Below, piece after piece: positions 1 to 64,000 of a DNA stretch of 64,000 bases. How positions within the stretch are numbered: position 1 is the stretch's first letter; every line of letters begins with the position of its first letter. A model generated the notes under the pieces. The model did no database searches, was not told the origin of the DNA, and saw only the letters and a program-made list of their open reading frames with translations. Origin of the DNA: Gemmatimonadota bacterium (GTDB lineage Bacteria; Gemmatimonadota; Gemmatimonadetes; Gemmatimonadales; Gemmatimonadaceae); NCBI GenBank assembly GCA_028287235.1, contig JAQBQB010000012.1, forward strand, positions 1 to 64,000, written 5' to 3'. Position numbers and translations under genes: made by a program.

Positions 1-140
1 CCACCGTATTTCTTCTTCCAGCGATACAGTGTCTGCTCGGTGACGCTGTGACGCCGCACCAGATCGGCGACCTTCGCGCCGGCGTCCCACTCCTGCAGAA
101 CCGCGATGATCTGTTCCTCCGAAAACCGGCTTTTCTTCAT
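1..140 (-). CDS. IS3-family transposase OrfA, N-terminal part (runs off window)
   Basis: The reading frame starts at the ATG on 138-140 and reads MKKSRFSEEQIIAVLQEWDA, then a helix-turn-helix ending in TLYRWKKKYGG at the window edge. This is the standard N-terminus of the IS3/IS407-type OrfA (transposase_8, HTH_Tnp_1), which binds the element ends; OrfB, the DDE catalytic part, would lie outside the window. The frame is intact for the 46 codons visible. It is the first gene inward from the element end at 197. Family assignment is firm; whether the element is still active cannot be judged here. Confidence 0.9.
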   Translation of the reverse strand, partial: MKKSRFSEEQIIAVLQEWDAGAKVADLVRRHSVTEQTLYRWKKKYG

Positions 141-197
141 AGTCCTCTCGGCTGAGGACTAACAATATCACTGGATCAGCGTTCGGGTTTCACGTCA
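1..197 (-). mobile_element. End of an IS3-family insertion sequence
   Basis: OrfA starts 57 bp inside the proposed element end. Read on the minus strand the end begins TGACGTGAAACCCGAACG, and IS3/IS407-group elements commonly start with TGA. The boundary at 197/198 rests on a comparison: the 240-bp sequence duplicated at 9353 starts exactly at 198, so homology stops where the element begins. The other end and the target-site duplication lie outside the window. Confidence 0.75.
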
Positions 198-310
198 CAT
201 ACGTTCGCAGCCTATCGTGCGCGGACGCCGGTTTCCTTTATGAGTGCTCCGCATAGACCACGTGGTTCGACGGATCAATCTCGCCCCACCCCCGGAGCCA
301 CCCAAGAGAA

Positions 311-340
311 GACGCCCGCGCTTTCACGCGGGCGTCTTGT
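311..340 (-). terminator. Rho-independent terminator in repeat copy A
   Basis: Arms GACGCCCGCG and CGCGGGCGTC enclose a 7-base loop. On the minus strand the hairpin is followed by TTCTCTTGG, a weak T-rich tail. It matches the terminator after the M14 peptidase in copy B (9468-9491), so it is probably the orphaned terminator of a lost paralogue. Confidence 0.7.
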
Positions 341-386
341 CATTCACACATCCCTAACCCGCCATCCTACGGCGAGGTTCATAATC

Positions 387-434
387 TCACGGCACCACCG
401 GAGGCGGCGGCGCGCCTGTTTCCCCGTGGAATAA
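387..434 (-). pseudogene. Remnant of the 3' end of an M14 peptidase paralogue
   Basis: Read on the minus strand, the codons before the TGA at 387-389 give PLFHGETGAPPPPVVP. This resembles the C-terminus of the intact peptidase at 9543, which ends LFNGIYAPTNVAPSVVP. A stop codon lies just upstream in the same frame and nothing recognisable precedes it, so only the last 15 or so codons survive. With the terminator at 311-340 it implies that a second M14 gene once stood here. The similarity is short but sits inside a longer DNA repeat, which makes chance unlikely. Confidence 0.6.
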
Positions 435-492
435 AGGCTAACCGGAGAGAGCGTGATCCCGTTCGCATGCTCGCGATGAGCGTCCTCACGAT

Positions 493-1074
493 TTACCGTC
501 TCTCCAGGAACCCTTTGCCTTCGAAGATCGCCGGCATCGCCTTTTCGATTCGCGCCGTCCTCGTCTCCGACTGCTTGGCCGCCGCAAAGTGGTACAGGTA
601 ACTCCTTTGCCGCCCGGGCGTCAGCGCCTCGAAGGCGCGCTTGAAACGCGGGTCCCGTCGGAATCGCTCGCTCAGCTCCTCGGGAACCGGAAAATCTGAG
701 GTCGTCTTCCGGTTCAACCGCAGTCCGGCCTTTTCGACTGCGATAGCCTCGCGCACGTACGCCTTGATGGTCGCCGCTTTCGCCACGATGTCCTTCGCGC
801 TGGTGAACTTCATCACCCGCCCGGCCTGTACCTGGCCGAGTTGCACCAGCATCTTCTTAGGATCCTTCAATAGGGCGCCCTGAAAGAAGCCCAACCCAAA
901 GTACTCTTTGAAGCCCTGGATGATGACGATGTTCTTTCCGTCCAGTGTATAGGTGGGCTTACCCCACTTACACTCTTCCTTCATCGCAAAGCCGGCGAGC
1001 ACCCGCTGCATCGCCGCGATCTCTACCGCCCACCGCTCTCGATACGCCATCTCCATGCAGGCACGACCCTCCAC
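493..1074 (-). CDS. YdeI/OmpD-associated family protein with DUF1801-like domain
   Basis: The 193-residue protein has two parts. Residues about 10-105 fit the DUF1801/YdhG fold, with CKWGKPTYTLDGKNIVII and GFFQGALLKDPKKML as the usual landmarks. Residues about 125-193 fit the YdeI helical domain, with ERFRRDPRFKRAFEALTPGR and KQSETRTARIEKAMPAI. Such proteins are small cytosolic proteins of unclear function; YdeI has been linked to resistance to peptides in enteric bacteria. The true start may be Met7 or Met9 (MEMAYRERW). The gene stands alone, convergent with nothing, just downstream of the amidohydrolase. Confidence 0.85.
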   Translation of the reverse strand: MEGRACMEMAYRERWAVEIAAMQRVLAGFAMKEECKWGKPTYTLDGKNIVIIQGFKEYFGLGFFQGALLKDPKKMLVQLGQVQAGRVMKFTSAKDIVAKAATIKAYVREAIAVEKAGLRLNRKTTSDFPVPEELSERFRRDPRFKRAFEALTPGRQRSYLYHFAAAKQSETRTARIEKAMPAIFEGKGFLERR

Positions 1075-1133
1075 AATCGGTTAACACGACGTCTTGCTTC
1101 GTCAGTCGGCCGGGTAGGACTGCCGGCAGCGTA

Positions 1134-2846
1134 TCACTTCCAGCCTACCCACCCCGGCCCGCGCACTACCCGTCCCGGCGTCGCGCCGGTCGGCTCGCCG
1201 TTCGCGAGGACGGCGACGCCGTTCACCAGTACGTCGCGCACTCCGGTGGCGTACTGCGCAGGTTTGTCGAACGTCGCGTTGTCGCGGATCGTCCTCGGAT
1301 CGAACACGACGATGTCGGCGAAGTAGCCGGGCCTGAGCCGGCCACGCTCGCGCAGCCTGAGATTGTCCGCTGGCAGCGCACTGAGGCGGCGGATGGCCTC
1401 CTCGAGCGACACGAGGTGCTCATCGCGCACGTACTTGCCCAAGAATCGCGCGAAGTTGCCGTAGGCGCGGGGATGAGCGTTTGATAATAAGAAAACTCCA
1501 GAGGCCGAGTAGGCGCCTTCGTCCGAGCCGAAGCTCACCCACGGCTGCGCGAGCTGCTTGCGCACATTGTCTTCGCTCATGAGGAAATACACGGTGCCGA
1601 CGCGGCTGCCGTCTCTTATGACGAGATCCATCGCCGTCTCCTCGGGCGACGTGCCGCGCAGTTTCGCGACCTCGCCGAGCGATTTGCCTGTGTATTGCTT
1701 GAGCGAGTCGGCCTTGAAGCCGACCAGGAGTACGCGATCGGGCGAGCCGGTGCCGAGGAAGAGATTTTCCCAGCCGCCGTTGGGATCGTCCATCTCGCGC
1801 TTGACGCGGGCGCGCACCGCCGGATCCTGCAGCCGTTTCGCCCACGCCGCGTAGCCGCCCTCCTGCACCCAGGGTGGCATCGACGCGTCGAGCCCGGTGG
1901 CGCCGGCGGTGTAGGTGTACATGTCGGCCGTGATCGCCGCGCCCGCACGCCGCGCCGAGTCCACCTTGGCGATGACCGCGTCCATCTTCGGCCAGTTGCG
2001 CTGCCCGGCGGCTTTGAGATGGTAGATCTCGGCGCGGATGCCCGCCTCGCGCGAGATGGTGAGCAGCTCGTCGACGGCCTCGATCAGCCGGTCGCCCTCG
2101 CTGCGCATATGAGATATGTAAATCCCGCCCGCCGGCGCGGCCGCCCTGGAGAGCGCAATGAGCTCGGACGTTTTCGCGTACACGCCCGGCGCGTAGATCA
2201 ACGCGCTGGCGACGCCGAGCGCGCCTTCGTCCATCGCTTGCCGCACGAGCGCTTGCATACGCGCAAGCTCGGCGGCCGTCGGCGCGCGGTCGTCCCAGCC
2301 GATCTCGTGGATGCGGGCCGTCGCCGCGCCGATGAAGGATGCGACATTGGGCGACACGCCGTGCGCGACGAGTGCATCGAGACCCTGGCCGAGCGTGGTC
2401 CAGGTGACGGGGTATTTGAGGTCGCCCTGATCCTTCACCGCGAGCACCTTCATCGAGTCGGAGAGTGGGCCCATCGAGTCCCCTTCGCCGAACACCTCGA
2501 GCGTAACGCCCTGCCGTAGATCGCTTTGGCCGCGGCCATCGACGAACAACGGCTCGTGGCTGGACATGAGGTTGATGAAGCCTGGCGCGACGGCCATGCC
2601 GGCGGCGGCGATCTCGCGCGCTCCAGAGAGGCGATGACGGCCGCCGGTGTCGATCGCAGCGACACGGTCGCCGCGGATGGCGACGTCGCCGGTGAACGGC
2701 GCGTGGCCGCTGCCGTCGTAGATCGTGCCGCCGCGAACGATGACGTCGTACGGGCCGGCGCCGGGCGACGATGCGGTGTTAGCTGGGCCTCGGCACGCGA
2801 CGACGGAGAGTGTCGCGATCACGGCGAACAGCAAGTGTCTTTGCAT
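1134..2846 (-). CDS. D-aminoacylase-type amidohydrolase, predicted lipoprotein
   Basis: This 570-residue protein opens with a lipoprotein signal (MQRHLLFAVIATLSVVAC, lipobox LSVVAC), so it is probably anchored outside the cytoplasm. DVIVRGGTIYDGSGHAPFTG begins the amidohydrolase fold and LRPGYFADIVVFDP ends it, as in N-acyl-D-amino-acid deacylases. Later metal ligands look present: YISHMRSEG, AEIYHLKAAG and FGSDEGAYS. The usual N-terminal HxH after APGFI is absent; the sequence there is APGFINLMSSHEPLF. It starts 2 bp after the DUF885 stop, so the two are probably co-transcribed and may act on related peptides or acylated amino acids. Substrate is not predictable. Confidence 0.85.
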   Translation of the reverse strand: MQRHLLFAVIATLSVVACRGPANTASSPGAGPYDVIVRGGTIYDGSGHAPFTGDVAIRGDRVAAIDTGGRHRLSGAREIAAAGMAVAPGFINLMSSHEPLFVDGRGQSDLRQGVTLEVFGEGDSMGPLSDSMKVLAVKDQGDLKYPVTWTTLGQGLDALVAHGVSPNVASFIGAATARIHEIGWDDRAPTAAELARMQALVRQAMDEGALGVASALIYAPGVYAKTSELIALSRAAAPAGGIYISHMRSEGDRLIEAVDELLTISREAGIRAEIYHLKAAGQRNWPKMDAVIAKVDSARRAGAAITADMYTYTAGATGLDASMPPWVQEGGYAAWAKRLQDPAVRARVKREMDDPNGGWENLFLGTGSPDRVLLVGFKADSLKQYTGKSLGEVAKLRGTSPEETAMDLVIRDGSRVGTVYFLMSEDNVRKQLAQPWVSFGSDEGAYSASGVFLLSNAHPRAYGNFARFLGKYVRDEHLVSLEEAIRRLSALPADNLRLRERGRLRPGYFADIVVFDPRTIRDNATFDKPAQYATGVRDVLVNGVAVLANGEPTGATPGRVVRGPGWVGWK

Positions 2847-2848
2847 GG

Positions 2849-4714
2849 TCAGACTCCGGTTCGCACGTACTCGTCGACATTCTTCGCCAGGACGTCGAGT
2901 GGCACGTTCCCGCCACGCACGACAGTGTCGTCGAACGCCCTCAGATCGAACCTACCCGCGAGCGCCGCCATCGCCTTGTCGCGCTGCCGATTGATCTCGC
3001 TGTGACCAACCTTGTAGCCACACGCCTGTCCGGGCCATGAGCAGTAGCGATCGACTTCGCTCGCGACCTCGAGCGGATTCGATCCGTTGAAGTCCACGAA
3101 ATACTGAACGCCCTGAGCGCGCGTCCAGCGTTTGGCGTGGATGCCCGTGTCCACGACGAGACGACACGCGCGAAACGCCAGCGATTGCAGATAGCCAAGC
3201 CGGCCAACGCGATCCTGCGAATACGCTCCGAGCTCGTCGGCGAGCTGTTCGGCGTACAGTGCCCATCCTTCGGAGTACGCGTTGAAGGCGAGCATCTGCC
3301 GGATGAGCGGCATCTGATGCGTGTACTCACCCTGCCACACATGGCCCGGGATCGCTTCGTGAAACGTCAGATCGGCCAAGCTGTACTTGCTGTGGAGCTC
3401 CGTGGTCCGGAGGTTGATCCACATGCGGCCGGGAATCTTGCCGTCGATCGAGCCCGCACCGCCGTATGCCGCGGGCGCACCGGGTTCCTCCTCGGGCGGC
3501 AGACGCTTCACTTCCATGTTCGGATCCACGACCGTGTTGAACGCGCGTGGCATCTGTGCGCGAATCCATGCGAGACGGTCGCTGATGAACGCCAGGATTT
3601 CGGCGCGGCCCGGATCACCTTCAGAGAACTTGTATCGCGGATCGCGCGCCAGCGCCTGCATGCGCTCGCCAACCGTGCCGGTCGAGAGGCCGAGCGCCTT
3701 CAGGATCGGTTCCATCTGTCCGTGCAGTCGCTGCACTTCACTTTGACCCAACGCGTGAATCTCGTCGGGCGACATCGTCGTGGTGGTCGACGCCCTCAGC
3801 GCCCACCCATAGTATTCGTCGCCGTGCGGCCGCGACGCGATGCCGGGGTCGTTCGTGGCGACGGACCGTTCCGCCTGCAGCTCGCCGAGCTGGCGTGCGA
3901 GCGCCGGCGCGATCTCGCCTGTGACGATCGTCCGTGCGCGGCCCGCCCAATCGCCGGGGATGTTCTTCGACCGCCGCGCGATCGACTCCACGAGCGTTCC
4001 GCCGTCGCGCGCGTTGCTCGCGGAGATCGTCATCTGGCGCACGGCTTGATCGACGAGGAACCTCGGCGGCACGAGTCCCGCCGCACGGGCGGCGCGCATG
4101 CGACCCAGCTCTCCGTCGAGCTGCTTCGCGTAGGACTGCAGTCGCTCGAGGTACGCTTCGGCGTCGCGTGCACTCTCGATCCGGTGATCGGAATCGAGGA
4201 AGCGCGGGATGTCGAGATACGCGCCGACGTTCTGGATGACGACGTACGGCGTATTGCGCCAGCCTCCGACCGCGACGTCGCCGTACGGGAGCGCGAATCC
4301 CTCGAGCGACGTCGTGTAGGCGCTCCGGACAACCTCGACGCTGGTGCGCACCGCGTGCGAGAGCCCGTGCGTATCGAGCGCGATGACGCGATCCAGGTCC
4401 GTTCGAATCCGGCTCGCCAAGCGCTGTTGTCCTTCGGCGGACCGGTCGTTCAGCGCGGATCGCAGCGACGCTCTCGCGCCGGTGTCGATGCCGAGCGACG
4501 TCGCCAGCTCCGGCATGAGCTGAATGAGATGCTCGGCGACGTCGTCGAGCAGCGCGAGTGCGTGTGCGTCGTCCGAGGCAGCAGGCATGTTCACCGGGTA
4601 GCGGCTGAACGCAGACAACAGGGGCACGGCGGCGACGGACGCCAACGCCGCGATCGCCTCGCGACGACTGACCGTCGTGCCGGAACGGGCACCATTTTCG
4701 ATCATCCGCGTCAT
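2849..4714 (-). CDS. DUF885 family protein with Tat-type signal, probable metallopeptidase
   Basis: I place the start at the ATG on 4712-4714 (next in-frame ATG at 4705), because it leads straight into a twin-arginine-type signal (SRREAIAALASVAAVPLLSA). A longer upstream frame has no signal logic. The roughly 620-residue protein has the DUF885 landmarks: FHEAIPGHVWQGEY, EGWALYAEQLADELGAY and RYCSWPGQACGYKVGH. HEAIPGH is a variant HExxxH-like metal site; family members are generally annotated as putative peptidases with few tested functions. It is the promoter-proximal gene of a two-gene unit with the amidohydrolase and diverges from the PadR gene. Confidence 0.85.
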   Translation of the reverse strand: MTRMIENGARSGTTVSRREAIAALASVAAVPLLSAFSRYPVNMPAASDDAHALALLDDVAEHLIQLMPELATSLGIDTGARASLRSALNDRSAEGQQRLASRIRTDLDRVIALDTHGLSHAVRTSVEVVRSAYTTSLEGFALPYGDVAVGGWRNTPYVVIQNVGAYLDIPRFLDSDHRIESARDAEAYLERLQSYAKQLDGELGRMRAARAAGLVPPRFLVDQAVRQMTISASNARDGGTLVESIARRSKNIPGDWAGRARTIVTGEIAPALARQLGELQAERSVATNDPGIASRPHGDEYYGWALRASTTTTMSPDEIHALGQSEVQRLHGQMEPILKALGLSTGTVGERMQALARDPRYKFSEGDPGRAEILAFISDRLAWIRAQMPRAFNTVVDPNMEVKRLPPEEEPGAPAAYGGAGSIDGKIPGRMWINLRTTELHSKYSLADLTFHEAIPGHVWQGEYTHQMPLIRQMLAFNAYSEGWALYAEQLADELGAYSQDRVGRLGYLQSLAFRACRLVVDTGIHAKRWTRAQGVQYFVDFNGSNPLEVASEVDRYCSWPGQACGYKVGHSEINRQRDKAMAALAGRFDLRAFDDTVVRGGNVPLDVLAKNVDEYVRTGV

Positions 4715-4782
4715 CGTCGTGGGGGTTCTCAGGCCGTGGGGTGGTCGTCGGTTCTGACGTGCAGGATACAAGCTCGGCCACG

Positions 4783-4791
4783 TACTTCGTA
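4783..4791. promoter_or_regulatory. Possible PadR operator in the divergent promoter region
   Basis: TACTTCGTA is a short dyad (TAC-TTC-GTA) 15 bp before the PadR start and 69 bp before the DUF885 start. PadR proteins typically bind dyads close to their own promoter. This is a pattern match only; the 91-bp gap has no other obvious site. Confidence 0.3.
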
Positions 4792-4805
4792 AGACCTCCG
4801 GCCCC

Positions 4806-5129
4806 GTGTCCGCCCGCCCCCTCTCCGTCGTCACCATCCACGTTCTCGGCGCCATCGCGGCGGGCGAGCGCTATGGGTTCAGCATCCTGGACGCGGCCGA
4901 GTTGCCGTCGGGGACCGTCTATCCCATTCTCTCCCGCCTCGAAAAGACCGGACTCGTTCGTGGGACATGGGAGCCGCCTTCAGTCGCGCAGCGCGAGCGT
5001 CGGCCGGGGCGGCGGTACTACGAGATCACCGCCGGTGGATCGCGCGAGCTGGCGCGCTCCATCGAGTACTATCGCACCGTCGGCGGCGGCCGAAAAGGTC
5101 CGCTCGTCTCGCGGCCGTCGCGTGGCTGA
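4806..5129 (+). CDS. PadR-family transcriptional regulator
   Basis: The 107-residue protein starts at GTG and carries the PadR winged helix: VVTIHVLGAIAAGERYGFSI, SGTVYPILSRLEKTGLV and GRRYYEITAGGSRELARS. The length is typical for short PadR proteins without a large C-terminal dimer domain. PadR proteins are repressors that often control transporters or stress genes and their own promoter. The obvious target here is the divergent DUF885-amidohydrolase pair. The partner gene often found downstream of PadR is missing; instead a decayed IS3 fragment begins at once, which suggests the partner was lost. Confidence 0.9.
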   Translation: MSARPLSVVTIHVLGAIAAGERYGFSILDAAELPSGTVYPILSRLEKTGLVRGTWEPPSVAQRERRPGRRYYEITAGGSRELARSIEYYRTVGGGRKGPLVSRPSRG

Positions 5130-5134
5130 CGACG

Positions 5135-5330
5135 AAGAGAAGCTCCCGTGGCGCGAGCACGACCGCGCAGCCGCCCATCGCGTACATCCTTCCGCCACTT
5201 CGTGAGCATGAACGGGTGAATCTCCAAGCCGGCGGCAACCGTCTTCACTGCATGCCGGGCTGCCGACTCAACCGTTCCGCCGTCAGTTTGAACTCAACAC
5301 TGTACTTCCGCGCCGTCGGCCTGATCGCGG
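5135..5330 (-). pseudogene. Degenerate IS3-family OrfA fragment
   Basis: Read on the minus strand one frame gives RKYSVEFKLTAERLSRQPG followed by a TGA at about 5245. Shifting frame there gives VKTVAAGLEIHPFMLTKWRK and then DVRDGRLRGRARATG. Together this is the typical N-terminal half of an IS3-type OrfA broken by one frameshift. Its 3' part ends against the PadR gene, and its upstream side (5340-5380) runs into the half attC at 5381-5407. It is a different element from the OrfA at position 140. The protein similarity is read by eye but extends over about 60 residues. Confidence 0.75.
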
Positions 5331-5380
5331 CATGAAACCTCCATCGTTAGGTAGAAGTGTCAACGAAAGTGGAGCAAGTA

Positions 5381-5407
5381 CCTTGGCAGCTTCAGCGTTC
5401 GTTAGAG
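5381..5407 (-). other. Half attC site (R'' and L'' boxes only)
   Basis: On the minus strand the sequence after the reverse transcriptase stop reads CTCTAACGAACGCTGAAGCT. It matches the first half of the two complete sites (TCTAACGTGCGTTGCAGC and CCTAACGAACGTTGCAGC). The second half and the GTTAnnn box are missing; sequence consistent with an IS3-type leader follows instead. The site looks cut by an insertion and should be dead for recombination. Confidence 0.65.
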
Positions 5408-5434
5408 AGCAGCGCGCGTGACGAAAGAGATGCG

Positions 5435-7027
5435 CTAGTCGAGCGCATCGAGCCTCACGAGTGCGACGGCATTGGTAACCAAAAAACTTTCATCCTTCAT
5501 TCGGGCCAGAATGGAATTACGACGACCGGGTTCCATACGCCGGATCGCGCAGACGAGTTCGGCTCGTTCCAGATCAGAAACGGCTGCGGACAGAGCCTCT
5601 TCAAGTCGATCTATGTCCGCCGATGACCCGAATCGCGCGACGAACTCCCTCGCCGTAGAGCGAACGAAGGACGGGGCGGCGAGGTTAAACGCAACTTCCC
5701 TCACGTATGCTACGAAATCCGTACTCGGTGTGGTGGTTACACTAGTCCGCCAGGAGATGATCTGGTGGACCTGATACCAATACACATTGTCAGGGGATCG
5801 CAAGAAGGCCACGAGCATCGCGTCGACGGCCGATGGTGGGGCGGTTACCGCTACGTATCGCAAAATCGGCGCTGTCTCCTGTGGTTGAACAGCCAGGAGC
5901 GTTAGGCAATGAGGAAACGCGAAATCGTCACTCGCGTTGCGAAACCGTGTCAGCAGAAAGTGAAACAGCGTTTTGTCGAAATCATCAGCGTTTCCCTCAA
6001 CGATGTGTTGGGTGTAAATGGACTGCATAATCTCGATCGGCGCGCCATCAGGATTCGCCGCAATAAGCTCCTCCGCCTCCCATAAGCTGAAGTACGGGTC
6101 CGTTACGCCGAATAGGTCAGCAATGTCGTGTACATACTCCTTTAAGGCGGCGACAAGTACGGGCTGAACGCCTTCGATGTCTGCCCGAGCGGCATCGGCC
6201 ACATGAATTCCGGACTTGGCGGTCTGCAATACCAACCCGCGCTTTCGGAGAAGCACGATTAAATGGACCAGCGCCTTCCGAGCCTCCGGCAGGGACAAGG
6301 CGAATAGCCGGAAGTCATCCACATATCTGTAGTGGAAGACTCCTCTGTCGTTCAATCCGCTGTCGACCGCATGAAGATAGAGCCTGGCGAGGATATCAGA
6401 CGCTGCGTAGCCCTGCGGAAGCCCCCGTCCCGGAACCTGGCTCAGGGACCATTTGTTAAGGCATTTGGAAAGTAGTTGTGCAGCGAGATTGTTGTCGTTC
6501 ACCGCGCGGACGTCGGAAAGCATCAAAGCAATGTCGATGTGCTCGTAGAAGCCGGCGATATCGGTAATTGCAACGTGGCTGGCGCCCTGTGCGATGCGAA
6601 TCAGGCTAGCAACGCCAAATTGTTTCCACCCCCCGAACGGGTTGTCGAGCCAGTGGTATGAGCCGGGATTCGGAGCAATTGGATGCGAGAAGTCGCGTGG
6701 TCGATCCGGCCATACCAGCAGTTGGCGAATTGTCGGTGAGTAAAACCCGACACAAGCCGTGTAGACGACGTGATCGCGTAGTGAAAGCCGACCGCCAGGC
6801 CGAATCGCTCCCTTAGGCTTGGGCACGTGGCAAATATCGAGCGGCCCAGGCTCGTAGTCGCCGGTCGACAAGTCGTTCCTCAGCGCATCCAACCAGGATG
6901 CTTCGTTCTTCGCTACCAGACGCAGCTCATGAGGATGTACACCGAAACACCGATCACGGCTGATCTCGTGTTTCACCCGGCGCAACGCGAGCGCGAGATC
7001 CAGAAAATCAGTTACCGTATCTGGCAT
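5435..7027 (-). CDS. Reverse transcriptase of the defence-associated (UG/Abi-like) type
   Basis: The 530-residue protein has an RT core at about residues 60-280: RPGGRLSLRDHVVYTACVG, the first catalytic Asp in TDIAGFYEHID (D156), GLPQG at 202-206, and YVDDF at 235-239 with the two remaining catalytic Asp. Residues about 300-530 have no recognised domain but look all-helical and repeat-like, as in Abi/UG class RTs with a helical C-terminus. There is no intron maturase domain, no group II intron RNA and no template/variable repeat, so it is neither a group II intron RT nor a DGR. It starts 15 bp after an attC site, as cassette genes do. The exact UG/DRT class is not assigned. An anti-phage role is inference. 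Confidence 0.8.
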   Translation of the reverse strand: MPDTVTDFLDLALALRRVKHEISRDRCFGVHPHELRLVAKNEASWLDALRNDLSTGDYEPGPLDICHVPKPKGAIRPGGRLSLRDHVVYTACVGFYSPTIRQLLVWPDRPRDFSHPIAPNPGSYHWLDNPFGGWKQFGVASLIRIAQGASHVAITDIAGFYEHIDIALMLSDVRAVNDNNLAAQLLSKCLNKWSLSQVPGRGLPQGYAASDILARLYLHAVDSGLNDRGVFHYRYVDDFRLFALSLPEARKALVHLIVLLRKRGLVLQTAKSGIHVADAARADIEGVQPVLVAALKEYVHDIADLFGVTDPYFSLWEAEELIAANPDGAPIEIMQSIYTQHIVEGNADDFDKTLFHFLLTRFRNASDDFAFPHCLTLLAVQPQETAPILRYVAVTAPPSAVDAMLVAFLRSPDNVYWYQVHQIISWRTSVTTTPSTDFVAYVREVAFNLAAPSFVRSTAREFVARFGSSADIDRLEEALSAAVSDLERAELVCAIRRMEPGRRNSILARMKDESFLVTNAVALVRLDALD

Positions 7028-7042
7028 CGAATGATCGTTGCT

Positions 7043-7139
7043 CTCTAACGCCCAAGTTCAGCTGCAGGGCGATCAATAGAAGAGCGCGCGGAGCGCGCTC
7101 CATCAATAGCCGCCCTGTCTGCTGCAACGCACGTTAGAA
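7043..7139 (-). other. attC recombination site after the Shedu gene
   Basis: On the minus strand the site runs from TTCTAACGTGCGTTGCAGCA to GCAGCTGAACTTGGGCGTTAG. The arms pair over most of their length (GGGCGGCTATTGAT with ATTGATCGCCC-type sequence) around a GGAGCGCGC/GCGCGCTC tip. R'' is TTCTAAC and R' is GTTAGAG. Its length of 97 bp and imperfect pairing with unpaired bases are normal for attC. The Shedu stop codon lies 10 bp upstream. Confidence 0.88.
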
Positions 7140-7148
7140 CACACGGCG

Positions 7149-8258
7149 CTACACTGGCGGCCCGAGTAGCTCTTCAAACTGCTCAACGCGTCGAAACAAC
7201 TCGTCGAATGTTACAAGTGTTACGCCGTTGATCCGCTCGCGAAAGCGCTCAAACGACAGCTTCTTTGCTTGGCAGTCAAGTGTACCACAATGCCCTGCTA
7301 CGATGAGGCACCTGGGTTCGGTGAGTAGCAGCCCATGAGCTTCGTCGTCAAGAGCGCGCATGTTTGCAAATAGAGAGTCACGATACTTGAGCACTTGGGC
7401 CACCGCGCCTGTCAGTTCACTCGAAAGAGGAAATGCTTCATCGCGGTAGGCAGATCCGAGAAGTGGTGTTCCCGGAGTCTTGATTTCGATGATCAGGGCA
7501 TTGCCCACGGCGGCGGACTTGGCGAGGTAGTCCGCAATATTCCCGTGCTGATTGTCCAGTCGCTTGCCGCCTACATAGGCCTTCTCCCTGAGTACGACGA
7601 CTGGATAGGCGAAGAGCTGAGAGAATACATGGGTATGTTCTGAGAACTGACGTTGCCAGAACTCTTCTGACTCATTGTTCGTATTCTTGCGCCAGATCGC
7701 GTGCACCGTTCGAAGCGCAGCGAGGCCAAGCGCCGCGTTGATTGCGGCGATTTGCCCTCCGTCCGCCTCTATGAAGTCGCCAAGCGCGGAAGTATCGGTC
7801 AGCCACCGAAGTACTTTCCGAAGCGTGGCTACCGCTTCCGTGGGATGCGTAGACAAGAAGGCATGGAGCTCCGCGTCACCGAGATCTAGAAGCTGCGCCA
7901 GATTGCGCTCGAGCTTGACGTACTGTTGGCGGCCCTGAGGCACGCCGTCTTCCCGAGCCAGTTTGTAGAGTCGAGCAAGCTCGCGCAGGAGCGATACCAA
8001 CTCGCCGGAGGGCAGTTCCAGTTTGTAGCCTTCTCCCTTCTTGAGATGCGCGAGGGAGTCGATCGGGCTGTTGAGCCACTCATCGCTCTTGCCTTTTCTT
8101 TGATAGAGGAATGTTCCGCGAAGACACGCAGCTGGATCGCCCGGATTGGCTACGATTTCTGGGCGGAATAACAGCCGGACCGTATCTGATTCTCGGATGA
8201 TTATGTCCGAGCAGATCGCGGAGCTGCGCGACGTCGAGACGACCTGGAGAGGGTGCAC
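7149..8258 (-). CDS. sduA: Shedu-type immune nuclease (SduA, DUF4263)
   Basis: The 369-residue protein starts at GTG. The C-terminal nuclease domain (about 190-365) has the PD-(D/E)xK pattern of Shedu: D243 in NIADYL, then E258 and K260 in LIIEIKTPGTPLLG, followed by SSELTGAVAQVLKYRDSL, the family hallmark with its conserved Gln. LIVAGHCGTLD and FERFRERINGVTLVTFDEL complete the fold. The first 190 residues are a variable N-terminal part, as usual in Shedu. Shedu is a known single-gene anti-phage system in which the nuclease cuts DNA on infection. Here it is the second cassette of the array, with its own attC. Family assignment is strong; activity is not tested. Confidence 0.88.
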   Translation of the reverse strand: MHPLQVVSTSRSSAICSDIIIRESDTVRLLFRPEIVANPGDPAACLRGTFLYQRKGKSDEWLNSPIDSLAHLKKGEGYKLELPSGELVSLLRELARLYKLAREDGVPQGRQQYVKLERNLAQLLDLGDAELHAFLSTHPTEAVATLRKVLRWLTDTSALGDFIEADGGQIAAINAALGLAALRTVHAIWRKNTNNESEEFWQRQFSEHTHVFSQLFAYPVVVLREKAYVGGKRLDNQHGNIADYLAKSAAVGNALIIEIKTPGTPLLGSAYRDEAFPLSSELTGAVAQVLKYRDSLFANMRALDDEAHGLLLTEPRCLIVAGHCGTLDCQAKKLSFERFRERINGVTLVTFDELFRRVEQFEELLGPPV

Positions 8259-8277
8259 TTTGAAGATGGTCGGTGTG

Positions 8278-8397
8278 TTATAACGCTTTAGTTCAGCTGC
8301 GAGCCTTCAAAGGGCGATACCAAAAGACTAAATCGGGATGTTGGCGGGCGCCATCTTGCGGAGATGCAGAACTCGTCAGCTGCAACGTTCGTTAGGC
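8278..8397 (-). other. attC recombination site after the DUF5677-like gene
   Basis: On the minus strand the site runs from GCCTAACGAACGTTGCAGCT to GCAGCTGAACTAAAGCGTTA. The inner boxes GTTGCAGCTGACGAG and CTCGCAGCTGAAC are complementary, and the centre of about 70 bp is variable. R'' is GCCTAAC and R' is GTTATAA. At 120 bp it is longer than the Shedu site but shares its conserved ends. Confidence 0.85.
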
Positions 8398-8437
8398 GGC
8401 TCGTGCTGCGACCTCGGCTTGGCAACTTGCGAGTTGG

Positions 8438-9160
8438 TTACACTCGCAGATCTCGAAAGCGCTCGATGAGCGCGAATGTATCGGTCGCAAAGCGCTCAAC
8501 TGGCTTGATCCGTTGCTGTTCAGGAGGCTGGTCCTTCGTGAATGACCACAGCCCCAGACCGATTCCGTGCATGGTCCAAAGGAGTCCTGCGCGCGCGGCG
8601 CGCGCGAGGCCAGGGGTGAAGAACAAGTCAAGCTGAATTCGAGTGGCAGTTTCTTCGTTACGGACGCCAAACCCGCTTTGAAGCATCGGGTTGCCGTGTT
8701 TTGCCGCAGAGAGGTTCGTGTAGAACTTGTAAAAGTCGGCCTCCAGATGTGCCAGCTCAAGACGAGTCAGTATTGAACGTAGAGCTGCTCGTGCATCCCA
8801 CGGTGTCCGTTTGATGTCACGATGATCGAACCACTGCTGCGCACGATCCTCGCTGGTCCCGATATGCCCGATCGCGTAGCAGAACTCGAGAATCGATGTG
8901 CCAAGCGCCCAGGACTGCATGACGTATCCAGAGCGCGCCAATATGCCCATCGCTCGAGCATCGTTGCCGATGCGCGCGAGCAGGATGGTCTTGGCACGGA
9001 GTGCTTTTGAGTTGTTCCGAACGTTGTTGTGGGCATCGAGGACCGTGAAGATCAGCCGATCCGTTCGATGAACCAGACGAAGATAGGGCGCCAAGTGCGG
9101 CCGAAACGCAGCGCGAACGCGTCGTTCGACTGCAGCCTTTGTCTGTCGTGGAGAGGTCAC
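8438..9160 (-). CDS. Uncharacterised cassette protein, DUF5677-like
   Basis: The 240-residue, GTG-started protein looks largely helical and lacks a signal peptide or membrane segment. KTILLARIGNDARAMGILAR and SWALGTSILEFCYAIGHIG, then FYKFYTNLSAAKHGNPML, resemble the arrangement of DUF5677, a family with HEPN-like character in which a YxxLSxxxHG motif recurs. No catalytic set can be assigned with confidence. It is the first cassette of the array relative to transcription and sits beside two defence-type genes, so a defence or toxin role is possible but unproven. Confidence 0.6.
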   Translation of the reverse strand: MTSPRQTKAAVERRVRAAFRPHLAPYLRLVHRTDRLIFTVLDAHNNVRNNSKALRAKTILLARIGNDARAMGILARSGYVMQSWALGTSILEFCYAIGHIGTSEDRAQQWFDHRDIKRTPWDARAALRSILTRLELAHLEADFYKFYTNLSAAKHGNPMLQSGFGVRNEETATRIQLDLFFTPGLARAARAGLLWTMHGIGLGLWSFTKDQPPEQQRIKPVERFATDTFALIERFRDLRV

Positions 9161-9187
9161 TGTCCTGTCTGAGTGGCCAGGTTAGCC

Positions 9188-9209
9188 GCCTAACGCAGAT
9201 TCGACAGCG
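9188..9209 (-). other. Upstream half site of the array (L'-R' of a lost attC, or attI-like)
   Basis: On the minus strand CGCTGTCGAATCTGCGTTAG, followed by GC, stands 27 bp before the first cassette gene. It resembles the L'-R' halves of the complete sites (GCAGCTGAACTTGGGCGTTAG). No matching R''/L'' half is visible in the 150 bp further upstream. The array therefore begins at either a decayed attC or an attI-like site. Confidence 0.5.
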
Positions 9210-9352
9210 ATTTTACGCGACTTACCGAGCAAAGTCCACACATACCTACATGCTAGTTTCCTGACTACGACTTCGTCACGGATCCGTCCAAGCTCCAGAG
9301 GGCCACGAGTTTAGCCCGCTGGCGATCACCTAACCTCTTGCACGATAGACTG
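9210..9352. other. Gap between cassette array and repeat copy B
   Basis: About 140 bp without a reading frame, recognisable site or promoter. If this was once an integron platform, attI and the 5' end of intI would be expected here; neither is seen. Confidence 0.5.
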
Positions 9353-9600
9353 CATACGTACGCAGCCTATCGTGCGCGAACGCCGGTTTCTTTCATGAGG
9401 GCCGCGAATGGACCACGTGGTTCGACGGATCAATCCCGGCCCAATCCTGAAGTTGCCCAAGAAAAGAACGCCCGCGCTTTCGCGCGGGCGTCTTGTCGTT
9501 CACACATCTCGAACCCGCCATCCTGCAGCGGTTTTCACACCATCAAGGCACCACTGAAGGCGCCACATTGGTCGGCGCATAAATACCATTGAACAGAAAC
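9353..9600. repeat. 240-bp duplicated sequence, copy B (other copy 198-437)
   Basis: This copy keeps the intact context: 3' end of the M14 peptidase gene, terminator, and about 110 bp of flanking sequence ending CATACGTACGCAGCCTATC. Homology with copy A ends at 9353, which in copy A is the IS3 boundary. It is therefore the likely ancestral form. Confidence 0.85.
9466..9493 (-). terminator. Terminator of the M14 peptidase gene
   Basis: On the minus strand ACGCCCGCGC-GAAA-GCGCGGGCGT is followed by TCTTTTCTT. It is a 10-bp perfect stem with a GNRA-type loop and a T-rich tail, about 50 bp after the peptidase stop codon. Confidence 0.85.
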
Positions 9601-12440
9601 TTGAACGTCCCATGCGGCTGCCCGCGGAACGTAATCTCCGGCCCGAACATATAGAGCTTGCCTTTCCCGTAGTTGGCCTCGACCACAGCAGCCCCCCCTT
9701 CGAGATAGTTCTGCCCCCAAGCCCACCCCGACCGTAGTGGCGTTGCGTTGTCGAACCAGGCCACAGCCTTCGTCCCCTTCAACGCAGCATCCGGCTTCAA
9801 TCTGAACACCGGGCTGTTGTCGAAGAACACATCGAGCCTCTGCGGCATACCGGCAGCCACCGGATCGCTCGTGTCCACCGCCACCTGCAGAATCGACCCC
9901 GGCACGTAGTACTCCTCACCAGCCAACGGCCGATCCGGCTCGCCCGGCCCGCGAACCACCAGCTGATTCTCGATCGGCAGGTTGAGCGCGTAGCCGAGCG
10001 TCGTCGCTGTGCCCACTGTCACGATCGTGCCGCCGTCGTTCAGGAACTGCTTGAGCTGCGGCAGCGTCGTCTCCGGCGTCAGCGTGCCCTGCATCTTCTC
10101 GAACTCGGCCGGAACCGGCGCCGCTGGGCCACCGCGACCGCCGCCACCGCCGCCGCCACGTCCGCCGAACGCCGCGCCGCCCGCACCGCGGATCTGCGCG
10201 CCACTGGGCAGAATCAGCACGTCGAACTTGCTCTTCAGGTTGCCCGCGTCGAGATCCTTCGGATAGACGAGCGTATAAGGAATCTCGAAATTCTCGAACT
10301 CGAGACGCGTCCAGCCGCTCGGCATCGAGCCGCCGTACTGGTCGAACAGCGCGATGCGCTGCGCCGCGATCTTCACGGCGTCAGGACGCGACGTCGTGCC
10401 GGTGAAGTTGACGCCCAGATCGGCCGCCGACTTCTGCAGCACGGGGAGACTGGCGGCCGGGATGTAGTACGTGCCGGCCGGCCAGGTCTTGCCGTTCACC
10501 GTGGTCGGGGTCTTGATCCAATCCACCTCGCCGCCGGCCTTCTGCACGCGGTTGATCACCGTCACCGCGTCGTTCACGTCGTGCGACATCAGATAGCCCG
10601 CGGCGCCCGATCCGCCGGCGACCGTACCGGCCATCGGCTTCGCGAGCTCGCTGCCCATGATGCGGCGCGTCGGCGCGTCGAACGCGTCCATCACACGGTC
10701 GAACTTCACGCCCATCTCGTACGCCAGCGTCCAGCCGGCGTTGTCGTACGGCCGGCGCGGCGGACCGCCCGGGTACGCAAAGTCGTTCGGATGATCCTGC
10801 GGCTCCATCATGTCGAGAATGTGCGCGCGCGCCGCCTGGTTGTTGCGCAGCACGAACGAGCCCGCGGGATACTGCTTGCCGGCAACGCTGAACGGCGCCG
10901 TCGCCTGGTCGACGTACACGCCCACGTGGCGCAGCGTGTTCACGAACTTGACCGCCGTGAGAAAGTCGGGCTGGTCGGCCGGAATGATGTAGCCGCGCGG
11001 ATCGCGCTTGTCCTTGGCGTGCAGCACGTCGTTGTAGGCGTGGCTCTGCGCCTCGAGGCTGCCGCCGCGACCGAACGCCGCCACCGGATCGCCCACCGCG
11101 CCGCCCGGCTGGTTCGCCACCGGCGCCGCCGCGCCGCCACGACCGCCGCGCGCGCCACGGCCGCCGGCCGGTGCACCGGCCTGCGTCGCGCCCGCGTTCA
11201 GCGCGTCCGTCGCCTCGGCGATGCTCTTGCCCGAGATCGTCCAGCTGTCGGTGTTGCCCTTGGCGATCGCGTGCTTCGCCATGAGATATTTGTCATAGAG
11301 CATCGTCTCGCGATAGCGCGAGGCGAGATCGAAGATCGCGTAGTTCGCCGACACCGAGTAGTCGATCGACTGGCGGAAATGCCAGACGCCCGGCGTCGCC
11401 GGCGCGGGGATGTCGCCGCGCGGCAGCTGCTGCTCGGGAATGAACGGGATCCGCTCCGGCGTCGGGTTGCCGATCGTCTCCGTGAGAATGCCGATGATGC
11501 CCTGGAAGTAGCCGATCGTGCGCAGGCCGCCGTTCCACCACGTGGAGTAGCTCGAGCCCGAGCGCATCGTGAAGCCCGGCTTGTTCTCCTCGAGCAACCG
11601 CTGGTGAATCGCGGCGCCCACCATGTCCAACCCCATCACGATCATCGGATCGAGATTGTAGTTGAACGGATCGCGGAACGGGGGCGAGAACATCACGGTG
11701 CCCGCCGGACCGGTCTGGTGATGGTTGTACATGATCACCGGATGCCAATCCCAGAACATCAAGTGGTTGATGTTCTTCGTCTCGGCCAGGTTCGACATGA
11801 ACGAGTCGCGGTTGTCGTCGTGGCCCGCGTATTTGTTGTAGAGTAGCGGAATGTTCATGTTCCGCTTGAGCGTGTCGGCGTCCTTCATGTACCAGTTCGC
11901 CACGAGCTGCATGCCGTCGGGATTGGCGTGCACCGCGAGGATGATGTCGTCCTTCAAGATGCGGTTCGTCTCGTCGTCGTTGCGGCTGACGAGCTGGAAC
12001 GACGTCTCGATCAGCTGGTTCGCGCCGAGGACTTCCGTGGCGTGCAGACCGCCGTCGAACCACACCACCGACTTCCCTTCCTTCGCCAGCGCGTGCGCCT
12101 GCTCGTCGGTCAGCCCCTCGCCCTTGGCGAGACGCATCGAGATGTCCTTGTACTTCGCCAGAAGCTTGAAGTTCTCGGGAGCCGTGATGATCGCCGCGAG
12201 CTGCGGGCGGCCTTCACTCGACTTGCCCATCTCGATCACCTGCATCCGGTTCGATTCGGCGTCGATCTTGTGCCAGTACGCCACGAACTGGTCGTAGTTG
12301 GGGAGGAAGTAGTCGTCCCCAATGTTGTGGCCGAAGAACTCCTTCGGCGTCGTGACATGCCCCTGGGCTCCTGCCGTGGCCGCGACGAAAACGAGCGGCA
12401 ACACGGCGGCGCGCCAGGAACGAAGTCCGCGCATGGACAT
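9543..12440 (-). CDS. Secreted M14-family zinc carboxypeptidase-like protein
   Basis: I choose the ATG at 12440 because GGAGG lies 7 bp upstream and a signal peptide follows (AAVLPLVFVAATAGAQ); this gives 965 residues. The M14 zinc site is visible as GGLHATEVLG (H133, E136), followed by HANPDGMQL and WHPVIMYNHHQTGP for substrate contacts and the third ligand. The long C-terminal half (about 480-965) lacks a named fold by eye and holds two Gly/Arg-rich linkers (GGRGARGGRGG; FGGRGGGGGGGRGG). Large M14 proteins of this kind are common in soil bacteria with many exported peptidases. The neighbouring divergent gene also encodes a putative zinc protease. Confidence 0.88.
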   Translation of the reverse strand: MSMRGLRSWRAAVLPLVFVAATAGAQGHVTTPKEFFGHNIGDDYFLPNYDQFVAYWHKIDAESNRMQVIEMGKSSEGRPQLAAIITAPENFKLLAKYKDISMRLAKGEGLTDEQAHALAKEGKSVVWFDGGLHATEVLGANQLIETSFQLVSRNDDETNRILKDDIILAVHANPDGMQLVANWYMKDADTLKRNMNIPLLYNKYAGHDDNRDSFMSNLAETKNINHLMFWDWHPVIMYNHHQTGPAGTVMFSPPFRDPFNYNLDPMIVMGLDMVGAAIHQRLLEENKPGFTMRSGSSYSTWWNGGLRTIGYFQGIIGILTETIGNPTPERIPFIPEQQLPRGDIPAPATPGVWHFRQSIDYSVSANYAIFDLASRYRETMLYDKYLMAKHAIAKGNTDSWTISGKSIAEATDALNAGATQAGAPAGGRGARGGRGGAAAPVANQPGGAVGDPVAAFGRGGSLEAQSHAYNDVLHAKDKRDPRGYIIPADQPDFLTAVKFVNTLRHVGVYVDQATAPFSVAGKQYPAGSFVLRNNQAARAHILDMMEPQDHPNDFAYPGGPPRRPYDNAGWTLAYEMGVKFDRVMDAFDAPTRRIMGSELAKPMAGTVAGGSGAAGYLMSHDVNDAVTVINRVQKAGGEVDWIKTPTTVNGKTWPAGTYYIPAASLPVLQKSAADLGVNFTGTTSRPDAVKIAAQRIALFDQYGGSMPSGWTRLEFENFEIPYTLVYPKDLDAGNLKSKFDVLILPSGAQIRGAGGAAFGGRGGGGGGGRGGPAAPVPAEFEKMQGTLTPETTLPQLKQFLNDGGTIVTVGTATTLGYALNLPIENQLVVRGPGEPDRPLAGEEYYVPGSILQVAVDTSDPVAAGMPQRLDVFFDNSPVFRLKPDAALKGTKAVAWFDNATPLRSGWAWGQNYLEGGAAVVEANYGKGKLYMFGPEITFRGQPHGTFKFLFNGIYAPTNVAPSVVP

Positions 12441-12669
12441 CCAGAACCTCCGGATCGGGTAGGGAGAAGCAGCAGCGCGTCGGCCGGCGGGGTGGTGGGC
12501 CGGAGGACGGCAAAAAGGCGGCTGTAGCCTGGGTAAGACTAGCCTCTGGGAATACGCGCCAAAAGGGGTAAGCGCTGTCCTCATATGGCCCTTGGCGGCC
12601 CGTTGGACGGCGGCCGAAGAAGCGCGATATTGACGCCGTAGCGACCCCCACCCCGCTCCGGAGCTTCCC
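12441..12669. promoter_or_regulatory. Divergent promoter region between two exported protease genes
   Basis: The 229-bp gap separates outward-facing starts. It must hold both promoters, but I see no convincing -35/-10 pair; the peptidase Shine-Dalgarno GGAGG is the only clear signal. Confidence 0.4.
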
Positions 12670-14025
12670 GTGTTTCGACCAATTCGACTCGCGCTGCTGT
12701 TGCTCGCCGCCGCACCGCTCGCGCTCGCCGCGCAAACGCCGGCGTCGCTCCTCGCCGACAGCGTCATGCTTCTCAACCGCGCCGGAGATTGGGAGAAAGC
12801 CGGTGGCGCCGCGCGCCGGGGATTCGCGTCGAATCCGTCGGCCGACGAGGCGTGCGCCCTGCACATCGGCGCGGCCTACGCGCTCACCAGACTGGGCATC
12901 TTCGCATCGGCCGCCGAGCAGCTCCAGCTGGTCGACACGCAGTGTCCGGTGTCGCCGGTCGTGCGCCGGCAGGCGGCCGACATCGCGTCGATCAGACGCG
13001 AGCTCGCGCTGCCGCCCATGCCGAAGACCGGCATGGACTTCTCGGCGATCGACCAGTTCTGGAAAGTGGCCGATCAGCTCGTGCTGGACAAAACGCCTTC
13101 CGACGCCGACTGGCACGCCATGCTCGGCACGGTCGGCTATCGCTTGTCGATGAAGGTGGTGCCGACCACGCGGTCCGACATGGAGATCGCGCTGCGTCCG
13201 TCGCGCCGCGCCGAGTTCGACAGTCTCACGAAGCTACAGACGGATCAGGCGCTGCGGCTCAGGCATCTCGCGCTCGCGTACCCGCACCGCACCGAGCTCG
13301 CGCGCCTCATGGACTCGCTCACGCGCGCTCTGCCCATTCGCGACGCGGTCGCCGGCGCCGCGAAGTTTCTCCCGCCGCATGCGACGGAAGGCATCGATCC
13401 GCCGGTCGTCGCCTTCGCGATCTTCCGCGACGACGCCTACTCGCTCGGACCGGAGGGCGTCGTCGTGGATCTCGACCACATGCTCGACAACCCGCTCACG
13501 CCGCTGCTCGCGCACGAGTTCCATCACTCGTTTCTCTCGCGCCTCGACCAGATCAAGCGTCCCGCCGGCGACACGCCCGACGCCGCGCTCCTCGGCGCGC
13601 TGCTCGGGTTGCGCAACGAGGGCATCGCCGACCTGGTGGACAAGCCGTACCCGCTGTCCTTCCCCGGCAACGCGATGATGACGATGTACGCCACGCGCTA
13701 CAACGAGGCCTACGCGCGCACGCCCGCGGTGCTGCACTCGATCGACTCGCTGCTCGTCATCGCCGCCGACGACTCGACGCAGATGCGTCGCATCGGCCGC
13801 CAGGTGGCCAACCTGCTGCCGTCGAACGGCCATTACAACGGCTCGTACGTGGCGCGCGAAGTCTATGAGACTTTTGGCATCGACTCGCTCTATCCCGCCG
13901 TCGCGAGCCCGTTCGCGCTGTTGCGCACGTACTCGGCGGCCGAGATCAAGCACGGAAGGCCGGCGCCGTTCTCGGCGAAGGCGATGCGGGTGCTGGATGG
14001 GGTGGAGAGCCGGTACAAGAAGTGA
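12670..14025 (+). CDS. DUF5700-like putative zinc-dependent protease, exported
   Basis: The 451-residue protein begins at GTG with a signal peptide (RLALLLLAAAPLALAAQ). HEFHHSFLSRLDQ near residue 280 is an HExxH metal site, and LRNEGIADLVDKPYP supplies the downstream Glu typical of DUF5700 proteins. The N-terminal 200 residues are helical and may form tetratricopeptide-like turns. It diverges from the M14 peptidase and is convergent with map. Function is inferred from the motif only. Confidence 0.75.
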   Translation: MFRPIRLALLLLAAAPLALAAQTPASLLADSVMLLNRAGDWEKAGGAARRGFASNPSADEACALHIGAAYALTRLGIFASAAEQLQLVDTQCPVSPVVRRQAADIASIRRELALPPMPKTGMDFSAIDQFWKVADQLVLDKTPSDADWHAMLGTVGYRLSMKVVPTTRSDMEIALRPSRRAEFDSLTKLQTDQALRLRHLALAYPHRTELARLMDSLTRALPIRDAVAGAAKFLPPHATEGIDPPVVAFAIFRDDAYSLGPEGVVVDLDHMLDNPLTPLLAHEFHHSFLSRLDQIKRPAGDTPDAALLGALLGLRNEGIADLVDKPYPLSFPGNAMMTMYATRYNEAYARTPAVLHSIDSLLVIAADDSTQMRRIGRQVANLLPSNGHYNGSYVAREVYETFGIDSLYPAVASPFALLRTYSAAEIKHGRPAPFSAKAMRVLDGVESRYKK

Positions 14026-14040
14026 AATGGCGCGTGGTCA

Positions 14041-14373
14041 TGCGCTCAGGATGACAGCGGGGCAACGGCGCGTTGTCATCCTGAGGGAGCGCAGCGACCG
14101 AAGGATCGCTATGCGCCGAGAACAACCGCGCCGGGCAGAGCGATCCTTCGCTGCGCTCAGGATGACAGCACGGCAACGACGCGTGTCATCCTGAGGGAGC
14201 GCAGCGACCGAAGGATCGGCATGCGCCGAGAACAACCGCGCCCTTCGCTACGCTCAGGATGACAGCAGGGCAACGCCCCGTGTCATCCTGAGGGAGCGCA
14301 GCGACCGAAGGATCGCTTTGCGCCGGGAACAACCGCGCCGGTTAGAGCGATCCTTCGCTGCGCTCAGGATGAC
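14041..14373. repeat. REP-like palindromic array (three units plus a fragment)
   Basis: Units at 14075-14166, 14185-14263 and 14282-14373 each start GTCATCCTGAGGGAGCGCAG and end with a CTTCGCTGCGCTCAGGATGAC-type inverted copy; a fragment precedes at 14041-14056. Each unit can fold into a long hairpin. Related sequences occur at 16135-16159 and 61271-61368. They lie between the convergent ends of the DUF5700-like gene and map. Confidence 0.85.
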
Positions 14374-14401
14374 AACGTGCGCGGGATGACATGCTCATCT
14401 T

Positions 14402-14506
14402 CCCTCTTCCCTCTTCCCTCTTCCCTCTTCCCTCTTTCCCGCGCCCCGCGCCCCGCGCCCAACGCCCAACGCCCAACGCCCAACGCCCCACGCCCTACGC
14501 CCGCGT
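14402..14506. repeat. Heptanucleotide-periodic tract at the map stop codon
   Basis: Fifteen consecutive 7-bp units in strict phase: five CCCTCTT, then TCCCGCG, two CCCCGCG, four CCCAACG, CCCCACG, CCCTACG and CCCGCGT. The map stop codon lies inside the unit CCCTACG (14493-14499), so the tract overlaps the gene's 3' end. Confidence 0.9.
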
Positions 14507-15247
14507 CAACACCCGCGGCCCGTTCTCCGTGATCGCCACCGTATGCTCGAAATGCGCCGAGAGCGAGCCGTCGAGCGTCACGATCGTCCACCGGTCGGGC
14601 AGTGTCTTCGTCGCCGGCCCGCCGACGTTCACCATCGGCTCGATCGCCAGCGTCAGCCCGGGCACGAGCTTCTCGCGCCGCTTCGGCTTGCCGTAGTTCG
14701 GCACCTGCGGCTCCTCGTGAAACTCCACACCGATGCCATGGCCCACGAGATCGCGCACCACGCTGAACCCGGCCGCCTCGACCACCGCCTGCACCGCGAA
14801 GCCGATGTCGCCGATGTGATTGCCGACCTGCGCCGCGCCGATGCCCGCGTCGAGCGACCGCTGCGTCACGTCGAGCAAGCGCTGCGCTTCCGGACCGATC
14901 TGGCCCACCGGCACCGTCGCCGCGCTGTCGGTGAAATATCCCTTGTAGCCCACGCCCACGTCGAGCGAGATGATGTCGCCCTCCTTGAGCACGCGCTTCT
15001 TCGACGGAATGCCGTGCACGATCTCGTGGTTCACCGACGAGCAGATGCTCCCGGGGAATCCGTACAGCCCCTTGAACGCCGGCACGGCGCCCTCGTGGCT
15101 GCGGATGAACTCCTCGGCCACCTGATCGAGGTCGCCCGTGCTCATGCCCGGACGCACGGCGGCGCGCAACGCGTCGATCGTGGCGCCGAGGATCTTTCCC
15201 CCCTGCGCCATCAGGTCGATCTCACGCGCCGACTTGAGCTGGATCAT
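14495..15247 (-). CDS. map: Methionine aminopeptidase, type I
   Basis: The 250-residue enzyme removes the initiator Met from nascent proteins. Metal ligands of the pita-bread fold are visible: D in SLDVGVGYKGYFTD (two Asp), H in LVGHGIGVEFHEEP, E in LAIEPMVNVGG and E in SAHFEHTVAI. The start is the ATG at 15247, which overlaps the adk stop by 4 bp (ATGA), showing translational coupling. As in many bacteria map follows secY and adk, but infA, rpmJ, rpsM and the alpha operon that usually come next are absent; a heptad tract and REP array follow instead. Confidence 0.97.
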   Translation of the reverse strand: MIQLKSAREIDLMAQGGKILGATIDALRAAVRPGMSTGDLDQVAEEFIRSHEGAVPAFKGLYGFPGSICSSVNHEIVHGIPSKKRVLKEGDIISLDVGVGYKGYFTDSAATVPVGQIGPEAQRLLDVTQRSLDAGIGAAQVGNHIGDIGFAVQAVVEAAGFSVVRDLVGHGIGVEFHEEPQVPNYGKPKRREKLVPGLTLAIEPMVNVGGPATKTLPDRWTIVTLDGSLSAHFEHTVAITENGPRVLTRA

Positions 15248-15885
15248 TTGCCTAATGCCTTGAGCGCGCGTGCGGTCACGTCGGCCACGCTTCCCACGGC
15301 GTTGACGACGGCGACGTTGTTCCCCGCGTGCTGGTACCACGCGAGCACCGGCGCCGTCTGCTCGTCGTACACGCTGAGGCGCGTGCGTACGGCGTCCGGA
15401 TCGTCGTCCTTCCGGCGCACGAGCTTGCCGCCGCACTTCTCGCAGGTGTCGCCCACGGCGTGTCCCGTGTACGGGGTCTGGCATTTCTCGCACACCGTGC
15501 GCGTGCTGAGCCGGCGCACGATCTCGTCGTTGTCGATGTCGAACGCGAGCACCGCGTCCACCTTGCGGCCGCCGCCCAGCGTCTCGAGCATCTTCGCGAG
15601 CCCCTCGGCCTGCGGCACGGTGCGCACCACGCCGTCGAGAATCACGCCGGTGGCGTATGCCGGTTTGCTCAACTCTTCGGCGGCGATCTTGAGAATGACC
15701 GAGTCGGGCACGAGGTCGCCGCGGTCCATGAAGCTCTTCGCCTCGAGACCGAGCGGCGTGCCGGCGCGGATGGCGGCGCGGAGCGTGTCGCCCGTGGCCA
15801 GGGTGGGAATATCGAGCGCCGAGGCGAGGAGCGGAGCCTGCGTCCCCTTGCCGGCGCCCGGCTTACCGAACAGAACGATGATCAT
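15244..15885 (-). CDS. adk: Adenylate kinase with zinc-finger lid
   Basis: The 213-residue enzyme interconverts ATP + AMP and 2 ADP. The P-loop is FGKPGAGKGTQ, the AMP site includes ATGDTLRAAI and ILDGVVRTVPQAEGL. The lid has four Cys (CEKCQTPYTG...DTCEKCGG), the zinc-binding long form. GVVRT replaces the more common GFPRT, so Phe-Pro is lost at a normally conserved place. It is coupled to map and separated from secY by 272 bp that include a terminator, so the pair needs its own promoter. Confidence 0.96.
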   Translation of the reverse strand: MIIVLFGKPGAGKGTQAPLLASALDIPTLATGDTLRAAIRAGTPLGLEAKSFMDRGDLVPDSVILKIAAEELSKPAYATGVILDGVVRTVPQAEGLAKMLETLGGGRKVDAVLAFDIDNDEIVRRLSTRTVCEKCQTPYTGHAVGDTCEKCGGKLVRRKDDDPDAVRTRLSVYDEQTAPVLAWYQHAGNNVAVVNAVGSVADVTARALKALGK

Positions 15886-15942
15886 GTCGATTCTGGATTT
15901 CGGAATGTGCGTTGGTGCGGTTGACACACGATCGAGCTCGAG

Positions 15943-16093
15943 GCTACCAAGCTCACAGCTGGCGGCTCGCCAGCTCATGGCTCGATGCTGGGGCTCGCCT
16001 TCCAGCTCGCGATGCCCGGGACAGCGAGCCCCAGCATCGAGCTGCGAGTCTCGAGCCTCGAGCCTCGAGCAGAGAGCAAACAACCAGCAAACA
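15943..16093. repeat. Heptad-periodic inverted repeat between adk and secY
   Basis: The left part has eight 7-bp units of type nGCTnnn (GCTACCA, AGCTCAC, AGCTGGC, GGCTCGC and on). The right part has units CGAGnnn (CGAGCTG, CGAGTCT, CGAGCCT twice, CGAGCAG) that fade into GCAAACA. A perfect 19-bp inverted repeat joins 15980-15998 (GCTCGATGCTGGGGCTCGC) to 16024-16042. Confidence 0.85.
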
Positions 16094-16103
16094 CCCAATA
16101 ATG

Positions 16104-16130
16104 AAAGGGCCCGGCAATGCCGGGCCCTTT
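16104..16130 (-). terminator. Terminator after secY (end of the spc operon)
   Basis: AAAGGGCCCGGCA and TGCCGGGCCCTTT pair perfectly; on the minus strand the 3' arm ends CCCTTTCATTATT. It is 28 bp after the secY stop. A half REP unit (16135-16159) lies between the two. Confidence 0.85.
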
Positions 16131-16157
16131 GTGCGTCACCCTGAGCGCAGCGAAGGG

Positions 16158-17498
16158 TCAGAAGCCGCCGGGTGCTCCCTGGCGGCCGCGGAACCGAACG
16201 CGGCCCTTCTTCATGAAGCCGTCGTACTTCCGCAGCAGGAGATGCTGGTTCATCTGCTGAATCGTATCCAGCGCCACACCCACCACGATGAGCAGCGACG
16301 TTCCACCGAAGTTGAACGGCACGTTGATCGTCTTGAGAATCCAGATCGGCAGGAGCGCCACGACCGTCAGGAACAGCGCGCCCGGCAGCGTGATCTTCGA
16401 GACCACGTCGTCGATGTACTCGGCCGTCTTCGCGCCGGGCTTCACGCCCGGAATGAAGCCGCCCTGCTTCTTCAGGTTCTCCGCCAGGTCGACCGGATTG
16501 AAGATGATCGACGTGTAGAAGTACGTGAAGAACAGAATGAGCACGGCCTCGACCACGTAGTACAGCGCCGTGCCTGGAGCGAAGTAGTCGGAGAAGTCGC
16601 GTGCCCACTGCGCGCCCGAGAACTGCGCGAACGCACCGGGGATGACGACCACCGACTGCGCGAACACGATGGGCATGACGCCCGACGAGTTGATGCGCAG
16701 CGGAATGAAGCTCCGGCTCGCCTCGCGCATTCGGCCCCGCGCCATCGTGCGCTGCGGAATCTGAATGAGCACGCGGCGCGCGGCCATCGTCACGGCGACC
16801 ACGGCCGCCACCACGGCGACCATGACGATCATGAGGATGAGCAGCGAGAACGGACCCACCACGCCCGTGCCCACGAAGCCGAACGACGCGATGATCCCCG
16901 GCCAGATGCGCTCGACGATCGAGAAGAAGATCATCAAGCTGGCGCCGTTGCCGATGCCGCGCTCGGTGATCTGCTCGCCCAGCCACATGACGAAGATCGC
17001 GCCCGTGGTGAGGAAGAACGCCATCGACGCGCGGAAGGCGAAGCCCGGGTTCGACACTGCCCCCGGGATGGACTCGGCGAAGATCGCGAAGCCCCACGCC
17101 TGCACCGCCGCCAGTACCACGGTGGCGTAGCGCGACCACTGGTTGATCTTTTTCCGGCCTTCCTCGTCCTTCGACATCTTGTCGATGGTCGGAACCACCG
17201 CCTGCGCGATCTGCTGGAAGATGCTCGCCGAGATGTACGGCATGATCCCCAGCGCGAACACCGTGGCCCGCGCGAGCTGGCCACCGGTGAACAGGTTGTA
17301 CAGACCGAGCAGCCCGCCGCCGTTCTTCTGCTGATTGATGAAATCAGCGATCGCCTGGGGATTGATGCCCGGCGCCGTCACGGCCGCGCCGATCCGGTAG
17401 ACCAGAAGGCACAGCAGCGTGAAGAGAATCTTGTCCTTCAGCTCGGGGGTCTTGAAGAGATTCTGGACCGCCGATGCCGCCGCGTTGGATTGGGCCAT
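16158..17498 (-). CDS. secY: Preprotein translocase subunit SecY
   Basis: This 446-residue channel subunit has about ten membrane helices, with LLCLLVYRIGAAVTAPGINP at the first and GIMPYISASIFQQI after it. The plug and pore region shows the expected SecY landmarks, such as NPVDLAENLKKQGGFIPG. I prefer the ATG at 17498 (MAQSNAAASAVQNLFKTPEL), 2 bp after the rplO stop, to a start 33 bp upstream inside rplO. It is the last gene of the spc operon; SecE is encoded far away at 55.5 kb beside nusG. Confidence 0.97.
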   Translation of the reverse strand: MAQSNAAASAVQNLFKTPELKDKILFTLLCLLVYRIGAAVTAPGINPQAIADFINQQKNGGGLLGLYNLFTGGQLARATVFALGIMPYISASIFQQIAQAVVPTIDKMSKDEEGRKKINQWSRYATVVLAAVQAWGFAIFAESIPGAVSNPGFAFRASMAFFLTTGAIFVMWLGEQITERGIGNGASLMIFFSIVERIWPGIIASFGFVGTGVVGPFSLLILMIVMVAVVAAVVAVTMAARRVLIQIPQRTMARGRMREASRSFIPLRINSSGVMPIVFAQSVVVIPGAFAQFSGAQWARDFSDYFAPGTALYYVVEAVLILFFTYFYTSIIFNPVDLAENLKKQGGFIPGVKPGAKTAEYIDDVVSKITLPGALFLTVVALLPIWILKTINVPFNFGGTSLLIVVGVALDTIQQMNQHLLLRKYDGFMKKGRVRFRGRQGAPGGF

Positions 17499-17499
17499 G

Positions 17500-17997
17500 T
17501 TACTCCTCGACGCGGCCTCCGGCCGCGACAATCTTCTCGCGAGCGCCGGCGCTGACCTTCAGCCCGCGCACCGTGACGGCCGCAGAGATCTGGCCGTTCG
17601 CGAGCACTTTGACCTGACCCTTGTTCGACTTGATCAAGCCGGCCTCGGCGAGCGAGTCCCGCGTGATCTCCCCACCGCTGAGCTTCTCGAGGTCGTCGAG
17701 GCGCACGACCTGATTGTCCACGCGGAACGGGTTGGTGAAGCCGCGCTTGGGCAACCGGCGCGTGATCGGCATCTGGCCGCCTTCGAAATGCGGCTTGCCG
17801 CCGCCCGGGCCGTGATGGCCCGCGCGCGCCTTGCTGCCCTTGTGTCCCTTGCCCGACGTCTTGCCCGTGCCCGAGCCCGGACCACGGCCCAAGCGCTTGC
17901 GGTTCTTCGTCGAGCCGGGAGCGGAGCGCAGGTTGTGCAGCCCCATCTTCTCGGGCGCCCCGGACTGCTGGGCGCCGCTCACTGTATCCTTGGCCAT
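17500..17997 (-). CDS. rplO: 50S ribosomal protein L15 (uL15)
   Basis: The 165-residue protein shows the Gly/Lys-rich motif GRGPGSGTGKTSGKGHKG (about residues 38-55) and the C-terminal LIKSNKGQVKVLANGQIS region of uL15. A 20-residue N-terminal stretch before GLHNLRSAPGS is longer than usual. Its stop lies 2 bp from the secY start, and its own start follows the rpmD stop directly. Confidence 0.96.
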   Translation of the reverse strand: MAKDTVSGAQQSGAPEKMGLHNLRSAPGSTKNRKRLGRGPGSGTGKTSGKGHKGSKARAGHHGPGGGKPHFEGGQMPITRRLPKRGFTNPFRVDNQVVRLDDLEKLSGGEITRDSLAEAGLIKSNKGQVKVLANGQISAAVTVRGLKVSAGAREKIVAAGGRVEE

Positions 17998-18258
17998 TTA
18001 CTTACCCTCCTCGACCACGGTCACCTCGACGAGGTGGCGGACCTGCTTGAGTTGTCCCTTGAGGCCAGGCGTGATCGCCTGCACCACCACGTCCTGGTGA
18101 TGCTTGAGACCGATCGCCTCGAGCGTCGCGCGCATGCGCCACGAGTGCCCGATGCCGCTCCGGACCTGCTTTATGCGTACGCTTCCCGTCTCGGGAAGGT
18201 TTTGCTTCGCGGTTTGCTTGGGCCCCTTGCTCGGGTGCCACACGAATGTACGAGCCAT
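17998..18258 (-). CDS. rpmD: 50S ribosomal protein L30 (uL30) with N-terminal extension
   Basis: The uL30 core begins near residue 26 (SVRIKQVRSGIGHSWRMRAT) and ends VRHLVEVTVVEEGK. The first 25 residues (starting MARTFVWHPSKGPKQTAKQN) are extra: the protein has 86 residues, while bacterial L30 usually has about 60. The gene abuts rpsE and rplO without gaps, so the start is constrained by the operon and no later ATG offers a shorter form. Confidence 0.92.
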   Translation of the reverse strand: MARTFVWHPSKGPKQTAKQNLPETGSVRIKQVRSGIGHSWRMRATLEAIGLKHHQDVVVQAITPGLKGQLKQVRHLVEVTVVEEGK

Positions 18259-19107
18259 TTAGACAGCCTCCTTCTCGTGCGCCGGATGACGCACGGCATC
18301 GCGGCTCTTGGCGCGCGACCGGTACCCCAGGCTCGACGGGTCGACGCCGCGCTCGCGCGCGATCTGATCGACCGTGGTGAGCAGCTGCAGCCCGTTCATC
18401 GCCGCACGCACCATGTTGTGCGGGTTCGTCGACCCCAAGCTCTTCGTCAGGATGTCGGAGATACCGGCGCACTCCATGATGGCGCGCACCGCACCTCCGG
18501 CGATCACACCGGCACCAGGCGCCGCGGGCTTCATCAAGACTTTCCCCGCGCCATGCTTGCCGACGATCTCGTGCGGAATCGTTCCGCCCGTGAGTGGGAT
18601 CTTCACCAGGTTGCGGCGCGCGGCGTCCACGGCCTTGCGGACCGCTTCCGACACTTCGTTCGCCTTGCCCGACGCGAAGCCCACGTTCCCCTGCCCGTCG
18701 CCCACGGCCACGAGCGCGTTGAACGAGAAGCGACGACCACCCTTCACGACCTTCGCCACGCGGTTGATCGCGATCACGTTCTCGACGAGCTCGGAGCCTT
18801 CGCCGCCGCGACCACGATCGTCGCCGCCACGTCCGCCGTCACGCCCGCCGCGACCGCCACGGTCGCCGCCGCCACGGTTGTCGCCGCCGCCCGGACCACT
18901 ACCGCCGCCCGGACCGCCGCGACCACGACCGCCGCCGCCACCCGGACCGCCACGGCCACGGCCACCGCCGCCACGACCGCCGCGTCCACCCGGACCGCCG
19001 CCGCTACGTGCGCTGCCGCCCGTGCGCGGCGCCTGGCTGCTGCCGCCGGCAGAGCTGCTGCTGCCACCAGCCGGCGCGCCGGCTCCTGGATTCTGTGAAT
19101 CTTCCAT
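18259..19107 (-). CDS. rpsE: 30S ribosomal protein S5 (uS5) with Gly/Arg-rich N-terminal extension
   Basis: Residues 106-282 are an ordinary uS5: [40 protein letters not shown] and [16 protein letters not shown]. Residues 1-105 are a low-complexity extension that starts [20 protein letters not shown] and continues as blocks such as [18 protein letters not shown] and [12 protein letters not shown]. Typical uS5 has about 165 residues. The extension is in frame with no stop and codes with the same G+C-rich bias as its neighbours. The ATG abuts the rplR stop, and no start is available nearer the core, so it appears truly translated. RGG-like segments often bind RNA; that role here is inference. 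Confidence 0.95.
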
Positions 19108-19461
19108 TTAAAACTCCAACCCGCCTTCGCGGGCTCCGTCGGCCACCGCTTTCACGCGGCCGTGATACTTGTAGCCGGCACGGTCGAACACGACTTTCGT
19201 GATTCCCGCGTCCTTGGCCCGGGCAGCGATCCGCTTGCCCACTTCGGTCGACTTGTCGGTCTTCTTGCCGCTCAGGATGTCGGTGCTGCCCACGGTCACC
19301 AGCGTGCGGCCGGTGACGTCGTCGACCAGCTGCGCCATGATGTGCTTGAGCGAGCGGAACACCACGAGGCGCGGACGCTCCGCGGTGCCCGTCACCTTCT
19401 TGCGCACCCGCAGGTGCCGCCGCGTGCGATACTGCTCGCGTGTCTTCGGAATTGCTGGCAT
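19108..19461 (-). CDS. rplR: 50S ribosomal protein L18 (uL18)
   Basis: The 117-residue protein fits the usual uL18 length. [20 protein letters not shown] and [20 protein letters not shown] are the conserved 5S-rRNA-binding core and C-terminus; the latter normally reads FDRGGY-YHGRV. It lies 2 bp after rplF and directly before rpsE. Confidence 0.96.
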
Positions 19462-19463
19462 GG

Positions 19464-20003
19464 TTACTTGCCCCCCGCCTTACCGGCCTTACGGCGAATG
19501 ACTTCGCCAGCGTATTTGATGCCCTTGCCCTTGTACGGCTCGGGTGGACGAAGACCGCGAATTTCCGCCGCGACCTGACCGACCAGCGCCTTGTCGGATC
19601 CGTCGATCTGGACCTGCGTCGGCACGGGCGCGGTCAGCTTGATGCCGGCCGGCGCCTTGTACTCGATCGTGTGCGAGAAGCCCAACGACAGCTGCAGCCC
19701 GTACGGCCGCACTTCCGCCTTGAAGCCCACGCCCGTGATCTCGAGGTTCTTCTTGTAGCCCGCCGTCACGCCCTCGACCATGTTCGCGATGAGCGAACGG
19801 GTGAGACCGTGCAGCGCCTTGTGGTTCTGCTCGTCCGACGCGCGCGACACGTTGAGCGTGTCGCCGTCGCGGGCGATCGAGATGCCGCTCGGCACCGTGT
19901 GCGAGAGCTCGCCGCGGGGGCCTTTCACTTTCACTGCGTTGCCGTCGACCGTCACGGTCACGCCCGCAGGCACCGTGATGGGAAGCTTTCCAATACGTGA
20001 CAT
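19464..20003 (-). CDS. rplF: 50S ribosomal protein L6 (uL6)
   Basis: The 179-residue protein starts at [15 protein letters not shown] (ATG at 20003); a start 66 bp further upstream would run back into rpsH and has no homology. [18 protein letters not shown] and the C-terminal [19 protein letters not shown] are diagnostic for uL6. It lies 13 bp after rpsH. Confidence 0.97.
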
Positions 20004-20016
20004 GGTGTGGTCTCCT

Positions 20017-20415
20017 CTACCAGACGACGGCCACGAGCTCGCCGCCGGTGCGCGCCTGTCGCGCTTCACGGTCGGACATCAAGCCCTTGTTCGTGCTGAG
20101 GATCGCCATGCCCAGCCCGTTGCGCACGCGCGGAATGTTGCCCACGCCCACGTACTTGCGGAGTCCCGGCGTGGACACGCGCTGCATCTCGCGGATCACG
20201 GCCTGGCCGCCCGCGTACTTGAGCCGCACGCGCAGCACCTTCTTCCCTTCGTCGGTCTCGAGCGTCGAGTAGTCTTGAATGTAATTATTCTCTTTCAAGA
20301 TTCGCGCGACTTCGATCTTCATCTTCGACACCGAAATGTCGACGCGGCGGTGCTTCGATCCGCAGGCATTGCGGATCCGCGTCAGCATGTCGGCGATCGG
20401 GTCAGTCATGCTCAT
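20017..20415 (-). CDS. rpsH: 30S ribosomal protein S8 (uS8)
   Basis: With the ATG at 20415 the protein has 132 residues, matching uS8. AAGGA stands 8 bp upstream of this ATG. PIADMLTRIRNACGSKHRRV opens the protein and STNKGLMSDREARQARTGGE closes it. A longer frame upstream runs into a heptad repeat and is not coding. The 60-bp gap to rpsN is filled by that repeat. Confidence 0.97.
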   Translation of the reverse strand: MSMTDPIADMLTRIRNACGSKHRRVDISVSKMKIEVARILKENNYIQDYSTLETDEGKKVLRVRLKYAGGQAVIREMQRVSTPGLRKYVGVGNIPRVRNGLGMAILSTNKGLMSDREARQARTGGELVAVVW

Positions 20416-20475
20416 GTAGTTGTTCCTTGGCTTCTCGTATCCGTGCTGGACGTGGAAGCGTTGATGTGAATCCGG

Positions 20476-20545
20476 TGGAGCGTCGGGCGTCGGGCGGCGA
20501 ACGCGAGGCAGTGATGCCCCACGGTCCACGCCCCGCGCCCCACGC
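20476..20545. repeat. Heptad-periodic inverted repeat between rpsN and rpsH
   Basis: Ten 7-bp units: TGGAGCG, two TCGGGCG, GCGAACG, CGAGGCA, GTGATGC, CCCACGG, TCCACGC, CCCGCGC and CCCACGC, directly followed by the rpsN stop codon. The G-rich left side and C-rich right side can pair. It occupies most of the gap after rpsN. Confidence 0.85.
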
Positions 20546-20731
20546 CTACCAAGAAGCCTTCCGCACGCCGGGAATCATCCCTTCGAGCGACAGCTGGCGG
20601 AAGCAGATACGGCAGAGGCCGAAGCGGCGAAGAAAGGCGCGCGAGCGGCCGCAACGGCCGCACCGGTTGTGCACGCGCACCTGGAACTTCGGCTTCCGCT
20701 TGCTCTTCTCGATCATGGCCTTACGAGCCAT
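20546..20731 (-). CDS. rpsN: 30S ribosomal protein S14 type Z (uS14, zinc-binding)
   Basis: The 61-residue protein is the short, zinc-binding form: two CxxC pairs in [20 protein letters not shown] and ICFRQLS. The C-terminal [11 protein letters not shown] is standard. The start overlaps the rplE stop by 11 bp in another frame, suggesting coupled translation. Confidence 0.97.
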
Positions 20732-21443
20732 TGTTCTTACTCTCTACTGAAGGTTGGAACGCCGCGGGCATTGCGCGCCCGCCCTTCTTGTCGTCCATCC
20801 GGAACGGCAGGCCCAGCTCCTTGAGGAGCGCGTACGCCTGGTCGTCCTTGTTCGTGCTCGTGACGAAAGTGATGTCCATTCCGTGAATGGCCTCGATTTC
20901 GTCGTAGTTGATCTCCGGAAAGATCATCTGCTCCTTGATGCCCAGCGAATAATTCCCGCGGCCGTCAAAGGACTTCGTGCCCAGCCCGCGGAAGTCGCGA
21001 ATGCGCGGGATCGCGACCGTGATGAACCGGTCGAGGAACTCCCACATCCGCGCGCCGCGCAGCGTCACCGCCGCGCCGATCTCCTGGCCCTGGCGGAGCC
21101 CGAAGTTGGCGATCGACTTCTTCGCCTTCTTGCGGGTGGGCTGCTGGCCCGTGATGGTCGCCAATTCCTCGACCACCGAGTCCAGCGCCTTCGGCTGCTT
21201 GATCGCTTCGCCGACGCCCACGTTGATCACGATCTTCTCGAGCGTCGGCACCTGGTGCGGGTTGGTGAACCCGAACTGCTCCGACAGCTTCGGACGGACC
21301 GAATCGCCATAGAACGCCTTGAGCCGCGGCGCCGGAATCGGCAACGCGGCACCGGCATGCGGTCCACGCGTCTTCGTCTCCTGGCCCTTCTTGCCGCTCT
21401 TCTTGGAAGAGCCGCTCGTCTTTTCCTTTTCCTTCGTCGCCAT
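20721..21443 (-). CDS. rplE: 50S ribosomal protein L5 (uL5) with basic N-terminal extension
   Basis: The uL5 core starts near residue 40 ([15 protein letters not shown]) and includes [20 protein letters not shown] and FSLGIKEQ-type sequence ([20 protein letters not shown]). Residues 1-38 (starting [20 protein letters not shown]) form a Lys/Ser-rich extension; the C-terminal 20 residues are also extra. At 240 residues it is about 60 longer than a typical bacterial L5. It lies in the normal place between rplX and rpsN. Confidence 0.95.
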
Positions 21444-21460
21444 GATCTATTCCTCGCGGC

Positions 21461-21865
21461 TCAGCGGACTCGGGGAATTGCTTCCCCGCTCTTCACGCTG
21501 ATCCGCTCCTTGGTTCCGTCTTCGTCGATTTGCCGGCGCACGCGCGTCGGCCCACCGCTCTTGGGATCGATCAACATCACGTTCGACGCATCCACCGGCG
21601 CCGGGAACTCCATGATGCCGCTCTGCTCGTCCGGATTGCGCGCCCGGCGGTGGCGCTTGACGATGTTCACACCGTCGATCGTCACGCGGCCCGTCTTCGT
21701 GTAGACGCGCAGCACCTTGCCTTCCTTGCCCTTGTCGTCGCCGCGAACCACCCGCACCGTGTCGCCCTTGGTGACGTGGATCTTGACGCGCTCGGCATTG
21801 TCCGCGTGGCGCTTGCGATTGACCGGCCGCGGCCGGTCCATCTTGCGATATTTGAGATGTCTCAT
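21461..21865 (-). CDS. rplX: 50S ribosomal protein L24 (uL24) with N-terminal extension
   Basis: The KOW core is [20 protein letters not shown] and [20 protein letters not shown], followed by [20 protein letters not shown]. Some 24 residues rich in Arg/Lys (starting [20 protein letters not shown]) precede it, and the C-terminus is longer than average: 134 residues against the usual 100-110. It sits 1 bp from rplN. Confidence 0.95.
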
Positions 21866-21866
21866 G

Positions 21867-22235
21867 TCAAATCACCTCGGGCGCCAGCGATACGATCTTC
21901 ATGTACCGCTTCTCGCGCAGCTCGCGCGCGACCGGTCCGAAGATACGAGTCGCCCGGGGCTCCCCGGTCTCGTTGATGATGACGACGGCGTTCTCGTCGA
22001 AGCGGATGTAGCTGCCATCCTTCCGCCGCGTCTCCTTGGCCGTGCGCACCACCACCGCGCGCGCCACGTCCGACTTCTTCACGGTGCCGTTCGGCAACGC
22101 GTTCTTCACCGCCACGATCACGACGTCCCCAAGACCGGCATAGCGCCGGCGGGTACCGCCCAGCACGCGGATGACCTGTGCGGTCTTCGCGCCCGAGTTG
22201 TCTGCGACCTTGACCATCGATTCTTGCTGGATCAT
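21867..22235 (-). CDS. rplN: 50S ribosomal protein L14 (uL14)
   Basis: The 122-residue protein has the full uL14 length. [20 protein letters not shown] and [20 protein letters not shown], then the C-terminal APEVI, are the family hallmarks. It lies between rpsQ (12 bp) and rplX. Confidence 0.97.
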
Positions 22236-22247
22236 CGGCCGTCTCCC

Positions 22248-22538
22248 TTAACGTGCCCGCTCGACGATCTCGATCACGCGCCAACGCTTGTCCTTCGACA
22301 ACGGGCGCGTCTCCGTGATGCGCACCGTGTCGCCGGTCTTGGCCGTGTTCTCCTCGTCGTGCGCTTTCAGCTTTTTGGTGCGAGTCACCATCTTGCCGTA
22401 CACCGGGTGGGGGACGCGGCGCTCGATCTGCACCACCACCGTCTTCTGCATCTTGTCGCTCACCACTTTGCCCACGCGCGTCTTGCGCATGTTCCGGGTG
22501 TCCGGGGTGTCGGCATTCGTATTGGTCATCTCAGCCAT
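22248..22538 (-). CDS. rpsQ: 30S ribosomal protein S17 (uS17)
   Basis: In this 96-residue protein [20 protein letters not shown] and [20 protein letters not shown], then [20 protein letters not shown], define uS17. About 16 N-terminal residues ([16 protein letters not shown]) are extra; Met17 at RNMRKTRVG is a less likely start. It overlaps rpmC by 8 bp. Confidence 0.96.
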
Positions 22539-22722
22539 TGGTCTGTTCCCGCAGTACCGTCTTCAGGCGAGCCAGATCCCGACGAATCACGCGCAGTCGC
22601 AGCGGATCCTCGAGTGGCTCGGTCGCGCTCCGGAACTTGAGGCGGAACTGCTCCTCTTCGAGCTCCTTCACACGCTTCGTGATGTCGTCAGCGGCCATCT
22701 CGCGAATTTCTTCAGCCCGCAT
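22531..22722 (-). CDS. rpmC: 50S ribosomal protein L29 (uL29)
   Basis: The 63-residue protein shows the uL29 pattern: [20 protein letters not shown], then [20 protein letters not shown] and the [14 protein letters not shown] helix. Its start lies inside the rplP 3' end and its stop inside the rpsQ 5' end, so the three are tightly coupled. Confidence 0.96.
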
Positions 22723-23140
22723 TGGTGTGCGCCTCCTCGCGGACCAGGAACTTCGTGCGTACCGGCATCTTGGCCGCGGCGAGTGCCATGGCCTTCTCAG
22801 CGATCTCGCGCGTCACGCCCTCGAGCTCGAACATCACGCGGCCCGGCTTCACCACGGCAACCCACATCTCCGGAGAGCCCTTTCCCTTACCCATGCGGGT
22901 TTCGGCGGGCTTCTTCGTGATCGGCTTGTCGGGAAACACCCGGATCCACACCTTGCCGCCGCGCTTGATGTGACGCGTGAGCGCCACACGAGCGGCTTCG
23001 ATCTGCCGGGCCGTGATCCAACCCGGCTCCAGCGTCTGCAGACCATAGGTCCCGAACGAGATCTCACTGCCCCGATGGGCGAGACCAGTCGTTCGGCCCT
23101 TGAACATCTTGCGAAATTTGACGCGCTTTGGACTCAGCAT
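22712..23140 (-). CDS. rplP: 50S ribosomal protein L16 (uL16)
   Basis: The 142-residue protein carries [40 protein letters not shown], the Lys-rich [18 protein letters not shown] and [20 protein letters not shown]. These are the standard uL16 blocks, the second placed at the peptidyl transferase side of the subunit. It is 15 bp after rpsC. Confidence 0.97.
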
Positions 23141-23155
23141 TGTTCCGTCTCCCCC

Positions 23156-23815
23156 TTACATGCCGGAGGAATAGGTGGTCCCACGGCGATCTTCGACCTT
23201 CTCACCCTTGAAGATCCAGACTTTCACGCCAATGGTCCCGAACGTGGTCTTCGCGGTCGACGTCGCATAATCGATGTCGGCGCGAAGCGTATGAAGAGGC
23301 ACACGACCTTCGTGATAGCCTTCCACGCGAGCGATTTCGGCGCCGCCCAAGCGGCCGCCGCACTTGATCTTGATGCCCTGCGCGCCCATGCGCATCGCAC
23401 TCTGCACCGCGCGCTTCATGGCGCGGCGGAACGAGATGCGCTGCGCCAGCTGGCTGGCGATGTTGTCGGCCACGAGCTGGCCGCTCAACTCCGGACGCTT
23501 GATCTCCTCGACGTTGATGCCGACTTCCTTGCCCGTCAGATGGGCGAGCTCGTCGCGCAGCTTGTCGACTTCCGCGCCCTTCTTGCCGATCACCACGCCC
23601 GGACGTCCGGTGTGCAGGGTCACGACGACCTTGCCCGGCTTCCGGTCGATGATGATGTCGGCAATCGCCGCATGGCCCAGGCGCGCCTTCAGATACTTGC
23701 GGAGCAGCTCGTCTTCACGAAGCAGCGCCGGCAGATCGCGGCCCGCGTAGTAACGCGACTTCCAGTCCTTCGAGATACCGAGTCGGAAACCGATCGGATG
23801 AGTCTTCTGTCCCAT
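23156..23815 (-). CDS. rpsC: 30S ribosomal protein S3 (uS3)
   Basis: The 219-residue protein starts [20 protein letters not shown]. The KH domain is visible at [20 protein letters not shown] and the C-terminal domain at [20 protein letters not shown]. Its ATG overlaps the rplV stop by one base. Confidence 0.97.
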
Positions 23816-24258
23816 TAGCGCTTTCTCCCGGTCTTCGCTGCCTTGACACCCTTTGCACCCTTCTCGGAGAGCTCGATCTCGATGTGGCTCGTCCGCTTCT
23901 GCACGGGCGTCGCGCGTCCCATCGCCGCCGGCATGAACCGCTTGAGCTTCGGGCCTTCGTTCACGACGGTGCGCGAGATGTAGAGCGCATCCACGTCGAG
24001 CGCCGTGTTGTTCTCACGCGAGAGATGCTCGGCGTTCGCGACGGCCGAACGCAGCGTCTTCTCGATCTGCTTCGCGGCGCCCTTCTTCGAAAAGGCGAGG
24101 TAGGCGAGGGCGTCGTTCACGCTCTTGCCACGGATCTCGTCGATGACGAGCCGCATCTTGTAGGGGGACTGGCGCGCGGACCGCTGCGTCGCCTGGTACG
24201 GCCCGGCCTTGCGGTCGGCGCGATGCTGCTCCGCGCGCTGCTGGCTCTTGGCGCCCAT
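23815..24258 (-). CDS. rplV: 50S ribosomal protein L22 (uL22)
   Basis: The core matches uL22: [20 protein letters not shown] and [10 protein letters not shown], then [20 protein letters not shown] and [20 protein letters not shown]. The N-terminal 25 residues and the Lys-rich C-terminus ([15 protein letters not shown]) make it longer (147) than the usual 110. It abuts rpsS. Confidence 0.96.
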
Positions 24259-24585
24259 TTACTTGCCTCCTCGCGCCGGAGCGCCACCGCCACCCGCCGG
24301 CGCCGACGTCTTCTTGTCGACGGCCTTTTGGCCGGTGTGTCCGCGGAAGAGCCGCGTCGGCGCGAACTCGCCGAGCTTGTGCCCCACCATGTTTTCCGTC
24401 ACGTACACCGGGATGAACTTGTTCCCGTTGTGGACGGCGAATGTATGACCGACGAATTCGGGCAGCACGGTGCTCGAGCGCGACCAGGTCTTCACCACGC
24501 GCTTCTCGCTCTTCGAGTTCAGCGCTTCGACCTTCTTGGCGAGCGCCTCTTGCACGAAGGGGCCCTTCTTTACGCTTCTTCCCAT
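24259..24585 (-). CDS. rpsS: 30S ribosomal protein S19 (uS19)
   Basis: [20 protein letters not shown] opens the protein and [20 protein letters not shown] with [18 protein letters not shown] form the core. The last 20 residues, starting [18 protein letters not shown], are a small Gly/Ala-rich tail beyond the usual 90-residue end. Confidence 0.97.
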
Positions 24586-24592
24586 AGTAACG

Positions 24593-24662
24593 GCAGGGTA
24601 TAGGGTCTTGGGCTTAGGGTGTAAGGAAGGGTCTAAACCCTAGACCCTACACCCTTTACCCT
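24593..24662. repeat. Heptad-periodic inverted repeat between rplB and rpsS
   Basis: Ten 7-bp units in unbroken phase: GCAGGGT, ATAGGGT, CTTGGGC, TTAGGGT, GTAAGGA, AGGGTCT, AAACCCT, AGACCCT, ACACCCT and TTACCCT. The first half (nnAGGGT) is the inverse of the second (nnACCCT), so the whole gap can fold into one hairpin. The rplB stop follows at 24664. Confidence 0.92.
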
Positions 24663-24663
24663 G

Positions 24664-25494
24664 CTACTGAGTCGCTTTGCCGCGCTTGCGGCCACGGACG
24701 ATCAAACGCTGCGACGACTTCTTCTTGTTGCGGGTCTTCACGCCTTCCTTCTTGCCCCACGGGCTGACGACGTTGCGTCCGCCGCGCGTACGACCGCCGT
24801 GCGGGTGATCGACCGGGTTCATGACCTCACCGCGGACCTTCGGACGGCGCCCCTTCCAACGGGTCTTACCGGCCTTGCCCCACGAGATGAGCTCGTGCTC
24901 CTCGTTCCCCACCGTGCCGATCGTCGCGTAGCAGCGGCCGTGAATCAACCGCATTTCCGTCGACGGCATGCGGAGCGTCACGTAGTCGCCTTCTTTCGCC
25001 ACGACCTGCGCCGACATCCCCGCCGAGCGGCAGAGCTGCGCGCCCTTGCCGATCTTCAGCTCCACGTTGTGCACCGCCGTACCGAGCGGCATCTCGAACA
25101 ACGGCAGCGCGTTGCCCAGACGAATGTCCGAGCCCGGGCCCGCCATGATCGTGTCGCCCACGCTCAATCCCTTCGCGTGGATGATGTAGCGCTTCTCGCC
25201 GTCGGCGTACGTCACCAGGGAGATACGCGCCGAACGGTTCGGATCGTACTCCACCGACGTGATCGTGCCGGCGATGCCGTGCTTGTTGCGCTTGAAATCG
25301 ATGATGCGGTACTGGCGCTTGTGACCGCCGCCGCGACGCCGCATCGAGATGTGGCCGTGATTGTCACGTCCACCGCTCTTCTTCACTGGTTCCAGCAGCG
25401 ACTTCTCGGGCGTGCTCGTCGTGATGTCGGAAAAATCCGACACCGTCCGAAAGCGCGTGCCCTTGGTCACCGGCTTGAATTGACGAATACCCAT
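24664..25494 (-). CDS. rplB: 50S ribosomal protein L2 (uL2)
   Basis: The 276-residue protein starts [20 protein letters not shown] and has [38 protein letters not shown] and the signature [17 protein letters not shown] with the His needed near the peptidyl transferase centre. It follows rplW by 17 bp. A heptad hairpin separates it from rpsS. Confidence 0.97.
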
Positions 25495-25511
25495 GGTCTA
25501 TGCGCTCCGGC

Positions 25512-25799
25512 TCAGCCTTCGAAGATCTCGATCGTGTCGCCGGCCCGCAGCGTCACGATTGCTTTTTTCCAATTCGGACGACGACCGGTGGTCTTGCCCA
25601 TGCGCTTTTCCTTGCCGCGCTGGTTCGACGTCCAGACGCCGGTGACTTTCACGCCGAAGAGCTGCTCGATCGCCGAGCGGATCTGCGGCTTGCTCGCGTC
25701 GACGTGCACTTCGAAGGTGTACTCGCCGCGCGCCTGATAGGCCGCGCTCGACTTCTCGGTGATCAGCGGACGCACGATGGTGCGGTGCAGTGTCGGCAT
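25512..25799 (-). CDS. rplW: 50S ribosomal protein L23 (uL23)
   Basis: The 95-residue protein has the normal length. MPTLHRTIVRPLITEKSSAA, YTFEVHVDASKPQIRSAIEQ and FGVKVTGVWTSNQRGKEKR are typical uL23 segments of the tunnel-exit protein. It starts 3 bp after the rplD stop. Confidence 0.96.
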   Translation of the reverse strand: MPTLHRTIVRPLITEKSSAAYQARGEYTFEVHVDASKPQIRSAIEQLFGVKVTGVWTSNQRGKEKRMGKTTGRRPNWKKAIVTLRAGDTIEIFEG

Positions 25800-25802
25800 T
25801 GG

Positions 25803-26651
25803 TTACTTCCCCTTCTTCTTTGGCGTGGGGCGTTTCGCGTCGGGCGTGGGGCGCGATTCCTTCGTCGCGCTCGCCTTCTTCGCGGTGGCCTTTTTCGCCG
25901 GCGCAGCAGCCTTCTTAGCGGCGGTCTTCTTCGCAGGCTCTTTCTTCGCTGGCTCTTTCTTCGCGGCGGCCTTTTTCGCCGGCGCTGCGCTCTTCGCCGT
26001 CTCCTCGATCGGATCGAGCGTCTGGCCCAGTGCACCGGCCTCGATCAGCACCGTGTCCGACCACAAGATGTGGTAGGTGGACACGTCGCTGTACGGCATC
26101 ACGTGCACGGTCGGCAGGTTGCGGGCGCTCAGGAACACGTTCGGCTTCACGCTGTCCGTGAGGATGAGCACTTTCTGATCGCCGAGTCCGAGGCGCTCGA
26201 CGAGCGCCTTCATGCGCGACGTCTTTGGCGCGTCGTAGTCGAAGCGATCGATGATGAAGATCGCGTTCTCGCGGGCCCGGGCGTTGAACGCGCTCTTGCG
26301 CGCCAACGCGCGCACCTGGCGCGGCACGTACTGCGCGTAGCTGCGCGGAATCGGTCCGAACACCGTGCCGCCGCCCACCCAATGCGGCGCGCGAGCGGAA
26401 CCGGCGCGGGCGCGGCCCGTGCCCTTCTGCTTCCACGGCTTCTGGTTGCCGCCGGTCACGTACTTGCGGATCTTCGTCGACGCGTTGCCCTGGCGCTGGT
26501 TGGCGAGGAACGCCTTCACCGCCTGGTGCATCACCGGCATGTTCACGGTGCCGTCGAACAGCTCTTCGGGGAGCGCGACTTTGTCGCGCGTCGTGCCCTG
26601 GGAGGTGTACGCGGCCGCTTCGAACGATTGTGCTGTCGTGTTGTCAGCCAT
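25803..26651 (-). CDS. rplD: 50S ribosomal protein L4 (uL4) with Lys/Ala/Pro-rich C-terminal tail
   Basis: Residues 1-215 are uL4: MPVMHQAVKAFLANQRQGNA, KPWKQKGTGRARAGSARAPH and GPIPRSYAQYVPRQVRALAR. Residues 217-282 form a histone-H1-like tail with repeats such as PAKKAAAKKEPAKKEPAKK and AAPAKKATAKKASATK. The last 17 residues (SRPTPDAKRPTPKKKGK) are encoded by a 7-bp repeat of the kind found in nearby gaps. Normal L4 ends near residue 210. The frame has no interruption and the tail is basic, as expected for rRNA contact. Confidence 0.95.
   Translation of the reverse strand: MADNTTAQSFEAAAYTSQGTTRDKVALPEELFDGTVNMPVMHQAVKAFLANQRQGNASTKIRKYVTGGNQKPWKQKGTGRARAGSARAPHWVGGGTVFGPIPRSYAQYVPRQVRALARKSAFNARARENAIFIIDRFDYDAPKTSRMKALVERLGLGDQKVLILTDSVKPNVFLSARNLPTVHVMPYSDVSTYHILWSDTVLIEAGALGQTLDPIEETAKSAAPAKKAAAKKEPAKKEPAKKTAAKKAAAPAKKATAKKASATKESRPTPDAKRPTPKKKGK
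25821..25855. repeat. Heptad-periodic repeat inside the 3' end of rplD
   Basis: Five 7-bp units (TGGCGTG, GGGCGTT, TCGCGTC, GGGCGTG, GGGCGCG) match the units at 52591-52667 and 27852-27907. Because 7 is not a multiple of 3, successive units are read in different frames and give the RPTPDAKRPTP sequence of the uL4 tail. Confidence 0.75.
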
Positions 26652-26654
26652 GAT

Positions 26655-27341
26655 TTAAGCCTGCTTCCGAACGACCACGAAGCCACCGGTAGGACCGGCA
26701 ACCGAGCCGCGGATGTAGATCAGATTCCGCTCCATGTCGACCTTCTCGACGCGGAGATGGGTCTGCGTGTGACGCGCCGCGCCGTAGTGGCCCGGCATCT
26801 TCTTGCCCTTGATGACGCGCGACGGATCGGTACCAGGTCCGATCGAGCCGGGACGACGGTGCTTCGTGTTGCCGTGCGTGTTCGGTCCGCCGCCGATGCC
26901 GTAGCGCTTCACGACACCCTGGAAGCCGCGGCCCTTCGACGTGCCCGTGACCTTCACCTGATCGCCCACCGCGAAGATGTCGACCTTGATGATGTCGCCG
27001 AGGGCGTAGGTCGGAATCTCGATCGTGGCGTTGCCCGGCTCGTCGAGCCGAACGCTCTTGAGGATGCGCGGCGGCGCGTCGAGTCCCGCCTTCTTGGCGT
27101 GACCGACCGCGGACTTGTTCGCGCGATGCCCCTTCGGATTCTTCCCCTCGCCCTTCGCCGCTTCGCGGCGCAGGCGGGACGTGCCGTAACCCAGCTGCAC
27201 CGACGCATGGCCAGCTTTCTTCTTGTCCGTCACGCCGAGCACCGGATTCGGCTCGGCCTCGATCACCGTGACGGGAATCTGCTGCCCTTGCTCGTTGAAG
27301 ATCTGGGTCATACCCAACTTTTTCCCAATTATTCCGATCAT
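26655..27341 (-). CDS. rplC: 50S ribosomal protein L3 (uL3)
   Basis: The 228-residue protein starts MIGIIGKKLGMTQIFNEQGQ and has VKVTGTSKGRGFQGVVKRYG and GPNTHGNTKHRRPGSIGPGT, the two uL3 signatures. It lies 3 bp before rplD, but 184 bp after rpsJ, a gap that contains a heptad repeat. Confidence 0.97.
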   Translation of the reverse strand: MIGIIGKKLGMTQIFNEQGQQIPVTVIEAEPNPVLGVTDKKKAGHASVQLGYGTSRLRREAAKGEGKNPKGHRANKSAVGHAKKAGLDAPPRILKSVRLDEPGNATIEIPTYALGDIIKVDIFAVGDQVKVTGTSKGRGFQGVVKRYGIGGGPNTHGNTKHRRPGSIGPGTDPSRVIKGKKMPGHYGAARHTQTHLRVEKVDMERNLIYIRGSVAGPTGGFVVVRKQA

Positions 27342-27412
27342 CTGCTCTAGCTCCTCGAAGTCACTGCCGGCGTGAGCGCCGAATAGCAGTTGGACTGTGA
27401 CCGAACACTCTT

Positions 27413-27475
27413 GCTCTCTGTTGTCTGCGCCCGGGTCTCAGAGAGCTGAGAGCAGACTGCCGAGAGCTGAACAAG
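27413..27475. repeat. Heptad-periodic repeat between rpsJ and rplC
   Basis: Nine 7-bp units: GCTCTCT, GTTGTCT, GCGCCCG, GGTCTCA, GAGAGCT, GAGAGCA, GACTGCC, GAGAGCT and GAACAAG. GCTCTCT and GAGAGC units are inverse to each other, giving an imperfect hairpin. The remaining 120 bp of the gap hold nothing recognisable. Confidence 0.8.
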
Positions 27476-27525
27476 CGTGCCCGACCTGAATTGTTATTAC
27501 CCCCGCGGGCGGCTGACGCCGACCG

Positions 27526-27834
<309 letters not shown>

Positions 27835-27851
27835 TTATGGATCTCTCGTTA

Positions 27852-27907
27852 GTGGGCCGTTGGGCGGAGGGCGTGGGCAGTTGCGCCCCACGCCCCACAC
27901 CCCACGC
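27852..27907. repeat. Heptad-periodic inverted repeat between tuf and rpsJ
   Basis: Eight 7-bp units: GTGGGCC, GTTGGGC, GGAGGGC, GTGGGCA, GTTGCGC, CCCACGC, CCCACAC and CCCACGC. The next heptad, ATTACGC, contains the tuf stop codon. G-rich and C-rich halves are complementary. Confidence 0.88.
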
Positions 27908-27908
27908 A

Positions 27909-29111
<1,203 letters not shown>

Positions 29112-29150
29112 TGATCGAATCCTGTTTTGGTAGTGTACTGCGTGCCTTGC

Positions 29151-31253
29151 CTACGCCTTGATCTTGCTGATGATCTCTTCCGCCTTCGACTTCGGCACTT
29201 CTTCATAGTGCGCGAATTCCATCGAGTACACGGCGCGCCCCTGCGACATCGAGCGGAGCTTCGTCGAATACCCGAACATCTCGGACAGCGGCACCGTGGA
29301 CGCGATCACCTGCGCTTCACCACGCTGCGTCATGCCGCCGATCTTGCCGCGACGCGCCGACAGATCGCCCAGCACGTCACCCATGAACGCGTCCGGTGTC
29401 ACCACCTCCACGTTCATCATCGGCTCCAGCAGCACGGGATGCGCGCGCTTCGCCGCTTCCTTGAACGCCATCGAGCCGGCGATCTTGAACGCCATTTCGC
29501 TGGAATCCACCTCGTGGTACGAGCCGTACACCAGCTCGACCTTCACGTCCACCATCGGGTAGCCGGCCAGGATGCCGTTCTCCAGCGCTTCCTTGATGCC
29601 CTGCTCCACCGGCGCGATGTACTCGCGCGGGATCACGCCGCCCACGACCTTGTCCTCGAACACGAAGCCCGCGCCCGTCTCGGACGGCTCCATGTTGATG
29701 ACGACGTGGCCGTACTGACCCTTACCGCCCGACTGGCGAATGAACTTGCCTTCGACCTTCTCGACCCGCTTCCGGATCGTTTCTCTATAGGCCACCTGAG
29801 GCCGACCGATGTTCGCGTCGACCTTGAACTCTCGCATCATACGATCGACGATGATCTCCAGGTGCAGCTCGCCCATCCCCGAGATGATCGTCTGCGACGT
29901 CTCTTCGTCCGTATGGACGCGGAACGTCGGATCTTCTTCCGACAACTTCGCCAGCGCGATGCCCAGCTTGTCCTGATCCGCTTTCGTCTTCGGCTCGATC
30001 GCGACGTCGATGACGGGGTTCGGGAACTTCATCGCCTCGAGGATGATCGGATGATCATCGTCGCACATCGTGTCGCCCGTACGCGTGTCCTTCAAGCCAA
30101 TGGCCGCGGCGATGTCGCCGCAACGCACTTCCTCGATCTCCTCGCGCTTGTTCGCGTGCATCTGCAACAGACGGCTGACGCGCTCGCGCTTGTCCTTCGT
30201 CGAGTTGTAGACGTACGAGCCCGACTTGAGCGTGCCCGAATACACCCGGAAAAACGTCAGCTTTCCAACAAACGGATCGGTCGCGATCTTGAACGCCAAC
30301 GCCGCGAACGGCGCCTCGTCCGACACCGGACGCTCGGCCATCGTTTCGTCGTGGTGCGGCAGGTGCCCCTTGATCGGCGGCACGTCCTTCGGCGACGGCA
30401 GATAGTCGATCACTGCGTCGAGCAACGCCTGCACACCCTTGTTCTTGAACGAGGCGCCGCAGAGCACGGGAATCATCTTGCCCGTGACCGTCGCCTTGCG
30501 AATCGCCCGACGGATCTCGTCCATCGACAGCTCGTCGCCGTTCAAATACTTCTCCATCAACTCGTCGTCCTGCGCCACCGCGACGGCGTGATCGATCACG
30601 TCGTGGCGCGCCTGCTCCACCGCGTCCGAATACTCGGCCGGCACGTCGGTGACCGTGAAGGTCTTGCCGAGCGTGTCTTCGTCAAAGATGTACTGCTTGC
30701 GCTCGAGCACGTCGATGTGGCCCGTGAACAGCTCGCCCGAGCCGACCGGCAGCTGCAGCGGAAACGCGTCCTTGGACAACCGATCGCGGATCATGCGCAT
30801 GCAACGGTCGAAGTCGGCGCCCGTGCGGTCCATCTTGTTCGAGAAGATGATGCGCGGCACGCCGTAGCGATCCGCCTGGCGCCACACCGTCTCCGTCTGC
30901 GGCTCCACGCCGGCGACGGAATCGAGCAGCGTCACGGCACCGTCGAGCACGCGCAGCGAGCGCTCCACTTCGACGGTGAAGTCCACGTGCCCCGGCGTAT
31001 CGATGATGTTGATGCGATACTCGATGCCGCTGCGCGTCCAGAACGCAGTTGTCGCGGCCGACGTGATCGTGATGCCGCGCTCCTGCTCCTGCTCCATCCA
31101 ATCCATCGTCGCGGTGCCTTCGTGCACCTCGCCGATTTTGTGCGCCTTGCCGGTGTAGTACAGAATGCGCTCGGTCGTGGTCGTCTTACCGGCATCGATG
31201 TGGGCCATGATGCCGATATTGCGATAATGATCGAGCGAAGTTACGCGGGCCAT
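29151..31253 (-). CDS. fusA: Elongation factor G
   Basis: The 700-residue translocase GTPase has G1 [21 protein letters not shown]3 [20 protein letters not shown] and G4 [10 protein letters not shown]; domains II-V follow, with [20 protein letters not shown] and [17 protein letters not shown] near the end. It is the first gene of its transcript in this genome, because rpsL-rpsG are separated from it by 3.9 kb. A leader of about 440 bp with hairpins precedes it. Confidence 0.98.
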
Positions 31254-31342
31254 ATATGAGTCAGCTGTTGGCTATGAACTGTTTGGTCGACTACTCGTCT
31301 TCGAACTGCTATTTCAAACTCTCATTTCGAACTTCTACCAGC

Positions 31343-31391
31343 AAAAACGCGGGTGGACCGGGCGCCCTCGTAAGGGCCGGTGTCCATCCGC
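31343..31391 (-). terminator. Hairpin with U-run in the fusA leader (possible attenuator)
   Basis: On the minus strand GGATGGACACCGG and CCCGGTCCACC pair around CCCTTACGAGGGCG, followed by CGCGTTTTTGC. It lies about 90 bp before the fusA start with no gene ending just upstream, so it would act inside the leader transcript. Attenuation is inference. Confidence 0.5.
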
Positions 31392-31702
31392 CACCGCCGG
31401 GTGCACTCGTCACTGCTGCGCGAGTGGGGACCCAAGGCGCATCAGTCTCTCCCTGACGGAGATCCCTCACAGCGGTCGCGCGGGTGCGCGAGCTCGGCTC
31501 GGGACTGACTGACGTTGAATTGTCCTGCGTCGCTTGTCGGGAATCTCGGCACTCGCGAGAGCGCGTCGATCGGAGCAGACCCCTGCGCGAACGCAGGCCC
31601 ATAAGTGTCGGCGCGCAGCTCGCCGAAGGTGGTGCAAGGTGGTGCGTCGATCGCTACGAGGGAGGTGCCGAACGACTGGAGCTAAAACCCCGTAGCCCCT
31701 TG

Positions 31703-31730
31703 AATTTATTGAGTATTGGGCCCATGTCAA
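31703..31730 (-). promoter_or_regulatory. Candidate promoter for fusA-tuf
   Basis: On the minus strand TTGACA (31725-31730) and TAAATT (31703-31708) are 16 bp apart, directly after the terminator of the plug-domain gene. The -35 box is perfect and the -10 box is moderate. It would give a leader of roughly 440 nt. Confidence 0.55.
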
Positions 31731-31733
31731 CCG

Positions 31734-31765
31734 GCGAGGGTCGACCCGTGAAGAGTCGACCCTCG
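31734..31765 (-). terminator. Hairpin after the plug-domain gene
   Basis: GCGAGGGTCGAC and GTCGACCCTCGC form a perfect 12-bp stem with a 8-nt loop, 20 bp after the stop codon. No long U-run follows, so termination may be weak or Rho-assisted. Confidence 0.6.
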
Positions 31766-31785
31766 CTCCTTCGCCCGGCCCAGCA

Positions 31786-32631
31786 CTAGGGCTTCTTGCT
31801 CCAGATCGCGACCGCGCCGCAGCGCAGATCCGGCTGAGCGAACTCGGGCGGCATCTCCGACAGCCCGCGGAACACCTCGATGCCCTCGATCGTGTCCAGC
31901 TGCATCGAGCCAAGGCCGTCGGTCAGCGGATCGGTCCGCCCCGGCAAATCTACCCGGTGGCCGTCCACGAACCACCCCACATGACAGCTGCTGGACACCG
32001 GACCGCGGCTGCCGCCGCTCAACGCGCCCACGTTCCGCGTCATCTGCATCGACGAGGTCGAGCCCGGATCGAGCACCGAGAACCCCGGCACGTTCTGGAG
32101 GAACTCACCCAGGGTGTTCACGCTCGACTTCGCCAGCTGGTTGCGATCGTAGTGGATCCCCGAGCCGGTCGCGCGGCGCTGCTGAAACCCGTTCTGCGCC
32201 GTGTTCCGCACGCTCGCCTCGGCGGCCTTGGTCGCGTTGCCGTCCGGGCGGATGTGCTCCACCACGGCGATGTGATGCTGCGGATCACCGGCCTCGGCGA
32301 TCGGGAGCCGGATCGTCAGCCGCTCCCCGTTCTGCAGCGGCACCGGCGCCGACAGCACCGAGATGTACCCGGGCCGCACGGCGGCGATCTGGAAGACGCC
32401 GCGAATCGTCTGCAGCGCGAACTGGCCGAGCGAGTCGGTCGCGGTGTGCACCACCGCCGCGTCCGTCGACGGATCAACGAGCATCACGGTGCCCCGGACA
32501 GGCAAGCCGGTGGCGTCGTCATATAGAATGCCGCGCACATAGGCCTGTGCGTGAACCGACGCCGGAACCAGAACGGTGGAAACGATCAAGGTGGCGGTCG
32601 CGGCCGCGCGGTGAATCGAACGGATGCCCAT
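31786..32631 (-). CDS. Exported carboxypeptidase-regulatory plus TonB plug-domain protein, no barrel
   Basis: The 281-residue protein has a signal peptide (ATATLIVSTVLVPASVHAQA), a CarboxypepD-regulatory-like domain at about 30-115 (VRGILYDDATGLPVRGTVML), and a plug-like domain at about 160-275 (NTLGEFLQNVPGFSVLDPGS; LDTIEGIEVFRGLSEMPPEF). A TonB-dependent receptor would continue with a beta-barrel of 500 or more residues, but this protein stops at AIWSKKP and a hairpin follows. Two Cys in SSCHVGW and DLRCGAV might form a disulfide. Such short plug proteins recur in bacteria rich in SusC homologues; their role is not known. Confidence 0.75.
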   Translation of the reverse strand: MGIRSIHRAAATATLIVSTVLVPASVHAQAYVRGILYDDATGLPVRGTVMLVDPSTDAAVVHTATDSLGQFALQTIRGVFQIAAVRPGYISVLSAPVPLQNGERLTIRLPIAEAGDPQHHIAVVEHIRPDGNATKAAEASVRNTAQNGFQQRRATGSGIHYDRNQLAKSSVNTLGEFLQNVPGFSVLDPGSTSSMQMTRNVGALSGGSRGPVSSSCHVGWFVDGHRVDLPGRTDPLTDGLGSMQLDTIEGIEVFRGLSEMPPEFAQPDLRCGAVAIWSKKP

Positions 32632-33110
32632 GGTGCACCTCTCGTGCGTTTGTCACCGGGCCCCTATGCGAATTGCGCCTTGCAATCCTTCGTGCTTTTC
32701 TGGTCCGACCGCGCCGAGCTTTCGCCCCCGCACCCGACCCCACCCCACACGCCACCCGGTGACCTTGACATAGACCAGAGTCGTGCCAGAACGCTCATGC
32801 CCTTGGGTTTTTTTGCCCAAAATGTGACCGACTCTGCCGTGGGAGTTGTCGTGGAACCTGCCGTGCCCGCTACTCCCGCCCATCGCGCCGTTCGCGACAG
32901 TCCATTCCGGAAGAGCGATATTGAGCAAAATGATATTATAATTTTCTAATAGCGATCGGCAGTGGACGCCGCACGAGGCGAGCACGCAGGCGAGCACGGG
33001 GCGAGCGCGCGTCGAGGACGGCATTGTGATCCGCGACACAGGATCAGAAGATGGGTTCGCTCTACCATTCTTACGCCTCTTCCACGTCCAACCGCCTCAA
33101 AGGTCCACAC
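32632..33110. promoter_or_regulatory. Divergent promoter region with an A+T-rich island
   Basis: The 479-bp gap lies between outward-facing starts. TTGACA occurs on the plus strand at about 32765. TATAAT lies at 32937-32942 in a local A+T-rich stretch, but without a well-spaced -35 box. A TTGGG-T7-GCCCAA hairpin is at about 32803-32821. I see no coding frame with homology. Confidence 0.4.
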
Positions 33111-34490
33111 ATGCTTGTCCGCCCGCTCGTGCACCCGATCCTCCTGTCGTGTTTTGCCCTTTCGCTCACCGCCGTCGCATGCGGCGGCAGCGGAACGCCC
33201 TCGGCGCCCGGCGGAACGAATGGCGGCACGACCGGCGGCAGCACGGGCGGCTCGAACCCCACCGTCGCCTCCGTCGTCGTGACCGGCGCAACAGCGGTGG
33301 AGCTGGGCGGCACGCTGCAGCTATCGGCCGAAGCGCGCGACGCCTCCGGTGCGCCGATCGGCGGCAAGACCGTCGCTTGGTCGAGCTCGAGCGACGCCGT
33401 CGCATCGGTCGCCTCGACCGGCGTCGTGACGGCGCGCGCCGCGGGCACCGCGCAAATCAGCGCCGCCGTCGACGGAAAGAGCGGCTCGCTCGCCGTCACC
33501 GTCACGCCCCCGGTCGGCTCCGTAACGATCAGCGGCTCCGCGGCGGTGCAGGCCGGCGCGACCACACGGCTGTCGGCCCAAGCGCGGGATGCGGTGGGCA
33601 ACGTGCTCTCCGGGATCGCGACCACGTGGAGCACCGCCGACCCCACGATTCTCACCGTCGCCGGCGACGGAACCGTGACGGCGCTCCGCATCGGTACCGT
33701 GAACGTCACCGCCACCATGGGCAGCAAGACGGCGAGCGTGGCCGTCGTCAGCTCGCTCTCGCCGTTCGTGTTCACCTTCACTACGGCCACCAGCGCGGCG
33801 GACCAGCAGTTGATCAAGGACGCGGTGCAGCTCGCCCATGGGTACTTCCGTACGGCGCTGGGACGGAATCTTCAGAGCGCCACGGTGGTGGCCGGTGCGG
33901 CGAGCGATCCGGGGTGCGACACACGCACCGGCAACGCGGCCGTGGCCGGCGCGGGGTCGGCCATCATTTGTGTGAACAACTCGGGCTGGCTCAACAGCGG
34001 TCCAGTGCAAAAGCAAAAGATCGTCGTTCGCGAGCTGTTTCACGTTCTTCAATACGCGAATCACTGGCTCGGCATTCCCGAGCCAGGCGCGCAGTGGCTC
34101 ATCGACGGAAGCGCCGAGCTCGTGGGCTTCCGCGCGATCGCCGACAAAGGCACGCTGCCGATCGCCACGGCGCGCGGCTGTCAGGTCAAGCTGATCGCCG
34201 ACTTCACCAAAACCGCCACGCTCCTGCCTCTCAACCGCGTCGAGCTACTCGGCGATTGGCAGTCGACACAGGGGCCGATCCTCAGCCGCGCAGTGCTCGG
34301 CGTGGATCAGCTCACTGCCACCTCAGGCCTCGCGTCGCTCATGGCGTACGCCGACGCGCTCTCGAACGGCACGCCCTGGCAGACCGCGTTTCAAACGGTG
34401 TTCGGCCAATCGCTCGCGTCGTTCTATGCCCAGTACCCTGCCTATGAGAGCGGGCTGGCGGTTCCCGCGACCTACGCCTGCGGCGTGTAG
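33111..34490 (+). CDS. Ig-like (BIG2) lipoprotein with a degenerate metallopeptidase-like C-terminus
   Basis: I start at the ATG on 33111, which gives a lipoprotein signal (LLSCFALSLTAVAC). A Gly/Thr/Ser linker follows, then two bacterial Ig-like repeats at about 50-215 (VASVVVTGATAVELGGTLQL; ATVSWSS-like VAWSSSSDAVASVAS). The C-terminal 240 residues resemble a gluzincin-type peptidase: VVRELFHVLQYANHW, then QWLIDGSAELVGFRAI. Where HExxH is expected the first His is Arg (RELFH). The protein is thus probably surface-anchored and perhaps non-catalytic. It is convergent with the pilin-like gene, 1 bp apart. Confidence 0.75.
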   Translation: MLVRPLVHPILLSCFALSLTAVACGGSGTPSAPGGTNGGTTGGSTGGSNPTVASVVVTGATAVELGGTLQLSAEARDASGAPIGGKTVAWSSSSDAVASVASTGVVTARAAGTAQISAAVDGKSGSLAVTVTPPVGSVTISGSAAVQAGATTRLSAQARDAVGNVLSGIATTWSTADPTILTVAGDGTVTALRIGTVNVTATMGSKTASVAVVSSLSPFVFTFTTATSAADQQLIKDAVQLAHGYFRTALGRNLQSATVVAGAASDPGCDTRTGNAAVAGAGSAIICVNNSGWLNSGPVQKQKIVVRELFHVLQYANHWLGIPEPGAQWLIDGSAELVGFRAIADKGTLPIATARGCQVKLIADFTKTATLLPLNRVELLGDWQSTQGPILSRAVLGVDQLTATSGLASLMAYADALSNGTPWQTAFQTVFGQSLASFYAQYPAYESGLAVPATYACGV

Positions 34491-34491
34491 G

Positions 34492-35085
34492 TTAGCAGAC
34501 GGCGGTCAGCGTGTAGTTCGGCGCGAAACCCACGCGATAGACGAGGTCCATCGTTTCAGTCCCCGCGGCGGGCAGCACGTAGCGAATCGTTCCGGCCGCC
34601 CCGCCGTCACCGGCGTCGACCAGGCGGTCCATCCGGTTCACCAGCGCCGTGTCGACGGCCTTGATCCGGATGAAGATGGGTGACGTGGCAGTGGCGTGCT
34701 CGATCGAATCGTCCAGCGTTCCGAGCGGCGTCGCCAGCGACGTATCCGCGTAGAAGGTGCCGAACGGACCGTTGGCGGTCCACGTCGTCTGCGAATTCGG
34801 ATTGTACGTATTCGTTCCGCAACTGATCCGCTCGGTCTGGAGGACCAGCTTGGACAGGCTGTGGATCTTGAGCGGATACACGACGCCGACGCGCTGCACG
34901 CTCGCCCCGAACTTGACGATCGCCGAGTCGACGCTGCGGAGCGTGGCGTAGGTGTCCGACACCCGTTGCTGATCGACCACCGACCCGATCACCGGCGCGG
35001 CCGCGGCCGCGATCGTGGCGACGATCGCGATCACCACGACCGCCCAGACGAGGCCGTAACCACGGCGATGCGGAGATAGCGGCAT
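34492..35085 (-). CDS. Type IV pilin-like (prepilin N-terminal helix) protein
   Basis: With the ATG at 35085 the protein begins MPLSPHRRGYGLVWAVVVIA: a short basic leader, Gly followed by a Tyr, and a 22-residue hydrophobic helix (VVVIAIVATIAAAAAPVIG). That is the arrangement of a prepilin/pseudopilin N-terminus, though the conserved Glu at +5 is missing. The remaining 165 residues could form a pilin-type globular domain; two Cys are present. It stands alone between the rpsG terminator and the Ig-like lipoprotein. No pilus assembly genes are in the window. Confidence 0.55.
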   Translation of the reverse strand: MPLSPHRRGYGLVWAVVVIAIVATIAAAAAPVIGSVVDQQRVSDTYATLRSVDSAIVKFGASVQRVGVVYPLKIHSLSKLVLQTERISCGTNTYNPNSQTTWTANGPFGTFYADTSLATPLGTLDDSIEHATATSPIFIRIKAVDTALVNRMDRLVDAGDGGAAGTIRYVLPAAGTETMDLVYRVGFAPNYTLTAVC

Positions 35086-35120
35086 ATGCTGCTCGACGAA
35101 CGGGATATGAAGATGTATCA

Positions 35121-35161
35121 CAAAGAAAATCGCTCCGCCAGCAGCGCCGGCGGAGCGATCA
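35121..35161 (-). terminator. Terminator of the rpsL-rpsG operon
   Basis: On the minus strand ATCGCTCCGCCGGCG and CTGGCGGAGCGAT pair and are followed by TTTCTTTG. It is about 20 bp after the rpsG stop, so rpsL-rpsG form a short transcript of their own. Confidence 0.88.
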
Positions 35162-35181
35162 ATTCCCGAAACCCGGAAGCC

Positions 35182-35652
35182 CTACCAGCGATAGTGCGCG
35201 AACGCCTTGTTCGCGTCGGCCATACGGTGCGTGTCTTCCTTCTTCTTCACCGCGTTGCCCTCACCCTTCGACGCCGCGATCACCTCGGCGGCGAGCTTCT
35301 CCGGCATCGACTTCTCGTTGCGATCGCGCGAGTACGAGATCAACCAGCGCATCGCCAGCGCCGTGCGGCGCTCGGGACGGACTTCGACCGGCACCTGGTA
35401 CGTGGCACCGCCCACGCGGCGGCTCTTCACTTCGACGACCGGCTTGAGGTTCGCCAGCGCCTGCTTGAAGACGTTGACGCCCGGCTGATTCGTGCGGCTC
35501 TCCACGAGGTCCATCGCGCCGTAGAAGATGCGCTCGGCGGTCGACTTCTTCCCCTGGAGCATCATGGCGTTGATGAACTTCGAAACGGTCTGGCTGTCGT
35601 AGCGGGCGTCGGCGAGAATCGGACGCTTCACGCTTCCTTTGCGGCGGCTCAC
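35182..35652 (-). CDS. rpsG: 30S ribosomal protein S7 (uS7)
   Basis: The 156-residue protein starts [20 protein letters not shown] and has [20 protein letters not shown] and [20 protein letters not shown], followed by the usual [16 protein letters not shown] and the C-terminal helix. uS7 starts assembly of the 30S head. It overlaps rpsL by 4 bp, and a terminator follows; fusA, normally next, is 3.9 kb away. Confidence 0.97.
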
Positions 35653-36044
35653 TTCTTACCTCCCGCTGCGCCGGCCTTTGGCTTCTTCGTGCCGTACTTG
35701 GAGCGGCTCTGGTTGCGGCCGTTCACGCCACTGGCGTCGAGCGATCCGCGCACGATGTGATAGCGAACGCCCGGGAGATCCTTCACACGGCCGCCGCGCA
35801 CGAGCACGATCGAGTGCTCCTGCAGGTTGTGGCCTTCACCGGGGATGTAGGCGATGACTTCGAAGCCGTTCGTGAGACGAACCTTGGCGACTTTGCGCAG
35901 CGCCGAGTTCGGCTTCTTCGGGGTCGTGGTGTACACGCGCGTGCACACGCCGCGACGGAAGGGATTCGACTTGAGCGCGGGCGACTTTTCCTTCTTCTGG
36001 ACGTCGCGGCGACTCCGTCGGACGAGCTGATTGATCGTTGGCAT
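35649..36044 (-). CDS. rpsL: 30S ribosomal protein S12 (uS12)
   Basis: The 131-residue decoding-centre protein starts [20 protein letters not shown]. It has [20 protein letters not shown] with the Lys position linked to streptomycin response and [20 protein letters not shown] with [17 protein letters not shown]. Both Lys positions keep the sensitive-type residues. The C-terminal tail is Lys/Ala/Gly-rich. Confidence 0.97.
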
Positions 36045-36124
36045 GTAGGACGGAAAGAATGCGAACGGGATAGCCCCGTGGATGCACTTCCCCCGAACCC
36101 AAAGTGGTTTGGGGGAGACTGAAA

Positions 36125-36153
36125 AAGGTAGCTAAGTGTCAGCGGTAGGTCAA
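36125..36153 (-). promoter_or_regulatory. Candidate promoter for rpsL-rpsG
   Basis: On the minus strand TTGACC (36148-36153) and TACCTT (36125-36130) are 17 bp apart. A leader hairpin (CCCCCAAACC/GGGTTCGGGGG) lies at about 36090-36118. The site sits 2-30 bp past the stop of the upstream DUF4397 gene. Confidence 0.55.
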
Positions 36154-36154
36154 G

Positions 36155-36973
36155 TTACCGGTTGGCGGTGTTGTCCAGGGCAGGCTTGTTCGCCGTGACC
36201 GCCGACACCAGGTCGCCGCGCGCGGCCACGGTGTAGACCCGGCCGGCGACGAACGACACCGCCGCGCGGGTGACGACGTTGGTGCTCGAGCCCGCGGTGC
36301 GCGTGTTGAGATCGTACACGCCCGCCGGAAGCGCGATGAAGCTGCCCGCCGCCTTGTACGCCGCGGTCGTGCCGATCGCCACCTCGACGCCGGTCGTCGT
36401 GTTCTTGGCGTACAGCGTCATCGGTTGCGCGTTGTAGATGGCGTTCACGAATCGAACGTACGTCTGGGTGAAGTCGATGTCGGCCGGAAACGGATCTTCG
36501 ACGATGAACGCGTCCGTGGTCTTGGCGGCCGGATCGTACACTCCGCTCGTGAAGAGCGAGTAGTACTTCCCGTTCGCGAGCGTCGACGAGAGCTTCGCGA
36601 CGGCGAGGCCGTTGTCCGTCGCGGCGGAAACTTTCGCCGCGAACGAGTACTGTGCCGGCGCGATCGACGAATACAGCCCGCCGTTCCCCAGGCTGCCGTA
36701 GGCAGTGCCGTTCGTCGATTCGAGGCCCGAGGCACTACACGCCGGATTCGGAGGCGTGGTGGGCGGCGTGCAGCTCGTGGAGCTGATCGCCGTCACCTTC
36801 GTGTCGTTGGCGTAGAAGTTCACCGACGGTGAGCCCACGCCGAAGTTGTAGAACTTGATGAACGAGCCGGCGGTCGGTCCCGCGAGGCTCTGGATCCCGT
36901 CCTTGGAGCACGCGGCGAGCAGGGCCGCGGTCAACAATGCGGTCGTCAGTCGGATTCTAGTCATGACTGTCAT
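36155..36973 (-). CDS. DUF4397-type lipoprotein
   Basis: The 272-residue protein has a lipoprotein signal (RLTTALLTAALLAACSKDG); Met4 (ATG at 36964) is an equally good start. FIKFYNFGVGSPSVNFYAND and TYVRFVNAIYNAQPMTLYAK are the two halves of the DUF4397 beta-rich fold, each normally describing VRVVNASPDAPAVDVY-like strands. It follows susD without a gap and is probably co-transcribed with susC-susD, so it may be an accessory surface lipoprotein of that uptake system. A role in substrate capture is inference. Confidence 0.75.
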   Translation of the reverse strand: MTVMTRIRLTTALLTAALLAACSKDGIQSLAGPTAGSFIKFYNFGVGSPSVNFYANDTKVTAISSTSCTPPTTPPNPACSASGLESTNGTAYGSLGNGGLYSSIAPAQYSFAAKVSAATDNGLAVAKLSSTLANGKYYSLFTSGVYDPAAKTTDAFIVEDPFPADIDFTQTYVRFVNAIYNAQPMTLYAKNTTTGVEVAIGTTAAYKAAGSFIALPAGVYDLNTRTAGSSTNVVTRAAVSFVAGRVYTVAARGDLVSAVTANKPALDNTANR

Positions 36974-38557
36974 TTACGGTTGAGTGATCCAGAGAGGCTT
37001 CGTGTGGTAGTCCAGCAGGTCGCCGCCGATGGTCTTCAGCGACGCAAAGTTCCACACGTACTCCGAGTTGTAACGCGGCCGGATGCGCTGCACGATCTTG
37101 CCGTTGTTGTCCGGAAATAGGTTCGTCGGGGCGGCAAAGCCCGGATAGATCGGCGCTCCGGTTGCCGGATCGGTGTCGGTGTAGTGATACCGCCGCATGT
37201 CCATCCACAGCTCGTTGTGGCCCCACGCCCACTGCGCGATGTACTTCTGCGTCATGATCTGGGTGAGCGTCAGCGCCGCGGAGCTCGTCGGCACGATGCG
37301 GGTGTCGGCGAGAAACGCGGCCTTCTCGGCGGCCGAGATCTGCGTCGCCGCCTGATTGGCGTCGAGATTTCTCGTATTAACGAAGTCTATATGGGCCGAG
37401 ATCGCGTTCTTGTAGGCGGCGAGGGCCGTGGCCTTGTCGCCCGATCGGAACGCCGCTTCTGCCTTGACGAACTGCAGCTGCGCATACGTCATCAACGGCA
37501 TCTTCGACTTGTCGTCGAAAAGGTATCGGGCCGGCAGGCCAAGGCCGCCCGTACCCGCATAACCGAAGAAGTTGAACGGTTGCTGCGCCGCCGTCATGGC
37601 GCCGAACCCCGGCACGTTCGGATCGACGCCTCGGAACTGTCCGTCGGCCGAGGGCGCGAGCATGCGGCTCATGCGCGGATCCACAGCGCCGAAATCGGTA
37701 CCGTTCATGAGATTCACCACGAACTGCGTCTGGCGATAGCTCGTGACGTTGTTGCGCGTGCGGCCCCAGAAGTTGAAGTCCGCAAAGCCGGGATCGACGC
37801 CCGGATATCCGAGCAGCGCGTTGTCCGCCTCGCTCGCGAACGACTTGTCCACCGCGGCGATCACGGCGGCGGGCTGGTACGCCGCCTTGTTCGAGAAGTG
37901 GTTCAGACTGATGGCCTGCAGTCCGTAGGCCAGCTTCAGCCACTTCGTGCGGTCGCCGTTGTAGATGTGATCCGTGGTCGCCAGATACGCCTGATCGACG
38001 GCGCCGTCGGTCTTCTGGAGATCGGCGATCGCCTGCGTCAGCAGCCGCTGGACCTCCGAATACGCGAACTCCTGCGTGTCATAGTCGAACGTGCTGCGCG
38101 TGGGATCGATCGCTTCCTTCACGATGATCTCGCCGTGCATGTCGGTCAGCACCAGCCAGCCCCAGGCCTTCATGACGTACCCCACGCCGGCGAGGTCCCA
38201 CCGCTGCTCCTTCTCCGACTTGTTGATCATGTCGACGAGGTTCTGGCCGAGCGACCAGTACACGTCGCGCCACTGTTCGGCGCCGTTGTCGCTGGCGGCA
38301 TCGTACCCCATGCGGTCCCAGGTGCCGAGCGTCGTCACGCCGTTGGCCGGCATCCACTCCTGCGTGTATCGGCCGATGAACCGGCCGTCGAACTGCGGCG
38401 CGGTCACCATCCAATGCTCCATCGGCGAGAGATACAGATTCGCCGACACGGCCTCGGGAGCGTTCGGGTTCGTATTGACGTCGAGGTACTTGGTGCATCC
38501 GTTCGCCAGGCTCAGGAAGCCCACGAGGAGCCCGGTCGTAATTTGGCGTTTAGTCAT
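36974..38557 (-). CDS. SusD/RagB-family outer-membrane lipoprotein
   Basis: With the ATG at 38557 (MTKRQITTGLLVGFLSLANG, Cys next) the protein has 527 residues and a lipobox. TKYLDVNTNPNAPEAV is the standard SusD start. SusD proteins are helical, TPR-based lids that bind the substrate over the SusC barrel. WDRMGYDAASDNGAEQWRDV and WGHNELWMDMRRYHYTDTDP are typical later blocks. The gene begins 8 bp after the susC stop. No glycoside hydrolase, peptidase or sigma factor flanks the pair, so the substrate cannot be named. Confidence 0.92.
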   Translation of the reverse strand: MTKRQITTGLLVGFLSLANGCTKYLDVNTNPNAPEAVSANLYLSPMEHWMVTAPQFDGRFIGRYTQEWMPANGVTTLGTWDRMGYDAASDNGAEQWRDVYWSLGQNLVDMINKSEKEQRWDLAGVGYVMKAWGWLVLTDMHGEIIVKEAIDPTRSTFDYDTQEFAYSEVQRLLTQAIADLQKTDGAVDQAYLATTDHIYNGDRTKWLKLAYGLQAISLNHFSNKAAYQPAAVIAAVDKSFASEADNALLGYPGVDPGFADFNFWGRTRNNVTSYRQTQFVVNLMNGTDFGAVDPRMSRMLAPSADGQFRGVDPNVPGFGAMTAAQQPFNFFGYAGTGGLGLPARYLFDDKSKMPLMTYAQLQFVKAEAAFRSGDKATALAAYKNAISAHIDFVNTRNLDANQAATQISAAEKAAFLADTRIVPTSSAALTLTQIMTQKYIAQWAWGHNELWMDMRRYHYTDTDPATGAPIYPGFAAPTNLFPDNNGKIVQRIRPRYNSEYVWNFASLKTIGGDLLDYHTKPLWITQP

Positions 38558-38565
38558 GGGTGTCC

Positions 38566-41500
38566 TCAGAAGCTCCACTTGAACCCGAAGTTGATTCCGC
38601 GCGGAATTGGGAAATCGCCGTAGTCGATGCCCACGCCGCCCGAGCCGCCGACCGCCGCGTCATTTCCGTTCGCGATCGGATCGAGGCCGGTGTAGTTCGT
38701 CAACAGGAAGACGTCCGTCGCCGTGACGAACACGTACGCGGCGCGCCCGAAGCGTTCGGGGAGCGAGTACTTCACCGTGACGTCGCGGAGCCGCAGCCAG
38801 TTGATGTTCTTCTCGATGAACGGCTCCTCGCTCATCTGCGTGTAGTACGCCGTCTGAATCGCCGGAACGACGACGATCGTGTTCGGCGTCGGGTTCGCGG
38901 TGTTCTCCTTTCCGTCGCGCAGCACGCCGGGGATGACTCGCGGTGTGTTGCGATCGGTGGTGCTCGTGGCGAGTCCGCGAACCGTCAGATAGTGCTCGGT
39001 GGCGTTGAAGACGTCGCCGCCGCGCCGGATGTCGAACAGGAAGCTCAACGAGGCGCGCTTGTATCTGAAGTTGTTCGAGAGGCCGATCGTGTAGTTCGGC
39101 TGACGGTCGTAGCCATGGTCGACGAATGTGCTCGACCGGAGCGGAAGGCCCGTCGTGGGATCGATGAGGATCTGGCCTTGGCTGTTCCGCAGATAGAACA
39201 ATCCGGTCAACGACATCGTCGACAAACCCGGCTCGGTGCCGTTGCGGACGTTGCCGTAGATCCACGTGTCGGAGACGTACGACTCGGGCAACGCGTTGGG
39301 GAGCGACAGGGTTTTCCCGCGCGCCCTGGCGAAGTTGGCCTGTATGTCCCAGCCAACATCGGCGCGCTGCACCGCCGTGCCGCGCACCGAGATCTCGGTT
39401 CCCTTATTCTCGGTCGAGGCGCCGTTCAGATTGAAGAGAATGAAGCCCGTACCGTAGCTCTCGCGGAGATTCTGGACGATCTGGTTCTGGGTGCGCTTGC
39501 GGTACACTGTCGCATCGATGCCCAAGCGGTCGTCCAGGAAGCCGAGCTCCGTGCCCATTTCGTAGGACTTGGCGAATTCGGGCTGGAGGAACGGGTTCGG
39601 CCCGGTGAAGCCGTACCCATAGCCGCCGAATGACGTGGTCTTCGACTCGAGCGACGTGCGGTACGAGTACGGCGCCGCATCGCGGCCCACCTCGGCGAAT
39701 GCCGCGCGCAGCTTGCCCGTCATGTGCTTCTGAAGCGACGGGAACGCGTCGGTGAAGATGAAGCTCGACGAGATCGAGGGGTAGAAGAACGAATTCTGCC
39801 CAACCGGAATGGTCGACGTCCAGTCGTTTCGTCCCGTGCCCGTCAGATACAGGTAATTGCGGAAGTTGGCGGTCGCCTGTCCAAAGGCGCTCACGAGGCG
39901 CCGCTGTGTGATGACCGTGCGGCCGGCTCTGCTCACCGCGTTGTTGATCGAAACGAAATTCGGGTCGAGGAAGTTGACGCCTTCAGCGCCGTCGACCGTG
40001 GACTTCTGATCGAGGAGGGAATTTCCAACGAGGCCGCTGAGCGACAGCCCTTTGCCGATCGCGCGGTCGTTGACGTGGAACAGCGTCTGCGCGTTGAGGT
40101 TGCGGGTAATGTCGTCGCTGACGTCGAGAATGCCTCTGGTCGATCCGGCCATCGCGCTCTCGGGATGGCGCAGCATCAAGTTCTGGCTCGTGTACGCGTC
40201 CGTTCCGATGTTCGTCTTCAGGTAGCCCCAGGAGAACGGCAAGACGGTGAACCCGGCGTTGACGATGATGCGGTTCGTCTTGTTGTTCATCTTGTTCTTG
40301 CTGACCGCGAAGTACGGATTGTCCACTTCCGTCGCGGCCGCGAGCCCGGTAATACGTGCGCGCGTTCCGGCGGGCGTGAGCCAGTTCGCGGCGTTGTTCG
40401 TGTCCGGCCACGCGAGCAGGCCGAGGAGCGGGCTGTCGTCGCCCTTGTACGCCTGATTGTTGTCGGCGTAGGAGTAGATCATCGACAGGTCGGCGTTCAA
40501 CCACTTCGTGACCTGGCCCTGCGACGCGCCGGTGAGGTTGATCTTGTTCAACCCGGTGTTCGGAATGACGCCAACCTGCCGGGTCGACGAGCCGGAGATG
40601 CGGTAGGACACCCGGCTGTCCGTCGTTGCCCCGCTGAACGCGAGGTTGTGGCGCTGCGTGGCTCCCGTTTGGAAGAAGTTTCCAATGTTGTCGAAGTGGG
40701 AAGTGCTGCTGGGATACGCCGCACCGAAGTACAGATAGGATCCATAGCCGGAGCCCGAGATGCTGAGCGTGCCGCTGGGGCCGTAGATACTCTGGATGTC
40801 GGGCTGTGCGCGCACCTGCTCGATGCGGAAGCTGTTGCTGTAGTCGAAGCCGCCCGAGCCGTTGCGTCCGCGCTTCGTGGTGATCACGATCGCCCCGTTC
40901 GCCGCATCGATGCCGTAGAGCGCCGACGCTTCCGGTCCCTTGAGCACGGTGAGCGACTCGATGTCCTCGGGATTGATGTCTGCCGCGCGGTTGGTGAAGT
41001 CGACGTTGCGATTGTTGAAGGCGAGCGCCGACGTCGGTGCATCGGACGCCAGGTTCGCCGTGTTGGTCGTCTTGTTGTCGATCGGCAGGCCGTCGACGAT
41101 CATCAGCGGCTGATTGGTGCTGCTGATCGAGCTGACGCCGCGAATGACGATCGACGTCGACGCGCCCGGCGCGCCGGACGTGCTCGTCACGTCCACGCCG
41201 GCGACGCGTCCCTGCAGCGCGTTGATGAAATTCTCGCGCTGCGTTCCGGCGATCGCGTCGCCGCGAACGGTCTGTTGCGCGGTTCCCAGCGACCGTTGCG
41301 CGGCGGTCTCACCCAACGCCGACACCACGATCGCATCGAGGCTCGTGGCGACTCGTCGAAGCTGGACGTTGATGACGTTGTCAGCGCCAACGGTGCGCTC
41401 CTCGGGAGCGGTGCCGATGAGTCGGAACTGCAGCACCTGGCCCGTCGTGGCGCGAATGGAATAATTGCCGTCGTTGTTGCTCGAGGTGCCGGTATTGGTC

Positions 41501-41640
41501 CCCTTCACGACGATCGCCGCGCCGGACAGGGGGGTACCCTGCTCACTCGTCACTTTGCCGGTCACCGTCCTCTGTTGTGCGAACGCTTGCGCACTGAGAA
41601 GGAAGATTCCCATCAACACCGTGAGCACTCTTGTTTTCAT
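38566..41640 (-). CDS. SusC/RagA-family TonB-dependent outer-membrane transporter
   Basis: I start at the ATG on 41640, which gives a signal peptide (VLTVLMGIFLLSAQAFAQ) and 1024 residues. The N-terminal carboxypeptidase-like domain (QRTVTGKVTSEQGTPLSGAA) is followed by the plug (ALQGRVAGVDVTSTSGAPGA; IDGLPI-type MIVDGLPIDNKT; SLTVLKGPEASALYGIDAAN) and a long beta-barrel that ends in Phe (GINFGFKWSF), as outer-membrane barrels do. SusC proteins import large substrates with TonB energy. It leads the susC-susD-DUF4397 operon. Confidence 0.95.
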   Translation of the reverse strand: MKTRVLTVLMGIFLLSAQAFAQQRTVTGKVTSEQGTPLSGAAIVVKGTNTGTSSNNDGNYSIRATTGQVLQFRLIGTAPEERTVGADNVINVQLRRVATSLDAIVVSALGETAAQRSLGTAQQTVRGDAIAGTQRENFINALQGRVAGVDVTSTSGAPGASTSIVIRGVSSISSTNQPLMIVDGLPIDNKTTNTANLASDAPTSALAFNNRNVDFTNRAADINPEDIESLTVLKGPEASALYGIDAANGAIVITTKRGRNGSGGFDYSNSFRIEQVRAQPDIQSIYGPSGTLSISGSGYGSYLYFGAAYPSSTSHFDNIGNFFQTGATQRHNLAFSGATTDSRVSYRISGSSTRQVGVIPNTGLNKINLTGASQGQVTKWLNADLSMIYSYADNNQAYKGDDSPLLGLLAWPDTNNAANWLTPAGTRARITGLAAATEVDNPYFAVSKNKMNNKTNRIIVNAGFTVLPFSWGYLKTNIGTDAYTSQNLMLRHPESAMAGSTRGILDVSDDITRNLNAQTLFHVNDRAIGKGLSLSGLVGNSLLDQKSTVDGAEGVNFLDPNFVSINNAVSRAGRTVITQRRLVSAFGQATANFRNYLYLTGTGRNDWTSTIPVGQNSFFYPSISSSFIFTDAFPSLQKHMTGKLRAAFAEVGRDAAPYSYRTSLESKTTSFGGYGYGFTGPNPFLQPEFAKSYEMGTELGFLDDRLGIDATVYRKRTQNQIVQNLRESYGTGFILFNLNGASTENKGTEISVRGTAVQRADVGWDIQANFARARGKTLSLPNALPESYVSDTWIYGNVRNGTEPGLSTMSLTGLFYLRNSQGQILIDPTTGLPLRSSTFVDHGYDRQPNYTIGLSNNFRYKRASLSFLFDIRRGGDVFNATEHYLTVRGLATSTTDRNTPRVIPGVLRDGKENTANPTPNTIVVVPAIQTAYYTQMSEEPFIEKNINWLRLRDVTVKYSLPERFGRAAYVFVTATDVFLLTNYTGLDPIANGNDAAVGGSGGVGIDYGDFPIPRGINFGFKWSF

Positions 41641-41893
41641 AGTGGGGTGTACCGGGTTTTGGTGGACAAGACATCGAGCGCCCGCCGCGTCCGAATACAA
41701 TCGGGCTTGGTGGCGACGGGCCGGATGCTACTGGAGCGCGTGAGAGGGAGTGGGCTCGCCACCGGGCGCGCTGCGTGGTCGCTGTTGTTGCACAACTGCT
41801 ACAATATCAGGCGTGAATGCTCGCATGGCGTTGTTGCCCGTGCAAGAGGCATTGTTCAAGAACGTGGATACAATATGCCGATTAGTTGACGCA
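41641..41893. promoter_or_regulatory. Upstream region of the susC operon
   Basis: The 253-bp gap lies between the susC start and the acyltransferase stop. It is partly A+T-rich and should hold the susC promoter, but I find no convincing box pair and no terminator for the acyltransferase gene. Confidence 0.35.
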
Positions 41894-43318
41894 TCAAGTA
41901 ATTCCCGCCACCATGGTTGCCGGCAGCGCGTCGCGAAGCCGCACCGCGGTTTCGTACGACCCAAGCAGGTGCGCCACGCTGTTCGCGTAGTAGCTCACCA
42001 GCTCGCGTCCGTGCGGCAACACCACGAATCCCTCACCGTCGGCCGCGAGCACGCGCCGCATGCGCAACATGCGCCACGCGCGCTCGAACGTCTCCTCGAT
42101 TCCGCCGTCGTGCCGCACCGCTCGGCCGTTCAGCTCGAGAAGCGCGTCGCGCATCTCCGCCATGCGAGCGAGCAGCTCGGCGCGCGGAATGAAATCGCGA
42201 TCGAAGCTCTGCACCGCCGCGCACGCGAGCGGCACCGGAGTCACGGGCACCAGCATGCCGATGCGCGACATGACGTGATCGCAGAGCGCCTGCACGCGCG
42301 CCAAGCGCTCCGGCTTCGGCAGCTCGAATAGATCGCGATTGTGGAGGAACCATTCGTCGAGCGCCATCGGTGCGCCGACGATGACGGCCGCGCGGCCGTA
42401 GCGCCGCCATCGCCGAGTGGACAGGCGCGCCGCGTTCCACCAGAGATATCGGGCCACCTCGCCGAATTGCACGAGCCGCGATGGACGCGTGCGCCCCTCA
42501 CGCGAGGCGAGCTCGCGCAACAGCGAGCGATCCTCCAGCACGCGATCGTAGTTCACGGCGAGCGGCACGATGTGGATTCGGTACCGGTACGCCGGATCGC
42601 GCGCGATGCCCAGCACGTAGTCGAGCAGACCGATCTTCGGCGACTTGAGACGCCCGTCACGCGTCAGCCCGCCCTCGAGGAAGATGCCCTGCGTCACCCC
42701 CTCGCGCGTGATGAGCTGCACGTATCGCTCGAGCACCGCGTGGTACAGCGGCTCGCGGTACCGTCGCCGCACGAAGTACGACCCGAACGACTTGAAGATG
42801 TGCTCGAGCGGAAACGCGCGCGCCCATTCTCCCACCGCGTACGAGATCGCCACCTGTCCGGCGAGCGCGTAGCTCACGAGCACGTAGTCGGCGTTCGACC
42901 GGTGATTCATCAAATACACGAGCACCGACTGTCGCGGAAGGCGCTCGAGCGCGGCCTGGTCCTCGTGCTCGACCGTGACTTTATAGAAGAGGTTGAGCAG
43001 CCGGCCGGCGAGCCGGTAGCCGACCTGGTAGTACGCCACAACGTTGAAGAACGGGACGATCTCCCGGATGTAGGTCTCGACGCGCTGCATTGCCGCGAGC
43101 TCGCTCTCGTCCGTCGCCACCGCGTGCGCGTGAATCGCCTCGGCGATCACCGGATCCTCGAGCAGCCGCGTCCGCACCGCCGCGCGGCTCGCGAACTTGA
43201 ACCGGTCCATCCGCCCGCGAAAATGCATCAGCGCGCGCCGCCCCCACCGCGGCGCGTACCAGCGCACGGCAATCTCCAACAGCACGAACGCGGCGAGGAG
43301 AACCAGCAGCGTCTTCAC
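41894..43318 (-). CDS. PlsB-like glycerol-phosphate acyltransferase family protein
   Basis: The 474-residue protein has an N-terminal membrane helix (LLVLLAAFVLLEIAVRWYA). The acyltransferase blocks are clear: MNHRSNADYVLVSYALAG (HxxxxD variant, HRSNAD), GSYFVRRRYREPLYHAVLER, and FLEGGLTRDGRLKSPKIGLL. These match PlsB and its relatives, which acylate glycerol-3-phosphate or dihydroxyacetone phosphate in lipid synthesis. It is much shorter than E. coli PlsB (about 800 residues) and keeps only the central part plus a C-terminal helical region. It lies downstream of rpoC beyond a terminator and is monocistronic. Confidence 0.85.
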   Translation of the reverse strand: MKTLLVLLAAFVLLEIAVRWYAPRWGRRALMHFRGRMDRFKFASRAAVRTRLLEDPVIAEAIHAHAVATDESELAAMQRVETYIREIVPFFNVVAYYQVGYRLAGRLLNLFYKVTVEHEDQAALERLPRQSVLVYLMNHRSNADYVLVSYALAGQVAISYAVGEWARAFPLEHIFKSFGSYFVRRRYREPLYHAVLERYVQLITREGVTQGIFLEGGLTRDGRLKSPKIGLLDYVLGIARDPAYRYRIHIVPLAVNYDRVLEDRSLLRELASREGRTRPSRLVQFGEVARYLWWNAARLSTRRWRRYGRAAVIVGAPMALDEWFLHNRDLFELPKPERLARVQALCDHVMSRIGMLVPVTPVPLACAAVQSFDRDFIPRAELLARMAEMRDALLELNGRAVRHDGGIEETFERAWRMLRMRRVLAADGEGFVVLPHGRELVSYYANSVAHLLGSYETAVRLRDALPATMVAGIT

Positions 43319-43453
43319 GCCCAGACCATCGCGTGCAAACAGGGCTCAAGTCAAGAACAAAGCGAGTTCGTCCGTGCTTTGTCGGCAGTTGTCCGTGCGT
43401 GTCCGTGCCGACGCTGTTCGAGCCCGGGACATCGACGCCGGATTCGGCGATGA

Positions 43454-43493
43454 ACAAAAAAAAACGGGGCAAGCTTTCGCTCGCCCCGCTTTC
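43454..43493 (-). terminator. Terminator of the rpoBC operon
   Basis: On the minus strand AGCGGGGCGAGCGAAAGCTT then GCCCCGTTTTTTTTTG: a GC-rich stem with a GAAA-containing loop and nine T residues. It is about 25 bp after the rpoC stop and is the strongest terminator in the window. Confidence 0.95.
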
Positions 43494-43516
43494 CCTACTC
43501 GATCAAAACGCCGAAC

Positions 43517-47827
<4,311 letters not shown>

Positions 47828-47830
47828 TGT

Positions 47831-50800
47831 TTACTCCTCGCTCCCATTGCCGTTGCCCGAGGTGCCCGTGTCGATCCCGGTTCCATAGAAACCGTGCTCG
47901 CTTTGCCCCATCGTGACCTTGATGCCGAGAGCCTGTAGTTCCTTCACGAGCACGTTGAACGACTCCGGAATGCCCGGCTCCGGAAGGTTCTGACCCTTCA
48001 CGATCGCCTCGTACACCCGGCTGCGGCCGTTCACGTCGTCCGACTTGACCGTCAGAATTTCCTGCAACACGTGCGCGGCGCCGTACGCTTCCAGCGCCCA
48101 CACTTCCATCTCTCCGAAACGCTGGCCGCCGAACTGCGCCTTACCGGCGAGCGGCTGCTGCGTCACGAGCGAGTACGGTCCGATGCTCCGCGCGTGGATC
48201 TTGTCGTCGACAAGGTGGCTGAGCTTCAGCATGTACACTTCGCCCACCGTGACCGGCGAGGCGAACGTTTCGCCCGAGCGACCGTCGCGCAGACGAACCT
48301 TGCCGAACGGGGTGAGACCGCCGAGGCGCATGAGCTCCACGGCTGCCGCATCCACGTCCGCTTCGGACTTCTTGCCAAGCATACCGGCGAGCGCCGGCAG
48401 CTCCTGATCGTTCAGGTACTCCGCCAGCTCGCCGGCCCGACGCTTCTCGAGCTGCTTGAGGCTGGCCTTGTACTCCGTCTTCTTCGAGGCCGACTGCGTC
48501 TCGTCGTCGATCCACTGCGTGTGCAGCGTGATCTGGTTGTCCAACGCGATCTGCTCGCGCTCCGCCAGCTCCTTCGCCGCGGTGGCGAGGAAGTCGCGAA
48601 TCATGTGATAGATGTCGCGCGTCTCCTGCGACATCGTGCGCCCGCCGAGGTCGTTGATCGTGGCCTCTTCGAGCCGCTCGAACCGCTCTTCTTCTCGCGT
48701 GCGGTCGGGCTTGATGTCGCGCAGCAGGTCGAAGATCTCCTTGTGGGCGATCTTCGGCGCCGGCGTCTTGAGTGCGAGCGCGGGACCAGCCCACGTCACA
48801 CCCGCCATCTTCAGCAGCAATCCAATCTCGCGCTCGTTGGCGCCCTGGAACACCGGCGTCTTCGCGTAGAAGCCGAGCAGTCGCGCGGCCCACCCCAGGT
48901 GGGTCTCGAGAATCTGTCCGACGTTCATACGGCTCGGCACGCCGAGCGGGTTGAGCACGATGTCGACCGGCCGGCCGTTCGGAAGGAACGGCATGTCTTC
49001 CTCGGGCACGATGCGGGCGACGATACCCTTGTTGCCGTGACGTCCGGCCATCTTGTCGCCGACCGAGATCTTTCGCTTTTCGGCCAGATACACTTTCACG
49101 AGCTGGATGACGCCCGGCGGCAGCTCATCGGGCTGGAGAATGCGATCGATCCGCTCTTCCGCCTTCTCTTCGAGCTTGGCCTTCTCTTCGTTCGACGCGT
49201 CGATGATCTGACGCACGCGCTCGTTCACGCGCTTGTTCTCGACGCGAAGCGTCTTGAGGTCGATCGACGAGAGGCGCATATCGCGCAGCGACGCCGCGGT
49301 CACCTTGGTGCCGGCGGGAATCGCTTCTTCGACAGTTCCGGACTTGAGCGCGAGCGCGATGACCTGGCCGTCGAGGATCTCGATCAGCTCGGAGTCACGC
49401 ACTTCGTTGACGCGGATCTTTTCGTCGCCTTCCAGGCGCCGCACTTCACCGATCCGTTCGCCGCGGTCCTTTTCCACCACCTGATCTTCGATGCGCGAGA
49501 AGATCTTGACGTCGATGACCACGCCTTCCATGCCCGGCGAGACCTTCAACGACGAGTCCTTCACGTCCTTCGCCTTCTCACCGAAGATGGCCGTCAGCAG
49601 CTTCTCTTCAGGTGACAGCTCCGTTTCGCCCTTCGGCGTGATCTTACCGACGAGGATGTCGCCCGGCTTCACGTGCGCGCCGATGCGGACGATGCCGCGC
49701 TCGTCGAGGTCCAGCAACGCCTCTTCCGAGACGTTCGGGATTTCACGCGTGATCTCTTCCTGGCCGCGCTTCGTGTCGCGGACGTGCAATTCCAGCTCTT
49801 GAATATGAACGCTGGAATAGACGTCGTCCTTGACCAATCGTTCCGACAGAACGATGGCATCTTCGAAATTGTGTCCGTACCAGGGCATGAACGCCACGGT
49901 GACGTTCGCGCCGAGCGCCAGCTGTCCCTGCTCGGTCGCGGCGCCGTCGGCCAGCACGTCGCCGGTCTTGACCTTCTGGCCCTGGTGCACGAGCGGCCGC
50001 TGGTTGATCGCCGTGTCCTGGTTGGTTCTCCAGTACTTCTTGAGACGGTAGCGGTCGTGCTGCGTGAGGCGGGCCAGCGGACGGTCGCTGCCGTCGCTCG
50101 CCTTGGTCTCGTTCACCTGGCCGGCATCGACGATGATCTCGTCGGCCGTCACGCGCGACACCACGCCCGCGCGCTTGGCGATCACCACCGCGCCGGAATC
50201 CGTGGCCACCTTGCCCTCGAGCCCCGTGCCGACGAGCGGCGTACGCGGATTGAGGAGCGGCACGGCCTGGCGCTGCATGTTCGAGCCCATCAACGCGCGG
50301 TTCGCGTCGTCGTGCTCGAGGAACGGGATGAGTGCCGCAGCAATGGAAACGAGCTGCTCCGGCGCCACGTCCATGTAATCGATGCGATCCTTCGGCGTGA
50401 GCGGCACGTCGCCCTGCTGACGGCACAATACGAGGTCGTCGAGGAACTCACCGTTCTTGCCGAGCCGCGAGTTCGCCTGCGCGATGATCGCGTCCTCTTC
50501 CTTGTTCGCATCCAGCCACGCGATCTCGTTGAGCACCTTGCCGTTCTTCACGACACGGTACGGCGTCTCCACGAAGCCGAGGTCGTTCACCTGCGCGTAG
50601 CAGGCGAGCGACGTGATCAGGCCGATGTTCGGACCTTCCGGCGTTTCGATCGGGCACATGCGGCCGTACTGCGAATAGTGCACGTCGCGCACTTCGAAGC
50701 CGGCGCGCTCGCGCGTCAGTCCGCCCGGTCCGAGGGCCGAGAGACGGCGCTTGTGCGTCAGTTCCGCGAGCGGATTCGTCTGATCCATGAACTGCGACAG

Positions 50801-52441
50801 CTGCGACGATCCGAAGAAGGCCTGGATCACCGCGCTCACCGTACGCGCGTTCACGAGATCGTCGAGCGAGATCTTTTCGGGATCGGTGTTGATCGACATG
50901 CGCTCCTTCACCAGGCGCGCCATGCGGGACAGACCCACCGAGAACTGGTTGGCGATCAGCTCGCCCACCGAGCGAATGCGGCGGTTGCCCAAATGGTCGA
51001 TGTCGTCGACATGCCCGCGGCCTTCGTGCAATTCCACGAGGTAGCGAACGATCTCGACAAAATCTTCCTTCGACAGCACCGTGTAATCGGACGGCATGTT
51101 CATGCCGAGCCGTTGATTGATCTTGTAGCGGCCCACGCGGCCGAGGTCGTAGCGCTTGGGCGAGAAGAACAAGCGCTCGAGCGCCTGCTTCGCGGTGGTC
51201 GCGTCGGGGGCGTCGCCCGGACGGAGCAGCGCGTAGATCTGGGACAGCGATTCCTTCTCGCTGTGCGTCGGATCCTTCGCCAGCGTGTTCTTGATCAGCG
51301 TCGACTCGGCACGACCGGAGGCGACGAACACGCTCACCTTGGTGATGTCGGCCTTGCGGATCTTCTTGATGATCGTGTCGGTCAGGTTCTGGCCCACCTC
51401 GGCGATCACTTCGCCGTCGCTGTCGACGACGTCGATCGCGAGCTGGCGCCGCACCGGACGCTCGCCGCGCTCGATCGCATCGGCCTCGTCGCGCAGGTCG
51501 ATCTTCATGTGCGAGGCGAAGACCTTGATCGTGTCGATGTTCTGGCGGCGGAGGCGGTTGAACACCTCTTCCGTCAGCTCGTCGCCTTCCTTGACGAGCA
51601 TCACGTTCTCCGAGCGCTCACGCTCGGCCTTGGCCTTCTTGGTGCGTGCCTTCGGCGCGTCGTCCGCCGTGGCTTCGCCCGGCAGCGCGATGTCTTCGGC
51701 GATGATCGCGCCGAACACTTCACGCACGTCGGTGCGGCTCTCGCGCTTCTTGGTCAGGTCGAGATCGCGAACCGCGAAGAAGAGCCGGAGAATGTCGGAG
51801 TTCGTTCCGTAGCCGAACGCGCGCAGGAGCGCCGTGGCCGGGAACTTCTTCTTCTTGTCGATGTGCACGTAGACGACGTCGTGGATGTCGACGGTGAACT
51901 CGACCCACGAGCCGCGGAACGGAATGATGCGCGCCGAGATGAGGCGCTGGCCGTTCGGATGTGTCGACTCCTCGAACACTACGCCCGGGGACCGATGCAG
52001 CTGGCTGACGATGACGCGCTCGGCACCGTTGATGACGAACGTGCCCAGCGGCGTGAGCAGCGGCAGCTCGCCGAGATAGACCTCTTTCTCGATGATGTTG
52101 CGGGGCCGCTTGACGCCGTTCACTTCCTCGTTGATGACCAGTTGGAGCGTGGCCTTCAGCGGGGCGGAATAGGTCATGTCGCGCTCGATGCACTCCTCGA
52201 CGGTGTACTTCGGCTCACCGAGGGAGTAGCGAACGAACTCGAGCGAAAAATTCTCGTGGACGTCGGTGATCGGGAACAGGTCTTTGAAGACCCGCTCGAG
52301 ACCGATGTCTTCACGGTCGTGCGAAGCCGCATCTAGTTGCAGTAGCGCCTCGAAGGCGCGCACCTGGATGTCGAGGAGATGGGGCATTTCCATCCCCTGA
52401 TCCAGCTTCGCGAAAGAAATCTGCTTAATCGTGTCAGACAT
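47831..52441 (-). CDS. rpoB: DNA-directed RNA polymerase subunit beta
   Basis: The 1536-residue subunit contains the rifampicin-pocket segment SSQLSQFMDQTNPLAELTHK and RLSALGPGGLTRERAGFEVR, with wild-type residues at the main resistance positions. GDKMAGRHGNKGIVARIVPE is the catalytic beta motif, and IGPYSLVTQQPLAGKAQFGG with the RFGEMEVWALEAYGA end are standard. At about 1540 residues it is long, with insertions near residues 240-390 that include Lys/Glu-rich sequence. rplL lies 227 bp upstream; the gap contains a heptad repeat. Confidence 0.98.
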   Translation of the reverse strand: MSDTIKQISFAKLDQGMEMPHLLDIQVRAFEALLQLDAASHDREDIGLERVFKDLFPITDVHENFSLEFVRYSLGEPKYTVEECIERDMTYSAPLKATLQLVINEEVNGVKRPRNIIEKEVYLGELPLLTPLGTFVINGAERVIVSQLHRSPGVVFEESTHPNGQRLISARIIPFRGSWVEFTVDIHDVVYVHIDKKKKFPATALLRAFGYGTNSDILRLFFAVRDLDLTKKRESRTDVREVFGAIIAEDIALPGEATADDAPKARTKKAKAERERSENVMLVKEGDELTEEVFNRLRRQNIDTIKVFASHMKIDLRDEADAIERGERPVRRQLAIDVVDSDGEVIAEVGQNLTDTIIKKIRKADITKVSVFVASGRAESTLIKNTLAKDPTHSEKESLSQIYALLRPGDAPDATTAKQALERLFFSPKRYDLGRVGRYKINQRLGMNMPSDYTVLSKEDFVEIVRYLVELHEGRGHVDDIDHLGNRRIRSVGELIANQFSVGLSRMARLVKERMSINTDPEKISLDDLVNARTVSAVIQAFFGSSQLSQFMDQTNPLAELTHKRRLSALGPGGLTRERAGFEVRDVHYSQYGRMCPIETPEGPNIGLITSLACYAQVNDLGFVETPYRVVKNGKVLNEIAWLDANKEEDAIIAQANSRLGKNGEFLDDLVLCRQQGDVPLTPKDRIDYMDVAPEQLVSIAAALIPFLEHDDANRALMGSNMQRQAVPLLNPRTPLVGTGLEGKVATDSGAVVIAKRAGVVSRVTADEIIVDAGQVNETKASDGSDRPLARLTQHDRYRLKKYWRTNQDTAINQRPLVHQGQKVKTGDVLADGAATEQGQLALGANVTVAFMPWYGHNFEDAIVLSERLVKDDVYSSVHIQELELHVRDTKRGQEEITREIPNVSEEALLDLDERGIVRIGAHVKPGDILVGKITPKGETELSPEEKLLTAIFGEKAKDVKDSSLKVSPGMEGVVIDVKIFSRIEDQVVEKDRGERIGEVRRLEGDEKIRVNEVRDSELIEILDGQVIALALKSGTVEEAIPAGTKVTAASLRDMRLSSIDLKTLRVENKRVNERVRQIIDASNEEKAKLEEKAEERIDRILQPDELPPGVIQLVKVYLAEKRKISVGDKMAGRHGNKGIVARIVPEEDMPFLPNGRPVDIVLNPLGVPSRMNVGQILETHLGWAARLLGFYAKTPVFQGANEREIGLLLKMAGVTWAGPALALKTPAPKIAHKEIFDLLRDIKPDRTREEERFERLEEATINDLGGRTMSQETRDIYHMIRDFLATAAKELAEREQIALDNQITLHTQWIDDETQSASKKTEYKASLKQLEKRRAGELAEYLNDQELPALAGMLGKKSEADVDAAAVELMRLGGLTPFGKVRLRDGRSGETFASPVTVGEVYMLKLSHLVDDKIHARSIGPYSLVTQQPLAGKAQFGGQRFGEMEVWALEAYGAAHVLQEILTVKSDDVNGRSRVYEAIVKGQNLPEPGIPESFNVLVKELQALGIKVTMGQSEHGFYGTGIDTGTSGNGNGSEE

Positions 52442-52590
52442 TGTTCACCCGGGAACAGGCGATAGAAAGGCCGAATCCCCCGAGCCGGAACGCGTTCGAA
52501 CGCGTCCGTCTCGGGGACGGGCCTTAAACAGCTTCAGATTTGTTTGGAACTCGAAATATCGATGTCACTAATTGCGCTGGGCTGAAGGAA

Positions 52591-52667
52591 GAAGCGTGGA
52601 GCGTTGGGCGTGGGGCGTGGGGCGCGAACTGCAATTGCGCCCCACGCTCCACGCCCCACGCCGAACG
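52591..52667. repeat. Heptad-periodic inverted repeat between rplL and rpoB
   Basis: Eleven 7-bp units: GAAGCGT, GGAGCGT, TGGGCGT, GGGGCGT, GGGGCGC, GAACTGC, AATTGCG, CCCCACG, CTCCACG, CCCCACG and CCGAACG, then CTTACTT with the rplL stop codon. The left and right halves are complementary. The position matches the attenuator site found between rplL and rpoB in other bacteria. Confidence 0.9.
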
Positions 52668-52668
52668 C

Positions 52669-53058
52669 TTACTTCACTTCCACGCCGGCGCCCTGCTCTT
52701 CCAGCTTCGTCTTGATCTGCGCCGCCTCATCCTTCGAGACGCCGGCCTTCACGGTCTGCGGCGCGCCGTCGACCAGGTCCTTGGCTTCCTTCAGGCCAAG
52801 ACCCGTGATCTCACGCACCACCTTGATGACCTGGATCTTCTTGCTGCCGGCGTCCTTCAGGACGACGTCGAACTCGGTCTGCTCTTCAACCGCGGCGGCC
52901 GGAGCCGCAGCGCCGCCACCGCCGCCACCGCCCACCGGGGCCGCTGCGATCGTGACGTTGAACTTGCTCTTGAAGGATTCGATCAGCTCGGCGAGCTCGA
53001 ACACGGACATGTTGCCGATCGCGTCGAGGATCTCGTCTTTGCTCATGGTCGTTGGCAT
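52669..53058 (-). CDS. rplL: 50S ribosomal protein L7/L12 (bL12)
   Basis: The 129-residue stalk protein has the dimerising N-terminal part, an Ala/Gly hinge ([17 protein letters not shown]), and the factor-binding C-terminal domain ([39 protein letters not shown]). It follows rplJ after an 83-bp gap with an inverted repeat. Confidence 0.97.
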
Positions 53059-53082
53059 CTGGTGATTCTCCTGGTGTTATTA

Positions 53083-53142
53083 AAAGTCGGTCAAAACGAT
53101 AGATCGGTCAGTTAGTACAGCTGTCGGTCGCTGACCGACTTT
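53083..53142. other. Inverted repeat between rplJ and rplL
   Basis: AAAGTCGGTC at 53083-53092 pairs with GACCGACTTT at 53133-53142, and further CGGTC copies lie between. The arm touches the rplJ stop codon. It could affect rplJ/rplL stoichiometry; there is no clear 7-bp period. Confidence 0.55.
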
Positions 53143-53693
53143 CAGGCGCTTGCGGTGCTTTCGCTTGGTGTGCTTTCCGTACCGCTTTCGCGCTGCACAC
53201 GCAGCGCCTCGACTACTCCAGCAAACATCGACATCAACCCGTTCATGGAGCCCAGGAAGGCGGCCATCGGGTACTGCATGCTGGCACCCAGCTCGCTGAG
53301 CATCTGCTCGCGCGACGGCATCGACGCCAGCTTCGTGATCTGGGCCTTGTCGATCGCCTTGCCCTCGAACACGCCGCCCTTCACTTCGGGCCGCGAATCG
53401 TTGGCCTTCGCGAAGTCCGTGAGGAGCTTCGCCGCGGTGACCGGATCCTTCGTCACGACAAGACCGGTCGGTCCACGCAACCGCTCGCCCACCAGACCGC
53501 TCTCGTTCACGGCGCGCAGGGCGAGGGTGTTCTTGATCACCACGTATTCCACGCCGGCCTTGCGGAAGCTGCGACGCAACTGCGTCATGCGCTTCACGTT
53601 CAGCCCGGTGAAATCAGTGTAATAGAGCGCCGTAGCGCCCTCGATTTTCTCTTTTAGCTCGGCGACGAGCTGCTCTTTGTCGGCTCTTTTCAT
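53142..53693 (-). CDS. rplJ: 50S ribosomal protein L10 (uL10)
   Basis: The 183-residue protein has KREKEQLVAELKEKI-like sequence (MKRADKEQLVAELKEKIEGA), YTDFTGLNVKRMTQLRRSFR and EYVVIKNTLALRAVNESG. It anchors the bL12 dimers of the stalk; the C-terminal helix that carries them is followed by a Ser/Thr-rich tail (RESGTESTPSESTASA). It starts 3 bp after rplA. Confidence 0.96.
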   Translation of the reverse strand: MKRADKEQLVAELKEKIEGATALYYTDFTGLNVKRMTQLRRSFRKAGVEYVVIKNTLALRAVNESGLVGERLRGPTGLVVTKDPVTAAKLLTDFAKANDSRPEVKGGVFEGKAIDKAQITKLASMPSREQMLSELGASMQYPMAAFLGSMNGLMSMFAGVVEALRVQRESGTESTPSESTASA

Positions 53694-53695
53694 GA

Positions 53696-54388
53696 CTAGC
53701 CCCGGTACGGGTTGGTGTCGATCATGACGCCCGGGCCCATCGTGCTCGACACGGAGACGTTCCGCACGTACACGCCCTTGGCCGCTGCCGGCTTGGCGCG
53801 AACGATCTGATCCATGAACGCGGTGAAGTTCGTCTCCAACGCTTCGACGCCGAATGAGACCTTACCGATCGGCGCGTGGACGTTACCCGCCTTGTCCACG
53901 CGGAACTCGATCTTTCCAGCCTTCGTTTCCCGCACCGCGTTGCCGACGTTGAACGTCACCGTACCCGCCTTGGGGTTCGGCATCAGTCCACGCGGACCCA
54001 GCACGCGACCGAGCGCGCCGAGCTGCCCCATCTGGTCCGGGGTGGCGATCAGCACGTCGAAATCCAGCCAGCCATCCTTGATCTTCTGGATGTACTCGGC
54101 GCCGACGTAGTCGGCTCCGGCCTCCGTCGCTTCACGCGCCTTGTCGCCGATCGCGATCACCAGCACGCGCACCGCTTTTCCGGTACCCGCGGGCAACACG
54201 ACCGTGCCGCGCACGACCTGATCGGCGTGGCGCGGATCGACGCCAAGACGAACGGCGATCTCCACCGTCTCGTCGAACTTCGCGAATGCCGACTTCTTGA
54301 CGATCTCCAGCGCTGCACGCGGCTGGTAGTTCGACTCGACGTCGCGGTTCTTCGCGGCGGCCTGGTACTTCTTTCCGTGGTCGGGCAT
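53696..54388 (-). CDS. rplA: 50S ribosomal protein L1 (uL1)
   Basis: The 230-residue protein shows [40 protein letters not shown] and the signature [20 protein letters not shown]. uL1 binds the mobile 23S stalk and can repress its own operon in other bacteria. Its start overlaps the rplK stop by one base. Confidence 0.97.
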
Positions 54389-54810
54389 TAGTCCACGACC
54401 TCCAGACCCATCGACCGCGCGGCACCGGCCACCATGGCCATCGCCGAGTCGATCGATTCGGTATTCAGGTCGGGCATCTTGAGCTCGGCGATCTTCCGCA
54501 CCTGAGCCTTCGTCACCTTACCGACCTTGTTGCGGTTGGGCTGCCCCGATCCCTTCTCGATGCCCGCTTCCTTCTTCAAGAGGACGGCCGCTGGCGGCGT
54601 CTTCAGAATGAAGGTGAAGGACTTGTCCGAGAAGATGGTGATCTCGACCGGGAGAATCGTATCCTGACCCTGCGTGCGAGCGTTGAACTCTTTGCAGAAG
54701 GCCATGATGTTGATGCCCTGCGGACCAAGCGCCGTACCCACTGGCGGAGCTGGGTTGGCCTTGCCCGCGGGGATCTGCAGCTTGACGAACCCCGTTGCTT
54801 TCTTTGCCAT
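54388..54810 (-). CDS. rplK: 50S ribosomal protein L11 (uL11)
   Basis: The 140-residue protein starts [20 protein letters not shown] with [20 protein letters not shown], the thiostrepton-region N-terminal domain, and ends [20 protein letters not shown]. It lies 96 bp after nusG. Confidence 0.97.
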
Positions 54811-54906
54811 AGAACTCCTTGAACTGCCGCCGTATGTACCGGCGGTCGATCTCCCACTGGCTGATTTAGAGTCGGAGTGGTGGCCGACTGACCTGCCCTC
54901 GGAGCG

Positions 54907-55473
54907 TTAGTACGCCCGAAGCTGCAAATAATCCAACTCGACCGAGGTCGGCCGTCCAAACAGTGACACCGACACCCGAACCTTTCCTTTGTCCGGCATC
55001 ACTTCCTCGACCGTACCGTTGAAATCGGTGAACGGTCCCTCCGTGATCGCCACGGCCTGACCCACCATGAAGGGGATCTCTTCGCGCGGCGCTTCTTCTT
55101 CCCGCTCGTCGACGATGCCGAGGAGGCGGTTCACTTCATCGGGGCGCAGCGGCTGCGGGAAACGCGAATCGTGTCCCACGAACTTGATGACGCCCTGAAT
55201 GCCGTTGACGACGTGCGCGGTCTCCTGGTTCAGATCCATCTCGACCAACACGTAGCCGGGATAGAGCTTCCGTTCGACCGTCACCTTCTTGCCGTTCTTG
55301 ATCTCGACGACTTCCTGCGTCGGCACGAGCGCCTGGCGAATCGTGCGCTCCTCGGCCGGCCGCGTGTCCGCTTCGATCTTTCGCTGAATCAGCGAGCGAA
55401 CCTTGTTCTCGTGCCCCGCCGTCGTTTGGATCGCGTACCAACGGTGTTCACGGTGTTCCATGAGGTTGGTCAC
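54907..55473 (-). CDS. nusG: Transcription termination/antitermination factor NusG
   Basis: The 188-residue protein has the NGN domain (HRWYAIQTTAGHENKVRSLI; ERKLYPGYVLVEMDLNQETA; VIKFVGHDSRFPQPL) and a KOW domain (VGQAVAITEGPFTDFNGTVE). Met5 (MEHREHRWY) may be the true start. It overlaps secE by 4 bp. Confidence 0.97.
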   Translation of the reverse strand: MTNLMEHREHRWYAIQTTAGHENKVRSLIQRKIEADTRPAEERTIRQALVPTQEVVEIKNGKKVTVERKLYPGYVLVEMDLNQETAHVVNGIQGVIKFVGHDSRFPQPLRPDEVNRLLGIVDEREEEAPREEIPFMVGQAVAITEGPFTDFNGTVEEVMPDKGKVRVSVSLFGRPTSVELDYLQLRAY

Positions 55474-55757
55474 TTCGCGAACAGGGACGGAATCCCCTTG
55501 ATGAGAATTCCCTGCAGCGCGAAGTCGAGCAGCGTGATGAACAACCCGAGGATCAGCACGAAGATGATGATCGCGATCGTCGCCGAACGGACCTGCGGAA
55601 GGTCCGGCCAGGTGACTTTGCGCATCTCGGCCATCACCCCGTGATAGAACGCCACGAGACGACCCACGAAGCCCAACGACGCGCCCGATCCACTGGATCC
55701 ACCAGATCCACCAGATCCACCACCGGACGAGCCAGGGCGTGCGACGGCGTCAGCCAT
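55470..55757 (-). CDS. secE: Preprotein translocase subunit SecE
   Basis: The 95-residue protein has the single-helix SecE core: HGVMAEMRKVTWPDLPQVRS followed by the membrane helix ATIAIIIFVLILGLFITLLD. The first 28 residues form a Gly/Ser linker (SSGGGSGGSGGSSGSGAS) encoded by 9-bp repeats of type GATCCACCA at 55687-55722. It overlaps nusG by 4 bp and shares one base with rpmG. Confidence 0.95.
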   Translation of the reverse strand: MADAVARPGSSGGGSGGSGGSSGSGASLGFVGRLVAFYHGVMAEMRKVTWPDLPQVRSATIAIIIFVLILGLFITLLDFALQGILIKGIPSLFAK

Positions 55758-55909
55758 TACTTGGTTTCCTTGTGGAGCTTATGCGTGTTGCAGCGCGGAC
55801 AGTACTTCTTCCACTCGACGCGCTCGGGGTGCAGGCGCTTGTTCTTCGTGGTGAAGTAGTTGCGGTTTTTGCAGTCGCTGCAAGCCAGGATGATCTTATC
55901 GCGGGGCAT
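55757..55909 (-). CDS. rpmG: 50S ribosomal protein L33 (bL33), zinc-binding
   Basis: The 50-residue protein reads [20 protein letters not shown] and ends [18 protein letters not shown]. Two CxxC pairs make it the zinc-binding form. Start codon at 55907-55909; the stop TAA shares its last base with the secE ATG (TAATG). The order rpmG-secE-nusG is common in bacteria. Confidence 0.97.
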
Positions 55910-55916
55910 TTCAAAA

Positions 55917-56057
55917 CCAGGGTTTAGGGTTTAGGGTGTCGGGTCTAGGGAAGGATGGCCGCGCCTCGCGGCGCGACTTTGATGAGGACACGACGAAGTG
56001 ACGCGCACTCGCGCGTCACGTTCAGTCCCTCGACCCGATCCCCCATACCCTACACCC
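55917..56057. repeat. Heptad-periodic inverted tracts between tRNA-Thr(GGT) and rpmG
   Basis: Left tract: CCAGGGT, two TTAGGGT, GTCGGGT, CTAGGGA (55917-55951). Right tract: CAGTCCC, TCGACCC, GATCCCC, CATACCC, TACACCC (56023-56057). They are inverse in sense and enclose about 70 bp with a GTGACGCGC/GCGCGTCAC hairpin at 55998-56019. The structure separates the tRNAs from the protein genes and could be a processing or partial termination site. Confidence 0.85.
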
Positions 56058-56069
56058 TGCTGCTCGAAG

Positions 56070-56142
56070 AGCTGACGATCGGGATTGAACCGATGACCTC
56101 ATCCTTACCAAGGATGTGCTCTACCAACTGAGCTACGTCAGC
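56070..56142 (-). tRNA. thrT: tRNA-Thr (anticodon GGT)
   Basis: The cloverleaf starts GCTGACGTAGCTCAGTTGG; the anticodon loop is TTGGTAA between CATCC and GGATG, and the T arm holds GGTTCAATCC. The acceptor stem GCTGACG/CGTCAGC is perfect; no CCA is encoded. It is the last of four tRNAs. Confidence 0.97.
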
Positions 56143-56187
56143 AAACTCTCATTCCACACACGCAGCCCTGCTTCCGTTCTACACCAG

Positions 56188-56260
56188 AGCGGGAGACGGG
56201 GCTCGAACCCGCGACATCAAGCTTGGAAGGCTTGCGCTCTACCAGCTGAGCTACTCCCGC
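56188..56260 (-). tRNA. glyT: tRNA-Gly (anticodon TCC)
   Basis: It starts GCGGGAGTAGCTCAGCTGG; the anticodon loop is CTTCCAA and the T arm GGGTTCGAGCCC. The stem GCGGGAG/TCTCCCGC pairs well, no CCA encoded. Confidence 0.97.
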
Positions 56261-56292
56261 GTTACTGCTCCCCTACGGCTGTTCCACCTGAA

Positions 56293-56377
56293 TGGTGGGG
56301 GAAGGATTCGAACCTTCGTAGGGCGTTAACCCGGCAGATTTACAGTCTGCTGCCATTAGCCACTCGGCCACCCCACC
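56293..56377 (-). tRNA. tyrU: tRNA-Tyr (anticodon GTA)
   Basis: This 85-nt class II tRNA starts GGTGGGGTGGCCGAGTGG; the anticodon loop is CTGTAAA between GCAGA and TCTGC. A long variable arm and the T arm AGGTTCGAATCC follow. The discriminator is A; no CCA encoded. Confidence 0.97.
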
Positions 56378-56450
56378 GGACGTTCGCGCGCCGAACACAT
56401 CCCACAGCCACTCCGATCCCGGCGACGAATCACCTTCGCTCACAAGACAG

Positions 56451-56523
56451 AGCTGACGGCCAGAATCGAACTGGCAACCGCCTGATTACAAATCAGGTGC
56501 TCTGCCAATTGAGCTACGTCAGC
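56451..56523 (-). tRNA. thrU: tRNA-Thr (anticodon TGT)
   Basis: It starts GCTGACGTAGCTCAATTGG; the anticodon loop is TTTGTAA between CCTGA and TCAGG, with a CAGTTCGATTCTG T arm. It is the promoter-proximal gene of the tRNA quartet and shares its acceptor stem with the other tRNA-Thr. Confidence 0.97.
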
Positions 56524-56550
56524 AGACGGCCAATTTTGCGCGAGAATCGT

Positions 56551-56579
56551 AGGATAGTCGGGGCTGGAAACGGTGTCAA
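56551..56579 (-). promoter_or_regulatory. Promoter of the tRNA-rpmG-secE-nusG-rplKAJL-rpoBC cluster
   Basis: On the minus strand TTGACA (56574-56579) and TATCCT (56551-56556) are exactly 17 bp apart, about 28 bp before tRNA-Thr(TGT). A GC-rich discriminator is not obvious. It is the best -35/-10 pair seen in the window. Confidence 0.8.
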
Positions 56580-56633
56580 GACACGATGGTACCGGAGCTT
56601 AGACACTCCACCAGCACTCCACCGGTACTCCGC

Positions 56634-58058
56634 CTACCGCGATCGCTTCCACTTCGTTCCAGCCGACGTATCCTCGATCGTAATGCCGCGCTCGGCGAGC
56701 TCGGCCCGGATTCGGTCCGCCTCGCCGAAGTCCCGTCGCTCCCTCGCCGCTCGGCGCCCTGCCAAACGCTCCTCGACCCACGCGGCGAGCTCGGGATCGT
56801 CGATTTGACGCTCGGGCACGATGTCGAGCACGCCGTTGATCCTCGCGAACGCCGCCCGCGCCCGCTCCAGCGACTCCGTATCGCTTCCCCGCTTGTCGAG
56901 CTCGGCGTTCGCCCGAGTGATGAACGTGAACAAGCCCGCCAACGCGTTCGGCGCGTTCAAGTCGTCGAACAAGGCAGCCTCGACCTCGGCGACGGCTGAG
57001 TCGGCGGCAACCGCGAGCTCGGTGGTTCCACCGGTCGCCGTGGCCAACCGGTCGGCAAAGTCGCCGACCCGCCGGACCGCGTTCATCGACGCCTCGAGCG
57101 CCTCCTCGGACAGGTTCAACTCTTTCCGATAGTGCGTGTTGAACACGAAGTGTCGCACGGCAGCCGCAGAGATCTGCGCCTCGCGCATTCCCTGCACCGT
57201 AGTCACGTTGCCGAGGCGTTTCGCCATCTTGGAACCATCGGTCAACAAGAACGCACCATGGCACCAGAATCGCGAGAATGTGGCGCCAGTAGCAGCCTCT
57301 GACTGCGCTATTTCGTCTTCATGATGCGGGAAGATGAGGTCGATCCCACCGCAATGGATATCGAGCGTTTCCCCCAACAAATCGATCGCCATGGCCGAGC
57401 ACTCGAGGTGCCAGCCGGGGCGGCCGCGGCCCCACGGCGAGTCCCAGGCCGCCCCCGACGCCTCGTCTTCCGGCTTGGCAGACTTCCAGAGCGCGAAGTC
57501 CTGCGCGTTCTCCTTCGAGTAGTCGTCCTGCGCCACCCGGGCCCCCGACCTCACCTCGCGCGTATCCAACCGGGACAGCCGCCCATAGCCGGGAAATCGG
57601 TCGATCGCGAAGTAGACGGAGTTGTCCTCCGCCTGGTAGGCAACCCCCCGTGCGATGAGCCGCTCGACCAGCACGATCATCTGCGGGATGTAATCGGTCG
57701 CCTTCGGATAGACCTCGGCCGGCTCGATGCGCAGATATGCCCGGTCCTCATGGAAGACCTTGGTCACCGGTTCGGTCACCTCGCGGATCGTCTTTCCCTG
57801 CTCCTGCGCCCGGCGGATGATCTTGTCGTCGACGTCGGTCAGGTTCATCACCTGGCGAACCTTCCATCCGCGCAGCCGCAGCGCGCGGCGCATCAGGTCG
57901 GCAAACAGGAACGTGCGAAAATTCCCGAGGTGCGCCGGGTTGTAGACCGTGGGCCCACAGCTATAGATGCGCACCGTGTCGCCGTCGGTCGGCGCGAACG
58001 GCTCGACCGAACGCGTCATCGTGTTGAACAGGCGAAACTCGGGCTGCGACGGAGGCAT
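56634..58058 (-). CDS. cysS: Cysteinyl-tRNA synthetase
   Basis: The 474-residue class I enzyme has the HIGH-type motif in YNPAHLGNFRTFLFADLMRR, zinc ligands around CGPTVYN and WHLECSAMAIDLLGETLDIH, HCGGIDLIFPHHEDEIAQSE, and the KMSKS loop as KMAKRLGN. That last motif deviates at two places, yet keeps the essential Lys residues. The length is normal. It lies 110 bp upstream of the tRNA promoter in the same direction; no tRNA-Cys is nearby. Confidence 0.96.
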   Translation of the reverse strand: MPPSQPEFRLFNTMTRSVEPFAPTDGDTVRIYSCGPTVYNPAHLGNFRTFLFADLMRRALRLRGWKVRQVMNLTDVDDKIIRRAQEQGKTIREVTEPVTKVFHEDRAYLRIEPAEVYPKATDYIPQMIVLVERLIARGVAYQAEDNSVYFAIDRFPGYGRLSRLDTREVRSGARVAQDDYSKENAQDFALWKSAKPEDEASGAAWDSPWGRGRPGWHLECSAMAIDLLGETLDIHCGGIDLIFPHHEDEIAQSEAATGATFSRFWCHGAFLLTDGSKMAKRLGNVTTVQGMREAQISAAAVRHFVFNTHYRKELNLSEEALEASMNAVRRVGDFADRLATATGGTTELAVAADSAVAEVEAALFDDLNAPNALAGLFTFITRANAELDKRGSDTESLERARAAFARINGVLDIVPERQIDDPELAAWVEERLAGRRAARERRDFGEADRIRAELAERGITIEDTSAGTKWKRSR

Positions 58059-58208
58059 CGACGGGCGATTGTGAGAAGGTTGGTGAATGCTAGACAGATT
58101 TGCCCGTAGCTGGTAGCTCGTCTGGTCGCTGACCGCTGCAGCGGACTTTCGGTTGGCGGCGCGGCACGACGGTCACGGATGTGCCGCCCGGCCTCGTATC
58201 CTGCATGC

Positions 58209-58727
58209 GTGGCCATCGCACTCGAGCTCCGGGGAATTCGGAAACGCTTCACCGTCGGAGCCGGCGGGTGTCGGGCCTTCGTCGACGTGCTGCGCGGTGT
58301 CGATCTCGTCGTGCGCAGCGGCGAGTGTTCGATAGTCGTCGGGCCAGCGGGGGCCGGCAAGACGACACTGCTCTTGTGCGCGGCCGGATTGATCACGCCC
58401 GAATCGGGCGAGCGCGAGTGGTTCGGCGACCCGGCGCGCGCCGTTGCGCAGCGGCGCGTGCTGTATCACCACGCCCCAACGGATCTCGTGCGGCTCGGCG
58501 CGCTCGACGGTCCACACATTCACCTGGTCGACGGCGTGCCAAGCACCGGCGCCGCAATGCACGGCTGGATCGAGCAGCGGTGCGACACGGGCGACGCCGT
58601 GCTCGTCGCGTGCCGCGACTTGTCGCTCGCGCCCCATTTTTCGGTGCGCGTGCTGGAGCTGCGCGCCGGCCAGCTCCACACTGCGTCGCGCGCCCACGCC
58701 CGCGTCGCCGAACGCGCGCGTCGGTAA
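58209..58727 (+). CDS. Shortened ABC-transporter-like ATP-binding protein
   Basis: I start at the GTG on 58209 (VAIALELRGIRKRFTVGAGG), giving 172 residues. The first half is a normal ABC domain up to Walker A (VVGPAGAGKTTLLLCAAGLI) and TPESGEREWFG. After about residue 80 the Q-loop, the LSGGQ signature and a standard Walker B/His-loop region are missing; only DAVLVACRDLSLAPHFSVRV and LELRAGQLHT recall the C-terminal end. It is about 60 residues shorter than a functional ABC domain. No permease gene adjoins it. It may be a degraded or specialised P-loop protein. Confidence 0.65.
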   Translation: MAIALELRGIRKRFTVGAGGCRAFVDVLRGVDLVVRSGECSIVVGPAGAGKTTLLLCAAGLITPESGEREWFGDPARAVAQRRVLYHHAPTDLVRLGALDGPHIHLVDGVPSTGAAMHGWIEQRCDTGDAVLVACRDLSLAPHFSVRVLELRAGQLHTASRAHARVAERARR

Positions 58728-58741
58728 GCCGCGCGACGCAC

Positions 58742-58773
58742 CATCACGCCATCACGCCTTCACGCCTTCACGC
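58742..58773. repeat. Octanucleotide tandem repeat at the AI-2E gene stop
   Basis: CATCACGC twice and CTTCACGC twice in strict 8-bp phase; the stop codon of the AI-2E-family gene (58768-58770) lies inside the last unit. It resembles the heptad tracts in position but has a different period. Confidence 0.7.
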
Positions 58774-59982
58774 GCTGCGCTTCAGTCCGGACCGCTCGGC
58801 GGCACTCACGACGTCCACCTGAATCCCCGGCAATGCGACCACGCCGCCGCCCGGCACGGGCACGCGCAGCACCAGCGGCCGTTCGCGTGTCGTCTTGCGG
58901 AAGCCCTGTCCCTCGTAGATGCGCGTGATCAGAATCCGTCGCACGATCACCATGAGCGCGGCGAGCGTCGGCAGCGCCACGATGAGTCCCAACCCGCCGA
59001 GCAGCTGGCCGATCACCAGCACCGCCATGATCGTCAGCACCGGCGGCAGGTCGACCTTCTTCGACATGACGAGCGGCGAGACGATGTTGCCCTCGATCAG
59101 GTGCACCACCACGCCGAGTCCTACGACCAGCAGGGCGTGACCGAGCGGACTGAAGCCATGGTACCCTTGGCCGGTGAGGACGAAGAGCGCCGGCAGCGTG
59201 GTGGAGAGCAACGTTCCGAAGAACGGAATGATCGCCACGAGCCCGGTGAAGATGCCGAACACCAGCGCGTACGGCACGTTCAGGATGTAGAGCCCAAGCG
59301 CCGTGATCGCGCCGAGGAACGTCATCGTCATGAGCTGGCCAACGATGTACGCGCGCAGCGAATTCGCGAGATCGGCGAGGACGTCGCGTACGAGATCGCG
59401 ATGGATGGGCGGAAAGAGCGCGATCAGCCATTCGCGATAGAGCGCGGGGTGCAGCGCGAGGTAGATCCCCATCACGCCCACGGCGAAGATGTTGATCGCC
59501 GCGTGCACGATCTCGAACACCTTCGTTGGAATGCTGCCGAACATTCCACTCAGCTCGTTGTAGGCCGCCTGCACGGTCCGATGCTGATCCGACGGGCCGA
59601 TCATGTCGCGGAGCGCGGGGAACTTGTTGGCCAGCTCGTCGATCCCCTTCTCCCACGCATCGATGAACGTGGGCATCTGCTGCACGAGCTGGCGCGTCTG
59701 CTCGATCACGGGCGGAACGAGTATCCACGCCAGCAGAAAGAGGAGGCCGACCGAGCCGATGATGGCCGCGGCGAGCGCCATCCCTTCGGGCACCCGCGCG
59801 TGCCGCTCCAGCCACCCGGCGACCGCGCCCAGATAAAGGGACACGAGGATGCCGAGCATGAGCAGCACAAAAACCTGAGCGACGGTCTTGAACAGCCAGA
59901 TACCGAGGACTGTCAGGACCGTCGCCGTCAGAATGGGGCCGAAGCGGAGGCCGGCCCCTTTTTTTCGCCCGTCAGCGCTCAA
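58768..59982 (-). CDS. AI-2E family permease
   Basis: The 404-residue membrane protein has about seven or eight helices: GPILTATVLTVLGIWLFKTV, VFVLLMLGILVSLYLGAVAG and MALAAAIIGSVGLLFLLAWI in the N-terminal part, then LVAIIPFFGTLLSTTLPALF and VLVIGQLLGGLGLIVALPTL. IEGNIVSPLVMSKKVDLPPV is the AI-2E/PerM signature. Family members are exporters or antiporters with varied or unknown substrates. The start overlaps the pspA stop by 4 bp. Confidence 0.92.
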   Translation of the reverse strand: MSADGRKKGAGLRFGPILTATVLTVLGIWLFKTVAQVFVLLMLGILVSLYLGAVAGWLERHARVPEGMALAAAIIGSVGLLFLLAWILVPPVIEQTRQLVQQMPTFIDAWEKGIDELANKFPALRDMIGPSDQHRTVQAAYNELSGMFGSIPTKVFEIVHAAINIFAVGVMGIYLALHPALYREWLIALFPPIHRDLVRDVLADLANSLRAYIVGQLMTMTFLGAITALGLYILNVPYALVFGIFTGLVAIIPFFGTLLSTTLPALFVLTGQGYHGFSPLGHALLVVGLGVVVHLIEGNIVSPLVMSKKVDLPPVLTIMAVLVIGQLLGGLGLIVALPTLAALMVIVRRILITRIYEGQGFRKTTRERPLVLRVPVPGGGVVALPGIQVDVVSAAERSGLKRSA

Positions 59983-60761
59983 TGGCTTTTCTTGTCGGTG
60001 GACTCTTCGATCTCGGCGTGCACGGTCTCTTCGTCATCCCGTCCGGCGCCGAGCGCTTTCTTGTCGGCTGAACCGGCAGGTAGCATGCCCATCTTTTGTT
60101 TGAGGGCCAAGAGCTGCACGTCCACGCTGCCGGCGGCGGCGCCTTTCTCCAGCTGCTTGAAGTCGCGCGCCAGGGCGTCGCCGCTGAACTCCTCTTCGAT
60201 CTCGATCGACGCCTTGAGCTGGCGCTCGTTCGTCTCGATGCGCTCTTCCATTCGCGCAAAGGCATCGAACGCCGACTTCTCCGACATCGACGACATCGTT
60301 TCGGCGATGCGCTTCTGCGCCTGCGCCCGGCGCTGGCGCGCCACGAGCAGGTTCTTCTTGCGCTTCGCTTCTTCGATCTTGTCGTTCAGATCGCGCAGGG
60401 AGTTCTTGAGCTTCTCCGTCTCGAGACGGTGCATCTCCCACGTTTGGTCGAGCTGCTGGGCGTGCGACGTGTGCTCGCCCTGACGCATGAGCGCTTGCTT
60501 GGCGAGGTCGTCGCGGCCTTCCTTGATCGCGAGCATCGCCTTCTGTTCCCAATCCGCCGCCTGGCGGTATTCGGCATCCGTCTGGTCGCGCAGCCGCTTC
60601 TCGTCGGCGATGGCGGTCGCGACCTGTTGCTTCGCCTTGGCAAGCTGCCCGCGCATGTCGACCAGGATCTGATTCAACATCTTCTCGGGATCTTCGGCCC
60701 GGGAAATCAGATCGTTGATGTTCGACCGCATCAGGGACGACAGCCTATCGATGATACCCAT
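59979..60761 (-). CDS. pspA: PspA/IM30-family membrane-stress protein
   Basis: The 260-residue protein is nearly all coiled coil: MGIIDRLSSLMRSNINDLIS, EDPEKMLNQILVDMRGQLAK, KQALMRQGEHTSHAQQLDQT and EAKRKKNLLVARQRRAQAQK. These are the ESCRT-III-like helices of PspA/Vipp1, which polymerise on damaged inner membrane. The C-terminal 50 residues are Lys/Asp/Glu-rich and variable. It lies between a ybjN-like gene (3 bp away) and the AI-2E permease, a plausible membrane-stress operon; pspB/C/F are absent. Confidence 0.93.
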   Translation of the reverse strand: MGIIDRLSSLMRSNINDLISRAEDPEKMLNQILVDMRGQLAKAKQQVATAIADEKRLRDQTDAEYRQAADWEQKAMLAIKEGRDDLAKQALMRQGEHTSHAQQLDQTWEMHRLETEKLKNSLRDLNDKIEEAKRKKNLLVARQRRAQAQKRIAETMSSMSEKSAFDAFARMEERIETNERQLKASIEIEEEFSGDALARDFKQLEKGAAAGSVDVQLLALKQKMGMLPAGSADKKALGAGRDDEETVHAEIEESTDKKSH

Positions 60762-60764
60762 GGA

Positions 60765-61169
60765 TTACCGAGCCTCGCGGTACGAGCCGAGTTCACGCAA
60801 ATGCGACGCGAGCGCAACGGTGATGCTTTCGTACGCCGCGAGGAACTCCTCGTAGTCCAGATGCGAGAGCTCGAGCGCTTCGGTCATCACGATCGATTCG
60901 GCTTCGATCCCGTACGCCCCGTGGACGAGATCGGTCGCATTGAGCTCCAGAAGCCGGCGGCTCAACGTCGCCAGCGACTCCGCGTTGGTCGGGAGCGTCA
61001 TGACTTTCACGCGGAGAATGACGACGGGCGGCGAAAAGTGGACCACGACGCCGAAATCGAGCTCGCCGCTGGGCCGGATCACCCACAAGCCAGGCTCCAC
61101 TTCCGTATGACTCGCCCCTTCGGAGCTCAGCCGATTGAGAAAGCCCTCGATGTCTTCCTTGGTCACCAT
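60765..61169 (-). CDS. YbjN-like small cytosolic protein
   Basis: I start at the ATG on 61169 (MVTKEDIEGFLNRLSSEGAS), preceded by AAGGA; this gives 134 residues. LWVIRPSGELDFGVVVHFSP, LSRRLLELNATDLVHGAYGI and ESIVMTEALELSHLDYEEFL fit the YbjN/CesT chaperone-like alpha-beta fold. Proteins of this type occur beside pspA in other bacteria as accessory or chaperone-like partners. Function is inferred from fold and neighbours. Confidence 0.7.
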   Translation of the reverse strand: MVTKEDIEGFLNRLSSEGASHTEVEPGLWVIRPSGELDFGVVVHFSPPVVILRVKVMTLPTNAESLATLSRRLLELNATDLVHGAYGIEAESIVMTEALELSHLDYEEFLAAYESITVALASHLRELGSYREAR

Positions 61170-61270
61170 CTCGCGTATCCTTGCGTGAATGCTGTAGGAA
61201 CTACGAATCAGCGGGCCGGACGTTTCAATATCCGGGGCCAAAGTGACCCGTCGACACGCTAAGGTACTCT

Positions 61271-61368
61271 GTCATCCCGAGCGCAGCGAGGGATCTACCG
61301 TATCGAGATCGCAGCCGGCAAAAGGTGCGAGATAGTAGATCCCTCCTCGCTCCGTTCGTCGGAATGAC
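61271..61368. repeat. REP-like palindrome between sdaAA and the ybjN-like gene
   Basis: GTCATCCCGAGCGCAGCGAG followed by GGATCTAC pairs with GTAGATCCCTCCTCGCTCCG and GTCGGAATGAC. It is a relative of the array at 14041-14373 and can act as a transcription end for sdaAA, whose stop follows at 61372. Confidence 0.8.
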
Positions 61369-61371
61369 GGT

Positions 61372-62250
61372 CTACGCCTTCTTTATTTGAACCAGCCGCT
61401 CCTTCGCCAGCCGCCGTCCGGTGGGCGTCGCCGCCAACCCGCCGCCGGCCGTTTCTCTGTATCGCACGTCCATGTCGCGGCCGATCTCGCCCATCGTGTC
61501 GATCACCTCGTCGGCCGGAATCGCGAACTCGATCCCGGCGAGGGCCATCTCGATCGCCGCCATCGCGATCGCTGCGCCGGTCGCATTCCGAAAAACGCAC
61601 GGCAGCTCGACCAACCCGCCGAGCGGATCGCACACCAGCCCGAGCGTACCCTGCTGCGCCAACGCAACGGCGTGCGACACCTGGCGCGGCGATCCGCCGA
61701 GCATCTCGGTCGCCGCGCCCGCCGCCATGCCGGCCGCCGCGCCAGTTTCCGCCTGACATCCGCCTTCGGCGCCCGACAGCGACGCGCGCTCGGCGACCAC
61801 CGCGCCGATCAGGCCGGCCGTCGCGAGCGCATCGATGAGCTGCTCATCCGAGATGCCGCGCGCCGCGGCGAGACCGGTGAGCACGGCGGGCAGCACGCCG
61901 GCACCGCCCGCCGTGGGCGCGGCCACGATCACGCCCATCGCGGCGTTCACTTCCTGCACGGCGAGCGCCCGGGCGAGAATGTCGCGGAACGGCGTACCGG
62001 CGAGAGGGCCGGGCGGACCGGTGACGAGCTTGGCCGCGTCGCCGCCCACGAGCCCGGAGGCCGAGCGCAGGTCGCCCACGAGTCCTTTCTCGACCGCGCC
62101 CTGCATCACGACGAGCGCGCGCCGCAGCGCGTCGCGGATCTCGCTCACGGGCCGGCCTTGGTCCTCGGACTCCGCCGCCAGCGCGACCTGCGACAGCGAC
62201 AGGCCCCGCGCTTCGGCGTCACGAACGGCAGCTCCCAGCGAGCGATACAT
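61372..62250 (-). CDS. sdaAA: L-serine dehydratase, iron-sulfur-dependent, alpha subunit
   Basis: The 292-residue subunit deaminates L-serine to pyruvate and ammonia together with SdaAB. It has AAPTAGGAGVLPAVLTGLAA, EGGCQAETGAAAGMAAGAAT and LVCDPLGGLVELPCVFRNAT, which hold the three Cys positions for the 4Fe-4S cluster. It follows sdaAB by 24 bp. This two-subunit form is typical of Gram-positive and some other bacteria, whereas E. coli has a fused enzyme. Confidence 0.96.
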   Translation of the reverse strand: MYRSLGAAVRDAEARGLSLSQVALAAESEDQGRPVSEIRDALRRALVVMQGAVEKGLVGDLRSASGLVGGDAAKLVTGPPGPLAGTPFRDILARALAVQEVNAAMGVIVAAPTAGGAGVLPAVLTGLAAARGISDEQLIDALATAGLIGAVVAERASLSGAEGGCQAETGAAAGMAAGAATEMLGGSPRQVSHAVALAQQGTLGLVCDPLGGLVELPCVFRNATGAAIAMAAIEMALAGIEFAIPADEVIDTMGEIGRDMDVRYRETAGGGLAATPTGRRLAKERLVQIKKA

Positions 62251-62274
62251 TAGCGTCTCGTAATTATAGAATGC

Positions 62275-62943
62275 TCAAGCGGACACCTTGTCGAGCCGGA
62301 ACGCCCAGCGCACCCAGGGAAACGCCCGGATGTGGTCGCGCACCGTCTCGTCGGGAAAGTCGTCGAGCTCGATGACCATGAACGCGTCGCCGCCGCGCCG
62401 CTGCCGCGTCAGGCGCAGCGTCGCGATGTTGAGGCCGTCCTCGGCCAGCAGCGTGGCGATCCGCGCGATCGAGCCGCGCATGTCCTCGGCGACGAGCACG
62501 ATCGTGTGGTAATTCCCGGAGACCTCGACCGGGAAGCCGTCGATCTGGGTGACCATCACGCGGCCCGCGCCGAGCGACGATCCCACCATCACCGCCGAGC
62601 GCTCGCCGCGCTCGAGCGTGATGCGCACCGTGTTCGGATGCGCCTCTTCGTCGAGCGTCGTCTTCTCGAATTTGTAGTCGAGCCCTTCGCGGTCCGCGAT
62701 CTCGAGCGCGGTGCGGATGCGGTCGTCGTCGGGTCGAAAGCCCATCAAGCCGGCGACGATCGCCTTGTCGGTGCCGTGCCCTTCCCCGGTGCGTGCGAAG
62801 GAGCCGTGCAGCTCGACCTTGGCCCGCTCCGGCGTACCGCCAACGAGGCCGCGCGCCAACAGTCCGATTCGGCACGCGCCCGCCGTATGCGAGCTCGAGG
62901 GACCGACCATGACGGGGCCGATGATGTCGAGAAGGGAGACCAT
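62275..62943 (-). CDS. sdaAB: L-serine dehydratase, iron-sulfur-dependent, beta subunit
   Basis: The 222-residue protein starts with the SDH-beta domain (VSLLDIIGPVMVGPSSSHTA; KVELHGSFARTGEGHGTDKA) and ends with an ACT domain (HTIVLVAEDMRGSIARIATL; LAEDGLNIATLRLTRQRRGG) that may sense serine. It is the first gene of the sdaAB-sdaAA pair and starts 45 bp after the uvrA stop. Confidence 0.96.
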   Translation of the reverse strand: MVSLLDIIGPVMVGPSSSHTAGACRIGLLARGLVGGTPERAKVELHGSFARTGEGHGTDKAIVAGLMGFRPDDDRIRTALEIADREGLDYKFEKTTLDEEAHPNTVRITLERGERSAVMVGSSLGAGRVMVTQIDGFPVEVSGNYHTIVLVAEDMRGSIARIATLLAEDGLNIATLRLTRQRRGGDAFMVIELDDFPDETVRDHIRAFPWVRWAFRLDKVSA

Positions 62944-62988
62944 GAGTGGAAGTTAGCGCCTGTCCGGAGGCAGGTGACGACCGGCGCC

Positions 62989-64000
62989 TTACCCCGCCTT
63001 CCGCCGCTTCTTCTGCGCCAGCAATCCTTTCAGATAATGCCCGGTATGCGACTCCGGCACCGCCGCGACGTCTTCCGGCGTTCCCGCGGCGACGATGTTC
63101 CCGCCGCGGTTTCCACCCTCCGGACCGAGGTCGATGATCCAATCCGCCGTCTTGATCACGTCGAGATTGTGCTCGATCACCAGCACCGTGTTCCCGCGAT
63201 CGACCAGCCGGTGCAGCACGTCGAGCAGCACGCGCACGTCCTCGAAATGCAGGCCGGTGGTGGGCTCGTCGAGGATGTAGAACGTCCGCCCCGTGTCGCG
63301 CTTCGACAGCTCGGTCGCGAGCTTCACGCGCTGCGCCTCGCCGCCCGACAGCGTCGTCGCACTCTGCCCGAGGTGCAAGTAGCCGAGCCCGACGTCGGCC
63401 AGCGTCTGCAGCTTCTGGAAGATGCGCGGCTGGTTCTGGAACACCTCGACCGCGTCGTCCACCGTGAGCTCGAGCACGTCGGCGATCGTGAGACCGCGGA
63501 AGCGAACCTCGAGCGTCTCGCGATTGTACCGCTTGCCCTTGCAGACCTCGCACGGCACGTACACGTCGGGCAGGAAGTGCATCTCGATCTTCACGAGACC
63601 GTCGCCCTGACACGCCTCGCACCGTCCGCCCTTCACGTTGAACGAGAAGCGCCCCGGTCCGTAGCCGCGAATCTTGGCCTCCGGCAATTCGGCGAACAGC
63701 TCGCGCATGGGCGTGAACAAGCCCGTGTACGTCGCCGGATTCGAGCGCGGCGTGCGGCCGATCGGACTCTGGTCGATGTCGATGACCTTGTCGATGTGCT
63801 CGAAGCCGGTGATCCGATCGTGCTCGCCCGGAATGACGCGCGCACGATAGAAGTGCCGGGCCAACGAGCGATGCAAAATGTCTTCGATCAGCGTCGACTT
63901 GCCCGAGCCCGACACGCCGGTGATGGCGACGAACAGCCCGAGCGGAATGTCGACGCTCACGTCGCGCAGGTTGTGCTCGCGCGCGCCCATGATGTGGATC
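62989..64000 (-). CDS. uvrA: Excinuclease ABC subunit A, C-terminal part (5' end outside window)
   Basis: The visible 337 residues carry the second ABC module: [20 protein letters not shown] (Walker A), the zinc site [20 protein letters not shown] with [10 protein letters not shown], the signature [20 protein letters not shown] and the Walker [17 protein letters not shown]. UvrA detects DNA lesions for nucleotide excision repair. The frame stays open through the window edge (residues [10 protein letters not shown]), so the start lies outside. Confidence 0.97.

Follow-up and report, generated by a model that had tools for sequence, protein, structure and literature searches.

The window, a 64,000-nt stretch of gemmatimonadote DNA, contains a remnant of a chromosomal integron on the minus strand, and the third cassette gene of this remnant encodes a reverse transcriptase (RT) of 530 aa. 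The order is attI, ORF240, attC, Shedu SduA, attC, RT and a half attC, as follows:

9184..9245, minus: attI-like primary recombination site, recognized by homology to integrase-linked sites
8438..9160, minus: ORF240, 240 aa, first cassette, family unassigned (DUF5677 below cut-off, E=0.029)
8278..8397, minus: attC of the ORF240 cassette
7149..8258, minus: Shedu nuclease SduA, second cassette (SduA_N + SduA_C, E=1e-102)
7043..7139, minus: attC of the Shedu cassette
5435..7027, minus: RT_UG21 reverse transcriptase, third cassette gene
6173..7027, minus: RT core, fingers and palm, residues about 1-285 in the AlphaFold2 model
6560..6562, minus: motif A Asp156 (TDIAGFYEHI)
6311..6325, minus: YVDDF catalytic motif, residues 235-239
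5438..6172, minus: HEAT/alphaRep-like C-terminal solenoid, residues 286-530 (245 residues, 14 predicted helices)
5387..5408, minus: truncated attC of the RT cassette itself, of which the left half is retained
5080-5345, minus: transposase-N-terminus-like remnant (HTH_Tnp_1 below cut-off, E=0.0015)

The RT gene is intact, with an ATG start and no internal stops in its reading frame and translation. Pfam RVT_1 matched it at E=1.5e-13, and it was the sole RVT_1 protein found in the 5.7-Mb genome. In an alignment with 15 relatives, Asp156 and D237 are invariant and D238 is nearly so. The complete core with a YVDDF motif described in the initial annotation was thus confirmed, and the catalytic residues expected of a UG21 RT are all in place. 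Structural alignments (VIA) of the RT core span residues ~3-288 of the protein.

The initial annotation considered the gene a candidate new RT that could be assigned to no named class, and proposed a search against class models. That search revealed an existing class: the best PADLOC profile was RT_UG21 (PDLC03759) at 419.9 bits (E=3.5e-126), covering residues 9-526 of 530 and profile positions 5-501 of 503, versus 165 bits for the runner-up, UG23, and 37 bits for the DRT4 profile. None of the NCBIfam DRT1-9 models came near its own cut-off on the window RT. Likewise, the score of group_II_RT_mat was 79.6 bits, far short of its cut-off of 300, and no maturase model matched in the Pfam profile search of the RT ORF, in agreement with the maturase-free reading given earlier. 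UG21 is also recognized as a class by myRT (PMC8934634), and no experimental work on it was found in the literature searched. Judged by its sequence, the window RT is a well-placed fresh member of this known, uncharacterised class.

A maximum-likelihood tree was built from 30 RTs, 11 of them UG21. In it, the window RT paired with a haloarchaeal plasmid UG21 (L032) with support of 96/93; this best resolved partner is 26% identical to it. The 11 UG21 proteins did not form one clade in the best tree, although the AU test did not reject such a clade (p=0.089). "UG21" therefore denotes here a profile-defined class, with the window RT on a deep branch. Membership of the group II clade, which the initial annotation had named as grounds for abandoning its reading, was rejected by the AU test (p=4e-109). 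The closest relative found comes from a different genus within the family (G611) and is split over two contig ends, its halves being 39% and 37% identical to the window RT. Both halves scored best to UG21, and the C-terminal half matched no other class. Degenerate-peptide scans of genome and viral contig collections with the window protein returned no close relatives, and a search of viral contigs with a three-member alignment returned none either.

An AlphaFold2 model of the whole protein had a pLDDT of 86.8 and a pTM of 0.83. The C-terminal domain modeled alone was all-helical (pLDDT 86.9, pTM 0.81), and an alignment profile found several alphaRep chains at profile positions 416-507. The earlier description of this region as helical and unassigned was therefore right in its first part and not in its second: the C-terminus is, on these models, a HEAT/alphaRep solenoid, and the protein has the RT fused to an alphaRep/HEAT-like C-terminal domain that defines UG/Abi class 1. 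Superposition of the whole model on solved structures aligned 437 residues of DRT6 (PDB 9wy8; 3.9 A, Z 20.4), 436 of DRT4/UG15 (9vdo, 9l9s; 4.2 A, Z 19.2), 454 of AbiK (7r06; 4.3 A, Z 17.3), 387 of AbiA (8oz7; 4.1 A, Z 19.6) and 390 of Abi-P2 (7r08; 4.3 A). Taken together, the DRT6 and DRT4 structures aligned over ~436-445 residues at 3.9-4.3 A, whereas the superposition on DRT9 and DRT2 was confined to the RT core, some 250 residues (3.0 A for DRT9). Because the whole chain fits DRT6, DRT4 and AbiK and DRT2 and DRT9 fit the core only, we regard the window RT as class-1-like. A comparison with the helical domains of AbiK and AbiA had also been suggested, and it held for the whole chain. Taken alone, the C-terminus resembles many HEAT/ARM solenoids at Z 10-12, the tool's "common arrangement" range, and DRT4, DRT6 and Abi chains were absent from its best 50 VIA matches. 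The class 1 comparison consequently rests on the whole chain. With a UG21 profile and a C-terminus comparable to that of AbiK, the UG/Abi character first proposed for the gene was upheld, and its reading as a single-gene defence system is plausible.

The spacers flanking the RT gene are laid out as integron attC sites are. To locate the cassette limits, 16 attC-like sites, taken from two further contigs of this genome and none from the window, were made into a covariance model (R1), which was run with filters off. The model was relied on because a simple attC pattern scanner, which gave many chance matches at scores of 17-19, was weak alone. R1 found the attC at 7043-7139 with 77.5 bits (E=5.1e-20) and that at 8278-8397 with 51.3 bits (E=2e-12); the third-best match on either strand of the window had E=0.13. 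The first of these, whose right end is the start of the RT cassette, also ranked first in the window with the independent scanner, at a score of 21.5 for which 0.05 sites are expected per 64 kb, and the second is 86% identical over 114 nt to an attC of a congener (G144). Downstream of the RT gene, the 19-nt attC consensus CTAACGAACGCTGAAGCTG matched with 0 mismatches at 5387-5405, where 0.02 chance matches are expected at up to 3 mismatches, and the transposase-like remnant follows directly on this truncated site. The RT gene is thus delimited in its own orientation by the attC at 7043-7139 and the left half-attC at 5387-5408, and its earlier description as a stand-alone cassette gene was literally correct. 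Upstream of the first cassette, the attI-like site shares 83% identity over 60 nt with the sequence adjoining an integrase remnant on contig C1 (64.4 bits; best shuffle, 30.1). It also aligns with the region that separates the integrase from the first attC in congener G177, and with the site before the first cassette on contig C22. GC content is 0.57 across the three cassettes and 0.67 in the flanks, which marks the cassettes out as an island. Collectively, the recombination sites show that the RT occupies the third cassette in what remains of a chromosomal integron.

No integrase scored over the cut-off in the whole genome, so the intI in cis of a complete integron is missing. Genome-wide, the attC model had 26 matches, among them about 16 in the first 13 kb of contig C27 (L108, G000:C27:1-14000), 2 at 16.5-17.6 kb of the same contig and 5 on contig C22 (L107, G000:C22:1-14000). 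These two contigs carry large attC arrays in which most cassette ORFs are without annotation. Contig C1 (L112, G000:C1) has an integrase C-terminal remnant, an attI-like site and a weak attC (E=7e-4), located at 7231-7395 and 5866-5986, both minus; together they represent another decayed integron of this genome. Full integrases (367-406 bits) are present in three congeners (G144, G177 and G661), and those of G144 and G177 adjoin arrays of the same attC family as the window. Synteny with congeners was anchored on the M14 peptidase gene; the DUF885 neighbour gene is absent from five congeners, and an empty-site comparison through it failed. Since the G144 integron adjoins the same M14 peptidase gene as the window (72% DNA identity over 1.9 kb), the window holds the integron site at which the genus carries its resident integron, here minus the integrase. 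In G177 (L159, C42) and G144 (L160, C36), intI, attI and attC all lie on one strand, unlike class 1 integrons, which usually have a divergent layout.

Several repeats accompany the remnant. Two copies of a 209-nt non-coding repeat, 83% identical, lie at 198-406 and 9353-9562, and at the end of each is a hairpin resembling a strong terminator (ACGCCCGCGCTTTCxCGCGGGCGTCTTGT). A further full copy was found nowhere in the genome, and the copy at 9353-9562 occupies the place expected of the integrase gene, judged from G144. At 1-140 (minus), the contig ends within an IS transposase gene, of which the start is retained (HTH_Tnp_1, E=1.2e-13). A ~94-nt palindromic repeat of the TGTCATCCTGAGG...CCTCAGGATGACA type is present in three tandem copies at 14041-14374 and also on contig C1.

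We also surveyed the neighbours of UG21 genes in other genomes. One UG21 RT sits in an HsdR-HsdM-HsdS operon (L127), another precedes HsdS (L047), a third is flanked by genes for a type IIG methylase and for a PLD-helicase (L130), and a fourth has a gene for a SAP + FokI-like nuclease 51 nt upstream (L003/L036); further neighbours were Fic, trypsin/PRTase and UvrD. At L127, L047, L128 and L130, the RT genes overlap, or lie close against, members of restriction operons of type I or type IIG. In this small, unsystematic sample, UG21 neighbours are varied defence genes with a tendency toward restriction operons. A fixed pairing of UG21 with a PD-(D/E)XK nuclease, an idea prompted by Shedu and L003, was ruled out by the varied neighbours at more loci. 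No attC of the window's family was found near UG21 genes in other genomes.

The cassette boundaries leave little space beside the RT gene, with 15 nt before the ORF and 26 nt after it; thus an adjacent ncRNA does not fit. The flanks of the G611 RT, 88 and 67 nt, are without similarity to those of the window RT, and at L127, L047 and L130 the UG21 gene overlaps, or all but touches, the gene on either side of it. Rfam at gathering threshold matched tRNAs alone. A permissive Rfam search of 4700-9700 yielded no group II intron RNA, and no DGR-like template/variable repeat pair was present in 1-16000, both as the initial annotation had stated. Hence the conserved ncRNA beside the RT gene that typifies class 2 DRTs is missing here. 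The RT's occurrence as its own movable cassette suggests that it acts alone and synthesizes DNA without an RNA template, and the absence of ncRNA room, with the short or overlapping flanks of relatives, favours such a single-gene, template-independent reading.

What that reading would entail can be drawn from better known relatives. Class 1 UG RTs share an RT + alphaRep hallmark, and the members studied synthesise DNA template-independently (PMC13174585). In AbiK, the solenoid substitutes for the template strand and underpins assembly into trimers and hexamers, and synthesis is primed from a tyrosine (PMC9508834); DRT4 is a single-gene, template-independent system (PMC13213688). By analogy with AbiK, DRT4 and DRT6, phage infection would activate the window RT, probably in trimeric or hexameric form with the HEAT/alphaRep solenoid holding the subunits together. 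This solenoid would replace the template strand, DNA would be made without a nucleic-acid template, and priming would come from a hydroxyl-bearing residue of the RT itself. Either the DNA-protein product or its build-up would then keep the phage from replicating or stop the infected cell, as in abortive infection. For the window RT, we infer each of these steps from fold to chemistry, as well as the antiphage role, from the characterized systems. Overall, we put at roughly 0.6 the probability that the gene is a class-1-like UG21 RT in an autonomous cassette, acting as a single-gene, template-independent and probably protein-primed polymerase in abortive defence.

Other readings were weighed against the same data. 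One possibility is that the cassette is old, its integron having decayed, and that the RT is an inactive or non-defensive passenger, silent or with a housekeeping role. With the integrase missing from the genome, the RT cassette may be poorly expressed, and its truncated attC followed by a transposase-like remnant also fits this reading. Set against this are an intact ORF whose catalytic and core residues are conserved at 39% identity to the closest relative, and the repeated location of UG21 relatives beside restriction, Fic and other defence genes; we judge a passenger unlikely, if deserving of some weight. Lower still is our estimate for an RNA-templated, class 2-like enzyme (as DRT2, DRT9 and DRT10) copying a small ncRNA from elsewhere or from a neighbouring cassette. 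Several solved DRTs require an ncRNA, and the RT core fits that of DRT9 well; nonetheless, the 15 and 26 nt available in the cassette, the dissimilar G611 flanks, the near lack of flanks at L127, L047 and L130, the Rfam result and a C-terminal solenoid of the class 1 kind all argue otherwise. An ncRNA might still be supplied in trans or lie embedded within the RT ORF. Equally doubtful is the proposal that UG21 RTs are restriction backup modules, usually set within type I or type IIG restriction operons, that would fire when a phage disables restriction, with the present one freed as a cassette beside Shedu.

The adjacency of RT and Shedu on the same strand, and the SAP + FokI-like nuclease gene 51 nt upstream of the L003/L036 UG21 RT, might suggest that the two window genes form one system. 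An attC lies between them, however, so that Shedu and the RT are separate mobile units. Shedu was absent from the other UG21 loci examined, where neighbours vary widely, and a two-gene system is for both reasons very improbable. Group IIC-attC intron RTs are the RT type known from integrons, and one such RT was seen in a class 1 integron (L135), which together with the integron array here raises the question of whether the window RT is another. It was refuted as such by the AU test, the low maturase score and the intron RNA search, and in addition a solenoid replaces the maturase domain and the gene is oriented with the cassettes; we give this origin almost no credence.

An autonomous, single-gene polymerase is thus our preferred reading, and the cassette makes it directly testable. 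An integron cassette is a natural minimal unit, in that recombination sites mark the piece inherited and moved, and here that piece is the RT alone: a compact unit to clone for examining the claim of a single gene with no ncRNA. The recurrent placement of relatives in restriction operons suggests a second testable idea. The backup role, if true, would link template-free DNA synthesis to the sensing of anti-restriction.

Comparison with known systems places the locus among several. Sedentary chromosomal integrons have been termed defence biobanks (Darracq et al. 2025, as cited in PMC13064858), and an RT now joins the list of defence genes that they store; no report of a UG21 RT as an integron cassette was found in the literature searched. 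As in other integrons with defence-gene cassettes, attC sites delimit the defence genes, here Shedu and the RT, but in this case a gemmatimonadote is the host and the integrase has been lost. Both the RT core and the C-terminal helical domain align with DRT6 and DRT4, although identity to the window RT is 12-15%; AbiK, AbiA and Abi-P2 share the combination of RT and alpha-solenoid at 12-14% identity. Within RT_UG21, the window RT has the same RT core and C-terminal part, matched over their full length, and differs in its setting: the others lie mostly in restriction or other defence operons, whereas the window RT resides in an integron cassette.
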